From the NCBI RefSeq assembly GCF_900109195.1, contig NZ_FNZG01000002.1:938191-1002190 (forward strand): a stretch of 64,000 nt of DNA, read 5' to 3'. A model generated the notes under the pieces. That model searched no databases and had not been told where the DNA came from. It worked only from the letters and a program-made list of their open reading frames with translations. The position numbers and the translations under genes were made by a program. The DNA comes from Pseudooceanicola nitratireducens (GTDB lineage: Bacteria; Pseudomonadota; Alphaproteobacteria; Rhodobacterales; Rhodobacteraceae). Shown one piece after another: positions 1 to 64,000 of this stretch. Position 1 is the stretch's first letter. Each line of letters begins with the position of its first letter.

Positions 1-1
1 G

Positions 2-1564
2 ACGAAAGAGTTTCTCGCCAAGCGGGGGCGCGTGACCTACGACAACGGCGACCTGCACCACCCGCACATGTCCTTTACCGAGGGCACCTATGACGGGCGC
101 TACCTGTTCGCCAACGACAAAGCGAATACCCGCGTCGCGCGCATCCGCTGCGACATCATGAAAACCGACAGGATCATCGAAATTCCGAACACGTCGGACA
201 TCCACGGTCTGCGGCCGCAAAAATACCCGCGCACCGGCTACGTTTTCGCCAACGGCGAACACCGCATCCCGCTGCCGAACGACGGCATCGTGCTGGACGA
301 ACCTGAGAAATACGTCTCGATCTTCACCGCCATCGACGGCGACACGATGGAGATCGCCTGGCAAGTGATCGTCAACGGCAACCTCGACAACTGCGATGCG
401 GATTACGACGGGCTCTATGCCTTCTCGACCTGTTACAACTCCGAGAACGGGGTCACGCTGGCGGACATGACCGCGAACGAGCAGGACTGGGTCGTCATCT
501 TCGACATCAAGGCGATCGAGGCCGGCATCGCGGCCGGGGATTACACCGAATACAACGGTGTGAAGGTCATCGACGGTCGTGAAGCCGGGAAATACACCCA
601 GTATATCCCTGTGTCGAACAGCCCGCATGGCTGCAACATGGCTCCGGACAAACGCCACCTGTGTATAAATGGCAAGCTGTCGCCCACGGTGACCGTGATC
701 GACGTGACCAAGCTGCCCGAGGTCTTCGGCGGGGCAGAACCGCGCTCGGCCGTGGTCGCAGAGCCGCAGCTGGGCCTCGGCCCGCTTCACACCGCCTATG
801 ATGGCAAGGGCAACGCGTTCACGACGCTCTTCCTCGACAGCCAAATGGTGAAGTGGAACATCGAGGACGCCATCAAGGCCTTCAACGGCGAAGACGTGGA
901 CCCGATCATCGAGAAGATCGATGTGCATTACCAGCCGGGCCACAACCACACCACGATGGGCGAGACGCTTGAGGCGGATGGGCAGTTCCTGATCTCGCTG
1001 AACAAGTTCTCGAAAGACCGGTTCCTGAACGTTGGCCCGCTGAAACCCGAGAACGACCAGGTGATCGACATCTCGGGCGAGAAGATGGCGCTTGTCCACG
1101 ACGGCCCGACCTTTGCCGAGCCGCATGACTGTATCCTCGTGCGCGCCGACAAGGTGAACCCCGTGTCGATCTATGATCGCGGTGACAGCCTGTGGGAAGA
1201 GGCGCGGCTTCAGGCCGAGAAGGACGGCGTGGAACTGGAATACGGAGCCGATGTGATCCGGGACGGCAACAAGGTGCGGGTCTACATGCACTCGGTCGCG
1301 CCGGCGTTCAGCCTCGATCAGTTCGAGGTGACACAGGGCGACGAGGTGACGGTCTACATCACCAACATGGACGAGGTCGACGACCTGACCCATGGCTTTA
1401 CCCTGGGCAACCACGGTATCGCCTTCGAGGTTGGTCCGCAGGCCACGGCGTCGGTGACCTTCACCGCCGACCGTCCGGGCGTGCACTGGTATTACTGCCA
1501 GTGGTTCTGCCACGCACTCCACATGGAGATGCGCGGCCGCATGCTCGTGAAACCGGTCGCGTAA
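2..1564 (+). CDS. nosZ: Nitrous-oxide reductase NosZ, C-terminal part (5' end outside window)
   Basis: Periplasmic multicopper enzyme that reduces N2O to N2, the last step of denitrification. The frame is already open at base 2, so about 520 residues are visible of a family length near 640; the Tat signal and first propeller blades are missing. Seen: His-rich segments of the propeller that hold the CuZ cluster (DLHHPHM near the start, GHNHTTMGE midway, EPHDC later) and a C-terminal cupredoxin domain with the CuA motif [12 protein letters not shown], whose two Cys, His and Met bind CuA. The nosDFYLX genes follow directly, starting 17 bases downstream of the stop. The identification is secure; only the start is unknown. 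Confidence 0.98.
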
Positions 1565-1581
1565 GGGGAGGGGACCGGATC

Positions 1582-2835
1582 ATGCGCTCTCTGGGTTTCG
1601 TGCTGGCCCTTTGCCTCGCTCCGCTTGCGTCCCTTGCGGAGACGGTCGAGGTGCGGCCGGGACCGGGGGCGCTGGTGCGGGCCCTCGCGACCGCCCGGCC
1701 CGGCGATACAGTGGTGTTGGAGGAAGGCACCTACGCCGGGCCGGTGATTATCAAGACACCTGTCACGCTCACGGGACCTCTTGCCCGGATCGAAGGTCCT
1801 GGCGAGGGTTCCGTCGTCACGGTCGATACCGGCGGCGTGACGATCACCGCGCTTACAATTTCGGGCGCGGGTGCCCGGCTCAGCGATCTCGACAGCGGCA
1901 TTCGCCTGACGAAGGCGGCCAACGGCACGATCATCGACGGGGTGACGCTGAACGGGAACCTGATCGGGATCGACGTCCATGGTGCCCGTGATGTCACCAT
2001 CAGAAACAATCGGATCGACGGTCGCAACGACCTCCGTGTCGCTGAACGCGGACCGGGCATTTACGTCTGGAACGCACCTGGGCTCACGGTCGAAGACAAC
2101 CAGATCTCGAAAGGCCGGGACGGCGTGTTCATCACCACGTCAAATGACGCGGTCTACCGGCGCAACCGTTTCAGCAATCTGCGGTTCGCGTTCCATTCCA
2201 TGTATGCCAACCGGATCGAGGTCACGGACAATATCAGCCGCGACAATGACATGGGCTATGCGTTCATGTATTCGACGCGCCTGATCGTCGAACGGAACCT
2301 GTCGGACGGAGACTCCAACCACGGCTTTTTCATGAACTTCGCCAACCGCGCCGAAATGCGTCGGAACGAAGTGCGCAATGGCGGCGAAAAATGCTTATTC
2401 ATCTACAATTCCAACCACAACCGGTTCGAGGGCAACCGCTTCGAAGGCTGTGGGATCGGTGTCCATTTTACCGCCGGAAGCCAGGGCAATGAGCTGGCCG
2501 GAAACGCCTTCATTGGTAACAGAACCCAGGTGAAATACGTCGGCACCACGTGGATGGAATGGTCGGCCGACGGCATCGGCAACTACTGGTCCGATCACGT
2601 CGCCTTTGACGTGAATGGCGATGGCGTCGCCGACAGTCCTTATCGGCCCAATGACAGCATCGACCGGCTTGTCTGGTCGCAGCCGGCGGCACGGCTGCTG
2701 ATGGGGGCACCGGCCATGCAGCTCATCCGTTGGTCGCAGTCAAGGTTCCCGGGGCTATTGCCCGGGGGCGTGACCGATACCCATCCGCTGACGTCGCCGA
2801 CCGGAACCGGACTGCCGCAAGGAGAACCATCATGA
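1582..2835 (+). CDS. nosD: NosD, periplasmic copper-maturation protein for N2O reductase
   Basis: Needed for CuZ cluster assembly of NosZ together with the NosFY ABC transporter (family knowledge). The 417-residue product begins with a classical signal peptide ending near LASLAE, so it should be periplasmic. The body is a run of short beta-helix repeats rich in N and G (CASH/parallel beta-helix type), as expected for NosD. An ORF reading further upstream exists in the same frame, but the ATG at 1582 follows an AGGGGAGGGG ribosome-binding stretch and gives the signal peptide, so I chose it. The stop overlaps the nosF start in an ATGA. Confidence 0.95.
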   Translation: MRSLGFVLALCLAPLASLAETVEVRPGPGALVRALATARPGDTVVLEEGTYAGPVIIKTPVTLTGPLARIEGPGEGSVVTVDTGGVTITALTISGAGARLSDLDSGIRLTKAANGTIIDGVTLNGNLIGIDVHGARDVTIRNNRIDGRNDLRVAERGPGIYVWNAPGLTVEDNQISKGRDGVFITTSNDAVYRRNRFSNLRFAFHSMYANRIEVTDNISRDNDMGYAFMYSTRLIVERNLSDGDSNHGFFMNFANRAEMRRNEVRNGGEKCLFIYNSNHNRFEGNRFEGCGIGVHFTAGSQGNELAGNAFIGNRTQVKYVGTTWMEWSADGIGNYWSDHVAFDVNGDGVADSPYRPNDSIDRLVWSQPAARLLMGAPAMQLIRWSQSRFPGLLPGGVTDTHPLTSPTGTGLPQGEPS

Positions 2836-3740
2836 CTGCAATTCTCGCCATCAATGCTCTCTGTCTGTCTTTCGGTGGGCAGCGGGTTCTCGACGATGTT
2901 TCACTGTCCGTTCAGCCCGGCGAGCGGTTGGCCTTGCTCGGCCACAACGGTGCCGGCAAGTCGACGCTGTTCAAGACGGTTCTCGGGTTTCTGCATCCAA
3001 GCTCCGGCACCGTTGCCGTCGCTGGTCACGCGCCGGGGTCCAACCCGGCCAGGGAGGCCGTGAACTACCTTCCCGAGGTCGTCTCTTTCCAGAGGAACCT
3101 GTCGGGCCGCGAGGTGCTGAGCTATTTTTCAGGCTTGCGAGGAACACCGAAGGCCGAGGTTTCGGACCTTTTGGCGCGTGTCGGCCTTCTGGATGCCGCT
3201 GATCGGGCGGTCGGGGCCTATTCCAAGGGGATGCGCCAGCGTCTTGGGCTGGCGCAGGCCCTGATCGGTGCCCCGCGGCTTCTTCTGCTCGACGAACCGA
3301 CCAGCGGTCTCGACCCGGTGTCGCGGCACGAGTTCTACGAGGTGATCGCCGATGCGGCTGCCCGGGGATCTGCCGTGCTGCTCTCGTCGCACGGGCTGGA
3401 GGAAGTGCAGGACAAGACAGACAGCATTGCGATCCTCGCCCGCGGACGGCTGAAGGCAGAGGGCACCCTGGCAGAGTTGGCCCAGGAAGCAGGTTTGCCG
3501 ACCACGATCCGCATATCGGCCAAGCCGGGGGCGGCAGACGATCTTCATGGCGAATTCGGCGGGCGGCGGGTCAACGGATGCCGCCTGGACCTCGATTGCG
3601 CGCAGGGCGCGAAGGTGGACCTTCTTGCGCGCCTCGGGCGGCACCATGACAAGCTTCGGGACGTCGAGATTGCGCCTCCCGGTCTCACCGATATCTACAG
3701 GCATTTTTCCCGAATGGGCCCGACGGAGGACCAGATATGA
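2832..3740 (+). CDS. nosF: NosF, ABC transporter ATP-binding protein
   Basis: Cytoplasmic ATPase that energises the NosFY exporter, thought to deliver sulfur or a related component for CuZ assembly. The 302 residues contain Walker A GHNGAGKST (about residues 37-45), the ABC signature YSKGMRQRLGLA, and Walker B LLLLDEPTSGLD followed by a switch His (SSHGLEE). The length is normal. The start codon overlaps the nosD stop and the end overlaps the nosY start, both as ATGA, which points to translational coupling. Confidence 0.96.
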   Translation: MTAILAINALCLSFGGQRVLDDVSLSVQPGERLALLGHNGAGKSTLFKTVLGFLHPSSGTVAVAGHAPGSNPAREAVNYLPEVVSFQRNLSGREVLSYFSGLRGTPKAEVSDLLARVGLLDAADRAVGAYSKGMRQRLGLAQALIGAPRLLLLDEPTSGLDPVSRHEFYEVIADAAARGSAVLLSSHGLEEVQDKTDSIAILARGRLKAEGTLAELAQEAGLPTTIRISAKPGAADDLHGEFGGRRVNGCRLDLDCAQGAKVDLLARLGRHHDKLRDVEIAPPGLTDIYRHFSRMGPTEDQI

Positions 3741-4564
3741 GCACGCGCATCGGCACCGTTTTCGGACAGGAGTTGCGGCAGGCGCGCCGAAACCTCTGGG
3801 TCATTCTGGCAACCGCAGTGCTTGGCTTGTTCGCTTTGGCGCTGGCGCTCTTTGGTGCTGGGCAGGGAAGTGGCCTGAAGGTCGACGTGCTGACCCTGAC
3901 GGCGGTCAGCCTTGCGACCCTTTCGGTCTACCTGATCCCGCTGATCGCCTTGCTCATGTCCTATGACTCGATTTCCGGTGAGGTCGAGCGGGGATCTCTT
4001 GCCCTGACCTTTGCCACGCCGGTCCGTCGGTGGGAGGTGTTCGTCGGAAAGCTTTTGGCACAGACGGTTGCGGTCTGCGTCGCCATCCTGATCGCCTTCG
4101 GCACAGTCGGATTTTTGATCGGCTTCCTGGCCGAGATCAGCCGGGACGGCGTATTAGCATGGCTCCGGTTGATGCTATCGGCGGGCGGGCTGGGGGCGAT
4201 CTTCGTCGGGATCGGGCTGATGTTGTCGGCGCTTACTGGGCGAACCGCGCGGGCCGCCGCGGCCGCTGTGGGTGTCTGGCTGCTGCTGGTCGTCCTCTAT
4301 GACGTCGCGCTTCTGGGTGCCATCATGGCGGCGGGTGAGGGCATCTTCGCCACTCATGTCTTCCCATGGCTTGTCATCGCGAACCCCGCCGATGCGTTCC
4401 GCCTCTACAACCTTGCCATGATCGACGCCGCGCCCGTCGCGGGGATCGACGGTCTTTCCCAAACGCTTCCGTTCCCGCCGGTGGCCGCGCTGGCCGCCCT
4501 CGGGCTTTGGCTGGTGGCAACGATCGCCATTGGCTCCGCCCGCACCAAGAGGATTGTCCCATGA
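3737..4564 (+). CDS. nosY: NosY, ABC transporter permease
   Basis: Membrane partner of NosF. The 275-residue protein has a cytoplasmic N-terminus and about six hydrophobic segments, with the ABC-2 type signature region SYDSISGEVERGSLALTFA followed by PVRRWEVFVGKLLAQ. Starts in an ATGA overlap with nosF and ends in an ATGA overlap with nosL, so it is part of one tightly packed nosZDFYLX transcript. Confidence 0.95.
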   Translation: MSTRIGTVFGQELRQARRNLWVILATAVLGLFALALALFGAGQGSGLKVDVLTLTAVSLATLSVYLIPLIALLMSYDSISGEVERGSLALTFATPVRRWEVFVGKLLAQTVAVCVAILIAFGTVGFLIGFLAEISRDGVLAWLRLMLSAGGLGAIFVGIGLMLSALTGRTARAAAAAVGVWLLLVVLYDVALLGAIMAAGEGIFATHVFPWLVIANPADAFRLYNLAMIDAAPVAGIDGLSQTLPFPPVAALAALGLWLVATIAIGSARTKRIVP

Positions 4565-5094
4565 AGAAAGTCGTGTTCGCCCTTGCCGTGTCTCTGGCCC
4601 TGACCGCCTGCAAGGAAGATGTGGCGAGCGTCGTTGTCCCCGTTGAGATGACGGACGATGCCCTCGGCCATTACTGCCAGATGTTCGTCGCGGACCATCC
4701 TGGGCCCAAGGCGCAGGTCCACCTGAAAGGCCGGGCAGCGCCGCTCTGGTTCAGCCAAGTGTCCGATGCCGTCGCTTACATCCATGACCCGGAGCGGGAG
4801 ATGGAGATCACTGCGGTTTTCGTCTCCGACATGAGTCGCGCGGAAAGCTGGAGCGTGCCGGGCATCGCCAACTGGCACGCTGCCGAAACGGCCTTTCTCG
4901 TCATCGAGAGCGATCAGCTTGGCGGAATGGGGGTGCCGGAAGCGCTGCCGTTCAGCCGCCGTGAGGATGCCACCGCGTTCGTAGCGGATCGGGGTGGACG
5001 CATCGTCCAATGGGGTGATGTGCCGGAAAGTTATGTGCGTCCGGCGGAAATCGGGATGAGCGGGCATGCCGCCCACGGGGAGGTCATGCAATGA
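4561..5094 (+). CDS. nosL: NosL, copper-binding lipoprotein chaperone
   Basis: Outer-leaflet or periplasmic lipoprotein that hands Cu(I) to NosZ during maturation. The 177-residue product has a lipobox LTAC with the acylated Cys at residue 17. The NosL signature HYCQMFVADHPGPKAQV carries the Cys-x-Met copper ligand pair. The frame is open further upstream, but the ATG at 4561 makes the lipoprotein signal and overlaps the nosY stop. The end overlaps nosX. Length and motifs fit the family. Confidence 0.95.
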   Translation: MKKVVFALAVSLALTACKEDVASVVVPVEMTDDALGHYCQMFVADHPGPKAQVHLKGRAAPLWFSQVSDAVAYIHDPEREMEITAVFVSDMSRAESWSVPGIANWHAAETAFLVIESDQLGGMGVPEALPFSRREDATAFVADRGGRIVQWGDVPESYVRPAEIGMSGHAAHGEVMQ

Positions 5095-6008
5095 CCCGGT
5101 TCTCGAGACGTCGTTTCATTGCCATGTCGGCCGCGACCCTTGCGGCTGGCCGTGCATCCGCTGCGGGCAGAGAGGTCGCCTACTGGCGGGGGCAAGCCCT
5201 TGGCGCGCGCGCCGAGATCGCCGTTTGCGGCATTTCGCAGGCCGAGGCGGCTTCCCTATTCGATGGCCTTGAATTGGAGCTTTCGCGTATCGAGAGCCTC
5301 TTCTCGCTCTACCGGACGGACAGCGCCCTGGCTCAGCTGAACCGGGATCAGATACTGCGTAACCCCGATCCCGCCATGCTGCATCTCTTGTCGGAGGCCC
5401 GGGCGGTCTTCACGGCGACGGAAGGCGCCTTCGATCCAACGGTCCAGCCGCTGTTCGACCTTCATGCTCGAGCGTTTGGCGAAGGACGCCGTGTCGGGGC
5501 GGACGAAGTGCAGCACGCGCGTCGCCGGGTCGGATTCCAACATGTGTCGCTATCCCCGCAGGCTATCAGGTTTCAAAGGGGCGGTATGGCTCTGACCCTG
5601 AACGGGATCGCACAGGGCTATGCCACGGATCGCCTTGCCTCTCTTCTGAAGAGTGCCGGTCTCCGGCACATCTTGGTAAACGCAGGAGAAATCCGGGCCC
5701 TTGGGGACGGGCAGGGGCAGGGATGGCGTGTATCGATCCCCGGCGGCCGGACCGTCACCTTGAAAGACCACGCAATCGCCACTTCGGATGTTGTGGGCAC
5801 CTTGGTCGATCCCGCCGCGGGTATCGGACACATCTTCGATCCCAGACGTGACGCGCAGCTCACTTCCGGGCCAGCCTCGATATGTCATGACAGTGCGGCG
5901 ATTGCGGATGCCGCATCGACTGCGGCCGTTCTCATGTCGCCATCGGAACGCGACCTGCTTCGGCCGCTCGGGGCGAAAATCGTCGGCTCGGCTGGCATTC
6001 GGTCGTGA
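5091..6008 (+). CDS. nosX: NosX, ApbE-type FAD:protein FMN transferase
   Basis: Periplasmic flavin transferase of the ApbE superfamily that flavinylates the electron donor NosR (not in view), supporting electron flow to NosZ. The 305 residues start with a twin-arginine-like leader ([16 protein letters not shown]). ApbE features seen: the [15 protein letters not shown] segment, the VGFQHVSL and [17 protein letters not shown] region, and GHIFDPR near the C-terminus. Overlaps nosL by ATGA. It is the last gene before the nirK promoter region. Confidence 0.92.
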
Positions 6009-6011
6009 AGT

Positions 6012-6025
6012 TTGTGTTTCCGCAA
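6012..6025. promoter_or_regulatory. NnrR-box-like palindrome upstream of nirK
   Basis: TTGTG-TTTC-CGCAA matches the NnrR/NO-regulator consensus TTGCG-N4-CGCAA at 9 of 10 positions. Its centre is about 73 bases upstream of the nirK ATG, a reasonable place for a Crp/Fnr-type activator at -41.5 of a short leader. It begins just after the nosX stop. The role is inferred from the motif and from the nnrR gene in this cluster. Confidence 0.65.
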
Positions 6026-6091
6026 CGTTCGAAAACAACAGGGCCGGTAGCGTCTTCTCAAACAGCATTCATACCTGAAAGGAGATTGAAA

Positions 6092-7240
6092 ATGCTGACG
6101 AGAAGAGCCGCACTGATGGGCGCCGCCGGCATAGCTGCGCTGCCCGTTCTCGCCAAGGCCGCCAAGGCCGAAGAGATCATGGACACCTCGATGGCCCCCC
6201 CCGTGGATCTGTCGAGCCTGAAGCGCATCAAGCGCAAGCTCGTGCGTCCTCCGATGGTCCACGAACATGAACAGGAAGCCCCGGCCGAACCGCGCATCGT
6301 CGAATTCGAGATGCAGATCGTGGAGAAGGAGATCGAGGTCGATAGCGGTGCCTACCTTCAGGCGATGACCTTCAACGGGTCGGTTCCCGGCCCCATGATG
6401 GTTGTCCATGAGGGCGACTATGTCGAACTGACGCTGTTCAATTCGCCTGAGAACATGATGCAGCACAACGTGGATTTTCACTCGGCGACCGGTGCGCTTG
6501 GGGGCGGGTCCCTGACGCTGGTCAATCCCGGTGAAAAGACCACGTTGCGGTTCAAGGCGACGCGTCCGGGGACCTTCGTCTATCACTGCGCCCCGGGTGG
6601 CCCAATGATCCCCTGGCACGTCGTGAGCGGCATGTCCGGCTGTATCATGGTCCTGCCACGTGGTGGTCTGACCGACCACAAGGGCGATCCGGTGCGCTAT
6701 GACCGCGTGTTCTATATCGGAGAAAACGACTTCTATATCCCGAAGGACGAAAACGGCGACTACAAGCGGTTCGAGGATGTGGCCGAAAGCTATCCCGAAA
6801 CGCTGGAGGTGATGAACGGCCTGATCCCGAGCCACGTCGTCTTCAACGGGAAGGTCGGGTCGCTGACCGGCGACAACGCGCTGCACGCGGCCCAGGGTGA
6901 AAAGGTCCTGTTCGTGCACAGTCAGGCCAACCGGGACACCCGGCCGCACCTGATCGGTGGCCACGGCGACCTCGTCTGGGAACGCGGCAAGTTCAACAAC
7001 ACGCCGCAGCGTGACCTCGAAACGTGGTTCATCGCGGGCGGATCCGCGGGCGCGGCTCTCTACGAGTTCCTCCAGCCGGGTGTCTATGCCTACGTGAACC
7101 ATAACCTGATCGAGGCTGTGAACCTCGGCGCGACGGCGCACGTGGTGGTCGAGGGCAACTGGAACAACGACCTGATGGAGCAGGTTCAGGCACCTGTCGA
7201 GTATAACGCCGCCTACGAAGGTAAGACTGCGCTGCCATAA
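6092..7240 (+). CDS. nirK: Copper-containing nitrite reductase NirK
   Basis: Periplasmic enzyme reducing nitrite to nitric oxide. From the ATG at 6092, preceded by AAAGGAG, the protein has 382 residues with a Tat/Sec leader ([11 protein letters not shown]). Two cupredoxin domains are present. Type 1 copper ligands read as H125, C166, H176 and M181; type 2 ligands include H130 and H165, with the catalytic Asp128 in the HNVDFH motif. The third type 2 His lies in the second domain. The frame is open upstream to 6005, but that would remove the ribosome site and leader. A terminator-like hairpin follows. Confidence 0.98.
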
Positions 7241-7270
7241 GGCGCGGCTGTTCCAAGGCGAAAACTGACT

Positions 7271-7303
7271 GGGGCGGCCGGCCAATCCGGGCGCCCCTCT
7301 TTT
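7271..7303 (+). terminator. Rho-independent terminator after nirK
   Basis: GGGGCG (7271-7276) pairs with CGCCCC (7292-7297), with extra CCGG pairing inside, followed by TCTTTT. It sits 31 bases after the nirK stop and 18 before nirV, so some transcripts probably read through to nirV. Confidence 0.6.
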
Positions 7304-7320
7304 GATCATGAGGTCCCGAT

Positions 7321-8151
7321 ATGGACATGATGAGAGTGATGATCGGGCTGGCGGGTCTGACGCTGGTCTGCGGTCTCGGGGCAGGGGCGTGGCTTGGGGA
7401 TCAGGCGCGCGACAGGGATGCTGCGCAGGCTTTGCGCGCGACCGCCCTGCAAGGTGATATCGTGCGGGTGCCCGCGGGCGCAGTGGCCTATCGGCCGCTT
7501 GGCAATTACAGCCGGGATGGCAAGGCTGCGACGCCCGGTGTGCAAAGCCTTCCGGTCGGTGCGTTCGACATCATGAAGTATCAGGTCTCGCAACGGGAAT
7601 ATTCGGCCTGCGTTGCAGACGGGGCCTGTGTGGACGTCGAAACCGGGGCTGGCGGACTGGCCCAGACGAACGTCAATTGGATCGATGCGACGGCCTATGC
7701 CGCATGGCTGTCCGAACAGACAGGTCAGGTCTGGCGTCTTCCGACCGCGCTGGAATGGCAGCGAGCCGCCGCCGAGCGGCAGGGCGATGCTGCCCCGGAC
7801 GAAGGCGACCTCGATCCGGGAGAGCGCATGCTGTCGCAATACCAGCGCGGCGTATTCCTGCGTGGCAGTTCCAGCCCGGCACTGAGACCGCGCGGCGGCT
7901 TTGGTGAAAACAGCCTCGGTCTGGCGGATATGGGCGGCAATGTCTGGGAATGGACGGACGGATGCATGGAGAATGGCGAGGTGGGTGCCGATGGTGTGAT
8001 CACCGCCCGCGACCCCTATTGCGGCGTGCGCATCGCGGGTGGGCGTCATCAGGCGGCGGTCATTGACTTTATTAGGGACGCCAGCGTCGGTGGGTGTGCC
8101 GTTGGGCTTCCACCGGATCACTTGGGATTCCGGCTGGTGCGGGAACGATAA
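7321..8151 (+). CDS. nirV: NirV-like formylglycine-generating-enzyme family protein
   Basis: Commonly found directly after nirK; its exact role in nitrite reductase function is unsettled. The 276-residue protein has one N-terminal hydrophobic segment (residues about 5-27, possibly an uncleaved anchor or signal) and a SUMF1/FGE fold. Seen: VPAGAVAYRPLG, the WRLPTALEWQRAA segment, the hallmark GGNVWEWTDG, and a C-terminal LGFRLVRER. Three Met codons lie close together (7321, 7327, 7330), so the start could shift by two or three residues. Gene symbol rests on the position next to nirK. Confidence 0.85.
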   Translation: MDMMRVMIGLAGLTLVCGLGAGAWLGDQARDRDAAQALRATALQGDIVRVPAGAVAYRPLGNYSRDGKAATPGVQSLPVGAFDIMKYQVSQREYSACVADGACVDVETGAGGLAQTNVNWIDATAYAAWLSEQTGQVWRLPTALEWQRAAAERQGDAAPDEGDLDPGERMLSQYQRGVFLRGSSSPALRPRGGFGENSLGLADMGGNVWEWTDGCMENGEVGADGVITARDPYCGVRIAGGRHQAAVIDFIRDASVGGCAVGLPPDHLGFRLVRER

Positions 8152-8190
8152 ACCGGCATTGCTCGAACATGTGCTTGAACTCTGGGCGAT

Positions 8191-9375
8191 GTGCTGAAAA
8201 TTTGCGCGCCATATAAATGGGGGTCTTGTTTGCAAATTTTCAGATCTTTTGGACCTGCGGTAGGACACGTTCATACCAGCGAAGCTTTGCGTGCTGGTCT
8301 CGGCGCGGTCGTCGGTCTGGGGCTGACAGGGCTGTTGCTACTGTCGCCGTCTATCGATTTGGAGTGGGGCCGTTACCTCGTCGCCCCTTTCGGAGCGACG
8401 TCGGTCCTTCTCTTTGCTGTTCCGAACTCGCCTCTTGCTCAGCCCTGGTCAGCGGTCATCGGCAATACCGTCGCAGCACTGGTTGCTGTTGCAGTGTGTC
8501 TGCTTGTCTCGGATCCCCTGACACGGGTGGTTGTGAGCGTCGGTTTGGCAATCAGTGTCACCATGATGTGCCGCGCCTTGCATCCACCGGCCGGTGCCGT
8601 GGCGATGACCGCGGCACTCTCTCCGGACGCTATCCAGAGCCTCGGCTTTTGGTTCGCGATTATGCCGATCGGCTTGGGCACAGCGGCTCTGGTCGCTGTC
8701 GCGATGTGCTTTGCACGTCTGACCGGCCGACGTTATCCCTTCCGGCAATTTGAAGATCCGGGTCCGCAAGGCACAGAAGACGCCTCTCCGATTGAACGCC
8801 TCGGCCTTACAGAGAGTGAACTGAGTTCTATTCTCGAACGATACAGACAGTCATTTAACCTGGGGGTCGAGGATCTGGCCCGTTTGATCGGTGCTGCTGA
8901 GATCCAGGCGGCCACTCACGAGACCGGACCGCTTACCGCAGCCCAGATTATGTCCACGGACCTTGTTACGGTCGCTCCTGGCACGGAACTTGTGGAAGTC
9001 GCGGATTTATTTCGACGTCACAAGTTCACCTCACTCCCGGTGATTGACCAGAGCGGCAAGTATTTGGGCGTCATCTTTCAGATCCACTTGATTGGGAAAG
9101 CGCGGGAGGACGCGCTGCGCCTGGATCGACGGTTCGTGTCGGCATTTAGGCGGTTGCTGGATAGTCGGAGAGACCGACCTGTTCAGGCTAAGGATATTAT
9201 GAGCGTCGCCGGACCTCGTGCCACGACCAATACGCCGATCAGTGCTCTGCTCCCAATGATGGCTGATGGTGATGTCGATGCAGTGCCGGTTATCGAACAC
9301 GGTGCGATCACGGGCATCGTAACGCGAACGGACCTGATCGCTGCGCTGGCCAGAAGCGTCGTAAGGAAGACGTAG
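8191..9375 (+). CDS. HPP-family membrane protein with tandem CBS domains
   Basis: Integral membrane protein of the HPP family, some members of which are linked to nitrite transport, fused to two C-terminal CBS domains. The first 180 or so residues hold about four hydrophobic helices, including RALHPPAGAVAMTA, which carries the HPP motif. CBS motifs are IMSTDLVTVAPGTELVEVADLF and IMSVAGPRATTNTPISAL, probably a nucleotide-sensing regulatory module. No ATG lies near the start; GTG 8191 or TTG 8230 are candidates, and both sit in a 12-bp inverted repeat. It follows nirV by about 40 bases and looks slightly less GC-rich than the nos genes. Confidence 0.85.
   Translation: MLKICAPYKWGSCLQIFRSFGPAVGHVHTSEALRAGLGAVVGLGLTGLLLLSPSIDLEWGRYLVAPFGATSVLLFAVPNSPLAQPWSAVIGNTVAALVAVAVCLLVSDPLTRVVVSVGLAISVTMMCRALHPPAGAVAMTAALSPDAIQSLGFWFAIMPIGLGTAALVAVAMCFARLTGRRYPFRQFEDPGPQGTEDASPIERLGLTESELSSILERYRQSFNLGVEDLARLIGAAEIQAATHETGPLTAAQIMSTDLVTVAPGTELVEVADLFRRHKFTSLPVIDQSGKYLGVIFQIHLIGKAREDALRLDRRFVSAFRRLLDSRRDRPVQAKDIMSVAGPRATTNTPISALLPMMADGDVDAVPVIEHGAITGIVTRTDLIAALARSVVRKT
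8194..8243. promoter_or_regulatory. 12-bp inverted repeat at the start of the HPP/CBS gene
   Basis: CTGAAAATTTGC (8194-8205) and GCAAATTTTCAG (8232-8243) are perfect inverted copies separated by 26 bases. The left arm overlaps the GTG that opens the frame, and the right arm covers an in-frame TTG at 8230. It could be an operator or an RNA hairpin gating translation. The exact role is unknown. Confidence 0.5.
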
Positions 9376-9538
9376 AAAAGCGCGGTTGCTGTTCGATCAC
9401 ACCGGGGTTTGGGCATGGCTTTGGTAGTTGTCTGTCCCCCCAAGAGTCCCAATTCGGCGCTTCGTGTTCCCCCTGTCGTCGTGGATTTTTGTGGTGTTCG
9501 AACAGTATCTCTTTCACCGGCGTGAATATCGAACTTGT

Positions 9539-10747
9539 CTACATGACACGCCGTTCCTCGATCGGAGGCAAGAACCAGACAGCAAGCCCCGCCAAAGGCA
9601 GAAAGGCGCAGAGTCGATAGACCGCCTCGACTCCGTAGCTGTCCGCCGTTACGCCAAGAAGTGCCGCCGCGATCCCACCAAGACCGAAGTTTAGACCGTA
9701 GAACAAACCGCCGATCAGACCGATGCGGTTCGGCAGCAGGTCCATGGCGTAGATCAGGATTGAGGCAAAGGCGCTGGCCATAATCAGGTTGATCGCCACC
9801 GTCAGCACGCCGGTCCAGAATAGGTCGGCGTAGGGCAGGATCAGTGTCAACGGAAGGGGCCCCAGCACAGAGATCCAGATAATCTGCCGCCGCCCGATCG
9901 CATCACCGACGATCCCGCCGATCAGCACGCCAACCGCCGCCGCGATTAGGAATAGAAACAGCATCATCTGCGACGCGGGGATCGAAAGACCGAACTTCTC
10001 GATCAGGTAGAAGGTGTAGAAGGACCGGAAGCTCTCGCCATAGGTGTTCTTTGTGAACATGAGGAAGGTGAGCACGCTCAATCCCAAAGCGATCGTTGCT
10101 GCGCTATGCTCGGGGGAGGGGGTATCGGCTCGGCGGCGGGCGGAGCGTTCCGTGAACTCTGAGCGGATCCGATGCTGCTGGCTCCCGATCCAGGTCAGCA
10201 ACGCCATCGCGAGAAGCGCGAGCACTGCGAACCAGGCCAAGCTCGGCTGGCCCCAAGGCACGATGATCAGCGCGGCAAGGACAGGACCGAGAGCGCCACC
10301 CGCCTGTCCGCCCACTTGGAATATCCCCTGTGCAAGTCCCTGTCGGTCGCCTGCCGCGTAGCGTGCCATGCGCGTTGCCTCAGGATGAAAAATCGAGGAT
10401 CCGATGCCAATCAGCGCCACCGCGACGAGGATCCCACCATAACTTGCGGCGAAGGCCAGGCACCCCAATCCGGTCAAGGTGAAGGCCATGCCAACCACGG
10501 GTGAATACGGCGCTGGATAGCGGTCCGTCACCATACCCATCACTGGTTGCAGCAGCGATCCGGCGATTTGGAATGTTAATGTGATGAGTCCGATCTGCAC
10601 GAAGTCGAGCCCGTATGCCTCCTTCAGGATCGGATAGGCTGCGGGTATGAGCGACTGCATCAGGTCGTTCAATAGATGAGTCGCGCCGAGTGCGGTAAGC
10701 ACGACGACGTAGGTCCGGGCAGGCGTGGTGGTGGTCAATTCAGTCAC
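9539..10747 (-). CDS. MFS transporter, fosmidomycin-resistance (Fsr) type
   Basis: A 402-residue major facilitator with about 12 hydrophobic helices. Diagnostic pieces: an N-terminal THLLNDLMQSLIPAAYPILKE, the loop DRYPAPYSPVVGM, and GIGSSIFHPEATRMARYAAG, which are typical of the fosmidomycin-resistance branch rather than of the NarK nitrate/nitrite branch. It is encoded opposite to the nir genes and separated by 163 bases from the HPP gene and 275 from hemN. The substrate is unknown; placement in a denitrification cluster does not prove a nitrogen-oxide substrate. Confidence 0.8.
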   Translation of the reverse strand: MTELTTTTPARTYVVVLTALGATHLLNDLMQSLIPAAYPILKEAYGLDFVQIGLITLTFQIAGSLLQPVMGMVTDRYPAPYSPVVGMAFTLTGLGCLAFAASYGGILVAVALIGIGSSIFHPEATRMARYAAGDRQGLAQGIFQVGGQAGGALGPVLAALIIVPWGQPSLAWFAVLALLAMALLTWIGSQQHRIRSEFTERSARRRADTPSPEHSAATIALGLSVLTFLMFTKNTYGESFRSFYTFYLIEKFGLSIPASQMMLFLFLIAAAVGVLIGGIVGDAIGRRQIIWISVLGPLPLTLILPYADLFWTGVLTVAINLIMASAFASILIYAMDLLPNRIGLIGGLFYGLNFGLGGIAAALLGVTADSYGVEAVYRLCAFLPLAGLAVWFLPPIEERRVM

Positions 10748-11022
10748 TTCTGGCGCATTTCGTCGGATTATGCCTCCAATTGCCGAAGCTACAAGTATGA
10801 TGAGGAAGAGTTAGAATCCGCTAAGAGGCGCGGAATGGATGTCGTCGGCGCTTTATGCGCGTGGGGCAGTTCGCTGCTGACATCCGCAGCGAGCCGCCGA
10901 CAGTTCTGCCTAAAGCGATGGATAAAGGCAGTTGGCCCTGTTCGCCATTGGTTTGTGCAATCTCCAAGTTGTTGGAGACCAGTCGAGAAATTCAGCGCTT
11001 CCGACACTCGTAGAGCATCCGT

Positions 11023-12378
11023 TCATGAGGCCTGACTATATTTGACGCCGTCCGGGACGTGAGCGTCGAACCAGCTTGCGATGATGCGCGTGAGGGGTCT
11101 GCCCGCACGGGAAATGTCGAGATAGTTTTCCGAAAGCTCCACGTAGTCGCTAAACCGGGTAGCCACCTGAGCAATCAATGGATCGACGATGTTTGATGTG
11201 TCGCCGAACACCTGACGAAGTGCAGGTCGGTTGATGCGGAAATCGCACATCAGCATCTCGATGACGCGAGCCCTGAGCAGGTCTTCCTCTGTCATTACGT
11301 GACCGCGCGACCCTGCCAATGTCCCGCTCTCAATGCGCTGGATATAAGCGGCGGTGGCCGGCGCGTTCTGGACGTAGCCCGAGGGCAGACGCGAGATTGA
11401 GGAGGCCCCGAGGCCGATCAGCGTCGGGCAGGTGTCGTCAGTATAGCCCTGGAAGTTGCGCCGCAGGTGGCCGGTGCGGGCTGCCCGCGCCAGAGTATCG
11501 CCGGATCGCGCGAAATGGTCGATCCCGATCGCATCGAAGCCCGCATCCTTGAACCGCTGCGCCGCCAGTTTTGCGAGTTCATATCGCTCGACCTCCTTCG
11601 GCAGCGCCTCCTCGTCGATGAGCTGCTGGCGTTTCGACACCCACGGCACATGGGCGTAGCCGAAAAGGGCCAGCCGATCGGGCTCCAGCTCGAGCACTTT
11701 CGAGATCGTGTCATCCATCCGCGCGATGTCCTGATGGGGCAGCCCGTAGACGAGGTCTGCGTTCAGCGAGTGAACCCCCGCTGCGCGCAGGTCTTCGACA
11801 CAGGCCCGTGTCACGTCGAAGGGCTGGATGCGGCCGATGGCTTGCTGCACCTTCGGGTCGAAATCTTGGATGCCGATGCTGGCGCGGTTCATGCCCTCTT
11901 GGGCCAGCGCTGCGATCTTGTCGGGATCGACCATAGTGGGATCGATCTCGACCGAGAACTCGTGGTCCTCGGTTGGGGGGATGACGGCGCGAACGGCCTG
12001 TGCCAGCCGGTGGATGAGATGCGGCGGCAGGATCGTCGGCGTGCCGCCGCCCCAGTGCATCCGGCCCATCCGCAGCCCGGCGGGTAGGGTATCTTTCAGC
12101 AGCGCCAACTCCTGCTCCAGCGTGCCGATGTAGCTTTCAACGGGGGAAAGGGTCTTTGTGCCCTGCGTGCGGCAGGCGCAGAACCAGCACAACCGCTCGC
12201 AGAAGGGTATGTGGAGGTAGACCGAGACGGGTTCGTCCGGGTTCAGCGCGGCGAGCGCTTTGACCTGGTGAGCGGCACCGACCTCGGGCGAGAAGACCGG
12301 GGCGGTGGGATAGGAGGTGTAGCGGGGCACCCGGGCGTCGAAGAGGCCGAGGGATCTGAGGCGGTCGATCTGTTTCAT
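11023..12378 (-). CDS. hemN: Oxygen-independent coproporphyrinogen III oxidase HemN
   Basis: Radical-SAM enzyme that decarboxylates coproporphyrinogen III to protoporphyrinogen IX without O2, supplying haem when nitric oxide reductase and cytochromes are made under anoxia. The motif YLHIPFCERLCWFCAC carries the CX3CX2C cluster ligands plus the extra Cys of true HemN; GGGTPT follows. From the Met at 12378 (MKQIDRLRSLG) it has 451 residues; an upstream Met at 12426 would add 16 uncharacteristic residues. It is the last gene of the leftward nor operon, 50 bases after nnrU. Confidence 0.93.
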   Translation of the reverse strand: MKQIDRLRSLGLFDARVPRYTSYPTAPVFSPEVGAAHQVKALAALNPDEPVSVYLHIPFCERLCWFCACRTQGTKTLSPVESYIGTLEQELALLKDTLPAGLRMGRMHWGGGTPTILPPHLIHRLAQAVRAVIPPTEDHEFSVEIDPTMVDPDKIAALAQEGMNRASIGIQDFDPKVQQAIGRIQPFDVTRACVEDLRAAGVHSLNADLVYGLPHQDIARMDDTISKVLELEPDRLALFGYAHVPWVSKRQQLIDEEALPKEVERYELAKLAAQRFKDAGFDAIGIDHFARSGDTLARAARTGHLRRNFQGYTDDTCPTLIGLGASSISRLPSGYVQNAPATAAYIQRIESGTLAGSRGHVMTEEDLLRARVIEMLMCDFRINRPALRQVFGDTSNIVDPLIAQVATRFSDYVELSENYLDISRAGRPLTRIIASWFDAHVPDGVKYSQAS

Positions 12379-12428
12379 ATGCCCCGTATGTGCCTTTCCC
12401 GGGTCGTGAACTTTGCGCAGGATCAAGC

Positions 12429-13121
12429 TCAGAACGGAAAGGGCGATGCGCCGATCAAGGATCCATGCAGGTGAAGGGCGGCGACCCAGATCAGCAGGCC
12501 AATGATGGCCCGGATTGTCAGCGGACGCGCGTTGTCGTGGAGCCAGGCTCGGTCGGTCAGGGGGAGTAGAGAGAATGTAGCTGTGGCGGAGAAGAATGCC
12601 GTGGCTTCGGCGCCGAGTGAACGGCGGGCTTTCGCGTCGAAAGCGGGGATGGCGGCGAGGGCCATTAGGCTGAAGCTGCCGAAGAGGATGACGTGGGCGA
12701 GGTCACCATTCGGCACGAGATGCGCCCCGGCCCAAAGCGCCAGAGCGAGGAACAGCGGGTGTCGGGACACGGCTGCGAAACCCGGAAGGTCGGGATCGAC
12801 GATGGTGTCGCGCTTCCCCCCGAGCGTGAAGGGGTTTCGCAGGCCGAAGCCGCAGGTGACCAGAACGGTGGCGAGCGGGAGGGCGATGTTGGGGATCCAT
12901 CTGGTCCAGGGCGCCTGTGACCAGAGCTCGACATACGGCGCACGACCCGCGGCGACGATGACCCAGACGAGCAGGGCGAGGGACAGCAGCCCGTAGGCCG
13001 AGAAATACACGCGCCGCCCGACCGCGCCGATCAGCCCGTCGCGCAGGCCGCCGATGCGCGGCAAAAAGTGGCTGGCGATGAAGATCGCCAGTGCGAGCGT
13101 GTATTCCGTCCATCCGGTCAT
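12429..13121 (-). CDS. nnrU: NnrU family membrane protein
   Basis: NnrU-type integral membrane protein, associated with nitric oxide reductase expression or activity in Rhodobacter-type denitrifiers; biochemical role unclear. The 230-residue product has about six hydrophobic segments and the characteristic NPFTLGGKRDTIVDPDLPG and VSRHPLFLALALWAGAHLVPNGD stretches. The start ATG at 13121 overlaps the stop of the upstream small gene (ATGA), so I prefer it to the longer frame. Confidence 0.9.
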   Translation of the reverse strand: MTGWTEYTLALAIFIASHFLPRIGGLRDGLIGAVGRRVYFSAYGLLSLALLVWVIVAAGRAPYVELWSQAPWTRWIPNIALPLATVLVTCGFGLRNPFTLGGKRDTIVDPDLPGFAAVSRHPLFLALALWAGAHLVPNGDLAHVILFGSFSLMALAAIPAFDAKARRSLGAEATAFFSATATFSLLPLTDRAWLHDNARPLTIRAIIGLLIWVAALHLHGSLIGASPFPF

Positions 13122-13336
13122 CAGCTTTCGGCTTTCTCCATCAGTCGCACGATGTGACAGGCGAAGGCGTAGGTCGCGGGCAAGCCGATGACCAGCCCCC
13201 CGGCGGCGGATTGCCAGGGCGTCAGGACGGGTAAGCCCATCCATGACCCGATGAGCGACGCGAAGAAGAGGTTCACCCCCATGGCGCCGGCCCCGAACGG
13301 ATAGAGCGCCGCGAAGAGCTTCGGTGAGGGTCTCAT
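13121..13336 (-). CDS. Small membrane protein in the nor operon (71 aa)
   Basis: A two-helix protein (hydrophobic around residues 8-32 and 39-62) coupled by ATGA overlaps to both neighbours. It lies where other organisms carry norE/norF, and its size resembles NorF, but I see no motif that proves that identity. Its position between norD and nnrU suggests a part in assembling or stabilising nitric oxide reductase. Confidence 0.75.
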   Translation of the reverse strand: MRPSPKLFAALYPFGAGAMGVNLFFASLIGSWMGLPVLTPWQSAAGGLVIGLPATYAFACHIVRLMEKAES

Positions 13337-13518
13337 CGGCGGCTCACCAGCATCTGCACGGCGACAAGTGACAGGACCAGCGCGACAGAGCCCACGAAGA
13401 ACCAGAACTCCGCCGTCTCTGTCTGGGGTTGGGGGATGGGTCTGTCGAACGCCTCCGCCAGGGCGGACGTGGGCAGTGCCAGTGCAAGATACGGGGTGAC
13501 GGCGAGAATGCGTTTCAT
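13333..13518 (-). CDS. Small single-pass protein in the nor operon (61 aa)
   Basis: Has a signal-peptide-like N-terminus (MKRILAVTPYLALALPTSALA) and one C-terminal membrane helix (about residues 38-57) ending in SRR. It starts one base after norD ends and overlaps the next gene by ATGA. No family was recognised with certainty; a NorF-like accessory is possible. Coupling and orientation make it a real gene. Confidence 0.75.
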   Translation of the reverse strand: MKRILAVTPYLALALPTSALAEAFDRPIPQPQTETAEFWFFVGSVALVLSLVAVQMLVSRR

Positions 13519-13519
13519 C

Positions 13520-15394
13520 TCAGCTCTCCATGGTCAGGGTTTGATAGATCTCGGGCAGGGCGCGGGGCAGGCGCTCGGGATGCGGCAGCAGGGTAAAGCC
13601 CGCGCGGCCGAAGATGCGGGCGAACCAGTCCTGGCCATCCTGATCGACGATGACGCCATGCACGGCCTGGCCGAGGGCGCGGGCCTCGCGGACGGCCATG
13701 CGGCTGTCCTCGATCCCGTGCTGACCCTCGTAGTGGTCGAGGTCGTTGGGTTTGCCGTCGGTCAGCACCAGCATCAGGCGGCGGGTCGCGCCTTCTTCGG
13801 CGAGCTGGGCCGAGACATGGCGGATCGCCGCGCCGAGCCGGGTGTAATGGCCGGGTGCAAGGCCCCCGATCCGGGCGGTGACGTCGCCGGACATCGGTTC
13901 CTCGAAGGTCTTCGCACGATGCAGAAAGACGCGATCGCGGCGGAGCGAGGAGAAGCCCCAGATGCCAAGCCGGTCGCCGGCGGTGTCGATCCCTTCCGCA
14001 AGCGATGACAGGGCTTCGCGGGCGACCTCGATGACGGAGGTGTCGCCGATAGCGGCTTCAGTGGAGCGGGAGCAGTCCATCAGGATCGCGACGCTCAGGT
14101 CGCGCGCCACTGGGCGTCCCGCTTGCCAGACCCGGTCTGACCCTTCCTGCCCGCAGGCGATATCTGTGCGGGACGTGACGATGGCATCGAGGTCGAGATC
14201 CTCACCGTCGATCTGGCGGGGCAGGACAACGCGGCGCGGGTGCAGCGGCGCGAACTGGCGTTTGACCCGGGCGACGAGGCGCGGGTCAGGGGCGTATTCG
14301 GTGCGCGGTTTTGCGGGCGCTTCCAGGACGCGGGTATGGCCGGGCATGTAATCACCGGAGCGGCGGTTCCATTCGGGATAGGTGAACTTGCCTGCCAGCA
14401 TCTCGTGATCGGCATCCTGCGGCGACAGATCCAGCGACAGGCGCAGACGGGTCGCGGCGCGCTTCATGTTCTCCGAGAATGTCAGATGGTCCTGATCCTC
14501 GGCCGCCTTTGCGGCGTTGTCCTGATCGTCGTCATCGACCATGCGGTTGATGTTCAGGCTTTCGGCCCAGGACATGATCGTTTCGAACCGATGGATGATG
14601 AACCCGTCGTTGCGGTTCGCCTGATCGCGATCTTCGCGTTTCGCCTCTTTCCGGCTGGGAACCGCGAAGGCGGGGATCTGATCGGGGTCCTCCGCTGCAT
14701 CCGCCGCTCCCTTGCCGGTGGTGCGCGGCAGGAACCGCAGCCAGATCGGCACCGGGGCATAACTGCGGTAGCCACGCGGGGCGGGGGTGTCGATTTCTTC
14801 GATCCCGCCACGCTGACAGCCGATCTGGTCGAGGATCATCAGCTCGACCGAGGCCTCGTGCCGGGGCAGGGCGCCGCGTTTGCGCAGGGCGCAGGTTTCG
14901 AGGCAGAGCACCCGGTAATCTTCCTGAAGACCGGGGCAGGCGCGGAAGGCGCGGTCCATGGCACTTTCGTTAGCCGCGATCTGGGCGAGGTCGTTGCGGT
15001 AAGGGTCGGCCAGCCGCGCGGGCACCTGGGCAAAGGCTGCGATAGAGGCGAGCCAGAGATAGGCGGCGCGGTTCAGCTCCCGTGTGGAAAAGCAGTCCAT
15101 CACCGGCGGCAGGCGCAGGCGGTCACCGTCGAAATCTGCCACATGCACCATTTCGCGCGGGGTGCCGACCCGGCGGAACAGGCTGGGCCGGTGGTCGGAG
15201 GAGGCGAGTGGGGACGCCACGATCTCGACCCCCGCCGGGCCGCCGAGCGCCCGGAAGAGCGCGGCAAGGCTGGGGCGCATGGCGTCGAAGGTGACGGCGC
15301 GGTCGGCGTCTGAAGCCGCCCTGCGCGTGGCCATGTCGTGCCAGAGGTTACCGACGGTTTCCTCCGGTTCCATGAGGTCGAGAACGTGGATCAT
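13520..15394 (-). CDS. norD: NorD, von Willebrand factor A protein for nitric oxide reductase activation
   Basis: Partner of the MoxR ATPase NorQ in activating nitric oxide reductase, probably by inserting the non-haem iron. The 624-residue product carries a C-terminal VWA domain with the MIDAS motif DCSRS near residue 438 and the later LTDGKPND. An acidic, Asp-rich middle section (around VDDDDQDNAAKAAEDQD) is typical. The start MIHVLDLMEPEE at 15394 is four bases after norQ ends; the longer frame upstream overlaps norQ and is unlikely. Confidence 0.94.
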   Translation of the reverse strand: MIHVLDLMEPEETVGNLWHDMATRRAASDADRAVTFDAMRPSLAALFRALGGPAGVEIVASPLASSDHRPSLFRRVGTPREMVHVADFDGDRLRLPPVMDCFSTRELNRAAYLWLASIAAFAQVPARLADPYRNDLAQIAANESAMDRAFRACPGLQEDYRVLCLETCALRKRGALPRHEASVELMILDQIGCQRGGIEEIDTPAPRGYRSYAPVPIWLRFLPRTTGKGAADAAEDPDQIPAFAVPSRKEAKREDRDQANRNDGFIIHRFETIMSWAESLNINRMVDDDDQDNAAKAAEDQDHLTFSENMKRAATRLRLSLDLSPQDADHEMLAGKFTYPEWNRRSGDYMPGHTRVLEAPAKPRTEYAPDPRLVARVKRQFAPLHPRRVVLPRQIDGEDLDLDAIVTSRTDIACGQEGSDRVWQAGRPVARDLSVAILMDCSRSTEAAIGDTSVIEVAREALSSLAEGIDTAGDRLGIWGFSSLRRDRVFLHRAKTFEEPMSGDVTARIGGLAPGHYTRLGAAIRHVSAQLAEEGATRRLMLVLTDGKPNDLDHYEGQHGIEDSRMAVREARALGQAVHGVIVDQDGQDWFARIFGRAGFTLLPHPERLPRALPEIYQTLTMES

Positions 15395-15398
15395 GGAA

Positions 15399-16193
15399 TC
15401 ACCCGAATACGGCGCTGGCAATATCGCGCAGGGCCTGTTGAACGTCCGGCTCATCGCTGAGCGGTTCGATGATCGCGGCCTGAAGCGCCCGGTCGACGGG
15501 CATCCCCTTGGCAATCATCGTGCCGGCGTAGATCAGCAGGCGGGTGGATACCCCTTCCTCAAGGTCCATGCCCGAGAGGTTGCGGATGCCGCCCGCCAGT
15601 CGGACCAGCGCCTTCGCGCGGCCCTCGTCCAGCCCGCTTTCGCGCATGACCACTGGCACCTCGACCTCAGGCGTCGGGAAGTCGAACCCGACGGAGACGA
15701 AGCGCTGCCGGGTCGAGGGCTTCAGCTTTTTCAGGATGTTCTGGTAGCCGGGGTTGTAGCTGGCCACGAGCATGAAGCTGTCGGGCGCCACCAGTTCCTC
15801 GCCCGTCTTGTCGATGACCAGCCGACGTCGGTCATCGGTCAGCGGGTGCAGGACGACGGTGACATCCTTGCGGGCCTCCACCACCTCGTCGAGGTAGCAG
15901 ATGCCGCCTTCGCGCACCGCCCGGGTAAGCGGCCCGTCGACCCAGACGGTTTCGCCCCCTTTCAACAGGTAGCGCCCGATCAGGTCGGCGGCGCTGAGGT
16001 CGTCATGGCAGGCCACGGTGTGGAGCGGCAGGTCCAGACGAGCCGCCATGTGTTCGACGAAGCGCGTCTTGCCGCATCCGGTCGGCCCCTTCAGAAGAAG
16101 GGGCAGAGCGTTGGCATGGGCCGTTTCGAACACCGTGCATTCATCTGCGACGGACTGGTAGAACGGCAGGTCGGCTGTGTTGAAGTCTTTCAT
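15399..16193 (-). CDS. norQ: NorQ, MoxR-type AAA+ ATPase
   Basis: AAA+ chaperone of 264 residues required for active NorCB. Walker A is GPTGCGKT (about residues 35-42), Walker B is the GGICYLDEVVEAR segment, and a sensor region VASYNPGYQN is present. It lies four bases from norB and four from norD in the leftward operon. Together with NorD it forms a VWA/MoxR pair. Confidence 0.95.
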   Translation of the reverse strand: MKDFNTADLPFYQSVADECTVFETAHANALPLLLKGPTGCGKTRFVEHMAARLDLPLHTVACHDDLSAADLIGRYLLKGGETVWVDGPLTRAVREGGICYLDEVVEARKDVTVVLHPLTDDRRRLVIDKTGEELVAPDSFMLVASYNPGYQNILKKLKPSTRQRFVSVGFDFPTPEVEVPVVMRESGLDEGRAKALVRLAGGIRNLSGMDLEEGVSTRLLIYAGTMIAKGMPVDRALQAAIIEPLSDEPDVQQALRDIASAVFG

Positions 16194-16197
16194 CGGA

Positions 16198-17553
16198 TCA
16201 CTCTCCCGGAACGGCCGCGTCTTTGATCACGGGGCCGGGTTTGACCACCTCGCGGCGCACCACGAGCATGGAGTAGATGAAGAGGAGCGCCCCCAGCACC
16301 ACCGCCACACCCGAGCCGAAGCGCATCAGGTAGAAGAGGCCAAGCTGGTCCTGGACGTCCATGTAGTAGTCGCCCACGATCCGCTGCATATGCGTCTGGA
16401 TCGTTCCTGCGAAGGTCAGCGTGAAGGTCATGAAGGCCATCCCGCCGGTCATCAGCCAGAAGCTCGCCATGTTGAGCACCTGGTTGTAAGGCGCGCGGTT
16501 CCGCAGCAGCGGCATCGCATAGCTGAACATCGCGAGGTTGAGGGCCACGTAGGCGCCGTAGAAGGCAAGGTGCCCGTGGGCGGCGGTGATCTGCGTGCCA
16601 TGGGTGTAGAAGTTCACCCCGTGCAGCGTGTGCAGGAAGCCCCAGACGCCCGCGCCGAAGAAGGCCACGGTGGAGGACCCGAGCGACCACAGAAGCGCGG
16701 CCTTGTTCGGGTGGTTCTTACGGCCCTTCCAGACCATCACGAAGGCGAAGGACATCATTGCGAAGAAGGGGACCACCTCGAAGGTCGAGAAGATCGAGCC
16801 GATCCACTGCCAGTAGCCCGGCGTGCCGATCCAGTAGAAGTGGTGCCCGGTTCCGAGGATGCCCGAGAAGAGCGCGGTGGCGACGATGACGTAGAGCCAT
16901 TTTTCGATCACCTCGCGGTCGACGCCGGTCAGTTTCAGCATCAGGAAGCCGAGGATCGCAGCCATGACGAGCTCCCAAGTCGCCTCGACCCAGAGGTGCA
17001 CGACCATCCACCAATACATCTTGTCGAGTGACAGGTTGTCCGGGTTGATGAAGGCAAAGACCCACAGCAGGCAGAGCAGCCAGAGGCCCATCATGAGGAT
17101 GTTGGTGATCGCCGTCTTGCGGCCCGCGAGGAAGGTCAGCGAAACGTTGACGAGGAAGATTACCGCCGCGACGAGGATGCCGAATTTGACCCAGAGCGGC
17201 TGTTCGAGGAACTCGCGGCCGCCGTGGACACCCACGAGGTAGGAACCGACGGCACCAAGCGTGCCGACCACGAGGATCGCCAGCTGGATATAGGCCAGCT
17301 TGACCGAGAAGATCTCGCGCTCCGATTCCTCGGGGACGAGATAGTAGGCCGCGCCGAAGAAGCCGAGGAGCAGCCAGACGATCAGCGCGTTGGTGTGGAT
17401 CATGCGCACGATGTTGAAGGGCAGCACCTCGGATAGGGTGTTAGGCGAGACGTAGATCCAGCCCAGCAGCAGCCCGCCCAGCACCTGGATGCCGAATAGG
17501 CCCATGGCCGCGAGGAAGTAGGCGTAGGCCACCTTTTGTGTTTGGTATTTCAT
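16198..17553 (-). CDS. norB: Nitric oxide reductase large subunit NorB
   Basis: Cytoplasmic-membrane haem b/non-haem iron subunit of cNor, reducing two NO to N2O. The 451 residues contain about 12 helices with the expected His ligands in MIHTNALIVWLLLG, GTGHHFYWIG and AAHGHLAFYG, and the Glu-rich MYWWMVVHLWVEATWE helix near the iron site. No quinol-oxidase N-terminal extension is present, so it is the cytochrome c-dependent form together with norC. Confidence 0.97.
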   Translation of the reverse strand: MKYQTQKVAYAYFLAAMGLFGIQVLGGLLLGWIYVSPNTLSEVLPFNIVRMIHTNALIVWLLLGFFGAAYYLVPEESEREIFSVKLAYIQLAILVVGTLGAVGSYLVGVHGGREFLEQPLWVKFGILVAAVIFLVNVSLTFLAGRKTAITNILMMGLWLLCLLWVFAFINPDNLSLDKMYWWMVVHLWVEATWELVMAAILGFLMLKLTGVDREVIEKWLYVIVATALFSGILGTGHHFYWIGTPGYWQWIGSIFSTFEVVPFFAMMSFAFVMVWKGRKNHPNKAALLWSLGSSTVAFFGAGVWGFLHTLHGVNFYTHGTQITAAHGHLAFYGAYVALNLAMFSYAMPLLRNRAPYNQVLNMASFWLMTGGMAFMTFTLTFAGTIQTHMQRIVGDYYMDVQDQLGLFYLMRFGSGVAVVLGALLFIYSMLVVRREVVKPGPVIKDAAVPGE

Positions 17554-17574
17554 GGTTTTTCTCCTGTCCCTCGA

Positions 17575-18027
17575 TCAGCCCGCGTCGTTCGGCGGCCAGT
17601 TCTGGGTGTCGGTCTGATCGGCCCAACGGAGGAATTCGGCGAGCGCGCGCATCTCCTCTTCGGTGATCTCGAAATGCGGCATCTGGCGGCGGCCCTCGAT
17701 GCCCGAGGGCTGCGCCTTCATCCATCCGTCGAGGATTTCATAGGCCAGTTCCGGATCGTCCTGGGCGCCCCACCTCGTCATCACGTTGCCGACCTCGGGC
17801 GCGAAGTAGGCGCCCTCGCCGTGAAGCGTGTGGCAGTTGATGCAGGAGTGGCGTTCCCAGACGTGCTTGCCCAGCCGGACCTCTTCGGTGAGGGGCATTC
17901 CGGCCGTGGCCTTGTCCACGATGTGACGGTGGCTCTGCGCCGTCAGGGCCACGAACACGACGACGAAGAAGATGGATCCCCCGTAGAACACGTTCCTGGC
18001 CCGCGATTTGGTGAGTAGTTCTGACAT
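17575..18027 (-). CDS. norC: Nitric oxide reductase cytochrome c subunit NorC
   Basis: Membrane-anchored monohaem cytochrome c that passes electrons to NorB. From the ATG at 18027 the protein has 150 residues: an N-terminal anchor helix (about residues 13-30), the haem motif CINCH followed by TLHGEGAYFAPEVG, and the distal Met in RQMPHF. The reading frame is open further upstream, but that stretch contains the regulatory palindrome, so I took the later ATG. First gene of the nor operon. Confidence 0.97.
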   Translation of the reverse strand: MSELLTKSRARNVFYGGSIFFVVVFVALTAQSHRHIVDKATAGMPLTEEVRLGKHVWERHSCINCHTLHGEGAYFAPEVGNVMTRWGAQDDPELAYEILDGWMKAQPSGIEGRRQMPHFEITEEEMRALAEFLRWADQTDTQNWPPNDAG

Positions 18028-18089
18028 GTCGCGGTCCCGACAAATTGTTGCGGATACCGGATGTCTATTGGCTTCGATATCGCCACTTG

Positions 18090-18103
18090 TTGCGAAATCG
18101 CAA
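18090..18103. promoter_or_regulatory. Perfect NnrR-type box between norC and the DUF1858 gene
   Basis: TTGCG-AAAT-CGCAA is a perfect match to the NnrR consensus palindrome. Its centre lies about 69 bases from the norC ATG and 56 from the DUF1858 ATG, so one site may activate both divergent transcripts. The nnrR gene itself is 360 bases away. Function is inferred from the motif. Confidence 0.85.
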
Positions 18104-18152
18104 AGAACGGGACGAAAGGTGAGCGCAACATGCGGGTATGAAAGGACCCGCC

Positions 18153-18398
18153 ATGAGCAAGCCTGACTTCGATGATCCCAATCTGCCCTTGTCAGAGTTG
18201 TTTGCGGCCTGGCCTGAAGTTGCATCGGTATTTTTTTATCGCAGGATGTTGTGTCCTGGCTGTCCGATTGCGCCCTTTCACGCGATTACAGATGCGTGTC
18301 TCGAATATGACCTGGACGAAGACGCTTTTCGGGCAGAGTTATCAGCGCGCATCGATGACCAGGCTGATGGCGACGGGAAGCTGGGCTCAGACAATTGA
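18153..18398 (+). CDS. DUF1858-type small protein with CPGC motif
   Basis: An 81-residue protein with the hybrid-cluster-associated, disulfide-like DUF1858 signature MLCPGCPIAPFHAITDACLEYDLDED. Such genes often neighbour nitric oxide and denitrification genes; the function is not established. The ATG at 18153 has AAAGGA six bases before it; an upstream in-frame ATG at 18138 overlaps that ribosome site. Transcribed divergently from norC across a shared NnrR-type box. Confidence 0.85.
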   Translation: MSKPDFDDPNLPLSELFAAWPEVASVFFYRRMLCPGCPIAPFHAITDACLEYDLDEDAFRAELSARIDDQADGDGKLGSDN

Positions 18399-18464
18399 CC
18401 AAGGTAGCGACTCGCTAAGATCATCCCGCCCTGCGATGTTCGGGGCGGCGCCTTCAAGCGATGG

Positions 18465-19160
18465 CTATCCTTCGATGCCGCTCAAAAGAACAAGACGGTG
18501 TGGAGCTGTGACCACGATGTGTTTGCGCGTCGACTGCACAATACCGTCCTTCTGCCAAGCGGAAAGCAACCGGCTGACCGTGTGCAGGGTAGTGCCGGTC
18601 ATCTCTGATATGTCGTGCCGAGTGACGGGAAAGGCGATTTCGATTCCTCCCTCTGTCTTCCGCCCTGTTTGGTTCACAAGTCGCAAAAGAGCGCAGGCCA
18701 CGCGTTTCTCCACGGCCTGCGTAGCCATTTCGGTCAGCGTATCCTGAATCTGGCCCAAACGCTGGCCGAGAGTCTTGTAACTCTCGGTCGCGAAGCCAGG
18801 GTAGTTCGTGGTGAAGTCTGACCAGAGGCTGACGGGCCACGAGAGGGCAATCGACTCGGCAGCAGCGATGGATGTTGCCGGGTAGGTGTCGCGCTGCAAG
18901 GCCGGGGCTATCCCGAACAACTGACCGGGCGAAATATGCAGAACGATGATCTGGTCACCGCCGGGCGTTGTCCGAACCACGCGCAGATAGCCGTCGAGCA
19001 GCATATAGAACCGGTCGGCGTCGTGTCCTTCACGAAAGATCGCAGTGCCTTCCTCGTAGCGACGTGACACCGCGTGGTCGAGGACCTCGCGAATCTGCGA
19101 CCTCTCAAGAAGGGAGAATGGTGGCAGGTCGCTCAGAAGGCTTTCGTCGAGTTTGGGCAA
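18465..19160 (-). CDS. nnrR: Crp/Fnr-family regulator, NnrR type
   Basis: Likely NO-responsive activator of the nir and nor genes. The 231-residue product has an N-terminal cyclic-nucleotide-binding fold (FREGHDADRFYMLLDGYLRVVR) and a C-terminal HTH with ISEMTGTTLHTVSRLLSAWQKDGI. The recognition helix reads H-T-V-S-R instead of the E-x-x-S-R of Fnr, consistent with TTGCG rather than TTGAT half-sites. No N-terminal FeS cysteines are seen. The start appears to be TTG at 19160, since no ATG lies nearby. Assignment to NnrR against other Dnr-type members rests on context. Confidence 0.88.
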   Translation of the reverse strand: MPKLDESLLSDLPPFSLLERSQIREVLDHAVSRRYEEGTAIFREGHDADRFYMLLDGYLRVVRTTPGGDQIIVLHISPGQLFGIAPALQRDTYPATSIAAAESIALSWPVSLWSDFTTNYPGFATESYKTLGQRLGQIQDTLTEMATQAVEKRVACALLRLVNQTGRKTEGGIEIAFPVTRHDISEMTGTTLHTVSRLLSAWQKDGIVQSTRKHIVVTAPHRLVLLSGIEG

Positions 19161-19176
19161 TTTTTGGGTCCGGAGT

Positions 19177-19203
19177 TTGTTTCAGAGCAACGTTCGGTTG
19201 CTC
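19177..19203. promoter_or_regulatory. Overlapping inverted repeats between nnrR and the pseudoazurin gene
   Basis: GAGCAAC-GTTCG-GTTGCTC (19185-19203) is a perfect 7-bp inverted repeat. It overlaps a weak NnrR-like match, TTGTT-TCAG-AGCAA (19177-19190, 7 of 10). The stretch lies between the divergent nnrR and pseudoazurin genes, 60 bases before the latter, so it may be an operator for either. Evidence is positional only. Confidence 0.4.
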
Positions 19204-19262
19204 ACCTTAACGCATAACGCGACCAGAGAATGCAACCGGACAAGATACGAAAGGATGTTCCG

Positions 19263-19691
19263 ATGCTTACGAAACTGATGATGACCGCCGCGCTTGCCCT
19301 TGCTGCCGGTGCCGCCAATGCCGAGACCTTCGAGGTCCACATGCTGAACAAAGGCGAGGCCGGTGCCATGGTTTTTGAGCCTGCCTTCGTCAAAGCGCAG
19401 CCCGGCGACGTGGTGAAGTTCATTCCGACCGACAAGGGCCACAATGTCGAGGATATCGACGGGATGCTCCCGGACGGAGTTGAGGGCTTCAAGACCAAGT
19501 TCAACGAGGAATTCGACCTGACCGTCGAAGCTGAGGGCGTCTATGGCGTCAAGTGCACGCCGCACTATGCCATGGGGATGGTTGCACTGATCCAGGTGGG
19601 CGACGCGGTCAACCTCGAAGCAGCTGAGGCCGTGAAGCAGAAGGGCAAGGCGAAAGGCCGTATGGCGGATCTGATCGCCCAGGTCGAATGA
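19263..19691 (+). CDS. Pseudoazurin, periplasmic blue copper electron carrier
   Basis: Type 1 copper protein that carries electrons to nitrite reductase and N2O reductase. The 142-residue precursor has a signal peptide ending ANA (residue 20) and copper ligands H60, C98, H101 and M106 in the [10 protein letters not shown] motif. The mature protein is about 122 residues, normal for the family. ATG 19263 is preceded by GAAAGGA. It stands next to nnrR and nnrS. Confidence 0.95.
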
Positions 19692-19767
19692 CGCAGCGTC
19701 CTACGTCTGATGACCGATCCGGGCGGTGCCATTGGTGCCGCCCGATTGCTTTCAAAGGGTAAGATCA

Positions 19768-20958
19768 ATGAAAACGCGCGAAATTTATCAAGGCCCGGCA
19801 CTTTTCAGCTATGGCTTTCGTCCTTTCTTTCTTTTTGCGGGCCTCTTTGCCGCCGCTGTAATCCCGGTGTGGTGGTTGATCTGGCACGGGGATGTCCGCA
19901 TCGGCGGCCACCTCGCACCGACCGACTGGCACATCCACGAAATGATCTTCGGATATAGTGCAGCCGTGGTTGCCGGATTCCTGTTCACGGCAGTTCCGAA
20001 CTGGACCGGGCGGATGCCTACACGCGGCTGGCCATTGGCGGTTCTGCTGGCGCTGTGGCTCGCGGGACGGGCCGGTGTCGCGGGGCTGTTGCCGGTCGGT
20101 CCGGTCGGGGCCACCATTATCGATCAGATATTCCTGCTCGCTGTCGCCGGGATGATCGCACGGGAAATCGTGGCCGGTCGAAATTGGAAGAACCTCAAGG
20201 TCCTCGTTCCGGTGTCCCTGCTGTGGGGTGCGAATATTGTGTTTCACATCGAGGCGTTGACCCAGGGCGTCTCCGATATCGGTCGTCGTCTTGGGATCGC
20301 CCTGCTTGTCTTCCTAATCATGCTGATCGGAGGGCGCATCGTGCCGAGCTTCACGCGGAACTGGCTTGCCCAACGCCGGTCGGCGCGGATGCCGGTTGCG
20401 TTCAACCGTTTCGACGGTGTCTGCATCCTGATCGGTGCCGCCGCACTTGTCAGTTGGGCTATCGCGCCATTTCATGCGGCGAGCGTTCTTGTCGGCGGCG
20501 CCGCAGCTTTGCTGCACCTGATGCGGCTGCTGCGCTGGCGGGGACTGGCCACTTGGCGGTCGCCGCTTCTTCTGATGCTCCATGTCGCATACCTGATGGT
20601 GCCGCTGGGTTTTGCGTCCATCGGAGCCGAAGCGGCAGGCCTCGTGGGGCCGGCCGCCAGCGCCCACGTGCTGGGCATCGGCGCCGTCGCCGGGATGACA
20701 CTGGCGGTCATGATGCGGGCAACAATGGGGCATACCGGCCGTCCGCTGGTTGCCGGACCTTGGCTCACGGGAGCATTCGCCCTGATCTGTGCCGCCACTT
20801 TGGCGCGTGTGGTTGGCCAAGGCGCTGAGGTTGGTAGGTTCGACGGCATCGACTTTGCCACCGCCTTCTGGACTATGGCATTCATTGTCTACCTTTGGCG
20901 CGTTGCGCCCTGGCTTCTTGGCCCCAAGGTCGGGCGGAAGCCAGCGTCAAAACCCTAA
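19768..20958 (+). CDS. nnrS: NnrS, haem/copper membrane protein of NO metabolism
   Basis: Integral membrane protein, about 396 residues with roughly 12 helices, associated with tolerance to nitric oxide and its iron-nitrosyl stress. Motifs seen: SYGFRPFFLFAGLFAA, WHIHEMIFGYSAAVVAGFLFTAVPNWTGR and GGRIVPSFTRNWL, all typical. The ATG at 19768 (MKTREIYQG) follows AAGGGTAAGATC; a Met 14 residues upstream gives a less likely N-terminus. It is the last denitrification gene before the accessory island. Confidence 0.94.
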   Translation: MKTREIYQGPALFSYGFRPFFLFAGLFAAAVIPVWWLIWHGDVRIGGHLAPTDWHIHEMIFGYSAAVVAGFLFTAVPNWTGRMPTRGWPLAVLLALWLAGRAGVAGLLPVGPVGATIIDQIFLLAVAGMIAREIVAGRNWKNLKVLVPVSLLWGANIVFHIEALTQGVSDIGRRLGIALLVFLIMLIGGRIVPSFTRNWLAQRRSARMPVAFNRFDGVCILIGAAALVSWAIAPFHAASVLVGGAAALLHLMRLLRWRGLATWRSPLLLMLHVAYLMVPLGFASIGAEAAGLVGPAASAHVLGIGAVAGMTLAVMMRATMGHTGRPLVAGPWLTGAFALICAATLARVVGQGAEVGRFDGIDFATAFWTMAFIVYLWRVAPWLLGPKVGRKPASKP

Positions 20959-21301
20959 AATGCCCTATCTGTCGAAAAATAGAACGCTCGAACCTGGAGC
21001 TTCCGACCAAACTTGACTGCTTGGTGGAGGAGGGCGAGCGAGGAAGCCATCGAAGTTATTGGCCCGAGCGATGGCATTTGAATGCACGCGGGAGATAGTC
21101 GCGGACCATCCAATCCGGCCTGGATCGATCTAACCAACTCCGTCACGCCATGTTGTATGCTCTATCGGACGAAACCCTCGTCGATGCTCAAGTCGATTTC
21201 GGGATCGAATCGACGGTGTTCATCACGAGGTCGTAGCCGTCACCTCTTTCAAAAACATGGTTTGCCAATCACAGAGAGCGTTTTCGGTCTTTAGCGTCGA
21301 A
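20959..21301. other. Gene-poor stretch at the left edge of the island
   Basis: No convincing gene. A short open frame across 20955-21098 contains CPICRK but has no start or family support. No copy of the tRNA-Gln 3' end is visible here, so I cannot name it as an attachment site. It marks the change from densely packed denitrification genes to remnants. Confidence 0.5.
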
Positions 21302-21730
21302 CTAAAAAGCGTCATCGACTGGCATCGACGCAATTTCCTCATCCGTCGGGCGTGGACGGCTATAGTCATGTGCCGAAGAGTATTTGCCGTTGATCGCATC
21401 GTAGACGCGACGGATGCTGCGGAGTTTCTGGTGCGCTGACATCCCTTCCCGAGACGCCGGGCCCGTGTCATAGACATCTCCGCCCGCCGGCGCCACGGTG
21501 TATCCCAGCGCTTGGAGCGCCTGGGTCGCTTCTTGGCGAAGCATGCGCCGTGTATCCTGATCTTTACAACTGACTACGACGTGAGAGATCACGCTCGGAT
21601 CCGAGCTGTAGTTTCGATCAACGCAGAAGCCAAATAGCGTATCTACATGCCGGCTGCTCAGCCACACGCAGACATCACGCAGGTCGAGAGAGAGTCTTAA
21701 CAGTTTGCCGACCATTGCGATTACGATCAT
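21302..21730 (-). CDS. Hypothetical protein (142 aa)
   Basis: Not recognised. The N-terminal part is mixed hydrophobic (MIVIAMVGKLLRLSLDLRDVCVWL), followed by a compact region with VVVSCKDQDTRRMLRQEATQALQALGYTVAP and an Asp/Glu-rich C-terminus. The frame starts with ATG and composition is protein-like, but there is no clear ribosome-binding site and no partner gene. The Met at MVGKLL is an alternative start. It may be an island gene or a remnant. Confidence 0.45.
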   Translation of the reverse strand: MIVIAMVGKLLRLSLDLRDVCVWLSSRHVDTLFGFCVDRNYSSDPSVISHVVVSCKDQDTRRMLRQEATQALQALGYTVAPAGGDVYDTGPASREGMSAHQKLRSIRRVYDAINGKYSSAHDYSRPRPTDEEIASMPVDDAF

Positions 21731-22078
21731 TCCCGATCATGTTTCAATATCCAACGACGCCGGGTCCTCGCTGAGACGGACCGGGCCCCTCATTCGAAGC
21801 TGAAGGCAAGGGGCACTACCCAGAACTGGTTGCAAACCCTCGACAATGCGAATTTGGTTACCGACAACATAGCAAGTCACGGAGGTCACGGATACACCTT
21901 ACCCGCTGACACATCGGCTTTGAGGCGACAGGAGTGGATGAGGACGGATGGTAGCGCATCGCGCAAATGGCAAAGGGTTCGCTGTTGGTCCGCAAGTTGT
22001 CTGCCGTGTCGAAAGTCCACCGCGAGCGGCGGTGCCCGATGTCAGTCAAGAAGAATACCATCTTCCAAGGCAGAAAAG
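21731..22078. other. Gap before the decayed integrase
   Basis: No supported gene. The 5' part of the integrase pseudogene probably started in the second half of this stretch, but I could not trace a continuous frame to a start codon. Confidence 0.4.
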
Positions 22079-23341
22079 GACGAGGTGCCTTCGGCCACAT
22101 CGCTGCTGCTTGAGGACTATTTCGACCTTTACATCGCGAAGAAGCTCCAGGGATATACGGACGATTTCGGTGAAGAAGAAGTCCCGGATGAATTGGCAGG
22201 CGAGCGATGAAAAAACATCAGCCGGAACAACCTTGAGGTTGGTAAGGGGCTCTGGGTGCGTCTGCTGGGCAACCGCCCGTTGAGTGAGATTTCCGACAAG
22301 GATATCCGCGAAGCCAAGAAAAAAAATTCGGAAGCTTCCGGAGACCCACGGCAAGAGTTGCTCGGAAACCCGTGACCTTGATGCCCTGATCGCAACAACG
22401 GACGAAAAGGAAAAGAGAAACGTCGAGCGCGCTGTTGCAGAAGCGACGCTGTCCGGAGGTTCCGAAGCCAAGATCGAGCGCGCCCGGCTGAACAACCTCA
22501 TCCCGCGTATCCGGGTCGAGACGATCCTGAAGCACACGCGTTCCCTCAACCGGCCCGCCAAGATGCTGGTCAAGCTCGGACACCTCGACGCCAGCCCATT
22601 CACAAAGCATATGATCAGCAACAAGAGCGCAGAGGCAATGAGAAGTCTGAAGATAAGCGCGACCGTCGTCCCTGGGATGACCGGATCTACAAGTTCCTCG
22701 CGACGCCGGTGTTCCGCGGGGCGTGCGATGACGTTGGCGACCCCATGTTCTGGGCGCAGCTCATGGCGCTGCTCGGCGGAGGACGCGAAGAGGAAATCCT
22801 CCAGCTCTCACCCGAGGATTTCGAAACGACCGGCGGGATTCATTACTACCGGCTGCACAATAAGCCCGGGAACAGCATCAAGTCGGACGCTGGACACCGG
22901 CTGATACCGGTCCATCCCGAACTCGTGCGGCTCGGTTTGATCGAACTCGTCGAGTTGCGTCGCCGAGCAAGCGAGCCCCGCCTCTTCCCGGATCTCAAGC
23001 GCGGCAAGCACAAGGAAACTTTCACAGAGCTTTGGACTAAAGAATTCACCAAATACCGCCAAGCGCACAAGGTCTACTGGCGCGGTCTCGACTTCCATGC
23101 GCTCAGGACGACATTTCACCATGCGTTGATGGAAAATCTGGTGCCCGGCTACGTCAAGAGGGCGCTGATGGGCCATGAGCCGCTCGATGAGGGCGAGAAG
23201 TCCTACGCTCAAGATGGCATCTCCATGAAGACGCTCCACGGCGTGATTTCGGAAATCCACTTCAACCTCGAGCAGGTGCGCAGCCCCTTCAGCCACCGGA
23301 ACATAGGCTCCAAAGCTGCCCCCTTCCGGGTCGTCGGGTGA
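22079..23341 (+). pseudogene. Decayed tyrosine-recombinase (phage-type integrase) gene
   Basis: The frames together rebuild an integrase. A SAM-like region begins ATSLLLEDYFDLYIAKKL, then LWVRLLGNRPLSEISDKDIREAKKK, and the catalytic domain carries GGGREEEILQL (Arg), the HALRTTFHH box, the ALMGHEP box and a Tyr in EKSYAQDG. Three lesions are visible: an in-frame TGA at 22208-22210, a frameshift in the A-run near 22318-22325, and a second shift near 22620-22630. The last intact open segment is 22709-23341. The 5' end cannot be defined. It indicates an earlier integrated element here. Confidence 0.85.
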
Positions 23342-23394
23342 CCCGATGCCCCCATGGTCGCCGGCGCCCCTATCCCAGGGGCGCCGAAATGGCA

Positions 23395-23754
23395 TCAAGC
23401 CGCCTCGATAATGCCGAGGAGGTCCGTCAGCCTTGCACCGGTCCAGCGGATTGCTGCGGGTGCATCACGCTGACAAACACCCGCGATCATCATGTGCTCG
23501 ACGAATGACGGCTGGATGTCGTCCAGTCCGGCAAGGACCCGCTTGATCGCGTTGCCGAGGCTTTGCAGTTCCGGGACCCGCGCTTCCGAGAGCCGTGCGG
23601 CTTGTCGCGCGGCTTCAGCGGCTTCGAGATCCCCGAAGGCTTCCAAAAGCTCAACGAGCGCGGGCTCTTCCCGACCGAGAAAGTCGGCGATTTCAGAAAT
23701 TTTCGGACTGTGCACATTCGCCCGAAGATCGGTGTGGGGTGTAATGGTGAGCAT
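23395..23754 (-). CDS. Hypothetical protein (119 aa)
   Basis: Small, mostly helical, Ala/Leu/Glu-rich protein (EEPALVELLEAFGDLEAAEAARQAARLSEARV) of unknown family. ATG start, protein-like composition, same strand as the next small gene and the recombinase module. It ends 53 bases from the end of the integrase pseudogene. Probably an accessory gene of the mobile element. Confidence 0.6.
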   Translation of the reverse strand: MLTITPHTDLRANVHSPKISEIADFLGREEPALVELLEAFGDLEAAEAARQAARLSEARVPELQSLGNAIKRVLAGLDDIQPSFVEHMMIAGVCQRDAPAAIRWTGARLTDLLGIIEAA

Positions 23755-24256
23755 GAAGCCCTCCTGCTCTGACAGCCGACGGCGTTTGCCGTCCGTTGAT
23801 CTGCTGTCGTCAAGTTTGGCGAACGGGCGCGGCCATAATCAGCCGCGCAAGCCCGATCAGTTCCTGGGCGGGCAGCCAGTCGGCCGATAAGTTCGGAGAG
23901 CCCTTTGCATTTTAGCCTCAGAGGCTGTCCGAGATTTGTATTGAACCCTCAAGCCCGCTCAGCGCGCGACGAACATGGCCGGTTCGTTGCCGGTCATTTT
24001 AGTAGGGGCAACAACGGCATCCCGCCGCTCCCGTCCCTTCAAATGGCTGCCGCCAGCCGCGCATTTGAGCCTTTGTCAGTGGTGTTCTGGAACAGCTCCC
24101 TTGGGTCCGCTCGATTGCCAGTCGAGCCTGACGCCTGCCTTGGACTTGACCTCACTGCCTCCAGTCGGTGACCCATGATGTGGATGGCGCCACGGCCAGG
24201 TATGGCCGTCAAGCGCTGCCAGCGGGGTGCGCCAGCAGCGCCTGTGGCATTCCTGC
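23755..24256. other. Gap with possible DUF5681-like remnant
   Basis: No intact gene. On the + strand around 23945-24000 a frame reads ARDEHGRFVAGH, resembling the start of DUF5681-type proteins of alphaproteobacterial islands, but the usual continuation is lost. On the minus strand 23815-23910 reads LPAQELIGLARLIMAA with a stop but no start. Both look like debris. Confidence 0.35.
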
Positions 24257-24649
24257 CTACGCGGCCACGCGGCGTGACCCGGCGGTTTGGGCGGCAATCA
24301 GCGGTTCGAGCGCATCACGCAATCCGTCGGTGAGTTCGCAGATCTCCTCGACGATCGGATCGGCTGGATCGATCGCCGCGAACCGCGCCGCCTCTTCACG
24401 GGTTTCGTCGTGGACATTCTCGAGGGACAGAAGCTCGAGAAGTGCCGCGAGTTCGGATCGCGTGCGCCGGGCAGGACTGATCCCGGACGTAAGACCGTCC
24501 AGGGCATCGAGCGAGAGGCGTGCCCCCCGGCTCCCCCCGAGAAGCGCCGCGGCATTGATCAGAGCCTCCCGATGGGAAGCTGCGAACTCCCTGAGGGGAG
24601 CGAAAGGGTCATCGGTGGTGAAAGTGTCGGGGCGGATGTGGTCGAACAT
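24257..24649 (-). CDS. Hypothetical protein (130 aa)
   Basis: Unknown small protein, mostly helical, with an acidic middle (LLSLENVHDETREEAARFAAIDPADPIVEEICELTDGL by composition). The start FDHIRPDTFTTDDP follows an ATG preceded by GAGGACG. It lies downstream of the double-recombinase module on the same strand, beyond a large hairpin. Similar in character to the 119-residue protein to its left. No function can be assigned. Confidence 0.6.
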   Translation of the reverse strand: MFDHIRPDTFTTDDPFAPLREFAASHREALINAAALLGGSRGARLSLDALDGLTSGISPARRTRSELAALLELLSLENVHDETREEAARFAAIDPADPIVEEICELTDGLRDALEPLIAAQTAGSRRVAA

Positions 24650-24733
24650 GACGTCCTCCAGTTCGGTGGTCCGGCTCCTGGCCGGGTCAAGATCGTCCCT
24701 TCCTCACTTTCGTCCTCATCCGCGCCAATCGGG

Positions 24734-24783
24734 CCGGGTGTCCGATCAGGCCCTCACAGGGAGGGGCCTGACCGGACACCCGG
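24734..24783. repeat. Large palindrome downstream of the recombinase pair
   Basis: Arms of 20 bases (24734-24753 and 24764-24783; CCGGGTGTCCG at the outer left, CGGACACCCGG at the outer right) match at 19 positions, with a 10-base loop that has further CCCTC/GAGGG pairing. Imperfect complementarity continues outward into CGCGCC-type sequence. No T-run follows on the minus strand, so it is a poor classical terminator. It lies 114 bases beyond the second recombinase stop and pairs in position with the palindrome at 29560. Confidence 0.75.
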
Positions 24784-24896
24784 CCATCGGCGCGCCATTC
24801 AGTTCCTCTGCCGTATGGTTGCGTTGCCGAAGTTTCCGGGCTGTGCACTTCTGCTGACGAGACTTCTCGTCGCCTTTTGACAGCCCGGATGCCTCT

Positions 24897-26375
24897 TCAC
24901 TTTATCGACTTCCGATGAAACCTCGTTTGGGCTCTGCTCGTGATTGCCCTGCGTCGCAGATTTCCCAGTTTCATTCGACCTGCGTTTCTGCGGGTCGGGC
25001 TCGTGTCGACCGACAGCGCGGCGGCGCTGCTCTCCGCGGCCTCACGCAGCTTCCGGGAGGCCACGATCTGATCGGCGCGCTGATGATACGCAGGCGTCAC
25101 GGCATCGCTGCGGTGGTTGAGGATTATGGTCGCAAGTGCCGCTTCGTCTGGGGCCGTGGCGACGATGAAGTTTCCGACCGAATGGCGGATCGCGTGCGGT
25201 GTGACCCGAACTCCGAAGAGCGGCTCGGTGAAGTCACCCAGGTTTTTCGAGAGTTGTGCGGCTTTGATCGGGCCGCCACGCTCGCCGACGAGCAAGCGTG
25301 TTTCCTCTCGCGCCGCGACGACGGCACGATGCAGACCGACGTAACGGCCAATGGCGTCGGTCAGCGTTGCACTGAAAGCTCGCCTGTCGATATCGCCTTC
25401 CTTTGTGCTCGAACCATCGAGGAAAAGCCCCGTAAGATCGTCCAGTAGACCGCTTCGCAACTCCACCTCGGCGCAACTGGTGATGCGGATCGGCGCCTCG
25501 GCAAGCAGGATCATCATCAATGCGGTCCGCGCTTTCGTGTGTGCCGCGACCAAGGCTCTTCGGTTGCGGGCAGCAGCATGGAGTGCATCGGCCTTGTCGA
25601 GTAGTTGTTGCCCGGCCGCCCGTAGCTCGGCGGCGTCGATGGCGCGCGATGCATTCCGAGACCCGTGGTAGTTTGCGAGCTTTTTGAGCCGATTACGCGC
25701 GGTCATCAGCCACGCCCAGGATCTCTCCGGTCGCACTGCGGCGGCAAAGCCGGCCAGACCGGCCACATCTATGGCAACGCCTCCAAGGCGACGTTCGCCG
25801 CTTTCCACGCGGGCCTGGTCCTCTCGGAGCTTGGCTCGGAGAGACTTAGGCGTGATATCAACAGCCAGCTGTCGTGTTCGGCAGTAGTCGAAATGCAATG
25901 CCGCTCCTTCAAGACGCCGTTTGATCGTGCTTGGGGCCCAAGCCTGAACGAGGATGCCGTCACCGAGCCCGGCCTCGTCGACATGAAGGAGCGGCATCGC
26001 GGCATCACGCCAATCGTCCGGAAACCTGGCCAGGTTGCGTGCGATCATTGCACGCAATTGGACGCGGGGGTCCTGCCGCAAGGTCCCATGGTAGTCATCC
26101 GCATAAAGCGACGCCGCCGCATCCGGGAATGCTATGGCCAGCGCCTGGCGCACCTCGTTGCGCAGCGCTCGTGTCATGTGTTGGGTGCGCTCCAGCCACG
26201 TCTGCCGAGATACGGCCCGGGCATCAACTCCGAGGTCATCCGCGATCTTCAACCAACGCCCTAATGCACTGCCCAGTCGCTTCCGTTGAGACTCCGAGAG
26301 TTGGCGACGCTCAAACCGGGTCCGAAGGTCCTCGGGCCAGCTTGACCGCGGCAGGGTGAGACTGTGCTTCGGCAT
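24897..26375 (-). CDS. Tyrosine recombinase, second of a coupled pair (492 aa)
   Basis: Site-specific recombinase with a long N-terminal DNA-binding part and a C-terminal catalytic domain: Arg in APIRITSCAEVEL, the box TPHAIRHSVGNFI (H-x-x-R), then ILNHRSDAVTPAYHQRA with the candidate Tyr nucleophile in PAYHQ. The ATG at 26375 is one base after the stop of the larger recombinase, with AAAGGAAA before it, so the two are translationally coupled. A longer frame to 26429 exists but lies inside the first gene. The His of the usual GH box is kept as NH. Two-recombinase units of this kind occur in Tn554-like or RIT-like systems (comparison by layout only). Confidence 0.85.
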   Translation of the reverse strand: MPKHSLTLPRSSWPEDLRTRFERRQLSESQRKRLGSALGRWLKIADDLGVDARAVSRQTWLERTQHMTRALRNEVRQALAIAFPDAAASLYADDYHGTLRQDPRVQLRAMIARNLARFPDDWRDAAMPLLHVDEAGLGDGILVQAWAPSTIKRRLEGAALHFDYCRTRQLAVDITPKSLRAKLREDQARVESGERRLGGVAIDVAGLAGFAAAVRPERSWAWLMTARNRLKKLANYHGSRNASRAIDAAELRAAGQQLLDKADALHAAARNRRALVAAHTKARTALMMILLAEAPIRITSCAEVELRSGLLDDLTGLFLDGSSTKEGDIDRRAFSATLTDAIGRYVGLHRAVVAAREETRLLVGERGGPIKAAQLSKNLGDFTEPLFGVRVTPHAIRHSVGNFIVATAPDEAALATIILNHRSDAVTPAYHQRADQIVASRKLREAAESSAAALSVDTSPTRRNAGRMKLGNLRRRAITSRAQTRFHRKSIK

Positions 26376-26376
26376 G

Positions 26377-28647
26377 TCATATTTCCTTTCCGGTCTGCGG
26401 ATCGACGAACTTGAAAGCAACGGTTGCAAGCACTTGCCGCGACTGGCGCTCCAGCAGGTGGATGTAGCGGCGTTGCGCGATCAACCTCGAAACCTCGGCG
26501 TAGTAGGATTGGGTCGTTTTCAGGCGCTTGTGACCGAGAATTTCCTTGACCAATGCCATGGCGGACGGGTCCTGATCGAGGATGACCTTTCCGGCGAGGT
26601 GGCGCATCACGTGCAGGCAGAGGTCCAGCCCGCAATGCTTCTTCATGTGCTTCTTGAAGCTGTTGTTGAGCTTGGCTCTGGTGAAGTAACCCATACCGGG
26701 GGCGTAGCCGCCATTCTCGATTTCGCGCCCGCCGGCACCTGGAAATAAGTGAGGGTTGTCGGGGGAAGCTTTCGCCCGTCTCCGGGCAATCGGCAGGAAG
26801 TGCTTGATGTAGTATTTCAGCATTCGGACGGTTTCACGGTCGATCCGGACGTGGATCTCCTTCAGAGTCTTGCCCTCGTGCGCAGGAATGATCAGCGTGC
26901 CCTCTCCGTCACCTTCGGGCAGGATAAGGTGACGATCATCCCCGACATGGCGATATCGCGCGTGGTTCGTGCGCCGGACCGGCGCCACGTATTGCCCCAT
27001 TCGAGCGATGAGCGCGTTGCGTGCGAGGGCCACGTGGGTGGACCGCGGCTTGCGACCCTGCCGGATCGGGGCGCATGCCAGGCTCCAAAGGACGGAAGGA
27101 GCCTCGAACCAGCGCTTGAGCTGAGATGTGTCGGCAAATTTCGCGAGCATAGTGGAATGGCGAGTGCCAATGCGTCGTTCGGCATAGACGCGCTTGAAGC
27201 TTCCGTCTGCCGACCGCTTCATTGCGATAACGCTTGGGTCGAGCTGCCGTTTTAACTCCTCGACTTCCGCCAGCCGACTGGGGTCGATGGCAAGCGCCCG
27301 CCCGACGGAACAGAGGGCTTCCACCAAAGTGTGTTCGTAGCGGCCTTTCACCTTGGGGTCGAAGACGCGCCCCTGCGACTCCTCCCTCTTGCGCCGCGCC
27401 GCGCGGACAGAAGCGACCAAAGCCGAAACAATGGACCGACAGAACAGGTCTCCGAGGGCCATGGGTTTCGATTGCACCCGCGGGTCGGATTCCGCAGCAT
27501 GCCATGCGCGTTTGACTGCATCCCGCCAGTTCTTGTGAGTGCCGGGCTCCAAGATCGGTGCGGCCGCCCTCTGATCTGAAACCGGGGTCTCGAAGGCGAT
27601 GCCCAGATCGGCGTATTCCGGGTCTTCGTCCGGGACAAGGCCTCCCCAGTCGCCGGGGTTCCGGACCGAGATCGCCGTCGCAAGGTATGCGTCTACAGGC
27701 GTGCGAATTCCTGGAGGGACGGCGGTCCATGCCACGTTCTGCTGGCGGTGCACGGGAGCACCGGGTAACCGCAGGTGCGGGCCCTCGAAACCGTCTTCGA
27801 CTGTGTCGTTCCACCGCCGAAAGGCGGCGCGTAGCTTCTCGATATAGGTCGGCGAATGTGTTGCCAGTTCCATGGCGACGAAGGCCTCGATGAGCGTGTC
27901 ATCAATCTCTACCGGGGCAATCCCCTGCCGCGCGCAGAACCCGGCAAGGCGTCGTAGGATCGCGACGGCACTCTTCTCGTGTTCCTTCATCTGGTGGTCG
28001 AGACTCGCGAGAATCTTTTGCCACTGCGAAGGCAGGGTCGCGGGGGCCGTCTCCCGCATGCCGGTGCTTAGCGGATCAACGAACCGCACTACCTTGCGAA
28101 TGAGAGTCCGTTTGTTCTCGAGTGACTTCATGCTCGCGACACCGAAGGTCTCCGGAGTAGCGGTCCGCAGGAACGGCTCGATTGCACTGGCAGTCGCAGG
28201 GAGATCCTCGAGTGCGCCATTTTCCGATGCAGCGAGAGCTTCGAGCGCCGAGACGGCACGGCGCAACTCGTCGCTGCCGAGCCGGAGCCCAGCCGCGGTC
28301 GCCGCATCTGCAAGAGTCGGAAGTCGTGCGCGAAGGCGCTGAGCCAGCCAGCGCGTGGGCCGATCGTCCCAAGCCCGCAAGGCGCGGCGCAAGTCACTTG
28401 CGACCTGCAACCAGCGTTCCCCCACCTTCGCCTTCGTATCGGCATCGGGCGACTCGACCATCTGCCGGAGTCTTTCCACTGGCACCTCGCCGCCATCCCC
28501 CATGGCAGCACAGACGGTCGCCAGGCTTGCGAGAGTCGCGGTCCGGGTGGCCCCTTTCATGGTGGTTAGCCAGAGGCACCGGCGCAGGTCTGCGGTATCG
28601 CCGTTCTCGGTTGCGACATCGGTGCTTGCAAAAGTTTCGTGCTTCAT
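26377..28647 (-). CDS. Large tyrosine recombinase, first of a coupled pair (756 aa)
   Basis: An unusually long tyrosine recombinase. The C-terminal catalytic domain shows LHVMRHLAGKVIL (H-x-x-R), EILGHKRLKTTQSYYAEV (GH box and Tyr). The N-terminal 450 or so residues are helical and of unknown role, including a core-binding-like stretch HSPTYIEKLRAAFRRWND. The start MKHETFAST at 28647 is preferred; the frame stays open to 28884 but overlaps the HTH gene. Stop and next start are one base apart. A third recombinase, as in RIT elements, is not present. Confidence 0.85.
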   Translation of the reverse strand: MKHETFASTDVATENGDTADLRRCLWLTTMKGATRTATLASLATVCAAMGDGGEVPVERLRQMVESPDADTKAKVGERWLQVASDLRRALRAWDDRPTRWLAQRLRARLPTLADAATAAGLRLGSDELRRAVSALEALAASENGALEDLPATASAIEPFLRTATPETFGVASMKSLENKRTLIRKVVRFVDPLSTGMRETAPATLPSQWQKILASLDHQMKEHEKSAVAILRRLAGFCARQGIAPVEIDDTLIEAFVAMELATHSPTYIEKLRAAFRRWNDTVEDGFEGPHLRLPGAPVHRQQNVAWTAVPPGIRTPVDAYLATAISVRNPGDWGGLVPDEDPEYADLGIAFETPVSDQRAAAPILEPGTHKNWRDAVKRAWHAAESDPRVQSKPMALGDLFCRSIVSALVASVRAARRKREESQGRVFDPKVKGRYEHTLVEALCSVGRALAIDPSRLAEVEELKRQLDPSVIAMKRSADGSFKRVYAERRIGTRHSTMLAKFADTSQLKRWFEAPSVLWSLACAPIRQGRKPRSTHVALARNALIARMGQYVAPVRRTNHARYRHVGDDRHLILPEGDGEGTLIIPAHEGKTLKEIHVRIDRETVRMLKYYIKHFLPIARRRAKASPDNPHLFPGAGGREIENGGYAPGMGYFTRAKLNNSFKKHMKKHCGLDLCLHVMRHLAGKVILDQDPSAMALVKEILGHKRLKTTQSYYAEVSRLIAQRRYIHLLERQSRQVLATVAFKFVDPQTGKEI

Positions 28648-28849
28648 TGTCTGGTTCGTCCTGTTTGATTGGTCCTGCGACCCGGTTTCGAGGTCCTGGC
28701 GCGTTCCGGCACACGCCGGCGGGACCTCGAGATCGGGCGACAGGGGCAGTCGCGGCGCGCCGTGGTCGGTCATCTGGCGACAAGGGATGTCATCTGCCGC
28801 CACCGGGGGGATTGGGGTGGTCTGCATGCCAACGCCGTGCAGTCCAACC

Positions 28850-29116
28850 TCACTCCCCGGGTTCCGCAACCTTATGTTTTTCAATAATTTCTTCTGGCGC
28901 GCCCGAAATGCGGCAATAAAGCCGCCAGCTCTCCATCATTTCTTCGGCGATGCCTTGGAATTCCCATATGTGTAGCGCTGTGACTGTCCACCGTCCGGAC
29001 GCCCTCGATCCACGCAGGCGACCGCTATCGAGGTAACGGAGCACCTGGCGCTCGGAGCGCGCCAAGACCAGGCCGGCGTCAGCTGCGGTGTAGGTCTCGT
29101 CTGGAGCAACGATCAT
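28850..29116 (-). CDS. Excisionase-like HTH protein (88 aa)
   Basis: MerR/Xis-type winged-helix: YTAADAGLVLARSERQVLRYLDSGRLRGSRASGRWTVTALH (read as a pattern). Such proteins bind att-site DNA and steer recombination toward excision, or act as small regulators. The ATG at 29116 overlaps the stop of the preceding HTH gene (ATGA). About 200 bases separate it from the large recombinase on the same strand, so it is probably co-transcribed with it. Confidence 0.75.
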   Translation of the reverse strand: MIVAPDETYTAADAGLVLARSERQVLRYLDSGRLRGSRASGRWTVTALHIWEFQGIAEEMMESWRLYCRISGAPEEIIEKHKVAEPGE

Positions 29117-29469
29117 GGCCGTGCCTCCCCGCTCACACAGCACTGAAGCTCGAGCGGCAACCAACGCACAGATCGGCCCACACGGAGAGATTTGAGTTCA
29201 CCACGCGCCGTGCGTGCTCGGACATCGTCCGGCGCACAGCCGAGGCGTGCCGCGACTTCGTGCAGGGTGAGCAGTGCCTGCGGTCGGTCGCCGTCGAAAC
29301 ACATTTGAAGAAGCGCGGGCAATTCTCCGACAGGGAGAGCGAGGGTCGCGCCGATGCGGATCGCGCTGAGATCACCTTTGTCGACCAATCGCGTCACCGT
29401 TCGTGGAGAGACGGCAAGAAGCCTGGCGGCCTCGGCAATCGAGATGGGCTGTATAGTGCTGATTTTCAT
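29113..29469 (-). CDS. Tandem excisionase-like HTH protein (118 aa)
   Basis: Contains two helix-turn-helix units: SIAEAARLLAVSPRTVTRLVDKG (about residues 10-32) and LTLHEVAARLGCAPDDVRARTARG in the second half, each followed by a wing-like strand. Start ATG 29469 (MKISTIQPIS) is chosen because upstream residues look non-coding; the ribosome site is weak. It is the first gene of the leftward module HTH-HTH-recombinase-recombinase. A large perfect palindrome lies 90 bases upstream. Confidence 0.75.
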   Translation of the reverse strand: MKISTIQPISIAEAARLLAVSPRTVTRLVDKGDLSAIRIGATLALPVGELPALLQMCFDGDRPQALLTLHEVAARLGCAPDDVRARTARGELKSLRVGRSVRWLPLELQCCVSGEARP

Positions 29470-29559
29470 TGGCTTTATCCATGTCTTGGTTGGGTTTGAG
29501 ATGGACATAGGGAAAATTCGCCCGATCAAAAAACACGTCGCCGACAAGCAGCCAATCCA

Positions 29560-29613
29560 CCTGACAGACATACGGACCCTCCCCGTAGGGAGAGGGTCCG
29601 TATGTCTGTCAGG
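29560..29613. repeat. Perfect 21-bp-arm palindrome upstream of the module
   Basis: The left arm 29560-29580 starts CCTGACAGACATACGG and the right arm 29593-29613 ends CCGTATGTCTGTCAGG, perfect inverted copies over 21 bases. The 12-base loop can form a small inner stem. It lies between the divergent HTH gene (start 29469) and the RepA-like gene (start 29725), so it is not a terminator; it could be an operator, recombinase site or replication structure. Confidence 0.85.
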
Positions 29614-29724
29614 CGGCCATCGAGAAAATTTCGCCGTGCCGTTTTTTTTCTTCCAGCGGTCGGACCTAAGTCCCTTCTGACAGCAAGTCGGACATTCTCA
29701 CGAGCCGCCAAAAGGACACCCGCA

Positions 29725-30822
29725 ATGCACAATCATCGACACCCCGAAGTGAACCCGAAGACGCCGGAGGGCCTCTATCGGGACGCCCGCACCCACCGAC
29801 CGAATCTGGTATGGAACTACGCCGTGAAAGGCTGGTTAAGGCGCGCGGAAACATCTGTCCTATTCGGACCGAGCAACTGTGGAAAATCTGCCTTGGTATG
29901 CCATCTCGGCAACTGCATCGTCACCGGAACGCCCTACTTCGGTGCACGAGTGCGGCAAGGTATTGTCGTCCATGTCGGCGCAGAGGCCCCTACGTCCGTG
30001 CTCGACCGAATGCAGGCGCATGGAATCGGAGAGTCTCCAACGACCTCGCCTTACATTGTTCGCATGGAACCTGTGAACCTTTCGGATCCCGAGCAAGTGG
30101 AACAATTCATTGCCGAGCTCAACAACCTGGTTCGTGATTTTGGCCAAAAAGTCGTTCTGATCGTCTTCGACACCCTGGCTCGGTCGATCACTGGCGTCGA
30201 TGAGAACTGCGCCGCGTCCATGACCGGCGTTGTCAATGCTGCCGAGAGGATCGCGCGGCGCAGCAACGCGCATGTCATGCTGGTGCACCACACCGGAAAA
30301 GATACGGATCGCGGCGGCCGTGGAAGCTCTGCCCTGCGCGGTGCTGTCGACACCGAGATTTCGCTCATGCCGCAGAAAGCAGAGGCAGTGCGCGTCCTTC
30401 AGGAAAAACAACGCACGATGCCGAAGGCGGGAGACCATTACTTTCGAACCGAGAGCTTTGTCCTGGGTCATGATGAGGATGGTGAAGACCGCACTACGGT
30501 GAAAGCTGTCGAGAGCCAGAAACCGTCAGACAAGGAAGCTGTGGGCAAGCCGACGCAAGCATCGAAATATGACACGGCGGTCCTGACCGTCCTCTACATC
30601 CGCGGCCTGACCGGCAAGCGCGGCGCAGAGACTTTCAAGGCACGCGATATCCTCGAATGCGTGCCGCCAGAGATATTCGGGGGCATGTCGGACGAAAACA
30701 GTATGGCGACCATCCGACGCGTGCTCGGCCGGTTGTCCGAGCAAGAGGCCCCGGTTGTCGAGAAAGTCGGCAGCGACTGGCGCCTTCGCGGTGCCGACGG
30801 CACCGCCTCGTCTGGAACGTGA
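29725..30822 (+). CDS. RepA-like AAA ATPase (365 aa)
   Basis: RecA-fold ATPase of the AAA_25/RepA hexameric-helicase type found on plasmids and integrative elements. Walker A GPSNCGKSALV, Walker B KVVLIVFDTLARS, and the motif MLVHHTGKDTDRGGRGSSALRGAVD are visible. The C-terminal 100 residues look like a winged-helix domain (TIRRVLGRLSEQEAPVVEKVGSDWRLR). ATG 29725 has AAAGGA eight bases upstream; the longer frame reaching to 29602 runs from the palindrome and is unlikely. It may support replication or priming of the island in a circular state, or be a regulator. Confidence 0.85.
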   Translation: MHNHRHPEVNPKTPEGLYRDARTHRPNLVWNYAVKGWLRRAETSVLFGPSNCGKSALVCHLGNCIVTGTPYFGARVRQGIVVHVGAEAPTSVLDRMQAHGIGESPTTSPYIVRMEPVNLSDPEQVEQFIAELNNLVRDFGQKVVLIVFDTLARSITGVDENCAASMTGVVNAAERIARRSNAHVMLVHHTGKDTDRGGRGSSALRGAVDTEISLMPQKAEAVRVLQEKQRTMPKAGDHYFRTESFVLGHDEDGEDRTTVKAVESQKPSDKEAVGKPTQASKYDTAVLTVLYIRGLTGKRGAETFKARDILECVPPEIFGGMSDENSMATIRRVLGRLSEQEAPVVEKVGSDWRLRGADGTASSGT

Positions 30823-30881
30823 CGGGCGGAATTTCCGGTCACGCCCACTTAGCCAATATTCCCATCAACCGCAGCCATTAG

Positions 30882-30902
30882 ACCGGGTTTGTCATTCCCG
30901 GT
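30882..30902 (+). terminator. Short hairpin after the RepA-like gene
   Basis: ACCGGG (30882-30887) pairs with CCCGGT (30897-30902) across a 9-base loop, about 60 bases after the stop; only TTG follows, so terminator strength is doubtful. Confidence 0.3.
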
Positions 30903-30929
30903 TTGACCAACCGAAAGACAAAGTCCTTA

Positions 30930-31066
30930 TGACCAAGACCCTCGCTACGCAAAACCAAGGCGGCCGACCGAGAAGCTATTCACCGGATCTCGTCCATCAG
31001 ATCGTCTCTGACATGCTGGAGAACGGCAAAACGGTCGTCGACATTGATGCCGCCGCTGTCAGGGAG
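30930..31066 (+). pseudogene. 5' fragment of an unknown gene cut by an IS3-family element
   Basis: A frame starting MTKTLATQNQGGRPRSY and continuing SPDLVHQIVSDMLENGKTVV runs directly into the left inverted repeat of the IS at 31067. The rest of the gene is not found beyond the right end, where a different gene fragment (TcmP) appears. The GRPRSYSPDLV start suggests a small DNA-binding or KfrA-type protein, but this is a guess. Confidence 0.6.
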
Positions 31067-31094
31067 GTGGACTTGCCCGGAAAAAGTGGAGAGC
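31067..31094 (+). repeat. Left terminal inverted repeat of the IS3-family element
   Basis: Begins GTGGACTTGCCCGG, then AAAAA, then GTGGAGAGC. It matches the right end at 23 of 28 positions. Confidence 0.85.
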
Positions 31095-31361
31095 ACCAAC
31101 TGAGGAACCAGGAGGTGTTCTATGGGAAACGGAAACAGACCTACGCCGGAGTTTCGGCGTGAAGCAGTCAGACTGGCGCTGACAAGCGGTCGGACACGGC
31201 GCGAGATCGCAGAAGATCTGGGCATTGGCCTATCGAAGTTGACGCGATGGCTCAGTCGTGAACGGGGTGCTGGTGAGCCGGTCGAGGCGTCGATGGACCT
31301 GCACGCCGAGTTGAAGCGGTTACGACGCGAGAACACGGTTCTGAAGCAGGAGCGTGACATC

Positions 31362-32954
31362 CTAAAAAACCGTTCTGGGCCGCAGCCCGCCTGTGCGGGG
31401 TAGCAACAGCTTGTGCTATGCTCGTAGCGAAGGGCAGTTGCCGATGGCTTATTGGTGGGCTGGACCCCGTTAAAAAACGTGGCACAAGGGCTGATGCGCA
31501 CTTGAGAGTGGTGACGGCGCGATAGCGGCGATCCCGGTTAGGAAGATGAAGAACTTGCATGGCCCACGCCCTTCGTTCCGAACGGAGGAGATGTCATGCC
31601 CAGACCTACGACCGGCGGCCACCCGGACTTGAAGATGGTCAATCCCGATGCGGCCGCGATCGACATCGGCTCGACGATGCATATGGCAGCGGTGAATCCG
31701 TCCAGCTGTGACATGTCGGTTCGCGCCTTCGGCACGTTCACCCAGGATCTGCACGACCTCGCCGACTGGTTCCGGTCTTGCGGCGTCACCAGCGTGGCCA
31801 TGGAATCCACCGGTGTCTACTGGATACCGGCGTTCGAGATCCTCGAGGCCCGAGGCTTCGAGGTGATCCTCGTGAACGCCCGTTATGCCAAGAACGTGCC
31901 CGGCCGCAAAACCGATGTCAGCGATGCAGGATGGCTGCGCCAGTTGCATTCCTACGGCCTGCTGCGTGGTAGTTTCCGCCCCGAAGCCGAGATCGCAACC
32001 CTGCGTGCTTACATGCGCCAGCGCGAACGTCTGACAGAGTATGCGGCCGCGCATATTCAACACATGCAGAAGGCGCTGATGGAGTTGAACTTACAGCTGC
32101 ACCATGTCGTCTCCGACATCACCGGCGCGACCGGCATGAAGATCATTCGCGCCATCGTCGCGGGTGAGCGCGATCCGGAGGTGCTGGCCGCTTACCGGGA
32201 TGTGCGATGCAAATCCTCGCCGGAGACGATCCGGGCAGCACTTGTGGGCAATGACCGGGCGGAACATGTCTTCGCTCTGGCGCAGTCGCTTGACCTTTAT
32301 GACTTCTACAAAGCCAAGATCAAGGAATGCGATCAGCGGCTGGAAGCGGCTGTTGCCGCCCTCTCAGTCAAGGGAGGGGACGATCGGCCGCCGCTGCCGA
32401 AGGCCCGGATCAAAGGCAGGCAAGTCAATGCACCGGCCTTCGACGTGCGAGCAGCGCTCTACGGGGTATTGGGAACCGACCTGACCCAGATACATGGCCT
32501 TGGTCCTTCGCTGGCGCTGAAGCTGGTGGCTGAGTGCGGCACTGATCTGCGCGCGTGGAAGACGGCAAAGCACTTCACATCCTGGCTCTGCCTGGCACCC
32601 GGCAACAAGATCTCCGGGGGCAAGCTTCTGTCGTCGAAGACGCGGCGCTCCTCAAGCCGGGCGGCGGCCCTGTTGCGATTGGCCGCCACAACCATCGGAC
32701 GCAGCGACACGGCCCTGGGCGCCTTCTATCGCCGTCTCTCGGCGCGGATCGGAAAGCAGAAGGCGGTGACGGCCACCGCCCGCAAGATCGCCGTCCTGTT
32801 CTACAACTCCATCCGGCATGGAATGACTTATCAAGATCAGGGCGCCGCAGCCTATGATGAGCGACACCGCCAGCGCGTCCTCGCGAACCTCCAGCGACGC
32901 GCCAAGACCCTGGGCTACGCCTTGGCGCCCGTTTCGCCTGAACCGGCTGTTTCT
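31362..32954 (+). mobile_element. IS110-family insertion sequence (about 1.59 kb)
   Basis: Contains one DEDD transposase gene and no terminal inverted repeats, as usual for the family. Ends are deduced from how IS3 orfA is rebuilt: keeping one CT dinucleotide (31362-31363 left, 32953-32954 right) restores the OrfA frame with the usual ILRKAAAFFA. A second reading that places the junction within the A-run (left end about 31367) also restores a plausible ILKKAAAFFA. The left non-coding end is about 230 bases; the right end is almost absent. Confidence 0.8.
31380..31595 (+). ncRNA. Candidate bridge RNA region of the IS110 element
   Basis: IS110-group elements encode a structured bridge RNA in the non-coding left end that pairs with target and donor DNA (established for IS621). 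This 216-base non-coding stretch sits in that position before the transposase. Visible structure includes the CCCGC-CTGT-GCGGG hairpin at 31386-31399 and a GCTA/TAGC stem-loop downstream. RNA limits, promoter and guide loops cannot be defined by eye. Confidence 0.4.
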
Positions 32955-32957
32955 TAG
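31596..32957 (+). CDS. IS110-family transposase (453 aa)
   Basis: DEDD RuvC-like recombinase with an N-terminal catalytic half (AAIDIGSTMHMAAV first Asp, SVAMESTGVYWIPAFEIL with Glu, KTDVSDAGWLRQL with the Asp pair) and a C-terminal transposase_20 domain containing the active Ser region IHGLGPSLALKLVAECG and LAPGNKISGGK. ATG 31596 is preceded by GGAGGAG. The stop codon TAG (32955-32957) lies at or beyond the inferred right boundary, so under the CT-core model the target DNA supplies it. The transposase itself looks intact. Confidence 0.92.
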   Translation: MPRPTTGGHPDLKMVNPDAAAIDIGSTMHMAAVNPSSCDMSVRAFGTFTQDLHDLADWFRSCGVTSVAMESTGVYWIPAFEILEARGFEVILVNARYAKNVPGRKTDVSDAGWLRQLHSYGLLRGSFRPEAEIATLRAYMRQRERLTEYAAAHIQHMQKALMELNLQLHHVVSDITGATGMKIIRAIVAGERDPEVLAAYRDVRCKSSPETIRAALVGNDRAEHVFALAQSLDLYDFYKAKIKECDQRLEAAVAALSVKGGDDRPPLPKARIKGRQVNAPAFDVRAALYGVLGTDLTQIHGLGPSLALKLVAECGTDLRAWKTAKHFTSWLCLAPGNKISGGKLLSSKTRRSSSRAAALLRLAATTIGRSDTALGAFYRRLSARIGKQKAVTATARKIAVLFYNSIRHGMTYQDQGAAAYDERHRQRVLANLQRRAKTLGYALAPVSPEPAVS

Positions 32958-32993
32958 GAAAGCAGCAGCCTTCTTCGCGAAAGACGCAAGTCG

Positions 32994-33860
32994 ATGAGCT
33001 TCGCTTTCATAGAGGCGGAGAAGACCAGCTTTCCTATCCAGAGGATGTGCAGGGTTCTCGGAGTCAGCCAGAGCGGGTTTTTCGCCTGGAGGGACCGCCC
33101 CGCCTGTCATCGCCAGCGGCAGGACATGATCCATCTGGCCCACATCCGAACGGCCTTTGCGCTGTCGAACGGGACCTATGGCAGTCCCCGCATGCACCGC
33201 GATCGCGTCGATGAGGGGCACCAGATCGGGCGGCACCGCACGGCACGACTGATGCGCGAGAGCCAGTTGATCGCGCGGCAAAAGCGGCGCTTCAAACGGA
33301 CGACGGACAGTGAACATGCCTGGCCAGTCGCGCCCAACCTCGTGGCACAAGACTTCGCGGCGGACGGTCCGGACAGGAAGTGGGGGGCGGACATCTCCTA
33401 CATCTGGACGGCAGAGGGCTGGCTTCACCTTGCCATTGTCTTGGACCTCTTCTCGCGCCGCGTCGTCGGTTGGGCCACGAGTGATCGCTTGAAGCGTGAC
33501 CTCGCCGTCGAAGCCCTGCGCCATGCTCTGGCCGCTCGCAACCCTGAGCCAGGACTGGTTCACCATTCCGACCGCGGATCGCAATACTGCTCGGTGGACT
33601 ATCAGGCGCGGCTCCGCAAACGTGGCATCTTGATCTCGATGAGCGGGCGCGGGAACTGCTACGTCAACTCGATGGTGGAAACGTTCTTCAAGACCATCAA
33701 GTCGGAGCTGATCTGGCCGGTCACCTGGCAATCCCACCAAAAGGCGGAAAACGCCATCGCCAGACACATCGACGGGTTCTACAATCCCGTCAGACGCCAT
33801 TCATCGCTCGGCTTCCAGAGCCCGATCGCATTCGAGCGAAAGGCCCGCGAAGTGAGCTAA
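32994..33860 (+). CDS. IS3-family OrfB transposase (DDE integrase core)
   Basis: A 288-residue OrfB with the HTH_21-like start VSQSGFFAWRDRPACHR and an rve integrase core. The DDE residues are visible as WGADISYIWT (D), VHHSDRGSQYCS (D) and NSMVETFFKTIKSE (E), with the final R-R-H-S-SLGF box. Its ATG overlaps the TGA of orfA in IS3 style. The protein itself looks intact, but its OrfA partner is broken. Confidence 0.92.
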   Translation: MSFAFIEAEKTSFPIQRMCRVLGVSQSGFFAWRDRPACHRQRQDMIHLAHIRTAFALSNGTYGSPRMHRDRVDEGHQIGRHRTARLMRESQLIARQKRRFKRTTDSEHAWPVAPNLVAQDFAADGPDRKWGADISYIWTAEGWLHLAIVLDLFSRRVVGWATSDRLKRDLAVEALRHALAARNPEPGLVHHSDRGSQYCSVDYQARLRKRGILISMSGRGNCYVNSMVETFFKTIKSELIWPVTWQSHQKAENAIARHIDGFYNPVRRHSSLGFQSPIAFERKAREVS

Positions 33861-33862
33861 AC

Positions 33863-33890
33863 GCTCTCCACGAAACCCGGGCAAGTCCAC
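33863..33890 (-). repeat. Right terminal inverted repeat of the IS3-family element
   Basis: Ends CCGGGCAAGTCCAC and begins GCTCTCCAC; an inverted copy of the left repeat with five central mismatches. It starts three bases after the orfB stop. Confidence 0.85.
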
Positions 33891-34491
33891 ACCGGCATTA
33901 TTTCTTCGACCTCGACGAAACTCGCGCAGAGACGCTGCGCGCTCTCACCGAAGAGCGGAACGGCGTGACGGTTCAGGTGGGCGACTGCAACCCGCTGATC
34001 CGCAACCTCGCGCCGTCTCTCAAGGCGCGCAACATTCGCGGGGTCGCTTTCCTCGACCCCTATGGCGCTCATATGGAATGGGCGACCTTAGAGGCGTTGG
34101 TGGACACAGGCACAATGGAAGTGGTGATCAACTTCCCGCTGGCGATGGCTATCAATCGCCTATCACCCGCTCCGGAAATGTTCCGGAACGTTGGGCCGAC
34201 CAGTTGACCGCCTGCTTCGGAACAGACGAATGGCGCACCATCGCCTATAGCCGGGAGGTCGATTTGTTCGGCAACGAGGTTACGACCAAGAACGGCGATG
34301 TAGCGGAAATGTTGCTCGAACTTTATGTCAGTCGGCTAAAGTCGCTTTTCCCATTCGTCGCCAAACCGCACTTGATCCGGAACACGCGCAACGCGCCGCT
34401 CTATTACCTAATCTGGGCCGGGCCAAACAAACTTGGGCTGAAAGGTGCCGACTACATCCTTCGCCAAGGCGAGAGGGTTGGAAAACGTTGA
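33891..34491 (+). pseudogene. Truncated, frameshifted TcmP (three-Cys-motif partner) gene
   Basis: Reads HYFFDLDETRAETLRAL directly from the IS border, then ARNIRGVAFLDPYGAHMEWATLEAL and VVINFPLAMAINRL. A one-base deletion near 34163 shifts the frame, after which ERWADQLTACFGTDEWRT, SREVDLFGNEV and PLYYLIWAGPNKLGLKGADYIL complete the TcmP C-terminus. The N-terminal hundred or so residues are lost to the IS-linked deletion. TcmP proteins occur in defence-like loci, often beside a Gp37/Gp68-family gene, which is not seen here. Confidence 0.8.
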
Positions 34492-34647
34492 TTTGAATGG
34501 TCGTTACTCATTGCGAATGCGTAAAGCGGTTTTCGTTGCCCGCTCATCATCTGTGGTTCGGGCTCGATGCTGTCATGGGGCGGCGCAGCGCGTTGGACGC
34601 CAAGGCGAGTGTGCCCGCCCGGCCGAGCCGGCCCAGAGCCAACCTGA

Positions 34648-34671
34648 AATGCGGCAGCCGCAAGCCGCATT
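34648..34671. repeat. Small hairpin in the gap before the NYN gene
   Basis: AATGCGGC and GCCGCATT form 8-bp arms around an 8-base loop. It lies between the TcmP remnant and the convergent 3' end of the NYN gene, and might be a terminator without a T-run or a dispersed intergenic repeat. The rest of 34492-34738 shows nothing else. Confidence 0.4.
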
Positions 34672-34738
34672 GCCGCCATTCATGCTTTCAGCTGTAACAT
34701 GACCAAGGACGGGCTCGCGCGGGATGTCTTCTGGCCGC

Positions 34739-35416
34739 CTACGCAGCTTGAGTGAAGCCTTCGGGACGGAAGCGAACCATAGCTTCAGGGCCCCGAGGGC
34801 TCAGTTCGTAGAGCGATGGCCGCGCAGCCAAATAGGCGCGCCAGCTCCGCTCGGGATATGTGCTGATCCGAATCCCATGTTGAGTGTGCATCTTTGGGGC
34901 GAGTTCAGCGATGTGCATGCCCATGCCCTTGTTGCTGTGCATCGCAATCATGGCCCGGATCTTGCGGTCGAGCGCCGTTACAGTCGCTGGCGGCTCCGGC
35001 ACAAGACGCACGGGCTGCGGCGTGCCGATTTCTACAAAATCGCTACAACCTGCGCGAAAGGCGTTAGGCGCCTTTACTTCACCAATCCCGATGACCTTAG
35101 CTCCATGCTCCCGCAATCTGGTTACAAGATGGATAAAATCACCGTCTGAACTTGCGATTACGAAACAGCGCATATTTTTGGACAGAAGCAATTCCAGCGC
35201 ATCCAGTGCCAGAAGAATGTCAGCGGCGTTCTTACCCGTTCCACAATGCAGCATTCGGTAGCCAATCGCACCATGCCAGTCAGAGGGACGTTGTGCATCG
35301 GCATAGACGCGAACCAGAATTGGCTCGCCGTGCTGAGCGGCTATAGAAAGAATTTTTTCTGCGTGCTTGCCGCTAATGTTGTCACCGTCGACAAGCACTG
35401 ACACTGGCTGCGCCAT
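34739..35416 (-). CDS. NYN-domain (PIN-like) nuclease with LOTUS/OST-HTH-like C-terminus
   Basis: A 225-residue LabA/DUF88-type protein. The N-terminal NYN fold has the acidic metal-site residues in VSVLVDGDNISG (D10, D12), KNAADILLALDALELL and FVIASSDGDFIHLV. After a linker near residue 145 the C-terminal 70 residues (LDRKIRAMIAMHSNKG and the following IAELAPKMHTQHG) resemble an OST-HTH/LOTUS RNA-binding domain. The ATG at 35416 (MAQPVSVLV) is chosen because residues upstream of it do not look coding. Predicted RNase; possible role in defence or RNA turnover. Confidence 0.85.
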   Translation of the reverse strand: MAQPVSVLVDGDNISGKHAEKILSIAAQHGEPILVRVYADAQRPSDWHGAIGYRMLHCGTGKNAADILLALDALELLLSKNMRCFVIASSDGDFIHLVTRLREHGAKVIGIGEVKAPNAFRAGCSDFVEIGTPQPVRLVPEPPATVTALDRKIRAMIAMHSNKGMGMHIAELAPKMHTQHGIRISTYPERSWRAYLAARPSLYELSPRGPEAMVRFRPEGFTQAA

Positions 35417-35708
35417 CGAAAACTCCAAGCCATAGATATCCAGGCTTATTGAAAGAAAAATGCGCCGAAAATTTGGCGTCTTTCGAAGTGCGTGGCGTGG
35501 GGATCGCCTCCGGAACATGGGGGCGTCGCGACCGGCCCGAAGCCGACATTCACTCCTACCATTGAATGCCGCACTGCGGCGCATCATTCCTGCCGTTCGC
35601 TGATGCCGATACCACCACATCTCAGCTAAAGAAATCGAGGATCAAATTCTTTTTCGGGGCATAATCTGCCATGCTTGGACTTGGCAATTAGAAGAAGCGA
35701 ATATCGGT

Positions 35709-36563
35709 ATGCATTTCTTTTATCTGGATGAAGCAGGCTGCACGGGAGCTGACATTGCACCAGGCCAGCAACCGATCTTCGTTCTGGGCGGTATCTCCGT
35801 GAGGGACGAAGGTTGGGTTCGAACGACCGGCGAGTTCGAGCGGGTGATCACTCAGTATTTTGCTCCTGATCGGGTTCCAGCCGGTTTCGAACTGCACTCG
35901 AGTGAACTTCTCAGTCCGAACGGCGAAGGCTTCTTTGACGGTCATGATCGGGAGAGGCGCAATCAACTCGCGCTGGATTTGCTCGAACTCATTGGTCAAC
36001 GTTCGCACCATGTGCATTACGTCGCCCTATCGAAGGACGCGTTGAGCCGCGCGGCCAATGGAACAGAGCATGACACCTTCAATTGCCGTGTCCCTTATCT
36101 ACTGGCATTCGACTACATGACAACGGTCGTCAATGGGCACGTAAAATCTCGGTTGGGTCGGTCCGCCCGCGGCATCATAATCATTGACGAGAAGGAGCAA
36201 TTCGAGGCCGATGTCGCTTCCATTGCCAGGTTCCGTCGCTTCGAAGTTGTGCCGACCCAGAGGGTAAAACACGTCGTCGAGTTTAGTTATTCGATCGACT
36301 CGAGAAAGCATCCGATGATCCAGATGTCGGATCTCGTCGTGTTCTGCATCAAGAAGTTTCTCGAGGTCGATCAGGGGCATAGGGACGCATGGCCTGAAGC
36401 AGCAAGGCAGTTCTTCGCTCAGTGCTATGATCGCATTCACCCGCGCCTCATACGGACCAACTTGATTGATCAGGCTGGATTGCACGCGAGGCGGATAAAT
36501 CCGGTGATCCAAGCCGCCGCGGTGCTGCCGCGCCGGGCGTGGAGGGATCACTACGGGTTGTGA
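35709..36563 (+). CDS. DUF3800 protein (284 aa)
   Basis: DUF3800 family, thought to be RNase H-like nucleases common in phages and defence islands. Seen: MHFFYLDEAGCTG (first acidic pair, D7/E8), IFVLGGISV, ELHSSELL, RGIIIIDEKEQFEADV and HPMIQMSDLVVFCIKK, matching the family pattern of acidic residues. ATG start with no strong ribosome site. It is divergent from the NYN gene, and its 3' end overlaps the small convergent gene by 13 bases. Base composition is visibly more AT-rich than in region 1. Confidence 0.88.
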   Translation: MHFFYLDEAGCTGADIAPGQQPIFVLGGISVRDEGWVRTTGEFERVITQYFAPDRVPAGFELHSSELLSPNGEGFFDGHDRERRNQLALDLLELIGQRSHHVHYVALSKDALSRAANGTEHDTFNCRVPYLLAFDYMTTVVNGHVKSRLGRSARGIIIIDEKEQFEADVASIARFRRFEVVPTQRVKHVVEFSYSIDSRKHPMIQMSDLVVFCIKKFLEVDQGHRDAWPEAARQFFAQCYDRIHPRLIRTNLIDQAGLHARRINPVIQAAAVLPRRAWRDHYGL

Positions 36564-36745
36564 TCGCGGACAAGCGCTTGCATGACCCTTGCCTGAACCT
36601 CGTGCCATGTCTCCGTCTTTGTAGAAGTGAACTGGCCAATCTCGATCGCTCCGCCCCTGTCGAGCGCGATCACGACCAAGCTCGGCCACTCGAGCCTGAC
36701 CTGGCAGCCGTATCGCGTCATCAATGGTGTATTGTCCGGGGTCAT
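36551..36745 (-). CDS. Small hypothetical protein (64 aa)
   Basis: Unknown. Reads PLMTRYGCQVRLEWPSLVV then IALDRGGAIEIGQFTSTKT, a compact beta-rich pattern with plausible codon use. It lies 52 bases downstream of the Abi_C gene on the same strand and overlaps the end of the DUF3800 gene tail-to-tail. It may be a third member of that leftward cluster. Confidence 0.5.
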   Translation of the reverse strand: MTPDNTPLMTRYGCQVRLEWPSLVVIALDRGGAIEIGQFTSTKTETWHEVQARVMQALVRDHNP

Positions 36746-36797
36746 GCCCGTTTATGGCGCAGGCCCGCGTAGGGATAGATTGACGGGACGAGCGCCA

Positions 36798-37562
36798 TTA
36801 CGTCCTCTCGGTGTGGGTCTCGACGATAAAGGCAGCCAGGGCGCCGGCCGAGTTCACGGCCAAGGCTGCATGGCGCGCGGCCGGCTTCACGGGAGCTTTG
36901 CCTCCCCGGCCATGGCTGTCCGAGAGGCGGTTCCGCAGCGTGCCGAGACCATTCACCAGTTTCATAGCGCCGCCCAGGATCGCCTTGATCGGCTCCTCCG
37001 CGTGCTGGCTCGGCGCGAGGTTCAGCTCCTGTGCGACCATGCCGTAGAGCTTGGGGAGATCTTCCTTGTCGGTGTAGGGGGTGCCGACCTCATCCAGGAC
37101 GTGCTTGCAGACGGTCTCCAGAAGCGTGCGTGCCGCAGTGATGGCACCTTCTGGATCCGTAGACCGCCTGTTCAGTGCGCGTGCCCAGGCTTCACTTACA
37201 CCATCGGCAGAGAAGGCCGTCATCGCGTCTGTGACTGTCGCATCTCCTGGTGTCCGATAGGGCGCTTCAAGGTAGTCGATCAATGGCGTGAAGGCCTCAG
37301 TGATCAGCTGCCGCCGACCGGCATAGTTGCCACTTTCCTCTTTGATGTAAGGCCAGAATGCCGAGAGGGTCCGATACTTCCGAACGAAGTGTGGCAGCCG
37401 GTCCCGGATATCCGGGTCATTCATAAATTCTGTCCGGAGGATCCGGTAGAACGGGTCTTCGTGGCTACCGCCAGTGGCCGCGCTGATCATGATACCTTCG
37501 AGCATGGAAACACGTTCCGCCAGGGTGTCCGGCAATTCTGCCTCGATATTGTGATACATCAT
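36798..37562 (-). CDS. Abortive-infection family protein with Abi_C domain (254 aa)
   Basis: The C-terminal 120 residues match the abortive infection C-terminus domain: GAITAARTLLETVCKHVLDE, KEDLPKLYGMVAQELNLAPSQH, ILGGAMKLVNGLGTLRNRLSDSHGRG, and the final HAALAVNSAGALAAFI. The His in DSHGRG is the conserved feature. The N-terminal half is an unrecognised helical region. The ATG at 37562 overlaps the stop of the upstream Cys-cluster gene (ATGA), so the two are coupled. A role in phage-triggered growth arrest is inferred from the family. Confidence 0.82.
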   Translation of the reverse strand: MMYHNIEAELPDTLAERVSMLEGIMISAATGGSHEDPFYRILRTEFMNDPDIRDRLPHFVRKYRTLSAFWPYIKEESGNYAGRRQLITEAFTPLIDYLEAPYRTPGDATVTDAMTAFSADGVSEAWARALNRRSTDPEGAITAARTLLETVCKHVLDEVGTPYTDKEDLPKLYGMVAQELNLAPSQHAEEPIKAILGGAMKLVNGLGTLRNRLSDSHGRGGKAPVKPAARHAALAVNSAGALAAFIVETHTERT

Positions 37563-38371
37563 ACCCCTTCCATCAGCCCCCGGATCTCGGTGGTATCCGG
37601 CATGATGATAACCGAACCCTCGTAGGTCGTCTCCCAGAAGTCGTATTCGCCGAGATGCGTGTCCCACTTACCGGCGACCATGACGTTGCCCGACATCTTC
37701 ATTTCTTCGTAGCCCGCGCCCTCGGCCAGGCCGCGAAACCGGCTCCGAATGCGGTCCGGGCTAATCGCCTTTACGCTTTCCTGGAGAAGCGCGAATCCCT
37801 CTCGGATCGCGTCATTGACGAGTCCTCGCTTCCGGAGAATTTCCTCGATCCTGCGCTCGATCAGCTTCTCGTCAGCCGCCTTCAAGATCGTTGCCAGGCC
37901 GCCGCAAGCCACTGCCAACTTCGGAGGCTTCCTTCGCCGAAGGGCCGGGAAGATCCTCTCGAGTTCTTCCATGACCTGTTGCAGGGATTGCTCGATCGGG
38001 ATGAGGTCACGGTCAAGGATCTCTATCAGTTGTGGCACTCCTTCGAAGACAGCTCCGGAGATCTTGCGCTGTTCTGCCTGGGCAACGCGCCGGTCGAGAT
38101 CCTTCTCTATCTTCGCGACGGTGACCTTGTCCGTGAACTCCACCGCGCAGCAATGGTCGCAGAGAGCCTTGCTGACCTCGGGGAGGAGGGCGAAACACCC
38201 CTTCCGGTGACGTTGCCGTTGCTTGCAGAATGAGCACCGGACCATCTTTTCGGAGAGGTAGCCCTCCAACATGGCCGGGCGAATACCCGGTTCGACTTCA
38301 AAAACGACGCCCGGCTGTTGGTCCGGGTCGGTGATGACGAATTCTTCGTCGGGAGGCAGCGCCTCGCTCAT
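37559..38371 (-). CDS. Cys-cluster (probable zinc) protein coupled to the Abi_C gene (270 aa)
   Basis: Not a recognised family. A metal-binding-like cluster spans residues 46-75: C46-x2-C49, C59, C71-x2-C74-C75 with nearby His (HRKGC, CDHCC). Next comes a charged helical section (residues about 80-210) that may be coiled, and a C-terminal beta-rich segment GNVMVAGKWDTHLGEYDFWETTYEGSV. ATG start at 38371; its TGA overlaps the next gene. It could be the sensor or regulator of an abortive-infection unit. Function unknown. Confidence 0.75.
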   Translation of the reverse strand: MSEALPPDEEFVITDPDQQPGVVFEVEPGIRPAMLEGYLSEKMVRCSFCKQRQRHRKGCFALLPEVSKALCDHCCAVEFTDKVTVAKIEKDLDRRVAQAEQRKISGAVFEGVPQLIEILDRDLIPIEQSLQQVMEELERIFPALRRRKPPKLAVACGGLATILKAADEKLIERRIEEILRKRGLVNDAIREGFALLQESVKAISPDRIRSRFRGLAEGAGYEEMKMSGNVMVAGKWDTHLGEYDFWETTYEGSVIIMPDTTEIRGLMEGV

Positions 38372-38916
38372 AGTGTCGCACCCTTATCTCATCGATTGAC
38401 TTCACTCCTATCCTTCCGGGGTTGATATACCCGATTTGTTCTCTTGTTGAAAGACCCGGCGTCACCCACAAGATGCTGTGCTGCGCCGCTGCGTGAAAAG
38501 CCCCCTCCGTGGAGGGGACAGTTGACGGGAGAGGCCGAGGCCCGTGTCTCCGATATCACTTGCGACCGCTGATGGGCTTTGAATTGACCCGAATTCGCAG
38601 GGAATGGCTGACCGCACCCTTGTCGCGTCCCGCACACAGAGAATCCCTGCGTTGCCCCGACCTAATGGACTTGGCAGTAGAGCCGCTCAGAACGCCACGA
38701 AAGTCCGCTATTGGAATGGCGAGCTGACATGCTGCGCGTGTAGAGAAGGACCGCTTCCCGCTCTCCCCGGCCAAGTGTGTTCCCGGCCCTTAGCGGACGT
38801 TCGGTCCAAACCCGTCCAAGGGCTTCTTTATCTCATGACCAATCTAAGGCGCGAGAACCGGCAAGTCGGACGGGGCGCTCAGGCGCCCGGTCCTTCAGCT
38901 TAGCAGGAAGATGCCG
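38372..38916. other. Intergenic stretch with hairpins
   Basis: No convincing gene. It holds a CCCCTCC-GT-GGAGGGG hairpin (38502-38517) and GGGCGC-TCAG-GCGCCC (38873-38888), the latter 29 bases beyond the serine hydrolase stop and possibly its terminator, though without a T-run. The middle, with AAAGTCCGCTATTGG (38699-38713) and GCGGACGTTCGGTCC, looks like a dispersed intergenic sequence. The first 80 bases should hold the promoter of the Cys-cluster gene. Confidence 0.5.
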
Positions 38917-40116
38917 CTATTGCCCCGAGAGGGCCGCGTAGACCGCGCTCTCGAAATCCATATAGCCCGGAAAGGAGACCCCATCTGCGAACGGCAGGAT
39001 CTGCGTTGCCCAGTAGCCGCCGATCCCGTTCTTCCGATCTATCCAATAGTAGCTGTTCGCCAGCCCGGCCCAGCCGATGGCGCCGGCCGGGCGACCGGTC
39101 GGGGCGTCTTCGGTGTTGACCATGAAGGTGTAGGACCAGTCCTTGGGCATGCCCGGGAAGAACTCTGCATCATTTGAAAGCGAGGGAATTACGCCGGGCA
39201 GCATGGTGACCTTCTGCGGCGGGACAAGCGCGCCCTTCACGGCCCATTCGACGGTTTCGGGCTTCAGGACCCGTCCGTTCGGCCCGTCTCCGTCGTTCAA
39301 CCACATGCGGATGAACTTCATGTATTCCGGAACAGATGCGTAGAGCCCGTGGCCACCCATGTGGACCTCGGGATCATCGGGCAGTGCGAAGTCGTCCATC
39401 GGGGTCAGCCCGCCATCCTCGCCCCGCGCATGGATCGTGGCGGTCCGATCCTTCATGTCGGTGGTCCGGGTAAAGGCGATGTCCTGCATGCCGAGCTGGT
39501 CGAAGATACGCTCCTTCATGACCTCACCCAGACGTTTGCCGCGGATGCCTTCGACGACCTGTCCGACCCAGTCGATGTTCGTGCCGTATTCCCATTTCGT
39601 GCCCGGATCGAACAGCAGCGGCGTCTCGATACAGGCCCGGCTTCCGGTGACGACAGAGGGCTGGCCCTGCTCTTCGGCCAGGCGTCTGTAGGTCTCGTTG
39701 AAGAAGTCGTAGCCGAACCCGGCGGTGTGCAGCATCAGTTGGCGCGTCGTCACATCGCTTTTCGGGGCGCGCAGGCGGGGGGTGCCATCGGCACCAAAGC
39801 CGTCAATCACCTGAAGCTCGCCAATCGCCGGGGCGTAGTTCTTTGCGGGGGTATCAAGATCGAGCAGACCCTCCTCGACACATTGCAGAGCGGTCGTGCC
39901 CGCGATGGCCTTGGTGGTCGAGAAGATGGCGAAGACCGTATCCTCCGTCATCGCGTCGCCGTCCAGCCTCCGCTCTCCGGCAGCGCCGGAGTAGATATCG
40001 CCATTGCGGTCCGTCGCCATTGCGACAACCCCGGGCACACGCGACGGACCGCTGACCAGCCCGTTCAGAACGGCGTCACACCGGGTTTTCAGATCGTTTG
40101 TGTTGATGTCCTTCAT
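38917..40116 (-). CDS. Serine hydrolase of the beta-lactamase/esterase (class C) family
   Basis: A 399-residue cytoplasmic-type serine hydrolase (no signal peptide). The S-x-x-K nucleophile motif is FSTTK in [13 protein letters not shown]; the Tyr motif is YGTNIDW, and the C-terminal HxG-type region is [15 protein letters not shown]. It resembles EstB-like esterases rather than a secreted beta-lactamase, so antibiotic resistance should not be assumed. ATG 40116 has AAGGAGG six bases before it. Transcribed after the AraC regulator, 96 bases apart. Confidence 0.85.
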
Positions 40117-40212
40117 TGGTTCCTCCTTTGAAGACGTGAGGGGAAGAATGCGGGACACATGCCGGGCGCGCTGTCCGCGACCGGCATGGCCTGTCCGGTT
40201 TCGGTAACAAAG

Positions 40213-41295
40213 TCAGTGTGGGCGGATGCGTCGCGCGGATCGGCCACGCGTCTGCGAAGGCGTTTCTCCGAACCTGTCTCGATACCGGCCGGCCAGAGCG
40301 CCGAAGTTCGAAAAGCCCCAGTCTGCGGCGATCACGGTGACGGTCACATTGGCTGGCAACGTTTCAAGATCCCGGCGAAAGCCCTCAAGCCGCCGCGCCA
40401 CGAGGAATGCCCGAGGCGAAATACCTCGAAACTTCTGAAATCCGCCGGAAAGAGTCCGTGCAGAAACGCCGACACGCTTGGCCACATCGCCAATTGAAGG
40501 TGCCTCGCGCGCTTCGGCTTCCATGATCTCTTCGGCCGCTCGAACATAAGCGGGAGCGGCACAGCGGGCCCCGGTTTCAAGGCTCAACCCATTAGCCGAT
40601 GCCCACTGGCGCAGCAGTTCGACGCAGAGCATCTCTTCGACATGTCGCGCCAGCACCGCGTTCGATGAGACTTCACCCTCGCGCGTCAATGCACGGGTGG
40701 CATAATCGAGCAGAGCGGGCCAGGCTGAGTTGGGACCACCGATCTTGACGCGGCTCGTCCATAGCCGGTCATCCGGAACGAAACCGAACCACCGCTCGGC
40801 CGTATCCACCATCGCCTGATGCGGGATCGTGAGGTTGAGCTGCATATGGTTGGGATCACCTTCCAGCCAATATTCAGCTCTGGAGCAGTCTACGACAAAA
40901 CTTTCCCCGGCACCGGTTGCAACAGAGCCACCATCGGCTTGATGATCCAATGCCCCGCGCAGGGTGTTAAGAACAAGGATGTTTCCGGCGTCAGGATCGA
41001 AACGGTCAAGGTGAATACCGGTGCCGTAGGCAAACCGGGTCATGGTCACACAGCCCGCCTTCGCCGAAATCATGGTCGCGTCCGGGCGGGACAAGCGATC
41101 CAAAGGCCGCACCCGATACCGCATATAGACCGACCGGCAGAAGTCCTCCACTTCGTCCCAATCAGCTGAATGCGTCTTCTGCTGGTGCCGGATCGGCGAC
41201 CCCAAAGAATCCAGAACAAGTGCATGTTCCAGCAAAACCGCGCTCCTCCTCGTGGTTCCAGCGTCAATGTAACACGATATTGGCGAGGTAGACAT
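40213..41295 (-). CDS. AraC-family transcriptional regulator (360 aa)
   Basis: C-terminal AraC HTH pair: SIGDVAKRVGVSARTLSGGFQKFRG and VTVIAADWGFSNFGALAGRYRDRFGETP, the second being the conserved signature. The N-terminal 200 residues resemble the cupin-like AraC ligand domain (GESFVVDCSRAEYWLEGD). It lies upstream of the serine hydrolase gene on the same strand and may control it. Ligand unknown. Confidence 0.88.
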   Translation of the reverse strand: MSTSPISCYIDAGTTRRSAVLLEHALVLDSLGSPIRHQQKTHSADWDEVEDFCRSVYMRYRVRPLDRLSRPDATMISAKAGCVTMTRFAYGTGIHLDRFDPDAGNILVLNTLRGALDHQADGGSVATGAGESFVVDCSRAEYWLEGDPNHMQLNLTIPHQAMVDTAERWFGFVPDDRLWTSRVKIGGPNSAWPALLDYATRALTREGEVSSNAVLARHVEEMLCVELLRQWASANGLSLETGARCAAPAYVRAAEEIMEAEAREAPSIGDVAKRVGVSARTLSGGFQKFRGISPRAFLVARRLEGFRRDLETLPANVTVTVIAADWGFSNFGALAGRYRDRFGETPSQTRGRSARRIRPH

Positions 41296-41613
41296 CCGGC
41301 ATTCGTCGTCAAGAAATGAACGTGTTGGTGGCGACGCTCCGACGCGGTCGCGATCTGGCGAAGGCTCTAACCGAGCGCGTTGTCCCCCCGGCGTGTGAGG
41401 CTCAACAATGCCGACATTGGTTCAAGTCGCAGCGAATGACCGCTTCCCGCCCTATACCGACCAGTTCAGTTGCCAGTTCGCACCGTTTTCTAAGGATCAG
41501 CTGTGGCTACGGTCAAACAGTTGTCCATGGGGCAAGGCAAGCAGCATCGGCCCGGAAAAAGGACGGCAGGCTCTTCAGAACCTGCCGTAATACGTGTTTT
41601 TCTGCCTTTCTTT
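41296..41613. other. Gap between AraC gene and integrase
   Basis: No gene supported. It holds the promoter side of the AraC gene and the integrase terminator (see 41555). No copy of the tRNA 3' end is visible. Confidence 0.5.
41555..41588 (-). terminator. Rho-independent terminator of the integrase gene
   Basis: ACGGCAGG (41563-41570) and CCTGCCGT (41581-41588) form an 8-bp stem with a 10-base loop. On the minus strand the stem is followed by CCTTTTT. It starts 26 bases after the integrase stop. Confidence 0.7.
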
Positions 41614-43755
41614 TTAGCCGAGAGCGCGGAAGTGCTCAACAGCCTGGCGCTTGAGCGGATGCTTCGGAAGACGCATCGTCCGCTCGTCTGTAAGTTCTTT
41701 GAACGAAGACGCCAGCGTGCACAGCTCGATAGGTTCGATCTTCTGCCCTGTGGCAGCGTTAATCGTCGCGAACTTGCGCGGCGCCTTTCCGTCTTCACTG
41801 ACCACAATCTCTGAGGCAGTCCCGTCATCGGCGAGCGTGACGTCAACGGACAAGGGCGAACCCTTGCTCAGGCCGCACGACAAGATGATGGGAAAGCCGT
41901 GCTCCTCTGAAAATCCGATCTCGAGTGCGAATTCGGCTTTGTCTACGGCCTCCTTCAGCTCCTTCGTCCGATGCGCTGTGTAGTGAATGTTCATGATCGA
42001 CCCTGTCCGGTGGCCGGCGATTGCCTGGCGCTGTCCGTCGGCAACGTCAGCGGCTCGCAAGAGGGAATGGAATGTCTTGCGAAGCGCATAGAAGTCTTCG
42101 TCGGCGTCACCAAGATCAAGGCGGTTCAGGATGATGTAGTATGCCTTGCTGAACGGCTCAGTCACTTTTCCCACCGCCGAACGATTGGCGGCTTCCGGGA
42201 AGAGGAGGGGACCATGAGCATCATCGAGGCCCTTCCACCATTCGATAAAGCCGAGATCGAGAAGGATCTGGGGAATGGGGACAACACGGTATGCGTCGTC
42301 CGTTTTTCCCAGTTGAGCTGCACCCTTAGCGATAGCGAAGCAGTATTCCCCGTTGCGCCAGATGATGTTGCGCCGCTCCAAGAGGAGTATTTCCTTAATC
42401 CGGCTGCCGATCATCATTACGATGAGTGGCACCCAATAGAATGCGTCGCGGATGATCACGTTTCCCGGGCGCCAACGACGGCTCTCAGAAAAGCAACCGG
42501 CGTAGATCGGAGAGGTCAGCAACTGGCTCAGTCGCTCTTCGGTCCAGGGCATGCGGAGCTTCGACTGGACAACCCGCAGGTAGAGCGGATCTTGTTTCTC
42601 CTCGCCCAGCGCCTTCACGATCCGTTCGACATCGCGATAAGAAATCACCTCTGGCATTTCCGTGCAGCCGAGTGCTCGGGCGCCTTTCATCAAGCGGTTC
42701 AGGCCGTCTCGGTTGCGCTTCAGCGTGCTGTTTGTCAGCCGGGGCACGAGCTGTTCCGACAAGAGGGCCCGTTTCTCCAAATCGGACAAATCGTCCCTGT
42801 CCCGAAGCGCTTCAGTCGCGATGTAGTCCGCCTCATCGGCTGCCTCAATCTCGTCATCCTTGGTGACCAGCGATTTGCTTGGGTCCTTGGGAGCATCTGG
42901 ACAGAACCGGTTCTTACCGTGCCCTTTCCCGTGGCTCTTCGGCAGTCGAGACATCCATTTGAAGAATACCGTCTGTCGATCCGTCGTGATCGTCGCGACT
43001 GGAACATCTCCAAAGAACGCGAGCGCGACCTTTGCGATCGCATCGATGTTCCCCTTCATGTCGCGGGTAGGATAAAGTTCGAGCGTCTTGGCCCAGGCTG
43101 CACTCAGGGTCACCGGCTTCGTTCGGACGAAATCGTCGACTGGCAGTGCCGAGAAACGCGCGACGGAGTCTGCTGCTTCCGTGACCGCGTCGTATCCGTC
43201 GAGGGCCTTCACTTCGAGATCGAGAATGTCACGGGCCAAATCAGTCACCCGGCGTCCCAGGCTCGACGGGAGATCTTCGGGCAGAGTGATGCCAAGGCGG
43301 GCAGCGGCATCCCGCGCGATCTGGTCCACAAGTCGAAAGTCGTTCTTACGGGCGTGGTGACGCATATCGTCACCTTGGGCCGTCAGGCTCTGGATCTGGA
43401 GATCGAGCTCATCGTCGTCGATGGGCTCGCCTGCGTTCTGCGCGTCGATGATGCGGTTGAGTTCAGCGCGCAGGATGTCGGATAGGATAACCTTGATCTG
43501 CTCTGCGGTGATGGCGGTTGCGGAGGTGTTTGTCATTATTTTTCTCTCTTCGCGTTGTAGGACTGAGAGGAGATGCGCCGCCCGGCACATCGCCTCGGTC
43601 CGAAAATTCGTCCGAAGGGAGAGGCACAGAAATTTTCCCGTGCATTTTTTCTGATTTTTGACGCTACGTAATCTTTTTCTGAAGTAGTAGGTCGACCCTC
43701 TGAGAAGAAGATAGGGCCCTGGCGAACGCCGGGGACGGCGGGTCTTCGATAGCAT
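41614..43755 (-). CDS. Tyrosine-recombinase integrase at tRNA-Gln (713 aa)
   Basis: Large phage/ICE-type integrase. The N-terminal part has PYLLLRGSTYYFRKRLRSV and CLSLRTNFRTEAMCRAAHLL (arm-binding DUF6538-like). The catalytic domain has Arg in MMIGSRIKEILLLERR, the box FYALRKTFHSLLRAAD, AIAGHRTGSIMNIHYTAH with the candidate Tyr. About 90 extra residues follow. The frame is open to 44007, through the tRNA, so the true start must lie inside; MLSKTRRPR at 43755 gives a family-like N-terminus. MRSGNAV at 43884 is an alternative. It sits 177 bases from the tRNA 3' end, as is typical of tRNA-targeting integrases. Confidence 0.88.
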   Translation of the reverse strand: MLSKTRRPRRSPGPYLLLRGSTYYFRKRLRSVKNQKKCTGKFLCLSLRTNFRTEAMCRAAHLLSVLQREERKIMTNTSATAITAEQIKVILSDILRAELNRIIDAQNAGEPIDDDELDLQIQSLTAQGDDMRHHARKNDFRLVDQIARDAAARLGITLPEDLPSSLGRRVTDLARDILDLEVKALDGYDAVTEAADSVARFSALPVDDFVRTKPVTLSAAWAKTLELYPTRDMKGNIDAIAKVALAFFGDVPVATITTDRQTVFFKWMSRLPKSHGKGHGKNRFCPDAPKDPSKSLVTKDDEIEAADEADYIATEALRDRDDLSDLEKRALLSEQLVPRLTNSTLKRNRDGLNRLMKGARALGCTEMPEVISYRDVERIVKALGEEKQDPLYLRVVQSKLRMPWTEERLSQLLTSPIYAGCFSESRRWRPGNVIIRDAFYWVPLIVMMIGSRIKEILLLERRNIIWRNGEYCFAIAKGAAQLGKTDDAYRVVPIPQILLDLGFIEWWKGLDDAHGPLLFPEAANRSAVGKVTEPFSKAYYIILNRLDLGDADEDFYALRKTFHSLLRAADVADGQRQAIAGHRTGSIMNIHYTAHRTKELKEAVDKAEFALEIGFSEEHGFPIILSCGLSKGSPLSVDVTLADDGTASEIVVSEDGKAPRKFATINAATGQKIEPIELCTLASSFKELTDERTMRLPKHPLKRQAVEHFRALG

Positions 43756-43931
43756 CTTTGCCGCGTTGCAGGCGCCTGACGCAGGCCTGTCGATGGAGCG
43801 CGGTTCCGCAGGATGTGGCCCATCCTGTGATACAGCTTGTGGCACAGTCTCAGATTTCTGTGACACAGCATTTCCGGACCGCATCCTTGCGACCCTATAT
43901 TCTTGGGCTTTTTTGTTCTGGTGGGAAAACA

Positions 43932-44006
43932 TGGCTGGGGTGGTAGGATTCGAACCTACGGTACACGGTACCAAAAACCGCTGCCTTACCGCTTGGCTAC
44001 ACCCCA
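43932..44006 (-). tRNA. tRNA-Gln (anticodon TTG)
   Basis: On the minus strand the cloverleaf reads TGGGGTG acceptor, D-arm with AGCCAAGCGGTAAGGC, anticodon arm GCGGT-TTTTGGT-ACCGT with TTG at positions 34-36, T-arm GTAGG-TTCGAAT-CCTAC, then CACCCCA, discriminator G and an encoded CCA. All stems pair, with one G-T in the anticodon stem. The 3' end points to the integrase and island, so it is the likely attachment gene. Confidence 0.97.
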
Positions 44007-44158
44007 ACAGTGACGCGCTGATTACTCTGGTCGTTTGAAGGGTTCAAGCCCTTTTCCTGCAAAAACCGACCAATCAGCGGGAAAAATTTCGCAGGGCTTC
44101 GGGCCGGGGGCGCGGGGTACGGAATGGCAGCCTGCGGGGGGCAGCCCGGGCGGTCATG

Positions 44159-45517
44159 TCATTCCGTGGGGGCATCGCGGGTCAGCAGGTCGTCGTCGCG
44201 CTTCTCGCGGCGTTCCTCGTCGACGATGGCCTCCAGCTCCTGGTCCTGGGTGGCCTGAACGTCCATGACCTGGTCGGGGGCAGGCGGGGCGGCCGCAGGC
44301 GTCACGGCGGGCTTTGCGGGGGCGGGTTTCGCAGGGGCTGGGGGCGCGTCGTCCTGCGCGGCCGGGGGATTGGCGTCTAGGATGCGATAGGTCGGCTCGG
44401 GCATGGCGATCGCTGCCTCACTCAGGGCGGCCATGCACAGGCGGATCGCCTCGCCCCGCGCGGCCTGAAGAGAGGTGACGCGCTGGTCGATCCAGCCGGC
44501 GATGCGCAGTGCCACGGTGCTGTCTCCGACGCTGTCGATCCAGGCATTGGGGGCGGGGCTTTGCAGGGTGAAGGGCAGGGCGGCCAGGGTGTCACGCGCC
44601 ACCTGGGTGGCCAGCACCATGTCGGCATCGGGCGCAATCCCCAGATCGAAGACAAACCGCCGTTCGTCGTTCATCGAATAGTTCACGATGCGGCTTTTGA
44701 AGACCGTCGCATTGGGGATGCGGATGTGATTGCCGTCATAGGACAGAAGGATCGTCGCGCGCGAGGTCAGGCGGATCACCTTGCCCTCGTCCCCGTTGAT
44801 CTCGACCGCGTCATTGGGGCGGAAGGGCTGCCGCACCGACAGCATGACCGAGGCGATGAAATTCTCGACCGTGTCGCGCACGGCGAAACCGATGGCCAGG
44901 CCGATGATCCCCGCCGCGCCCAGGATCGTCGACAGAAGGGCCGTGGCGTTCAGGATATCCAGCCCCACGACGATGCCGGCGATCACAAAGGCCAGGCGGA
45001 TCAGCTGACGGTAGATGTCGGCGATGAAGGCATTGGGGGCCAGGCGGTCCCAGGGTTGTTTCATCCGGGCGATCACCAGGCCCAGGCAGACCACGATCAG
45101 GAAGGCCGCCAGCGCGATCAGCAGCAAGGGGGCCCAGGCGATCAGGTCTGACAGCCGTTTCTCGAACCGTTCGATCGCGGGGTCCAGGCGGCGCGAGACA
45201 TCTGTGGTTTCCGAGACCTGGTTGCGGATGGCGACAACGCCTTCGACGCGGGCGGTCAGGTCGTTCAGATCACCGGCTGATGCTGCGTCCAGCGTGGTGC
45301 CGCGCAGTGTGACGATGCCCGAGGACACGGTGACGGTAACATCCTCATAGCCCTCAAGCTCTCCCAATATGTCGCGGATGCGGGTGGCAATAGCGGCGTC
45401 CTGCGCCGCACTGTCGGTGACGGAAATGGTGCCGGTCGGCTGGTCGCTGTCCTGCGCCACGGCGTTCAGGGCCAGGGACAACAGCAGGCAGAGGGTGAGG
45501 ATGAGAAAACGGATCAT
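44159..45517 (-). CDS. Mechanosensitive channel (MscS family) with N-terminal BON domain
   Basis: A 452-residue inner-membrane channel opening under membrane tension. It has a signal peptide ending near ALNAVAQ, a BON domain (about residues 38-105: VTVTVSSGIVTLRGTTLDA), three or four membrane helices, and the MscS pore/beta region LGAAGIIGLAIGFAVRDTVENFIAS and DAVEINGDEGKVIRLTSRATIL. The C-terminus is a Pro/Ala-rich low-complexity tail with PAPAKPAPAKPA. ATG 45517 gives a signal peptide; an upstream start at 45550 is less likely. Confidence 0.92.
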   Translation of the reverse strand: MIRFLILTLCLLLSLALNAVAQDSDQPTGTISVTDSAAQDAAIATRIRDILGELEGYEDVTVTVSSGIVTLRGTTLDAASAGDLNDLTARVEGVVAIRNQVSETTDVSRRLDPAIERFEKRLSDLIAWAPLLLIALAAFLIVVCLGLVIARMKQPWDRLAPNAFIADIYRQLIRLAFVIAGIVVGLDILNATALLSTILGAAGIIGLAIGFAVRDTVENFIASVMLSVRQPFRPNDAVEINGDEGKVIRLTSRATILLSYDGNHIRIPNATVFKSRIVNYSMNDERRFVFDLGIAPDADMVLATQVARDTLAALPFTLQSPAPNAWIDSVGDSTVALRIAGWIDQRVTSLQAARGEAIRLCMAALSEAAIAMPEPTYRILDANPPAAQDDAPPAPAKPAPAKPAVTPAAAPPAPDQVMDVQATQDQELEAIVDEERREKRDDDLLTRDAPTE

Positions 45518-45748
45518 GGCAAATACTTCGGTACAAAAGGATGGGATCAATCGGATCGTTGGAATGCTAGTGCGCCCGGGCCTCCGGGCAAAGGATTCGC
45601 TGCGCGCAGGAGAATGGTCGGCGGGCAGGGCGGAATAAATGATACGATGGTGCAGGGCATTCAGGCGTGACGCACTGGCGGGCAGAATGGCCCGCGGCCT
45701 GCGCCCCCCGGATATGCGGGGGCCTTCAGGTGTCGATGCAGGGGGAGG

Positions 45749-46288
45749 TCAGTCGCGGGTTTCCGACGGATCCACGCCCCAAAGCGCGGTCTTCGGGGCC
45801 CAGCCCTTGTAGCCCGATACCGCAACGCGGCACCAGTCGGGCAGGCATTGGTCCAGACGCGCGACCACGCCCATTTCCAGCTGCGCGGACACGGGGGCGT
45901 TTTCGTTCGGGCGCATGTGCAGGTCCAGCATGTCGGCCTGAATCAGAACCGTGCGCACGCCCGACAGCAGGGAATGGTGGATCCAGCCGCCCACGCCCTC
46001 CTGGTCGACGACCCGGCGCCAGTGGCCATGTTCGGCCGTGATCTGCAGCGGCATGTTGCGGCGCATGAAGACCCAGTCGATGCGATGCGTGACGCTTGGC
46101 CCACGGCGGACATTGCCCTTGGACGCCTTCATCGAGACATAGCGCGGCAGCGGCAGATGGGTGACGGGACCGGTGCGGGCGACCTCTTCCACCGGGGCGG
46201 GATCGGTCGCTGCGGTGGTGTGAAGGGGAAGGGTTGCCAGAAGAAAAGACAGCGCAATCGCGCCAAATTGCCAGTGCCGCATGGTCAT
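45749..46288 (-). CDS. Secreted SH3-domain protein (179 aa)
   Basis: Signal peptide (residues about 3-26) and two bacterial SH3-like repeats: GNVRRGPSVTHRIDWVFMRRNMPLQI and DLHMRPNENAPVSAQLEMGVVARL, with the WCRVAVSGYKGWAPK signature. Probably periplasmic and cell-wall-associated. Two Met codons are possible starts (46288 and 46282). Divergent from the dehydrogenase gene. Confidence 0.85.
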   Translation of the reverse strand: MTMRHWQFGAIALSFLLATLPLHTTAATDPAPVEEVARTGPVTHLPLPRYVSMKASKGNVRRGPSVTHRIDWVFMRRNMPLQITAEHGHWRRVVDQEGVGGWIHHSLLSGVRTVLIQADMLDLHMRPNENAPVSAQLEMGVVARLDQCLPDWCRVAVSGYKGWAPKTALWGVDPSETRD

Positions 46289-46404
46289 ACCTGTTACTGC
46301 CCGCTCAAAACTGCTTGCTATGTGCTGGCGGTTCTTGTGCCGCCGGTTCGTTTACGCCACTTTGCCCGTAACGAACGACCTTTGAAAGCCAGGGGAGAGC
46401 CTTC

Positions 46405-47391
46405 ATGCCAACGAAACGTCTGAGTGTTGTTGTAACGCGACGCTTGCCGGAACGGGTCGAGGCACGGATGCAGGAGCTGTTCGACGTCACCTTGGGCCCG
46501 GAGGATCGCCCGATGGACCGGACCGAACTGGCCGAGGCGATGCGGACTGCGGATGTGATCGTGCCCAACCTGCGGGACCGGATCGACCGCGCGCTGATCG
46601 CGCAGGCCGGGCCGAACCTGCGCCTGATCGCCAATTTCGGTGCCGGCGTCGACCATATCGACGTGGCCACCTGTCGCGAACGCGGCATCCTTGTGTCCAA
46701 CACGCCCGACGTGGTGACCGATGATACCGCCGACATGACCATGGCGCTGATCCTGTCGGTGACGCGGCGCATTCCCGAAGGCCTGGCCCTGATGCAGGGC
46801 GAAGGCTGGCAGGGCTGGAGCCCGGGCGCCCTTCTGGGGGGGCGGATTGCTGGACGCCGGCTGGGGATCCTTGGCATGGGGCGGATCGGTCAGGCCGTGG
46901 CCCGCCGCGCCAATGCCTTCGGCATGCAGGTGCATTACCACAACCGCAAACGCCTGCGCCCCGAAACCGAGACCGAGCTGGGCGCGACCTACTGGGAAAG
47001 CCTGGACCAGATGGTGGCGCGGGTCGACGTGCTGTCGATCAACTGCCCGCACACGCCCTCGACCTTCCACCTGATGAACGCACGGCGGCTGAAGCTGATG
47101 AAGCCCGAGGCGGTGATCGTGAACACTTCGCGCGGAGAAGTGATCGACGAACACGCCCTGACGCGGATGCTCCAGGCCGAGGAAATCGCCGGTGCGGGGC
47201 TGGACGTGGTGGATTACAGCGACGGCATCAGCGCCGATCTGCGGGCGCTGCGGAACGTCGTGCTGCTGCCGCACATGGGGTCGGCCACGCGCGAAGGCCG
47301 CGCCGAGATGGGCGAGAAGGTGATCATCAACATCAAGACCTTTGCCGATGGTCACCGGCCGCCGGATCAGGTCTTTGCCGGTCTGCTGTAA
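46405..47391 (+). CDS. D-2-hydroxyacid dehydrogenase (glyoxylate/hydroxypyruvate reductase-like)
   Basis: NAD(P)-dependent reductase of 328 residues. The Rossmann motif is GILGMGRIGQAVARR, the substrate-binding loop NFGAGVDHID, the catalytic Arg lies in VNTSRGEVID, and the catalytic His in LLPHMGSAT. The usual catalytic Glu segment (LDVFExEP) reads LDVVDYSDG here, so the conserved Glu is not visible; I recall Rhodobacterales homologues that also lack the EP, but could not check this. ATG 46405 is preceded by GGGGAGAG. Exact substrate uncertain. Confidence 0.88.
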   Translation: MPTKRLSVVVTRRLPERVEARMQELFDVTLGPEDRPMDRTELAEAMRTADVIVPNLRDRIDRALIAQAGPNLRLIANFGAGVDHIDVATCRERGILVSNTPDVVTDDTADMTMALILSVTRRIPEGLALMQGEGWQGWSPGALLGGRIAGRRLGILGMGRIGQAVARRANAFGMQVHYHNRKRLRPETETELGATYWESLDQMVARVDVLSINCPHTPSTFHLMNARRLKLMKPEAVIVNTSRGEVIDEHALTRMLQAEEIAGAGLDVVDYSDGISADLRALRNVVLLPHMGSATREGRAEMGEKVIINIKTFADGHRPPDQVFAGLL

Positions 47392-47399
47392 GCTGCTTC

Positions 47400-47435
47400 G
47401 GATCGCGCGCAATTATCTTGGATTTGCGCGCATCC
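47400..47435 (+). terminator. Hairpin after the dehydrogenase gene
   Basis: GCGCGCAA (47405-47412) pairs with TTGCGCGC (47424-47431), and GGAT/ATCC extend the stem around a bulged C. It begins nine bases after the stop. The T-rich tract downstream is interrupted. Confidence 0.45.
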
Positions 47436-47525
47436 GTTAATCTTTGCTTTCCCTTTTGCTGAGACCCTGTGTCAGGGACGGCCCTGCGCCGCCCCTGATT
47501 AGGCGTCTGGACATGGGAAAGGGTG

Positions 47526-48041
47526 ATGACGGATCAACGAAAGATTGGGCCGGGGGCTCCGGTCAGTGATCCGCCCGCGCGGGCGGACTTCTTCAATCGG
47601 ATGATCGGGGCGCTATCCGAAACGATCGAAGATGTGGTTGGCGTCGAAGATGCGGAAAGTTTTATCGGCGTGGTCGGCCGACGCATCGGCAACAGCGATC
47701 TGGCAGAACTGCGCGGCCGCGACTGCGATGCGCGGCAGGTGGCCGATCACCTTGTCGCCTTCAAGGCGCAGATTGGCGGCAGCTTTCGGGTCGAAAAAAT
47801 TGATGGCGACTGCATCATCTTTTCCAACGGACATTGCCCCTTTGGCAAAGAGGTGGTTGGCCGGACGTCACTGTGCCAGATGACCACGAATGTATTCGGA
47901 CGTGTCGCGGCCAATGCCACCGGATTTGCCCGGGTTCACGTTGCGGAATCCCTGGCGCGCGGCGATGCGCGCTGCCTGGTGAAGGTTCGGTTGTCAAAGC
48001 CGGTGGACGATATCGATGATGGCCAGGACTTCTACGGCTGA
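47526..48041 (+). CDS. Cys-containing sensor-like protein (MOD1-type), upstream of a diguanylate cyclase
   Basis: A 171-residue protein resembling the methanogen output domain 1 / V4R-like group: IIFSNGHCPFGKEVVGRTSLCQMTTNVFGRVA and ESLARGDARCLVKVRL, with Cys spaced as in that family (about residues 104, 116, 150). It may bind a metal, FeS cluster or haem, but this is not shown. GTG 47523 or ATG 47526 are candidate starts; GGGAAAGG precedes both. Its 3' end overlaps the next gene by 26 bases, so the pair is probably co-translated and works together. Confidence 0.65.
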   Translation: MTDQRKIGPGAPVSDPPARADFFNRMIGALSETIEDVVGVEDAESFIGVVGRRIGNSDLAELRGRDCDARQVADHLVAFKAQIGGSFRVEKIDGDCIIFSNGHCPFGKEVVGRTSLCQMTTNVFGRVAANATGFARVHVAESLARGDARCLVKVRLSKPVDDIDDGQDFYG

Positions 48042-48951
48042 ACATCATGCAACCCTTGCGGGGGCCCTGTCGGTGCTTGAGGCGCTGCCGGGGCCAGCCT
48101 GCCTGATCGGGCAGGATGGTGTTGTCCTCGGGGGAAATGCTGCCTTTCGTGACACCGCGGGTACGATGACCCCAGGCCAATCGGTCGATCCCGGGATGGG
48201 GTTCTTGGGCGATGTTCTGGGGACCAGCCAGGTTCGGATGGGCACCCTTTGTCTGGGCGGCGTCAAACACGCGATGCAATGCCGCCGTTTCGAACTGGAT
48301 GGTCAGCCCTGTATCCTGGCGCAGGAGGATCGGCGCAAACAGGCGGTGGCGCAGGTTGTCGCCTCTCATCGCGGGTTGCTTAAAACGGCGGAAGAACTGG
48401 ATCGCCTCCGGGCCGAAGAACGCAAACAACGGGAAGAGGCGCAGCATTGGCGCCAGATGTCCATGACGGACCGGATGACAGGGCTTTTGAACTCGGTCGG
48501 TTTTCGCGATCGGGCGGCAGCCGCCCTGCAGACAGCCGGCGTGTCGGTGCTGGTCTATGCTGACCTGAACGGGTTCAAGCAAATCAACGATAGCCTTGGC
48601 CATGCCGCCGGGGATCAGCTTTTGCGCGACGTGGCGCAGACGCTGACCATGGCAACCCGGTCCTCGGACGTGCTGGGCCGGGTCGGCGGCGACGAATTTG
48701 CCGTGCTTCTTGTCGACTGCGGAGAGGCAGACCGCCGGGCCGTCATGTCACGCCTGTCGGCGTCCATGGCGCGGCGGTTTCCCGTGGATCAAGGCGTCGG
48801 CCAGCCGGCGCATATCCTGCAGGTCAGCGCCTCCATGGGGCATGCGTGCTATCCGGAAGATGCGGGCGACCTGGAAACCCTGATGCGCAAGGCAGATGCA
48901 CGGATGTACGTGAACAAACGCGCGCACCAGGCCCTGCGCAAAGAGGCCTGA
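48016..48951 (+). CDS. Diguanylate cyclase with PAS-like N-terminus (311 aa)
   Basis: Makes c-di-GMP from GTP. The C-terminal GGDEF domain has the intact RVGGDEFAVLL active site and DRMTGLLNSVGFRDR, with DLNGFKQINDSLGH. No RxxD inhibitory site is seen immediately upstream. The N-terminal 100 residues (LPGPACLIGQDGVVLGGNAAF) look PAS-like, joined by a coiled linker (AEELDRLRAEERKQREEAQHW). Overlaps the MOD1-like gene, suggesting that protein feeds it a signal. Converges with cob(I)alamin adenosyltransferase. Confidence 0.9.
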   Translation: MMARTSTAEHHATLAGALSVLEALPGPACLIGQDGVVLGGNAAFRDTAGTMTPGQSVDPGMGFLGDVLGTSQVRMGTLCLGGVKHAMQCRRFELDGQPCILAQEDRRKQAVAQVVASHRGLLKTAEELDRLRAEERKQREEAQHWRQMSMTDRMTGLLNSVGFRDRAAAALQTAGVSVLVYADLNGFKQINDSLGHAAGDQLLRDVAQTLTMATRSSDVLGRVGGDEFAVLLVDCGEADRRAVMSRLSASMARRFPVDQGVGQPAHILQVSASMGHACYPEDAGDLETLMRKADARMYVNKRAHQALRKEA

Positions 48952-48955
48952 GATA

Positions 48956-49528
48956 TCAGCGGCTTGCGCCCGGTACCCAAAGAACGTCGCCGTCGCCGTT
49001 TCCATTGGCCACGCGGCTGGCCACGAAGAACCAGTCGGAAAGGCGGTTGAGGTATTTCACCGCGACCGGGTTGCAGCCTTCTTCGGACAGAAGCGCCACG
49101 GACAGCCGTTCAGCCCGGCGGCAGACGGTGCGGCACTGGTGCAGATGCGCGGCAAGGGCGCTGCCCCCGGGAAGAACAAAGCTGCGCAGCGGGGCGAGGT
49201 CCTTGTTCATCGCGTCGATTTCGGACTCGAGCCGGTCGACCTGCGTCGCGATCATGCGCAGGGGCGGGTATTCGGCGTCGGCGTCTGCCTCCATGTTCGG
49301 ACGGCAAAGGTCCGCGCCCAGATCAAAAAGGTCGTTCTGGATGCGGGCCAGGGCTGCGTCCATCTCGCCTTCCGAATGCAGACGGGCCAGGCCGAGGACG
49401 GAATTCGTCTCGTCCACCGTGCCATAGGCCTCGACCCGGAGAGAGGGTTTGGGGACCCGGGACCCGTCGCCAAGCGCCGTTTCGCCCGCATCGCCGGTGC
49501 GCGTATAGATCTTGGACAGCACCACCAT
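48956..49528 (-). CDS. Cob(I)yrinic acid a,c-diamide adenosyltransferase (PduO type)
   Basis: Adds the adenosyl group to cob(I)alamin using ATP. The 190-residue protein has the PduO N-terminal motif KIYTRTGDAGETALGDG, the VEAYGTVDETNSVLG segment, and FVLPGGSALAAHLHQCRTVCRRAER with NRLSDWFFVASR. All are family hallmarks. It is co-oriented with the small twin-helix gene that starts just upstream. The ATP-binding residues appear intact. Confidence 0.95.
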   Translation of the reverse strand: MVVLSKIYTRTGDAGETALGDGSRVPKPSLRVEAYGTVDETNSVLGLARLHSEGEMDAALARIQNDLFDLGADLCRPNMEADADAEYPPLRMIATQVDRLESEIDAMNKDLAPLRSFVLPGGSALAAHLHQCRTVCRRAERLSVALLSEEGCNPVAVKYLNRLSDWFFVASRVANGNGDGDVLWVPGASR

Positions 49529-49529
49529 G

Positions 49530-49727
49530 TCAGTTGCCCCCTCGAAGCCAGACGAACAGCAGGATCAGCACCACGGCCAGAAATTGCGCCACGATGCGCA
49601 ACTGCATGACCTTGTTTGCCTTTTTCCCGTTCGATCCGACGGCAAAGCCGCCGATGCCGTACAGAAGGATTGCCGCGACGGCGACAACGGCCAGCGCAAC
49701 AAAGATGAAAAGAGGGTCTTGGAACAT
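49530..49727 (-). CDS. Small twin-transmembrane protein (65 aa)
   Basis: Two hydrophobic helices (about residues 6-29 and 42-61) separated by a charged loop (SNGKKANKVMQLR), like the HIG1-type or twin transmembrane proteins that often precede adenosyltransferase genes in this order. It ends one base before the adenosyltransferase start and is probably co-transcribed. Function unknown. Confidence 0.85.
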   Translation of the reverse strand: MFQDPLFIFVALAVVAVAAILLYGIGGFAVGSNGKKANKVMQLRIVAQFLAVVLILLFVWLRGGN

Positions 49728-49797
49728 TTTGGCCTCCGGTCTTTCAGCAGATGTAGCCGGGTCTTTGGAAAAAGCGAACCCGCCATTTCCGCGCAGG

Positions 49798-50628
49798 TCA
49801 GGCGCGCGACAGGATCCAGTCCAGCGCGCGGGTCGGCAGCAGCCGTCGCGCGATGTTCATCGCCTTGGTCGGCACCGTCACACGATAACGGGCGCGGGGC
49901 CGTGGGTCGGTCAGCGCGCGAAGCAGCGCGGCGGTCGTGGCTTCGGGCGAAAGCTCGAACCGGTCGCGGCCGGGGGCGTCATAAAGCCGCTTGATCAATG
50001 TGCCCTGGTATTGCGCGGCCCGGGCCGAATTTTCCCAGTCGACGAACCTTTCAAACAGCGCCTGGCTGTTCTTGCGGATGTCGCTGGTGATCGGGCCGGG
50101 CTCCAGCAGGATCACCTTGATCGGCGTGTCGCGCATCTCGATCCGCAGCGTGTCGGTCAGGCCTTCGATGGCGAATTTCGACGCCACATAGGCCGAGCGC
50201 CAGGGCGCAGTGACCAGCCCCAGAACCGACGAACAATTGATGATCCGGCCATGCCCCTGCCGACGCATGATCGGAATGACGCGCCGGGTCAGGTCGTGGG
50301 GGCCTATGACATTGGTGTCGAGCACAAGGGACAGCCCGTCGCGGGGGATGTCCTCGCCTGCGCCTGGAAGGGCGATGGCCCCGTTGTTGTAAAGCGCATC
50401 CAGCGTGCCGCCGGTGGATGTGATCACGAAATCCAGGGCCGCTTCGATTGACTGCGGGTCGGTGTAATCCAGTCGCGTGGTCTCAAAGCCCTCGGCCGCC
50501 AAGCGACTGACATCGCTATCTTTTCGGCAGGTCGCAAAAACACGCCACCCGGCGGCGCGAAGGCCATGGGCGGCGTGGTAACCAATGCCAGAGGAGCAGC
50601 CGGTGATCAGGATTGAGGGCGCGGACAT
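49798..50628 (-). CDS. Short-chain dehydrogenase/reductase (276 aa)
   Basis: Classical SDR: cofactor motif TGCSSGIG, the NNGA-type YNNGAI motif, catalytic Ser in INCSSVLG and the YVASK motif with catalytic Tyr and Lys, then EPGPITSDI. It resembles short-chain enzymes acting on steroid-like or lipid substrates, but the substrate is not predictable. Separate from the adenosyltransferase operon by 70 bases. Confidence 0.9.
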   Translation of the reverse strand: MSAPSILITGCSSGIGYHAAHGLRAAGWRVFATCRKDSDVSRLAAEGFETTRLDYTDPQSIEAALDFVITSTGGTLDALYNNGAIALPGAGEDIPRDGLSLVLDTNVIGPHDLTRRVIPIMRRQGHGRIINCSSVLGLVTAPWRSAYVASKFAIEGLTDTLRIEMRDTPIKVILLEPGPITSDIRKNSQALFERFVDWENSARAAQYQGTLIKRLYDAPGRDRFELSPEATTAALLRALTDPRPRARYRVTVPTKAMNIARRLLPTRALDWILSRA

Positions 50629-50643
50629 GGCCGCACCCTAGGA

Positions 50644-51234
50644 TCACTGTCCGTCGGTCACAAGGAAATCTGCCATCCAGCCGATGCGGCCCGAGTCGCT
50701 GACCCGGAGCTTGAGCCAGCCGTTGCCGGGATCGGACAGAACCTCGACCTCTGCGCCGCGTTTCAGGCTGGCGAGCACGGGGAACTTGGTGCCCGGGCCG
50801 TTGCGCATGTTCACGCGGTTGCCGGTCACTTCGCGGATATCGGGAAGGGCTTCTACCGGGGCCGGAGTTGCGACCGCGGCCTTGATGACCTGCGGATCTT
50901 CGATGACGGGCTTGTTCAGGACGCGGCCAAAGGATTCCAACACGGCCGGATCGACAGCGGCGATTTCTTCTTCCGCGGGTGCGCGGAGGTCGAAATTGGG
51001 GTTCGAGAAAGACGCGCGGGTGACCAGCGGCATCTCCTTCTGCGTGTCTTCGGCGATCGCGGCGGCGACCTGTGCGGTGGCTTCGTCGCTGGACTTGGTC
51101 GACACCTGAATCACCTGCGGCTCTGCCGCGGCTTCGGCGCGCTGCTGGGACATCGGCTGAAAGTCGCTGCCGCCGCTCATTTCATAGAGCGCCCAGCCGA
51201 GAAATGCGAAGGTAAGGAAAATGAACTTTGACAT
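50644..51234 (-). CDS. Membrane-anchored SH3-domain protein (196 aa)
   Basis: N-terminal hydrophobic anchor or signal (MSKFIFLTFAFLGWALYEM), a long Ala/Glu-rich linker, and a C-terminal bacterial SH3 domain: VTGNRVNMRNGPGTKFPVLASLKRGAEVEVL. The start ATG 51234 gives the anchor; the frame is open further upstream but out of context. Probably periplasmic, with a cell-envelope role. Confidence 0.85.
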   Translation of the reverse strand: MSKFIFLTFAFLGWALYEMSGGSDFQPMSQQRAEAAAEPQVIQVSTKSSDEATAQVAAAIAEDTQKEMPLVTRASFSNPNFDLRAPAEEEIAAVDPAVLESFGRVLNKPVIEDPQVIKAAVATPAPVEALPDIREVTGNRVNMRNGPGTKFPVLASLKRGAEVEVLSDPGNGWLKLRVSDSGRIGWMADFLVTDGQ

Positions 51235-51382
51235 GGTGTGACCCCTAGCAGCTTGGGACATCAACGACTTGTGACCGGATTTGGTTCCTTATAGGGCGAT
51301 TCGAGTTTTCGCGAAGGTAAGGATTTCCTTAATTTTTCGTTGATATCTTTACCGTATCGGTGGCTCGGGCTACACACGATCT

Positions 51383-53692
51383 ATGAGCGATCTGGTAGAT
51401 GACCCCAACATGGGTGGTGCGCAAACATCCGAACCTCTGTCCCGGGCGATCGGTGACAGATATCTGACCTATGCGCTGTCCACGATCATGCATCGTGCGC
51501 TGCCGGATGCGCGCGACGGGCTGAAGCCCGTGCACCGCCGGATCCTGTACGCGATGCGCGAATTGCGGCTGACGGCAGGGGGACGGTTCCGGAAATCCTC
51601 GAAGATTTCGGGCGACGTGATGGGGAACTTCCACCCCCATGGCGACCAGGCGATCTATGATGCGATGGCCCGGTTGGCGCAGGACTTCAACGTGCGCTAC
51701 CCGCTGGTCGACGGCCAGGGCAACTTTGGCAATATCGACGGGGACAACCCTGCGGCGAGCCGATACACAGAGGCCCGCCTGACCGCCATCGCCGAGGCGA
51801 TGATGGAAGGCCTGGCCGAGAACGCCGTTGATTTCCGCGACAATTACGATGGCACGCTTAGCGAACCGGTCGTGCTTCCGGCGGCGATTCCGAACCTTCT
51901 GGCGAACGGGTCGTCGGGGATTGCCGTGGGGATGGCCACGAACATCCCGCCGCACAACATTGACGAGCTGTGCAATGCAGCGCTGCATCTGATCAAGACC
52001 CCCGACGCGCGTGATGAAACACTGCTGAACTATGTTCCGGGGCCGGATTTTCCGACCGGCGGCATCATGGTCGAGCCGCGCGAAAACGTGGCCGAGGCCT
52101 ATCGCACCGGGCGCGGGTCCTTCCGGCTGCGCGCCAAGTGGGAGAAAGAAGAACTCGCCCGCGGTCAGTGGCAGATCGTCATTACCGAGATCCCCTATCA
52201 GGTTCAGAAATCCAAGCTGATCGAACGGATTGCGGATCTGATCCAGACCAAGAAGGTGCCGATCCTCGCCGATATCCGCGACGAAAGCGCCGACGACATC
52301 CGCATGGTGCTGGAACCGCGGTCGAAATCCGTCGATCCGGACGTGCTGATGAACATGTTGTTCCGCAGTTCTGACCTTGAGATCCGGTTCAGCCTGAACA
52401 TGAACGTGCTGATCGACGGCGTGACGCCCAAGGTCTGTTCGCTGAAAGAGGTGCTGCGCGCCTTCCTCGACCACCGTCGCGACGTGCTTCTGCGCCGGTC
52501 GACGCACCGGATGGAGAAGATCGACCACCGGCTCGAGGTGTTGGAAGGCTTCATCATCGCCTTCCTCAACCTGGATCGCGTGATCGACATCATCCGCTAT
52601 GACGAGGACCCGAAAGCCGCGCTGATGGCCGAAGATTGGTCCGTCAAACGGGGGCGGGCCGCGGATGAGGCGAGCTATGTCAGCCCGATCGGGCTGGATA
52701 CCTCGGGTGAGCTGAGCGAAGTTCAGGCCGAAGCCATCCTGAACATGCGCCTGCGGTCGTTGCGCCGCCTGGAAGAGCTGGAGCTGATCCGGGAACGCGA
52801 CGCCCTGATGGAGGAACGCGCGGGCCTTGAGGATCTGCTGGACAGCGAAGACCTGCAGTGGGCCTCGGTCGGTGATCAGATCAAGGAGGTCAAGAAGACC
52901 TTTGGTGCGAAATCTGAAGGCGGCGCGCGTCGGACCCTGATCGAAGAGGCCGGCGAGGTTGAAGAAGTGCCATTGGAGGCCATGATCGAGCGCGAGCCGA
53001 TCACTGTCGTCTGCTCCAAAATGGGGTGGGTGCGGGCCATGAAGGGCCATATCGACCTGACGCAGCAGCTGAAATTCAAGGACGGGGACGAGGGTCGGTT
53101 TGCCTTCCACGCGGAAACGACCGACCGGCTTCTGGTCTTCGGCACGAACGGGCGGATCTACACGGTGTCGGCGGCGAACCTGCCTGGCGGTCGCGGCATG
53201 GGGGAACCCCTGCGCCTGATGATCGACCTGCCGAACGAGGCCGATATCGTCGACATCCTGATCCATCGTCCGGGCGGCAAGCTGATCGTGGCCTCGACCG
53301 CCGGTGACGGTTTCCTAGTGGCCGAGGACGAGATCCTGGCCCAGACGCGTACCGGCAAACAGGTGCTGAACGTGCGCGGTGAGGTGGTCGCGCTGGCCTG
53401 CAAGCGCGTGTCCGGTGATGCGGTCGCCGTGGTCGGACAGAACCGCAAAGTGTTGGTTTTCCCGCTGGATGAGCTGCCGGAAATGGCGCGGGGCAAGGGC
53501 GTTCGGTTGCAAAAATACAAGGACGGCGGCCTGTCTGACGTCACGACCTTTACCCTGTCCGACGGTCTGAGCTGGCATGACCCGGCTGGGCGTCGCCGCG
53601 TGGAGACCGATCTGGAGGAATGGATCGGCAAGCGCGCGGGCTCTGGCCGGATGGCCCCGCGGGGCTTCCCGCGGGACAACAAGTTCAACTGA
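51383..53692 (+). CDS. parC: DNA topoisomerase IV subunit A ParC
   Basis: Decatenates replicated chromosomes together with ParE. The 769 residues hold the breakage-reunion domain: DGLKPVHRRILYAM, KSSKISGDVMGNFHPHGD, and the catalytic Tyr in AASRYTEARL, followed by a C-terminal beta-propeller domain with GRGMGEPLRLM and the related repeats. GyrA-box-like Q-R-G-G-K-G is not seen, which supports ParC over GyrA. The 3' end overlaps the CheB-CheR gene by eight bases tail-to-tail. Confidence 0.95.
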   Translation: MSDLVDDPNMGGAQTSEPLSRAIGDRYLTYALSTIMHRALPDARDGLKPVHRRILYAMRELRLTAGGRFRKSSKISGDVMGNFHPHGDQAIYDAMARLAQDFNVRYPLVDGQGNFGNIDGDNPAASRYTEARLTAIAEAMMEGLAENAVDFRDNYDGTLSEPVVLPAAIPNLLANGSSGIAVGMATNIPPHNIDELCNAALHLIKTPDARDETLLNYVPGPDFPTGGIMVEPRENVAEAYRTGRGSFRLRAKWEKEELARGQWQIVITEIPYQVQKSKLIERIADLIQTKKVPILADIRDESADDIRMVLEPRSKSVDPDVLMNMLFRSSDLEIRFSLNMNVLIDGVTPKVCSLKEVLRAFLDHRRDVLLRRSTHRMEKIDHRLEVLEGFIIAFLNLDRVIDIIRYDEDPKAALMAEDWSVKRGRAADEASYVSPIGLDTSGELSEVQAEAILNMRLRSLRRLEELELIRERDALMEERAGLEDLLDSEDLQWASVGDQIKEVKKTFGAKSEGGARRTLIEEAGEVEEVPLEAMIEREPITVVCSKMGWVRAMKGHIDLTQQLKFKDGDEGRFAFHAETTDRLLVFGTNGRIYTVSAANLPGGRGMGEPLRLMIDLPNEADIVDILIHRPGGKLIVASTAGDGFLVAEDEILAQTRTGKQVLNVRGEVVALACKRVSGDAVAVVGQNRKVLVFPLDELPEMARGKGVRLQKYKDGGLSDVTTFTLSDGLSWHDPAGRRRVETDLEEWIGKRAGSGRMAPRGFPRDNKFN

Positions 53693-56294
53693 CAAGGTCT
53701 TCGGTTTCGCCCTGCGGGGCGAGGCCGTGGAAGATCACGACCGCGCCCATGTTCTCTCCACCAGCGGTGCGGCTGGGGATTGGAAATGCCTCGACCGTCA
53801 GGTCCTGCCCGGCATAGGTCCCGCAGCTTTTCTGCGATTTCAAAGACTTCAGCGTCTCATCCGTCAGCACCTTCAGGTCGACGAAATCGAACCGGGGGCC
53901 GACGACCTCGAGAGTGCGGTTGATGTCATGCTGCTGCATCTGGAAGGCGCGTCCGACCAGCTGACTGAACCGCCGGATCCGGCCTTCGGGCGACAGGATG
54001 ATCAGACCGACCTGAAGCAGGCCCAGCACCAGTTCGGTGTTCTCATTCAGGTCCTGCAGTTCTTCGATCTTCAGCTCATGTTCAGCGCTGACGGTGACCA
54101 GTTCTTCGTTGACGGCGTGCAGTTCCTCGTTCGAGCTTTGCAGTTCCTCGTTGGAGGCCTGCAATTCTTCGTTCGAGGCCTGAAGCTCTTCGTTGGAGGC
54201 CTGAAGCTCCTCTCCGCTGGCCTCAAGCCGTTCGGTCACCTGCTGCAGGGTCTCTTCGGTCAGCCGCAGATCCCGCTCCAGCTCGGCCACGCGGGCGGTC
54301 AGGAGGGCGGCATCCTCTGAAGTTGCGCCAAGGTCGATTGGCTGGTTCTCAGCTGTGGTCGGGTCTCCTTCTGCAAGTTTCAACGATACAAGAAGGAAGC
54401 GGGGCGGGCTTGTCCGTTCCAGCGGCTCGATCGTGATGTTGCAGTACTGATATTGCTCCAGCTCGAAATCGATCTTGACCCGTCGGGAATAGGGTTCCGA
54501 CGGGCTGCGTCGCATCTTCTCGATCCCGACGTTGATGGCAAAGTGCAAAGACGGATGCACGATATCCTCGACCGTCCAGTCGGCCAGGTTGTTCATCGTG
54601 TCGATGAAGGCCGATGCCGCGCCGAACCAGGACAGGACCCGCCCCTCGATGGTGATTAAGATAGAAGAGGGGGCATAGCGCTTGAGCAGGGCATTGTAGC
54701 TTTTGATCAGCATATCGCGATTGCGAAGCTCGATCGATTCGATGTTCCGATCATCCATGCTGTGGCGCACGCGTGGTGTCCGCGACATCAGTTCATCATG
54801 GCGGGCAGGGCCCCTGGGACGTTCGGTGAAGTGATAGCGGCGCAGATTGGGCTGGTCCGAGGCTTTTTGATACAGCCGCCAGCGTTGGTTAACGCAATTG
54901 AAATCGTCGGCCATCGATCCGATCGTTTCGGATGGTCCAAGCAAAAGGTAGCCGTTCTTCCGAAGCCCGAACAGGAACATCGACAGGATGCGGCTGCGCG
55001 GTTCGGTCTTTAGGTAGATCAGAAAATTCCGGCATGAAACGAGGTCCAGGTGCATGAACGGCGGATCGGTCAGCGCATCATGGACGGAGAAGATTAATTT
55101 CTGCCGAAGAACCGGATCAATGATGTACTGATCGCGGTGCTTGTCGAAATAGAGGTTGCGAAGATGGGCCGGCATCGCCTCCAGCGCCTCTTCCCGGTAG
55201 ACACCAGTTGCGGCACGGTCGATGGACCGATGATGAACGTCGGTGGCGATAACCCGGAACTTGCAATTCGGGTTGTGTTCCTTGACGGATTCGTTCAACT
55301 CAATCGCGATCGTGTAGGCTTCTTCGCCACTGGCGCAGGCCGGGACCCAGACTCGGATCGGATCAGCTTCGTCCTTTTCCTTGACGATTTTGTCGATGGC
55401 CTCCTTGCGGAGCGCGGCGATCGCTTCGGGGTTGCGATAGAATTGCGTCACCCCGATCAGAATGTCCTGATAAAGTTCGTCGATTGCCGCAGGGTTGGCG
55501 CGTAGCAACTGCCCGTATTCCTGCAACTGCCGGAACCCATGCAACTGCTGCCGTCGTTCGATCCGCCGTAGCACGAGGTCTTGCTTGTAGGACGAGAAAT
55601 CGACGTTGGTTTGTTGCTTCAACAGGTCCTGGATCTCTTGGGACATGCGTGACGCGGCGGCATTGTCCTTGGTTTGAGGAACCTTGCCATTCTGAAATAT
55701 TTCACCAATGATTTCAGGCATTTCCGAAGGGGTGAGGATTCTGTCGGCGAACCCGCTCTTGACGATGGACTTTGGCATGGATGTGAATTCGGCATCGTCC
55801 AGAGACTGGGCAAAGATCGTGCCGCCGCTGGCGTGAATGGCACCGGCACCTCTGGTGCCGTCGAACCCAGAGCCCGAGAGCACAACAGCGACCGTCCTGT
55901 CCGCGGCGCGTGAGACAAGCGAATTGAAGAAATAGTCGATCGGAAGATGCGGCAGCCCGTCAGCCTCGTCATAGGCCCGGGCCCGGAAGACATCGTCTTC
56001 GAGCCGGATGAATTCGCTGGGATTGTTCAGATAGACGGTGTTCGGTTCTATCTTCAGCCCATCTTCGGCATGGCGGACGGACAGGTGAACCTGGCGTTCC
56101 AGGATGCTTTTCATGATCGACCGATAGTCGGGCGAAAGATGTTGGATCACCACATAGGACCAGCCAGCCGCGGCGGGGGCCTTGCTGAAAAAGGCTTCGA
56201 GCGGTTTCAGGCCGCCGGCAGAGGCCCCAAGAGCGATCAGGGGAATGGCGCGCTCAGGGTTTTTATTGCTGAATGTTTCTGGTTTATCGTTCAT
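53685..56294 (-). CDS. CheB-CheR fusion with coiled coil and PAS domain (869 aa)
   Basis: A signalling fusion. CheB methylesterase comes first (Ser in ALGASAGGLKPLE, His in VIQHLSPDY, Asp in GSGFDGTRG). CheR methyltransferase follows (VWVPACASGEEAYTIAI, FRVIATDVHHRSI, VSCRNFLIYL). Next is a PAS-like region, a coiled coil with ASNEELQ repeats and a final PAS. No receiver domain sits before CheB. Beside it are a response regulator and a hybrid kinase, so the three probably form one system, likely not chemotaxis, since no che genes are near. Confidence 0.93.
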   Translation of the reverse strand: MNDKPETFSNKNPERAIPLIALGASAGGLKPLEAFFSKAPAAAGWSYVVIQHLSPDYRSIMKSILERQVHLSVRHAEDGLKIEPNTVYLNNPSEFIRLEDDVFRARAYDEADGLPHLPIDYFFNSLVSRAADRTVAVVLSGSGFDGTRGAGAIHASGGTIFAQSLDDAEFTSMPKSIVKSGFADRILTPSEMPEIIGEIFQNGKVPQTKDNAAASRMSQEIQDLLKQQTNVDFSSYKQDLVLRRIERRQQLHGFRQLQEYGQLLRANPAAIDELYQDILIGVTQFYRNPEAIAALRKEAIDKIVKEKDEADPIRVWVPACASGEEAYTIAIELNESVKEHNPNCKFRVIATDVHHRSIDRAATGVYREEALEAMPAHLRNLYFDKHRDQYIIDPVLRQKLIFSVHDALTDPPFMHLDLVSCRNFLIYLKTEPRSRILSMFLFGLRKNGYLLLGPSETIGSMADDFNCVNQRWRLYQKASDQPNLRRYHFTERPRGPARHDELMSRTPRVRHSMDDRNIESIELRNRDMLIKSYNALLKRYAPSSILITIEGRVLSWFGAASAFIDTMNNLADWTVEDIVHPSLHFAINVGIEKMRRSPSEPYSRRVKIDFELEQYQYCNITIEPLERTSPPRFLLVSLKLAEGDPTTAENQPIDLGATSEDAALLTARVAELERDLRLTEETLQQVTERLEASGEELQASNEELQASNEELQASNEELQSSNEELHAVNEELVTVSAEHELKIEELQDLNENTELVLGLLQVGLIILSPEGRIRRFSQLVGRAFQMQQHDINRTLEVVGPRFDFVDLKVLTDETLKSLKSQKSCGTYAGQDLTVEAFPIPSRTAGGENMGAVVIFHGLAPQGETEDLVS
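54100..54215 (-). repeat. 21-base coding repeats in the CheB-CheR gene
   Basis: Five to six near-identical 21-base units encode the heptad ASNEELQ (GEELQ, three ASNEELQ, SSNEELH, AVNEEL). The heptad period suggests a coiled-coil linker between CheR/PAS parts. Number of units may vary between strains. Confidence 0.85.
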
Positions 56295-56363
56295 TTGAAA
56301 TTTCTTGTCTCCAAGAAGGCAAGGTATCAGACTGGTTCAAGCCAGTATAGGAAGGAGATGGGC

Positions 56364-56732
56364 GTGGCACGAATTTTTATTGCAGATGATGATGAAGATT
56401 ATCTTGCTGCATTTCGTATCGGGATGGAATCGATCGGCCACAAGGTGTTCTCTGTGAATTCGGGGGCACAGGTCATGGATGCTTTGCGGGACGGCCACTA
56501 TGATATTGTCTTTCTCGATGTGGTGATGCCCGGAGGCGGGGCCATTTCCCTAGTTCATAAGATTAGATTGGAATATCCTGATGTTTTGATCGTCATCATG
56601 ACCGGCCACTCCGAGCTGTATAACACGCCAGTCTTTACCGAGGGGTTTCGCCTTGCTACGGCGCGCATAAAAAAATCGGCATCTTTGGATGAAATTAAGG
56701 CAATGCTGTCATCCTTGTTGATGCCGAAGTGA
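56364..56732 (+). CDS. Single-domain response regulator (122 aa)
   Basis: CheY-like receiver: acidic pair in IADDDEDY, phosphoacceptor Asp in YDIVFLDVVMPGG, Thr in IVIMTGHS, and Lys in ARIKKSAS. The GTG at 56364 has AAGGAG exactly six bases upstream; the ATG at 56358 sits directly after that sequence with no spacer, so I prefer GTG. It is divergent from CheB-CheR and is followed by the hybrid kinase. No output domain. Confidence 0.9.
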   Translation: MARIFIADDDEDYLAAFRIGMESIGHKVFSVNSGAQVMDALRDGHYDIVFLDVVMPGGGAISLVHKIRLEYPDVLIVIMTGHSELYNTPVFTEGFRLATARIKKSASLDEIKAMLSSLLMPK

Positions 56733-56768
56733 GAAAGGTTGTCTAGATATGATAAGCCGAACCGGGGG

Positions 56769-59051
56769 ATGAGCCGTAGGTCGGAACCGCATTCAGTGTG
56801 GGGCGCTACAGCGACCGTCGACACACAGGGGATTACGGCCCTGTTGGTTGGGCCGGTCATCATCCTTGCCGGCCTCAACCTGGTGTTCGGCTGGCTATTG
56901 GGATCAGAGGTTTTCCTGCGCGGGCTCAGGGATCTGCCGGCTATGGTGCCGGGTACGGCACTGTGCGTTGCCATGCTGGGTATCAGCACGCTTTTGAGCC
57001 AATCGCGGAAGCTGTCAATTCGTGCGCTTAGTGTCGGTCTTGCGATTGGAGCCGACCTGTTCGCAGTTTTGGCTTTTGTGGCATCGACGGGGGCAGATGC
57101 GCCCGTTGGTGGGGATCGCATGTCCCTTGCCACACTGGTCGCAGTTCTATGCTTGTCTGCGGCTGCGGTTGCCAGCCTTGTCCCGTCACTGCAGGCGAGG
57201 CGGGTGCATGAGGCGTTTGCGACCTTTGTCATCGTCATCGCACTGGCCGCCTTGATCGGTATGGTGATCGATCTGGACTCCCTGTTTCGGTTCACTCTTT
57301 TTCAGGGACTTTCGTTGCCAACGGCGATTTCTGTTCTGCTTTTGGCCTTGGCGGCGATTCTAAGACGGGCTCAGGGGACCTGGCTGGGGGTCATAACATC
57401 CGACGCGCTCGACGGCCGGTTGGCGCGGCGTTACCTGCCGTGGGCGATCCTTGTGCCGTTCAGTTTGATCGAACTTTCCTACGTGATGACTGATCGCGGT
57501 GTGATGGATGGGCGGCAGCGCCAGTTGGTGTTTGCAGTTTTCGTCATGATCGGTTCATGCGCGGCGGTCGTCCGGCTGGCGCGCTACCAAGCAGATGTGG
57601 CGCGCCGCGATTTCCGTTCCGAAGCTAATTTGCGCGCCATCCTGTCCGGGCTGGACGAGGCGATTTTCGTATTGTCGGAAACGGGTGCCATCATGGGGCG
57701 AAATCAAGCGGCAGAACGGTTGTTCGGCGACCGGCCGCAGGAGGTCGCGCATTTGCTGTCCATTGACCTGCATGACGTTCCCCGTCGTGAAAGGCCGGGG
57801 TCCGGACGTCACCCGGTGACGCGGGCTTTGGCCGAGGAAGGGGACGTTCACTGTGGTTGGATGGACGCGGACGGACACGAGAGAATCTTGGGTCTGTCTT
57901 CATTCAAACCCGACGCGGCCTGGAAGGTGCTGGTCATCGCCGACGTGACAGAGCCCTGGATGCTGCAGCAGACGGCGGCGCTGACCGAACGGGCGGATGC
58001 GCTTGCTCAGGTGGTCAGCGGTGTCTCGCACGAAATGCTGAATGTCTTTGGGGTGATCAACATGTCCGCGGGCGCGCGGACCGATCCTGATGACAAGACT
58101 GCCGCGATCATCCTCAAGGCGGCCGAGCGTGGTTCCCGACTGGCCGAGCGTTTGCAGCGACTGACGGTGACGCAGAATGGTGCGGTTGCAACCGTCGACG
58201 CAGGAGAGGCGGCGCTGGCGGCGGTCGAACTGGCGCGGCGGACCCTTCCCGACGGCATTGTGCTGACCCATGATCCGGTGCTTGATCCTCTGCCGGTTGC
58301 GGCCTCGGGCGCGGATCTGGAACTTGCTCTTTTGAACCTCATTCTCAATGCGCGCAATGCGATAGCCGAAGGGGAACTGGGGTTTGGCCAGATCGATGTA
58401 AATGTCGACAGTGAAGGTGAGCAGGTTCGGATACATGTCATCGACGACGGGCCCGGCGTCACCGAAGAGGTGCTTGAACGGGCGGCGGATCCCTTCTTTA
58501 CCACCCGGCGCGGGGTTGGCGGTACCGGTCTTGGATTGGCGATCATCTCGACGATGGCGCGGAATGCAGGAGGAGAGCTGAGGCTGAGCTCTGCCCCAGG
58601 CAAAGGATTTCAGGCCTGCCTCGCGTTGCCCAGGCCTCAGCTTCCCTCGACCAGGGATCAGGCGGCGTTGCCGCGACTTGGGACCATGCGCCTACTGGTT
58701 GTTGATCCGGATCCGGAGTTTCGCGCGATACTGGGCGATACGCTTGAAATGCTGGGGGCTGACGTGCATCGGGCCGGCAGCATGGATGAAGGGTGCGAAA
58801 TCGCAAAGCGGCTTCCTGACCTTTCGGTCTTGATCGTGGAAGAGGATCTGCCTGAGGCCGAAGCGCAGGTTCTGAGGCGGCGGTTTCCGAATGCTGGCGT
58901 GATCTATCTTGCGGGCCCTGCCCAATCAGCAAGGAAAGCCGGCTGGCCAGGGCTTCGGATGGGGAAGCCGGTCGACATGGCGCTTCTGTGCAATTCAATC
59001 CATTTGGTCGCTGCACGTGCGTCCGGCGCTTCCTGTGATGAACCCTTGTGA
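56769..59051 (+). CDS. Hybrid sensor histidine kinase with seven or more helices and degenerate receiver (760 aa)
   Basis: N-terminal membrane part (about eight hydrophobic segments, residues 20-275), a PAS-like domain, then HisKA-like box VSGVSHEMLNVFGVIN (phospho-His), and ATPase with N box LALLNLILNARNAI, DDGPGV and GGTGLGLAII. The C-terminal receiver-like domain has LLVVDPDPEF and MGKPVD but Glu in place of the phosphoacceptor Asp (VLIVEEDLP). Start: TTG 56739 or ATG 56769; neither has a good ribosome site. Downstream of the response regulator, same strand. Confidence 0.85.
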   Translation: MSRRSEPHSVWGATATVDTQGITALLVGPVIILAGLNLVFGWLLGSEVFLRGLRDLPAMVPGTALCVAMLGISTLLSQSRKLSIRALSVGLAIGADLFAVLAFVASTGADAPVGGDRMSLATLVAVLCLSAAAVASLVPSLQARRVHEAFATFVIVIALAALIGMVIDLDSLFRFTLFQGLSLPTAISVLLLALAAILRRAQGTWLGVITSDALDGRLARRYLPWAILVPFSLIELSYVMTDRGVMDGRQRQLVFAVFVMIGSCAAVVRLARYQADVARRDFRSEANLRAILSGLDEAIFVLSETGAIMGRNQAAERLFGDRPQEVAHLLSIDLHDVPRRERPGSGRHPVTRALAEEGDVHCGWMDADGHERILGLSSFKPDAAWKVLVIADVTEPWMLQQTAALTERADALAQVVSGVSHEMLNVFGVINMSAGARTDPDDKTAAIILKAAERGSRLAERLQRLTVTQNGAVATVDAGEAALAAVELARRTLPDGIVLTHDPVLDPLPVAASGADLELALLNLILNARNAIAEGELGFGQIDVNVDSEGEQVRIHVIDDGPGVTEEVLERAADPFFTTRRGVGGTGLGLAIISTMARNAGGELRLSSAPGKGFQACLALPRPQLPSTRDQAALPRLGTMRLLVVDPDPEFRAILGDTLEMLGADVHRAGSMDEGCEIAKRLPDLSVLIVEEDLPEAEAQVLRRRFPNAGVIYLAGPAQSARKAGWPGLRMGKPVDMALLCNSIHLVAARASGASCDEPL

Positions 59052-59062
59052 ACATGTAGTAT

Positions 59063-60946
59063 TCAGAACGAATATTTCGGATCATATCCGGCCAGAGAGC
59101 CGCTTGGCAGCGGAGCGTCAAATAGAAACCCTTGGCCCAGACGGCAGCCCCAGTCTCGAAGAAGTGCCGCTTGTTGCGCGGTTTCAATTCCTTCAGCGAT
59201 GACGCTCACCCTCAGGCCGTTGGCCATGGCAAGCAAAGCGCGCAGGATCGCCACGGACTTGTCGTCAGAGCCGATCTTGTCCACGAAGGCCTTGTCGATC
59301 TTCAGGAAATCTATCGGCCAGTCAGATAGATGACGCAGCCCCCCATATCCGGTGCCGAAGTCGTCCAGGGCGATACGGGCCCCCCGTGTTCGTAGTTCTT
59401 TTACCGTGCGCCGGATCTGTCCATTGGTGTCGTCCAGCATGATCTGTTCCGTCACTTCGATTGTCAGGTTTTCCCAGCCAAACGAGGTTTCAGAGATTGC
59501 GTTCTGCACATCGAAGACGAACTCGGGGTTCATCAGGTCGAAGTACGTCACGTTGATTGAAAGGCTGCGGTGCGGAAAGGTCTGAGAGACGCTTGATCCG
59601 TAATCCTGAAAAGCCCGCCGCATGATGGTGCGGGTCATCTTTTCGGCAAGGGAATGGTCCCGGAATACGGTCGAAAATTGCGCAGGAATCATGTTTTTTC
59701 CGGTGTCATCGCGCCAACGGGCAAGAACCTCGAAGCCGATGCAGCGGCGTGATTCCAGGTCTACGATGGGTTGGAAGTTCGGGTGGATCTGGTTGAGCCG
59801 CACCGCCTGATGGAACAGATTGCCCAGTTCACTGGTGTTGTAGCGGACGTGATGCCGGGAGTGGAAGATCGCGCTTTTTCCCCGGCCGGCGTTCTTTGCC
59901 GCATATAGGGCACAGTCGGCGAGTTCATAAAGCTTGGTATAGCCCGAAGCATCCAGTGGAAACTGGGACGCCCCGATGCTGACATGACCGAGGTCGGGTT
60001 TGTTCAGCACGGCAATTGCACGCTGGATGTTGTTCTTCATTCGCGAAAGCAGGCCATCAAGGTAAGCGCGCCCGCCACGAGGCAGTGGAACGGACAGGCC
60101 GAATTCATCGCCGCCCAACCGGCCTGTGACGGCACCCTCTGGTGCAGTGTGCTTGAGTGTCTTGGCAATCGCCTTCAGATATGTATCGCCAAATTGATGG
60201 CCATAGATGTCGTTAATCATTTTGAAATGATCGACGTCTATGATCACAAAGGCGAAATGCTGACCGCCATCTTCGATGCGTTCCCTGACCTTGTTTTCGA
60301 ATGAAACCCGGTTGTTCAGATTGGTCAGGGGATCCGTTTCGCTAAGCTTTCGAAGGCGTGCCATTCGGCTGGACAGCGTGGCCAATTCAAAAGCCATCTC
60401 CGACATATTGTCGTGGATGTTCCAGACGCGTCCGAAACATAGGGCAATCTTCCGGCCCTTATCGGGCAGGTCGGATTGTTGCCCGGGATTGGCGCGTACG
60501 GCCATGGCGAAAAGACCGAAAGTGCCGGCTTCCGGCCCTTTGACGAGGAATGAAAAGACGTCGAAATTGATTTCTGAAAGGGAAAACCTCGAAATGCTGC
60601 AGGGACTATCAATGCCTTCTGAAGGGCACATGGTGACCTTTGCCCGAAGTGATCCGACTGCTGCCATGGCCGCTTGATAAAGCTGGCGGCCCAGCTGCGT
60701 GTCAGCGGTCAAAGTGACCAATGGGGGTGTGTGGCCGCTTTCGCCTGGAAGGATCAGAAACAGCGAAGCTGCCGCGCCACAGGCCGTTTCGACCGTAGTG
60801 CGGAATTGCTCAAGCGTGGACTCGAGCTCGGTCATCGCCGGAGCGTCTTGCAAGCGGGCGCTATCCTGAAGTTGGGCTGACATCGAAATGGGAAAGTCCT
60901 GATGCAAAAGATCCATCGCCACAGGGAAGCCCTGCGTGACGTTCAT
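59063..60946 (-). CDS. GGDEF-EAL protein for c-di-GMP turnover (627 aa)
   Basis: N-terminal GAF-like region, then GGDEF (RLGGDEFGLSV, with DPLTNLNNR before it) and EAL: the EAL motif reads EVLAR, an accepted variant, and LDDFGTGYG, LKIDKAFVD and VIAEGIET are intact. Both cyclase and phosphodiesterase activity are possible. A perfect CtrA-type box lies just upstream. Starts at Met 60946 or more plausibly at 60916 or 60883; I list the longest. Confidence 0.9.
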   Translation of the reverse strand: MNVTQGFPVAMDLLHQDFPISMSAQLQDSARLQDAPAMTELESTLEQFRTTVETACGAAASLFLILPGESGHTPPLVTLTADTQLGRQLYQAAMAAVGSLRAKVTMCPSEGIDSPCSISRFSLSEINFDVFSFLVKGPEAGTFGLFAMAVRANPGQQSDLPDKGRKIALCFGRVWNIHDNMSEMAFELATLSSRMARLRKLSETDPLTNLNNRVSFENKVRERIEDGGQHFAFVIIDVDHFKMINDIYGHQFGDTYLKAIAKTLKHTAPEGAVTGRLGGDEFGLSVPLPRGGRAYLDGLLSRMKNNIQRAIAVLNKPDLGHVSIGASQFPLDASGYTKLYELADCALYAAKNAGRGKSAIFHSRHHVRYNTSELGNLFHQAVRLNQIHPNFQPIVDLESRRCIGFEVLARWRDDTGKNMIPAQFSTVFRDHSLAEKMTRTIMRRAFQDYGSSVSQTFPHRSLSINVTYFDLMNPEFVFDVQNAISETSFGWENLTIEVTEQIMLDDTNGQIRRTVKELRTRGARIALDDFGTGYGGLRHLSDWPIDFLKIDKAFVDKIGSDDKSVAILRALLAMANGLRVSVIAEGIETAQQAALLRDWGCRLGQGFLFDAPLPSGSLAGYDPKYSF

Positions 60947-60962
60947 CTTCCGGTCAGAACGG

Positions 60963-60978
60963 TTAACAAACCGTTAAC
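60963..60978. promoter_or_regulatory. CtrA-type box upstream of the GGDEF-EAL gene
   Basis: TTAA-CAAACCG-TTAAC matches the CtrA consensus TTAA-N7-TTAAC exactly, and also on the other strand. It lies 17-32 bases before the longest start codon. CtrA control would link this c-di-GMP enzyme to motility or cell-cycle output, as known in alphaproteobacteria; binding here is inferred. Confidence 0.65.
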
Positions 60979-61009
60979 GTGCCGCGCGCAGCAGGAGGCG
61001 TCTTACCCG

Positions 61010-62383
61010 TCAGGGTCGGGGATGCGCCGTCAGCCAAACGCCGCCTTCTGGGCGTGTCGTGATGATCAGAACCGGCTTTGGGGTCTTGCCGGCTACGGCT
61101 TCGAACCGGAACCTCGCAAGCAGCGTGGCCAGGATAATCACGGCCTCCTGCAGGGCAAAACCTGCGCCGATGCAAATCCGGGGGCCGTCCCCGAAGGGCA
61201 GATAGGCATAGCGATCCACCGGCGCGCCACCCATGAAGCGGTCCGGGTCGAAGGCATCGGGGTTGTCCCAAAGCAGGCGATTGCGGTGCAGCGCGTAGAT
61301 GGGAACCATGACGGTGTCACCGGGCCGGACCTCGCGTCCGCAAAGCGTGTCGGCCTGTTGCGCGGTGCGGGAAATGATGCCGGCGGGGGGATAAAGGCGC
61401 AGCGCCTCGTCCACCACGGCGCGGATGAAGGGCATCGATGCGACGTCATCGGCGGTGGCGGCGCGATCACCCAGCTGGCTTCTGGCCTCTTCCGCCGCGC
61501 GCTCCTGCTGCTCGGGCGCAAAGGACAGGAGGTAGAGTGCCCAGGACAGTGTCAGCGCCGTGGTTTCATGCCCGGCGACGATGAAGGTCAACAGGTTGTC
61601 GCGGATCTCGGGTCCGCGCATCTGGCGCTGCGTTTCGGGATCCGTGCCCGCGATCAGCAGATCCAGAAGGTCCGGCGGCTGCTTGGCCTGACGGCGCTGG
61701 CCTATCGCCTCATCCGCTACGGATTTCATCTTTTTCAACGCGTTGCCGGAAAAGACGCGGCCGGGGCGGGGGACCCAGCCGGGCATGCCCGCAATGTCGA
61801 ACAGCGACACGCGGCCAGCCACGTCGATATAATTGTCGATGGCCCGGTGCATGGCGGCGCGGTCGAAATGCCGTTCGCCGGACAGCGTGACATCCGAGAT
61901 CACTTCGAACGTGGCGCGGACCATTTCGTCGTAGACGTTCACTGCGCGCGGACCGGCTGTGGCGATCCGGTCGGCGCTGGCCTCGGCCGCGGCGGTCATG
62001 ACGGGGGCAAGCGCGCCGATATTGCGGGCCGAAAAGGCCGGGGCCGCAGCCCGCCTTTGCCAGCGCCAATGCGCGCCTTCGGCCACGAAAAGGCTTTCGC
62101 CGATGGCGGGGCGCAGCAAGTTCTTGGTGACAACCGACTTGGGGTATTCCTCGACCTTCTCAAGCAGGATGCGGCGCAGTGCGGTCGGGTCCATGACCAT
62201 GTGCCAGCGCACCCCGGTCTTGCCCGAAACCATCGGTTGTTTCACCGCAAGTTCCGGCAGGATTTCCAACAGGTTGCTGCGCGCTGCGCGCAGGCTTCCG
62301 AAGAAGCCAAGCGGCTGGGTCGCCAGGGCGGCGTGCACGGGCAAGGGGGAAACCGGCGCATCGGGCGTGGGCTGTCCGGACAT
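61010..62383 (-). CDS. Cytochrome P450 (457 aa)
   Basis: Soluble bacterial P450 monooxygenase. The haem-binding loop is FGDGPRICIGAGFA with the Cys thiolate, the I-helix is FIVAGHETTALTLSW, the K-helix ExxR is EALRLYPP. No signal or membrane helix. Partner ferredoxin genes are not next to it. Substrate unknown. ATG 62383 is preceded by a GGAGAG stretch; the region just upstream contains a tandem duplication. Confidence 0.93.
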   Translation of the reverse strand: MSGQPTPDAPVSPLPVHAALATQPLGFFGSLRAARSNLLEILPELAVKQPMVSGKTGVRWHMVMDPTALRRILLEKVEEYPKSVVTKNLLRPAIGESLFVAEGAHWRWQRRAAAPAFSARNIGALAPVMTAAAEASADRIATAGPRAVNVYDEMVRATFEVISDVTLSGERHFDRAAMHRAIDNYIDVAGRVSLFDIAGMPGWVPRPGRVFSGNALKKMKSVADEAIGQRRQAKQPPDLLDLLIAGTDPETQRQMRGPEIRDNLLTFIVAGHETTALTLSWALYLLSFAPEQQERAAEEARSQLGDRAATADDVASMPFIRAVVDEALRLYPPAGIISRTAQQADTLCGREVRPGDTVMVPIYALHRNRLLWDNPDAFDPDRFMGGAPVDRYAYLPFGDGPRICIGAGFALQEAVIILATLLARFRFEAVAGKTPKPVLIITTRPEGGVWLTAHPRP

Positions 62384-62397
62384 GGGCTCTCCTGTCG

Positions 62398-62453
62398 GGT
62401 GGTGTGCGGGGGCTGGCGTCAGATAGGTGGTGTGCGGGGGCTGGCGTCAGATA
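62398..62453. repeat. 28-base perfect tandem duplication
   Basis: Two exact copies (62398-62425 and 62426-62453), beginning GGTGGTGTGCGGGGG and ending GCGTCAGATA. It lies 15 bases upstream of the P450 start. Two copies only, in a coding-free gap; it resembles a recent slippage event. Confidence 0.9.
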
Positions 62454-62595
62454 GTCAGAAGTTAGGGCAGGCATTGCGGGCTGCAAACCACACAGGGTGC
62501 AGCGTCGCGTGGCGCAACAGAATTTGCATGACCTGCGCCCTTGGGATATGCGGGACGGAACCCGCCCGCCTGGGCCCTGAGGGAGAGATACAGCG

Positions 62596-63210
62596 ATGAT
62601 CCGGAAACTTGCCGCGATGGCCTTGCTGGTGCTGGCGGCTGCCTGCACCGATGTGTCCGACCTGCAGGAGGCCCCTGCGGACCTGGGGCAATTCCGGCTG
62701 GGCCACAACGTCGTGGTAGCGTCGAAAATGCGCCAGGCGGCGCTGTCGCGTGACGCAACGGAAGAGGAATGGGTCACCGCGCTCCAGGCCGCGGTCGAGG
62801 AACGCTTTGGCCGCTACGAGGGAGAGCGTCTTTACCACTTGGGCATCTCGGTCGAGGGGTTCTCGATCGCGCCTCCGGGGGTGCCGCTGGTGGCCTCGCC
62901 CAAGTCCGTGCTGATCATTCGCGCCACGCTTTGGGACGACGCCCTGGGGCGGAAGCTGAACGAAGAGGCCAAGCAATTTACGGTCTTCGAGACCTTCTCG
63001 GGATCGACCATCGTCGGGTCCGGTCTGACGCAGACCAAGGAAGAGCAGATCCAGAACCTGTCGCGCAGCGCGGCCAAGCTGGTTCAGAACTGGATGCTGC
63101 AGAATCCTGAATGGTTTCCCGGAATTGGCGAACAGCCCGCCGCGGCGGCCAGCGACGAGACCACGGATGAGATCGTCGAGAAAAATGACAATCTTGCAAC
63201 GGAAGGCTGA
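62596..63210 (+). CDS. Hypothetical lipoprotein (204 aa)
   Basis: Lipobox LAAAC with the acylated Cys at residue 17 after a hydrophobic signal (MIRKLAAMALLVLAAAC). The rest is a single globular-looking region with a WDDALGRKLNEEAKQF centre and an acidic Ala-rich C-terminus. ATG 62596 has GAGGGAGA just upstream. Unknown function; probably anchored in the outer or inner membrane facing the periplasm. Precedes tuf by 104 bases. Confidence 0.85.
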   Translation: MIRKLAAMALLVLAAACTDVSDLQEAPADLGQFRLGHNVVVASKMRQAALSRDATEEEWVTALQAAVEERFGRYEGERLYHLGISVEGFSIAPPGVPLVASPKSVLIIRATLWDDALGRKLNEEAKQFTVFETFSGSTIVGSGLTQTKEEQIQNLSRSAAKLVQNWMLQNPEWFPGIGEQPAAAASDETTDEIVEKNDNLATEG

Positions 63211-63212
63211 GA

Positions 63213-63280
63213 CCCGGTTCTTGGCTTGATTATCCGTGCCAAAGCCCTTAAATCGCCGCCGGAGTAGAACCGGGCTTTTT
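63213..63280 (+). terminator. Possible terminator between the lipoprotein gene and tuf
   Basis: CCCGGTTCT (63213-63221) pairs with AGAACCGGG (63266-63274) across 44 bases, followed by CTTTTT. The long loop makes it uncertain; GCCGCC/GGCGGC give a competing fold. Confidence 0.4.
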
Positions 63281-63314
63281 GGCGGCCCCCCAACCACGAA
63301 GGTGCCTGTGAGAG

Positions 63315-64000
<686 letters not shown>

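Follow-up and report, generated by a model that had tools for sequence, protein, structure and literature searches.

A two-recombinase module of bacterial DNA islands with an ordered intergenic site that looks like a recombination-control site

The DNA islands by which anti-phage systems pass between bacteria are usually credited to one integrase. The 64-kb window (the whole stretch of DNA that was analysed) contains a module of four genes, encoding two tyrosine recombinases and two HTH proteins, that lies between two large palindromes. The initial annotation had considered the palindromes as possible binding sites or element ends and had asked whether they travel with the module.

Gene content of the module and its outer palindromes

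The four genes, HTH118, HTH88, Rec756 and Rec492, are co-oriented as annotated (Table 1). Of the ATGA or one-base junctions described for them, two were confirmed, with HTH118 and HTH88 overlapping by 4 nt and Rec756 and Rec492 lying one base apart, but HTH88 and Rec756 are separated by 202 bp, and this gap was the best-kept non-coding DNA among that examined. The modules combine two tyrosine recombinases with one or two excisionase-class HTH proteins. The initial reading of an unusual recombinase module in a Rhodobacterales-type host was supported. The divergent ATPase matched PHROG primase/helicase families and has orthologues at 56–68% in the module copies L001, L002, L003 and L088. Neither the recombinases nor the ATPase nor orf130 had a PADLOC match.

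Table 1. Coordinates of the genes and palindromic features in the window
Feature	Position	Strand	Description
AAA_25 (RepA-like) ATPase	29725..30822	+	Divergent; probable replicative helicase; Pfam AAA_25 9e-32 (scanned from 29602)
palC	29557..29616		Between ATPase and HTH118 genes; 28-nt arms, 93% complementary, 4 nt apart
HTH118	29113..29469	-	HTH_17 / excisionase-BldC-like protein
HTH88	28850..29116	-	Excisionase-like HTH protein
palA	28806..28858	-	Compound dyad: outer 6-bp arms, inner 14-bp arms, 7-bp asymmetric spacer GCGTTGG at 28829-28835
10-bp lattice	28739..28801	-	Seven GNC motifs; G at 28801, 28791, 28781, 28771, 28761, 28751, 28741
palB	28675..28743	-	Second dyad, just upstream of Rec756; arms fast-evolving and covarying, centre conserved
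Rec756	26377..28647	-	Large tyrosine recombinase
Rec492	24897..26375	-	Second tyrosine recombinase
palD	24732..24785		Downstream; 22-nt arms, one mismatch, 10-nt loop; not conserved
orf130	24257..24649	-	Small downstream protein; homologues in L058, L088, L089 (39-52%)
Island integrase remnant (C-terminal part)	22094..23338	+	Orientation opposite to module

Rec492 matched the Phage_integrase model with 27.8 bits (2.5e-6; cut-off 27.1) and Rec756 with 24.3 bits (2.9e-5), under that curated cut-off, and Rec756 also had a PHROG integrase match (2e-12). Residues R297, K325, R397, H421 and Y430 of Rec492 were invariant across 9 sequences, and K593, R682, H706 and Y715/Y716 of Rec756 across 8 (alignment A1 omits L059, where Rec756 has one in-frame stop, and L060; A2 omits L059). 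Both proteins keep key residues of the catalytic R-K-HxxR-H-Y set of tyrosine recombinases, the first arginine of Rec756 aside, which was not pinned down; in L089, Q replaces the HxxR histidine in both. AlphaFold models of modest confidence (pTM 0.38 and 0.43) gave fold matches to XerH/XerA for Rec756 and to XerA/Cre for Rec492. At E 1e-5, none of 50,697 phage records matched Rec756. No confirmed relative came from viral contigs, which were scanned twice, and plasmid searches returned no match for Rec492 and 10 weak records for Rec756, which involved its catalytic part and at best covered 30% of the query. A phage or plasmid origin was rejected on these grounds.

The assignment of the HTH proteins to the excisionase/MerR-like class was likewise supported. 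HTH118, which has two HTH units, matched HTH_17 (4e-14) and the excise model (1.6e-15), and HTH_BldC at 1.3e-6, below that model's cut-off; it is present only in the window module, L001, L002, L003 and L088. HTH88, the protein accompanying the lattice described below, had only a weak PHROG excisionase match (phrog_1840, 3.1e-4) and no match in Pfam and NCBIfam; it is present in 8/8 modules that bear the site.

Both outer palindromes were confirmed and rank highest in the window, palC scoring 22 (22 pairs with a 10-nt loop in its core at 29560–29613) and palD 19, and are far past chance expectation: 20 simulated 64-kb sequences contained a mean of 0.05 palindromes scoring at least 13 and none scoring at least 14. 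palC occurs at the same place in all five modules with HTH118 and in none of the three without it, i.e. it accompanies only the HTH118/ATPase half of the module. Of 8 other modules, only L002 has a weak palindrome in the region of palD (score 11, at +172); L059 has an unrelated one at a different place (score 17, at +15), and no further module reached a score of 11. The list of the 25 longest inverted repeats contained no arm pair common to the palindromes at 29560 and 24732. Because homologous modules without these palindromes were found, the proposed bracket is refuted: palD is missing in relatives, palC is confined to HTH118 modules, and an island carrying the module in genome G759 is bounded elsewhere. 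The palindromes may be protein-binding sites, but their role as element ends is not supported; what accompanies the recombinases is another site, located within the operon.

No terminator was found at palC or palD by a scan with a loop limit of 8, shorter than the 10-nt loop of both, and by eye no T run directly follows either. It could be supposed that both are generic intergenic repeats or terminators and that the module has no special site, and palD, unconserved and lying between co-oriented genes, would agree with this. The fixed place of palC before HTH118, the lack of adjoining T runs and the confinement of palA to module-bearing genomes make this very improbable.

A compound site between HTH88 and Rec756

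The 202-bp gap contains a compound site that consists of palA, whose outer arm overlaps the HTH88 gene end, then seven G's at an exact 10-bp pitch, and then palB. In the alignment of 8 modules (A3, which omits L060, whose contig starts inside Rec756, and L061, from which HTH88 is absent and which was checked separately), 5 of the 7 palA spacer columns were invariant compared with 12 of the 20 arm columns; the spacer is thus kept at least as well as the arms, which is unusual for a plain operator.

Over 8 modules, the lattice G was found in 56 of 56 cells, the C two bases on in 54 and GTC in 30, and within the gapless alignment columns 62–119 (58 columns) all 11 invariant columns were lattice positions. 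An alignment-free count in the 300 bp before Rec756 gave 7/7 positions in six modules and 6/7 in two, while at least 6 positions were reached by 2 of 426 control blocks of 300 bp from the window, which may include the site itself. In a residue-class test of the lattice, 41 of 200,000 trials were as extreme; this test and the alignment-free count were both devised after the pattern was seen. A general conservation periodogram gave no significant signal, its level being reached by 634 of 5000 shuffles, perhaps due to the concentration of conservation in sharp spikes.

Among five close copies, to which alignments A4 and A6 are limited, 10 of the 28 palB pairs had changes in both partners, a level reached by 0 of 500 shuffles, and no covariation was found in palA. 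Arms that change fast yet stay paired, together with a consensus fold energy of -86 kcal/mol, could mean that palA and palB work as single-stranded DNA or RNA hairpins, either as an mRNA leader switch or as folded recombination or priming sites like integron attC. We consider this improbable, given that the strict 10-bp pitch has no obvious RNA meaning, that palA did not covary in the five copies, and that Rfam gave no match to palA or palB in 24000–31000 at E ≤0.1, the only hit there being a miRNA model on palC with 27.1 bits against a gathering value of 90.

The compound site was present in 8 of the 9 modules with upstream sequence and was kept in relatives whose recombinases are as little as 43% identical. 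The exception is the G309 copy, which at 30% identity is without HTH88, palA and the lattice (best 3/7 positions) and has only a short palindrome before its recombinase gene. Across 394 genomes of the family, palA with at most one mismatch was found in 4, exactly those encoding Rec756 at E ≤1e-20, and in 0 of the 390 others; seven matches with two mismatches were set aside, a reversed control having given eight. palA is single in its own genome (up to 3 mismatches), and its exact pattern was not found in viral contigs. It is unsplit in 8/8 copies that have it and intact in every chromosomal copy seen; neither a recombination product nor a second site nor a rearranged palA was detected. No description of the module was recognised in titles and starts of abstracts, and the compound site, apparently undescribed in the literature searched, looks like a recombination-control site.

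Island context and known multi-recombinase systems

The module is a rare bacterial gene set. It occurs in DNA islands, and several of these contain virus-defence genes as well. In G759, it is internal, with palA intact, to a 25.7-kb tRNA-Asn island, which is bounded by 21-bp direct repeats of the tRNA-Asn 3' end beside a separate integrase. L003, L060 and L059 have relatives of this integrase within a few kb of the module, and the window contains a remnant, which is 58% to residues 254–668 of the G759 enzyme and has a PHROG integrase match (5e-11) at 22709–23338; L002 has another integrase. In G222, the module is located about 1.6–6.5 kb from an island edge near 66,064. This left edge was located with four relatives, whose 12-kb stretches gave no renewed match that would mark an empty site before the contig stops at 123,554, and the two window integrases used as probes had no match in 20 kb there. 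The window contained no exact 14-mer of the tRNA-Gln att repeat, and at the limits used the only matches in positions 20000–43900 were three 12-mers with 2 mismatches, with no match of 14 to 25 bases. When up to 6 mismatches were allowed, the tRNA-Asn att sequence was still not found in the window island, except for a 6-mismatch match at tRNA-Gln itself.

The module might integrate and excise an element of its own, as is the case for GInt, strand-biased circularizing elements (SE) or Tn554, with the compound site as attachment site. A large and an ordinary tyrosine recombinase with small DNA-binding proteins resemble the SE and Tn554 sets as described in PMC10214605, and the G222 module lies near an island edge where the probe integrases are unmatched. 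This reading is nonetheless unlikely, as palA is unsplit, the G759 island has its own integrase, and integrases of that or another type accompany the module in L003, L060, L059, L002 and the window.

GInt (ginABCD) also combines several tyrosine recombinases with a small DNA-binding protein in islands of varied cargo, as outlined in PMC5385486, but it has three recombinases and GinD at the island 5' end beside att, whereas the module has two, which follow two HTH genes and are internal in G759; membership was rejected by the number of recombinases and by the G759 ends, tRNA-Asn repeats beside another integrase. SE and Tn554 share with the module one ordinary and one large tyrosine recombinase and a small protein, according to PMC10214605, but the module differs in gene order, is non-terminal in G759 and has no recognised Tfp or TnpC equivalent, which was not judged by sequence search. 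The SE synteny intA-tfp-intB-srap was absent, judged by gene order only. In Tn554, tnpA-tnpB-tnpC is placed at the element end; the module was excluded from this group by its order HTH118-HTH88-Rec756-Rec492 and its internal position in the G759 island. RIT elements likewise have a multi-recombinase operon, the archetype comprising three tyrosine recombinases of 315–410 aa as described in PMC10214605, and the module has two, of 756 and 492 aa. Nor do the outer palindromes correspond to the 34-bp terminal inverted repeats of RIT elements, being unlike each other and not element ends, with palD unconserved. For the Tn554/RIT-type layout suggested initially, membership fails on gene content and position.

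Possible role of the compound site

In the cointegrate resolution systems TnpS/TnpT-rst (Tn4651, TnXax1) and TnpI-IRS (Tn4430, Tn5401), a tyrosine recombinase similarly has an intergenic site beside its own gene, and the compound site is located where res, IRS and rst sites are found. The rst site has two pairs of inverted repeats as described in PMC7157771, and both the rst/IRS sites and the module site, in 8 of 9 modules, combine an inverted-repeat core with accessory repeats. Unlike those systems, the module, which may perform resolution, has two tyrosine recombinases in one operon, HTH proteins and the seven-fold 10-bp lattice; two recombinases and two HTH proteins exceed what rst/IRS resolution systems use. 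No Tn3 transposase was found among the neighbouring ORFs scanned, which are part of the island genes.

HTH_17 proteins oligomerise head-to-tail on DNA, as described in PMC5859096 and PMC11963761, and BldC is described to bind 9-bp direct repeats at whiI and one turn per molecule on smeA-sffA (PMC5859096). HTH118 is like the BldC/RdfS/Xis family of winged HTH (wHTH) proteins by the excisionase and BldC models, and head-to-tail binding about one DNA turn apart would be predicted for the module. Compared with BldC and RdfS, the module motif is GNC, exactly 10 bp apart and GC-rich, HTH118 is a double-HTH protein, HTH88 is weakly recognised, and binding is suggested by the lattice.

We tentatively favour the explanation that the two tyrosine recombinases form a self-contained system whose target is an internal site comparable to the rst/IRS resolution sites, with an HTH_17-type (BldC/RdfS-like) filament on the lattice, and we infer recombination at the compound site. 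Rec756 and Rec492 would bind and exchange strands at palA, the asymmetric 7-bp spacer of which would set direction, while HTH88 would line up head-to-tail along the lattice in the way described for BldC and RdfS, build and time the complex and also control the recombinase promoter; palB would be an accessory inverted repeat. The likely substrates would be two site copies in direct repeat, i.e. multimers of the excised island or its replication products, because the site is intact in every chromosomal copy seen and single in its own genome. The module would thereby serve the upkeep of islands inserted by a separate integrase. This reading is supported by a helicase-like gene that runs divergently from the operon in 5 modules and by a replication-protein-like gene in L059.

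The main rival, possible but somewhat doubtful in our view, is that palA, the lattice and palB are a transcription control region only, where HTH88 and others bind the lattice and dyad and repress or activate rec756-rec492, and that the recombinases act elsewhere, e.g. at island ends. The site immediately precedes the recombinase genes, BldC controls promoters via direct-repeat binding (as described in PMC5859096), RdfS coordinates rdfS/intS expression (as described in PMC11963761), and res sites themselves contain promoters (as described in PMC7157771). A complex promoter-operator region would also account for everything observed, and conservation of the palA spacer need not be required if only identical copies recombine. 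On the other hand, co-conserved palA arms and asymmetric spacer and a second, covarying dyad go beyond the needs of an operator, the G759 island ends belong to another integrase, and a sigma-70 type scan found no consensus promoter in 24500–30000.

If the system does recombine at its internal site, it may even represent a new class, although we hold this to be rather doubtful, in which two different tyrosine recombinases act on an internal core dyad controlled by a seven-unit wHTH filament on the 10-bp lattice and a structure-selected second dyad, and serve islands that are already integrated (through multimer resolution, copy control or regulated rearrangement) rather than inserting them. At least one island of the kind that moves anti-phage systems, and probably several, carry a second recombination module, of two enzymes and with a highly ordered site, that may show how islands stay single or are controlled once chromosomal. 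The site predicts a ten-base ladder of seven bound subunits beside the recombination core, which would tie BldC/RdfS-type filaments to a defined DNA lattice.

A four-gene module in a foreign segment and its relatives

The window consists of Rhodobacterales-type bacterial DNA, in which a foreign segment is bounded by a gene that we take to be NnrS-like and by tRNA-Gln; in the same-genus genome G680 the interval between the two is 334 bp. As the initial annotation had reported, this segment contains four co-oriented genes, all on the minus strand, encoding two HTH proteins (HTH118 and HTH88) and two tyrosine recombinases (Rec756 and Rec492). They are accompanied by a divergent AAA_25 ATPase gene and small downstream ORFs.

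Features of the foreign segment (window positions)
Feature	Position	Strand	Remark
NnrS-like gene (presumed name)	end 20958		segment boundary
palD	24732-24785		palindrome downstream of the module
palC	29557-29616		palindrome upstream of the module
AAA_25 ATPase	29725-30822		divergent from the module
Presumably IS3-like element	31067-33890		28-nt inverted repeats, 82% complementary
Presumably IS110-like transposase gene	31596-32957		nested within the IS3-like element
AbiJ-like (Abi_C) gene	36798-37667		library match
Large integrase	41614-43980		abuts tRNA-Gln; PHROG 1e-15
tRNA-Gln	43932-44006	minus	segment boundary

The ORF adjoining the ATPase gene is truncated by the insertion element. No att repeat for the integrase at tRNA-Gln was found within the window, and genome G688 carries related DNA at the equivalent place, from window position 43310 onward.

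Rec756 has full-length relatives in three Limimaricola modules (L001, L002 and L003 with 78, 77 and 75% identity, the latter two in one strain, Limimaricola sp. G21655-S1) and in genomes G759 (72%), G222 (48%), G721 (46%), G083 (43%, with one stop) and G309 (30%). A second copy in G083 is interrupted by the end of its contig. Rec756 is rare, being encoded in 4 of 394 family genomes, 1 of 22 genomes of the genus (its own) and 2 of 385 in the class sample, one of which is again its own. The gene order HTH88-Rec756-Rec492 is common to the window, L001, L002, L003 and the modules of G759 (L088), G222 (L058), G721 (L089) and G083 (L059), and HTH118 and the ATPase were found only in the first four and L088. 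In G083 (L059, 6399-8813), a gene weakly similar to phage replication proteins lies divergent from HTH88 in place of the ATPase. Distant recombinases of 560-680 aa with others of 360-440 aa nearby were also observed in other Alphaproteobacteria (L008, L010, L039 and others), and these pairs may be GInt- or SE-type sets.

A compound site between HTH88 and Rec756

The interval between HTH88 and Rec756 was aligned without gaps over columns 62-119 in eight modules. The site begins with palA, a dyad having a 7-bp spacer G[CG]GTNGG. Invariant columns number 5 of 7 in this spacer and 12 of 20 in the inner 10-bp arms, and palA is intact in all eight copies having it. It is followed by a lattice of seven G's with an exact 10-base pitch (G in 56/56 cells), where a C stands two bases past each G in 54 cells and GTC is read in 30. 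All 11 invariant columns among the 58 lie on the lattice, and an equally complete class arose in 41 of 200,000 random placings. In an alignment-free count over the 300 bp before Rec756, six modules matched 7/7 lattice positions and two matched 6/7, at about the same place in all eight, and 2 of 426 window blocks of 300 bp, possibly including the site itself, reached at least six; both this count and the random placings were framed after the pattern had been noticed. When conservation was searched for periodicity in general, the periodogram showed nothing significant (634 of 5000 shuffles were as high). HTH88 is present in all eight lattice-bearing modules, and G309, the ninth module with upstream DNA, has neither palA nor HTH88 and at best 3/7 lattice positions.

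A second dyad, palB, follows the lattice, and its arms in five close copies are fast-changing yet still complementary. Pairing was kept in 85% of cells versus 76% in shuffles, with 10 pairs changed on both sides; none of 500 shuffles gave covariation as high and slid versions were all far below. No covariation was detected for palA among the same five copies. Neither dyad reaches a score of 9 in the window, where both are weaker than their counterparts in most relatives, a possible reason for the initial annotation having overlooked them.

With no more than one mismatch allowed, 4 of 394 genomes contain the palA pattern. These are the four genomes with Rec756, and within the sample the pattern is confined to module-bearing genomes. 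Two mismatches added seven matches versus eight in a reversed control, and the own genome holds one palA core at three mismatches or less.

Proposed working of the site and role of the outer palindromes

Key catalytic residues are kept in both recombinases, the first arginine of Rec756 not being among those assigned, and predicted models of modest confidence matched the folds of XerA/Cre and XerH/XerA. Passages of PMC5859096 and PMC11963761 describe the HTH_17 proteins BldC and RdfS as forming head-to-tail arrays along DNA, with BldC occupying 9-bp direct repeats or sitting at intervals of one turn. By analogy the 10-bp lattice invites such binding by an HTH protein, for which HTH88, carried by every lattice-bearing module, is the candidate. 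Furthermore, the rst resolution site, as outlined in part of PMC7157771, is a recombinase site that lies between genes and comprises two inverted-repeat sets, a location and composition matched by the palA-lattice-palB layout. The main rival explanation is that the site is purely regulatory. Given the catalytic residues, the HTH_17 filament analogy and the rst-like layout, we favour an internal resolution-type recombination site with a second, built-in function in controlling the promoter of the recombinase genes. The genes, the conserved site and its restriction to module-bearing genomes of the sample are observed; we infer that the recombinases would bind this site and exchange strands, and that this exchange would resolve multimers. 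Two strains carry two modules each, Limimaricola sp. G21655-S1 (L002, L003) and G083 (L059, L060), and would supply natural site pairs.

The two palindromes flanking the module, initially suggested as possible element ends, are indeed the best two in the window and not chance. In all five modules having HTH118, palC is located between -149 and -79 relative to the start of this gene; in the three modules that lack HTH118, the 450 bp preceding the first HTH gene contain no counterpart. Because palC is present or absent together with HTH118, it is best read as an operator region for the divergent ATPase/HTH118 pair. palD is not conserved: among eight other modules, six lack any palindrome of score 11 or more, L002 has a weak one that scores 11, and the one in L059 (score 17) is at a different place.

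The initially noted likeness to Tn554/RIT clusters does not extend to membership: in what it encodes, how its genes are ordered or where it lies, the module lacks defining features of RIT, Tn554, GInt and SE. Judged by layout, it would work most like rst/IRS-type systems, and no description of it was recognised in the literature searched.

Island context and cargo

The G759 module lies in a 25.7-kb island that has, on either side, a 21-bp direct repeat derived from the 3' end of tRNA-Asn. Next to this tRNA gene stands a separate integrase of 668 aa, which matches a PHROG integrase family (9e-11) but no Pfam model, so the present insertion was not made by the module. Relatives of this integrase lie within a few kb of the modules of L003 (adjoining tRNA-Asn), L060 and L059, the window holds a remnant of one, and L002 has a different pair, an HTH protein and an integrase. 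Just outside the 21-bp repeat in G759 (contig C4, 24377-52148; L113/L088) is a second integrase (24377-26284; PHROG 5e-20), and two integrase islands appear to be stacked at tRNA-Asn.

In the stretches scanned for cargo, library matches of defence type were BrxA and BrxC (BREX) close to the L003 module on its ATPase side (1483-6212), a DrmMI-like methylase in L088 and the AbiJ-like protein of the window segment. Near L058, restriction-type ORFs were recognised by inspection only.
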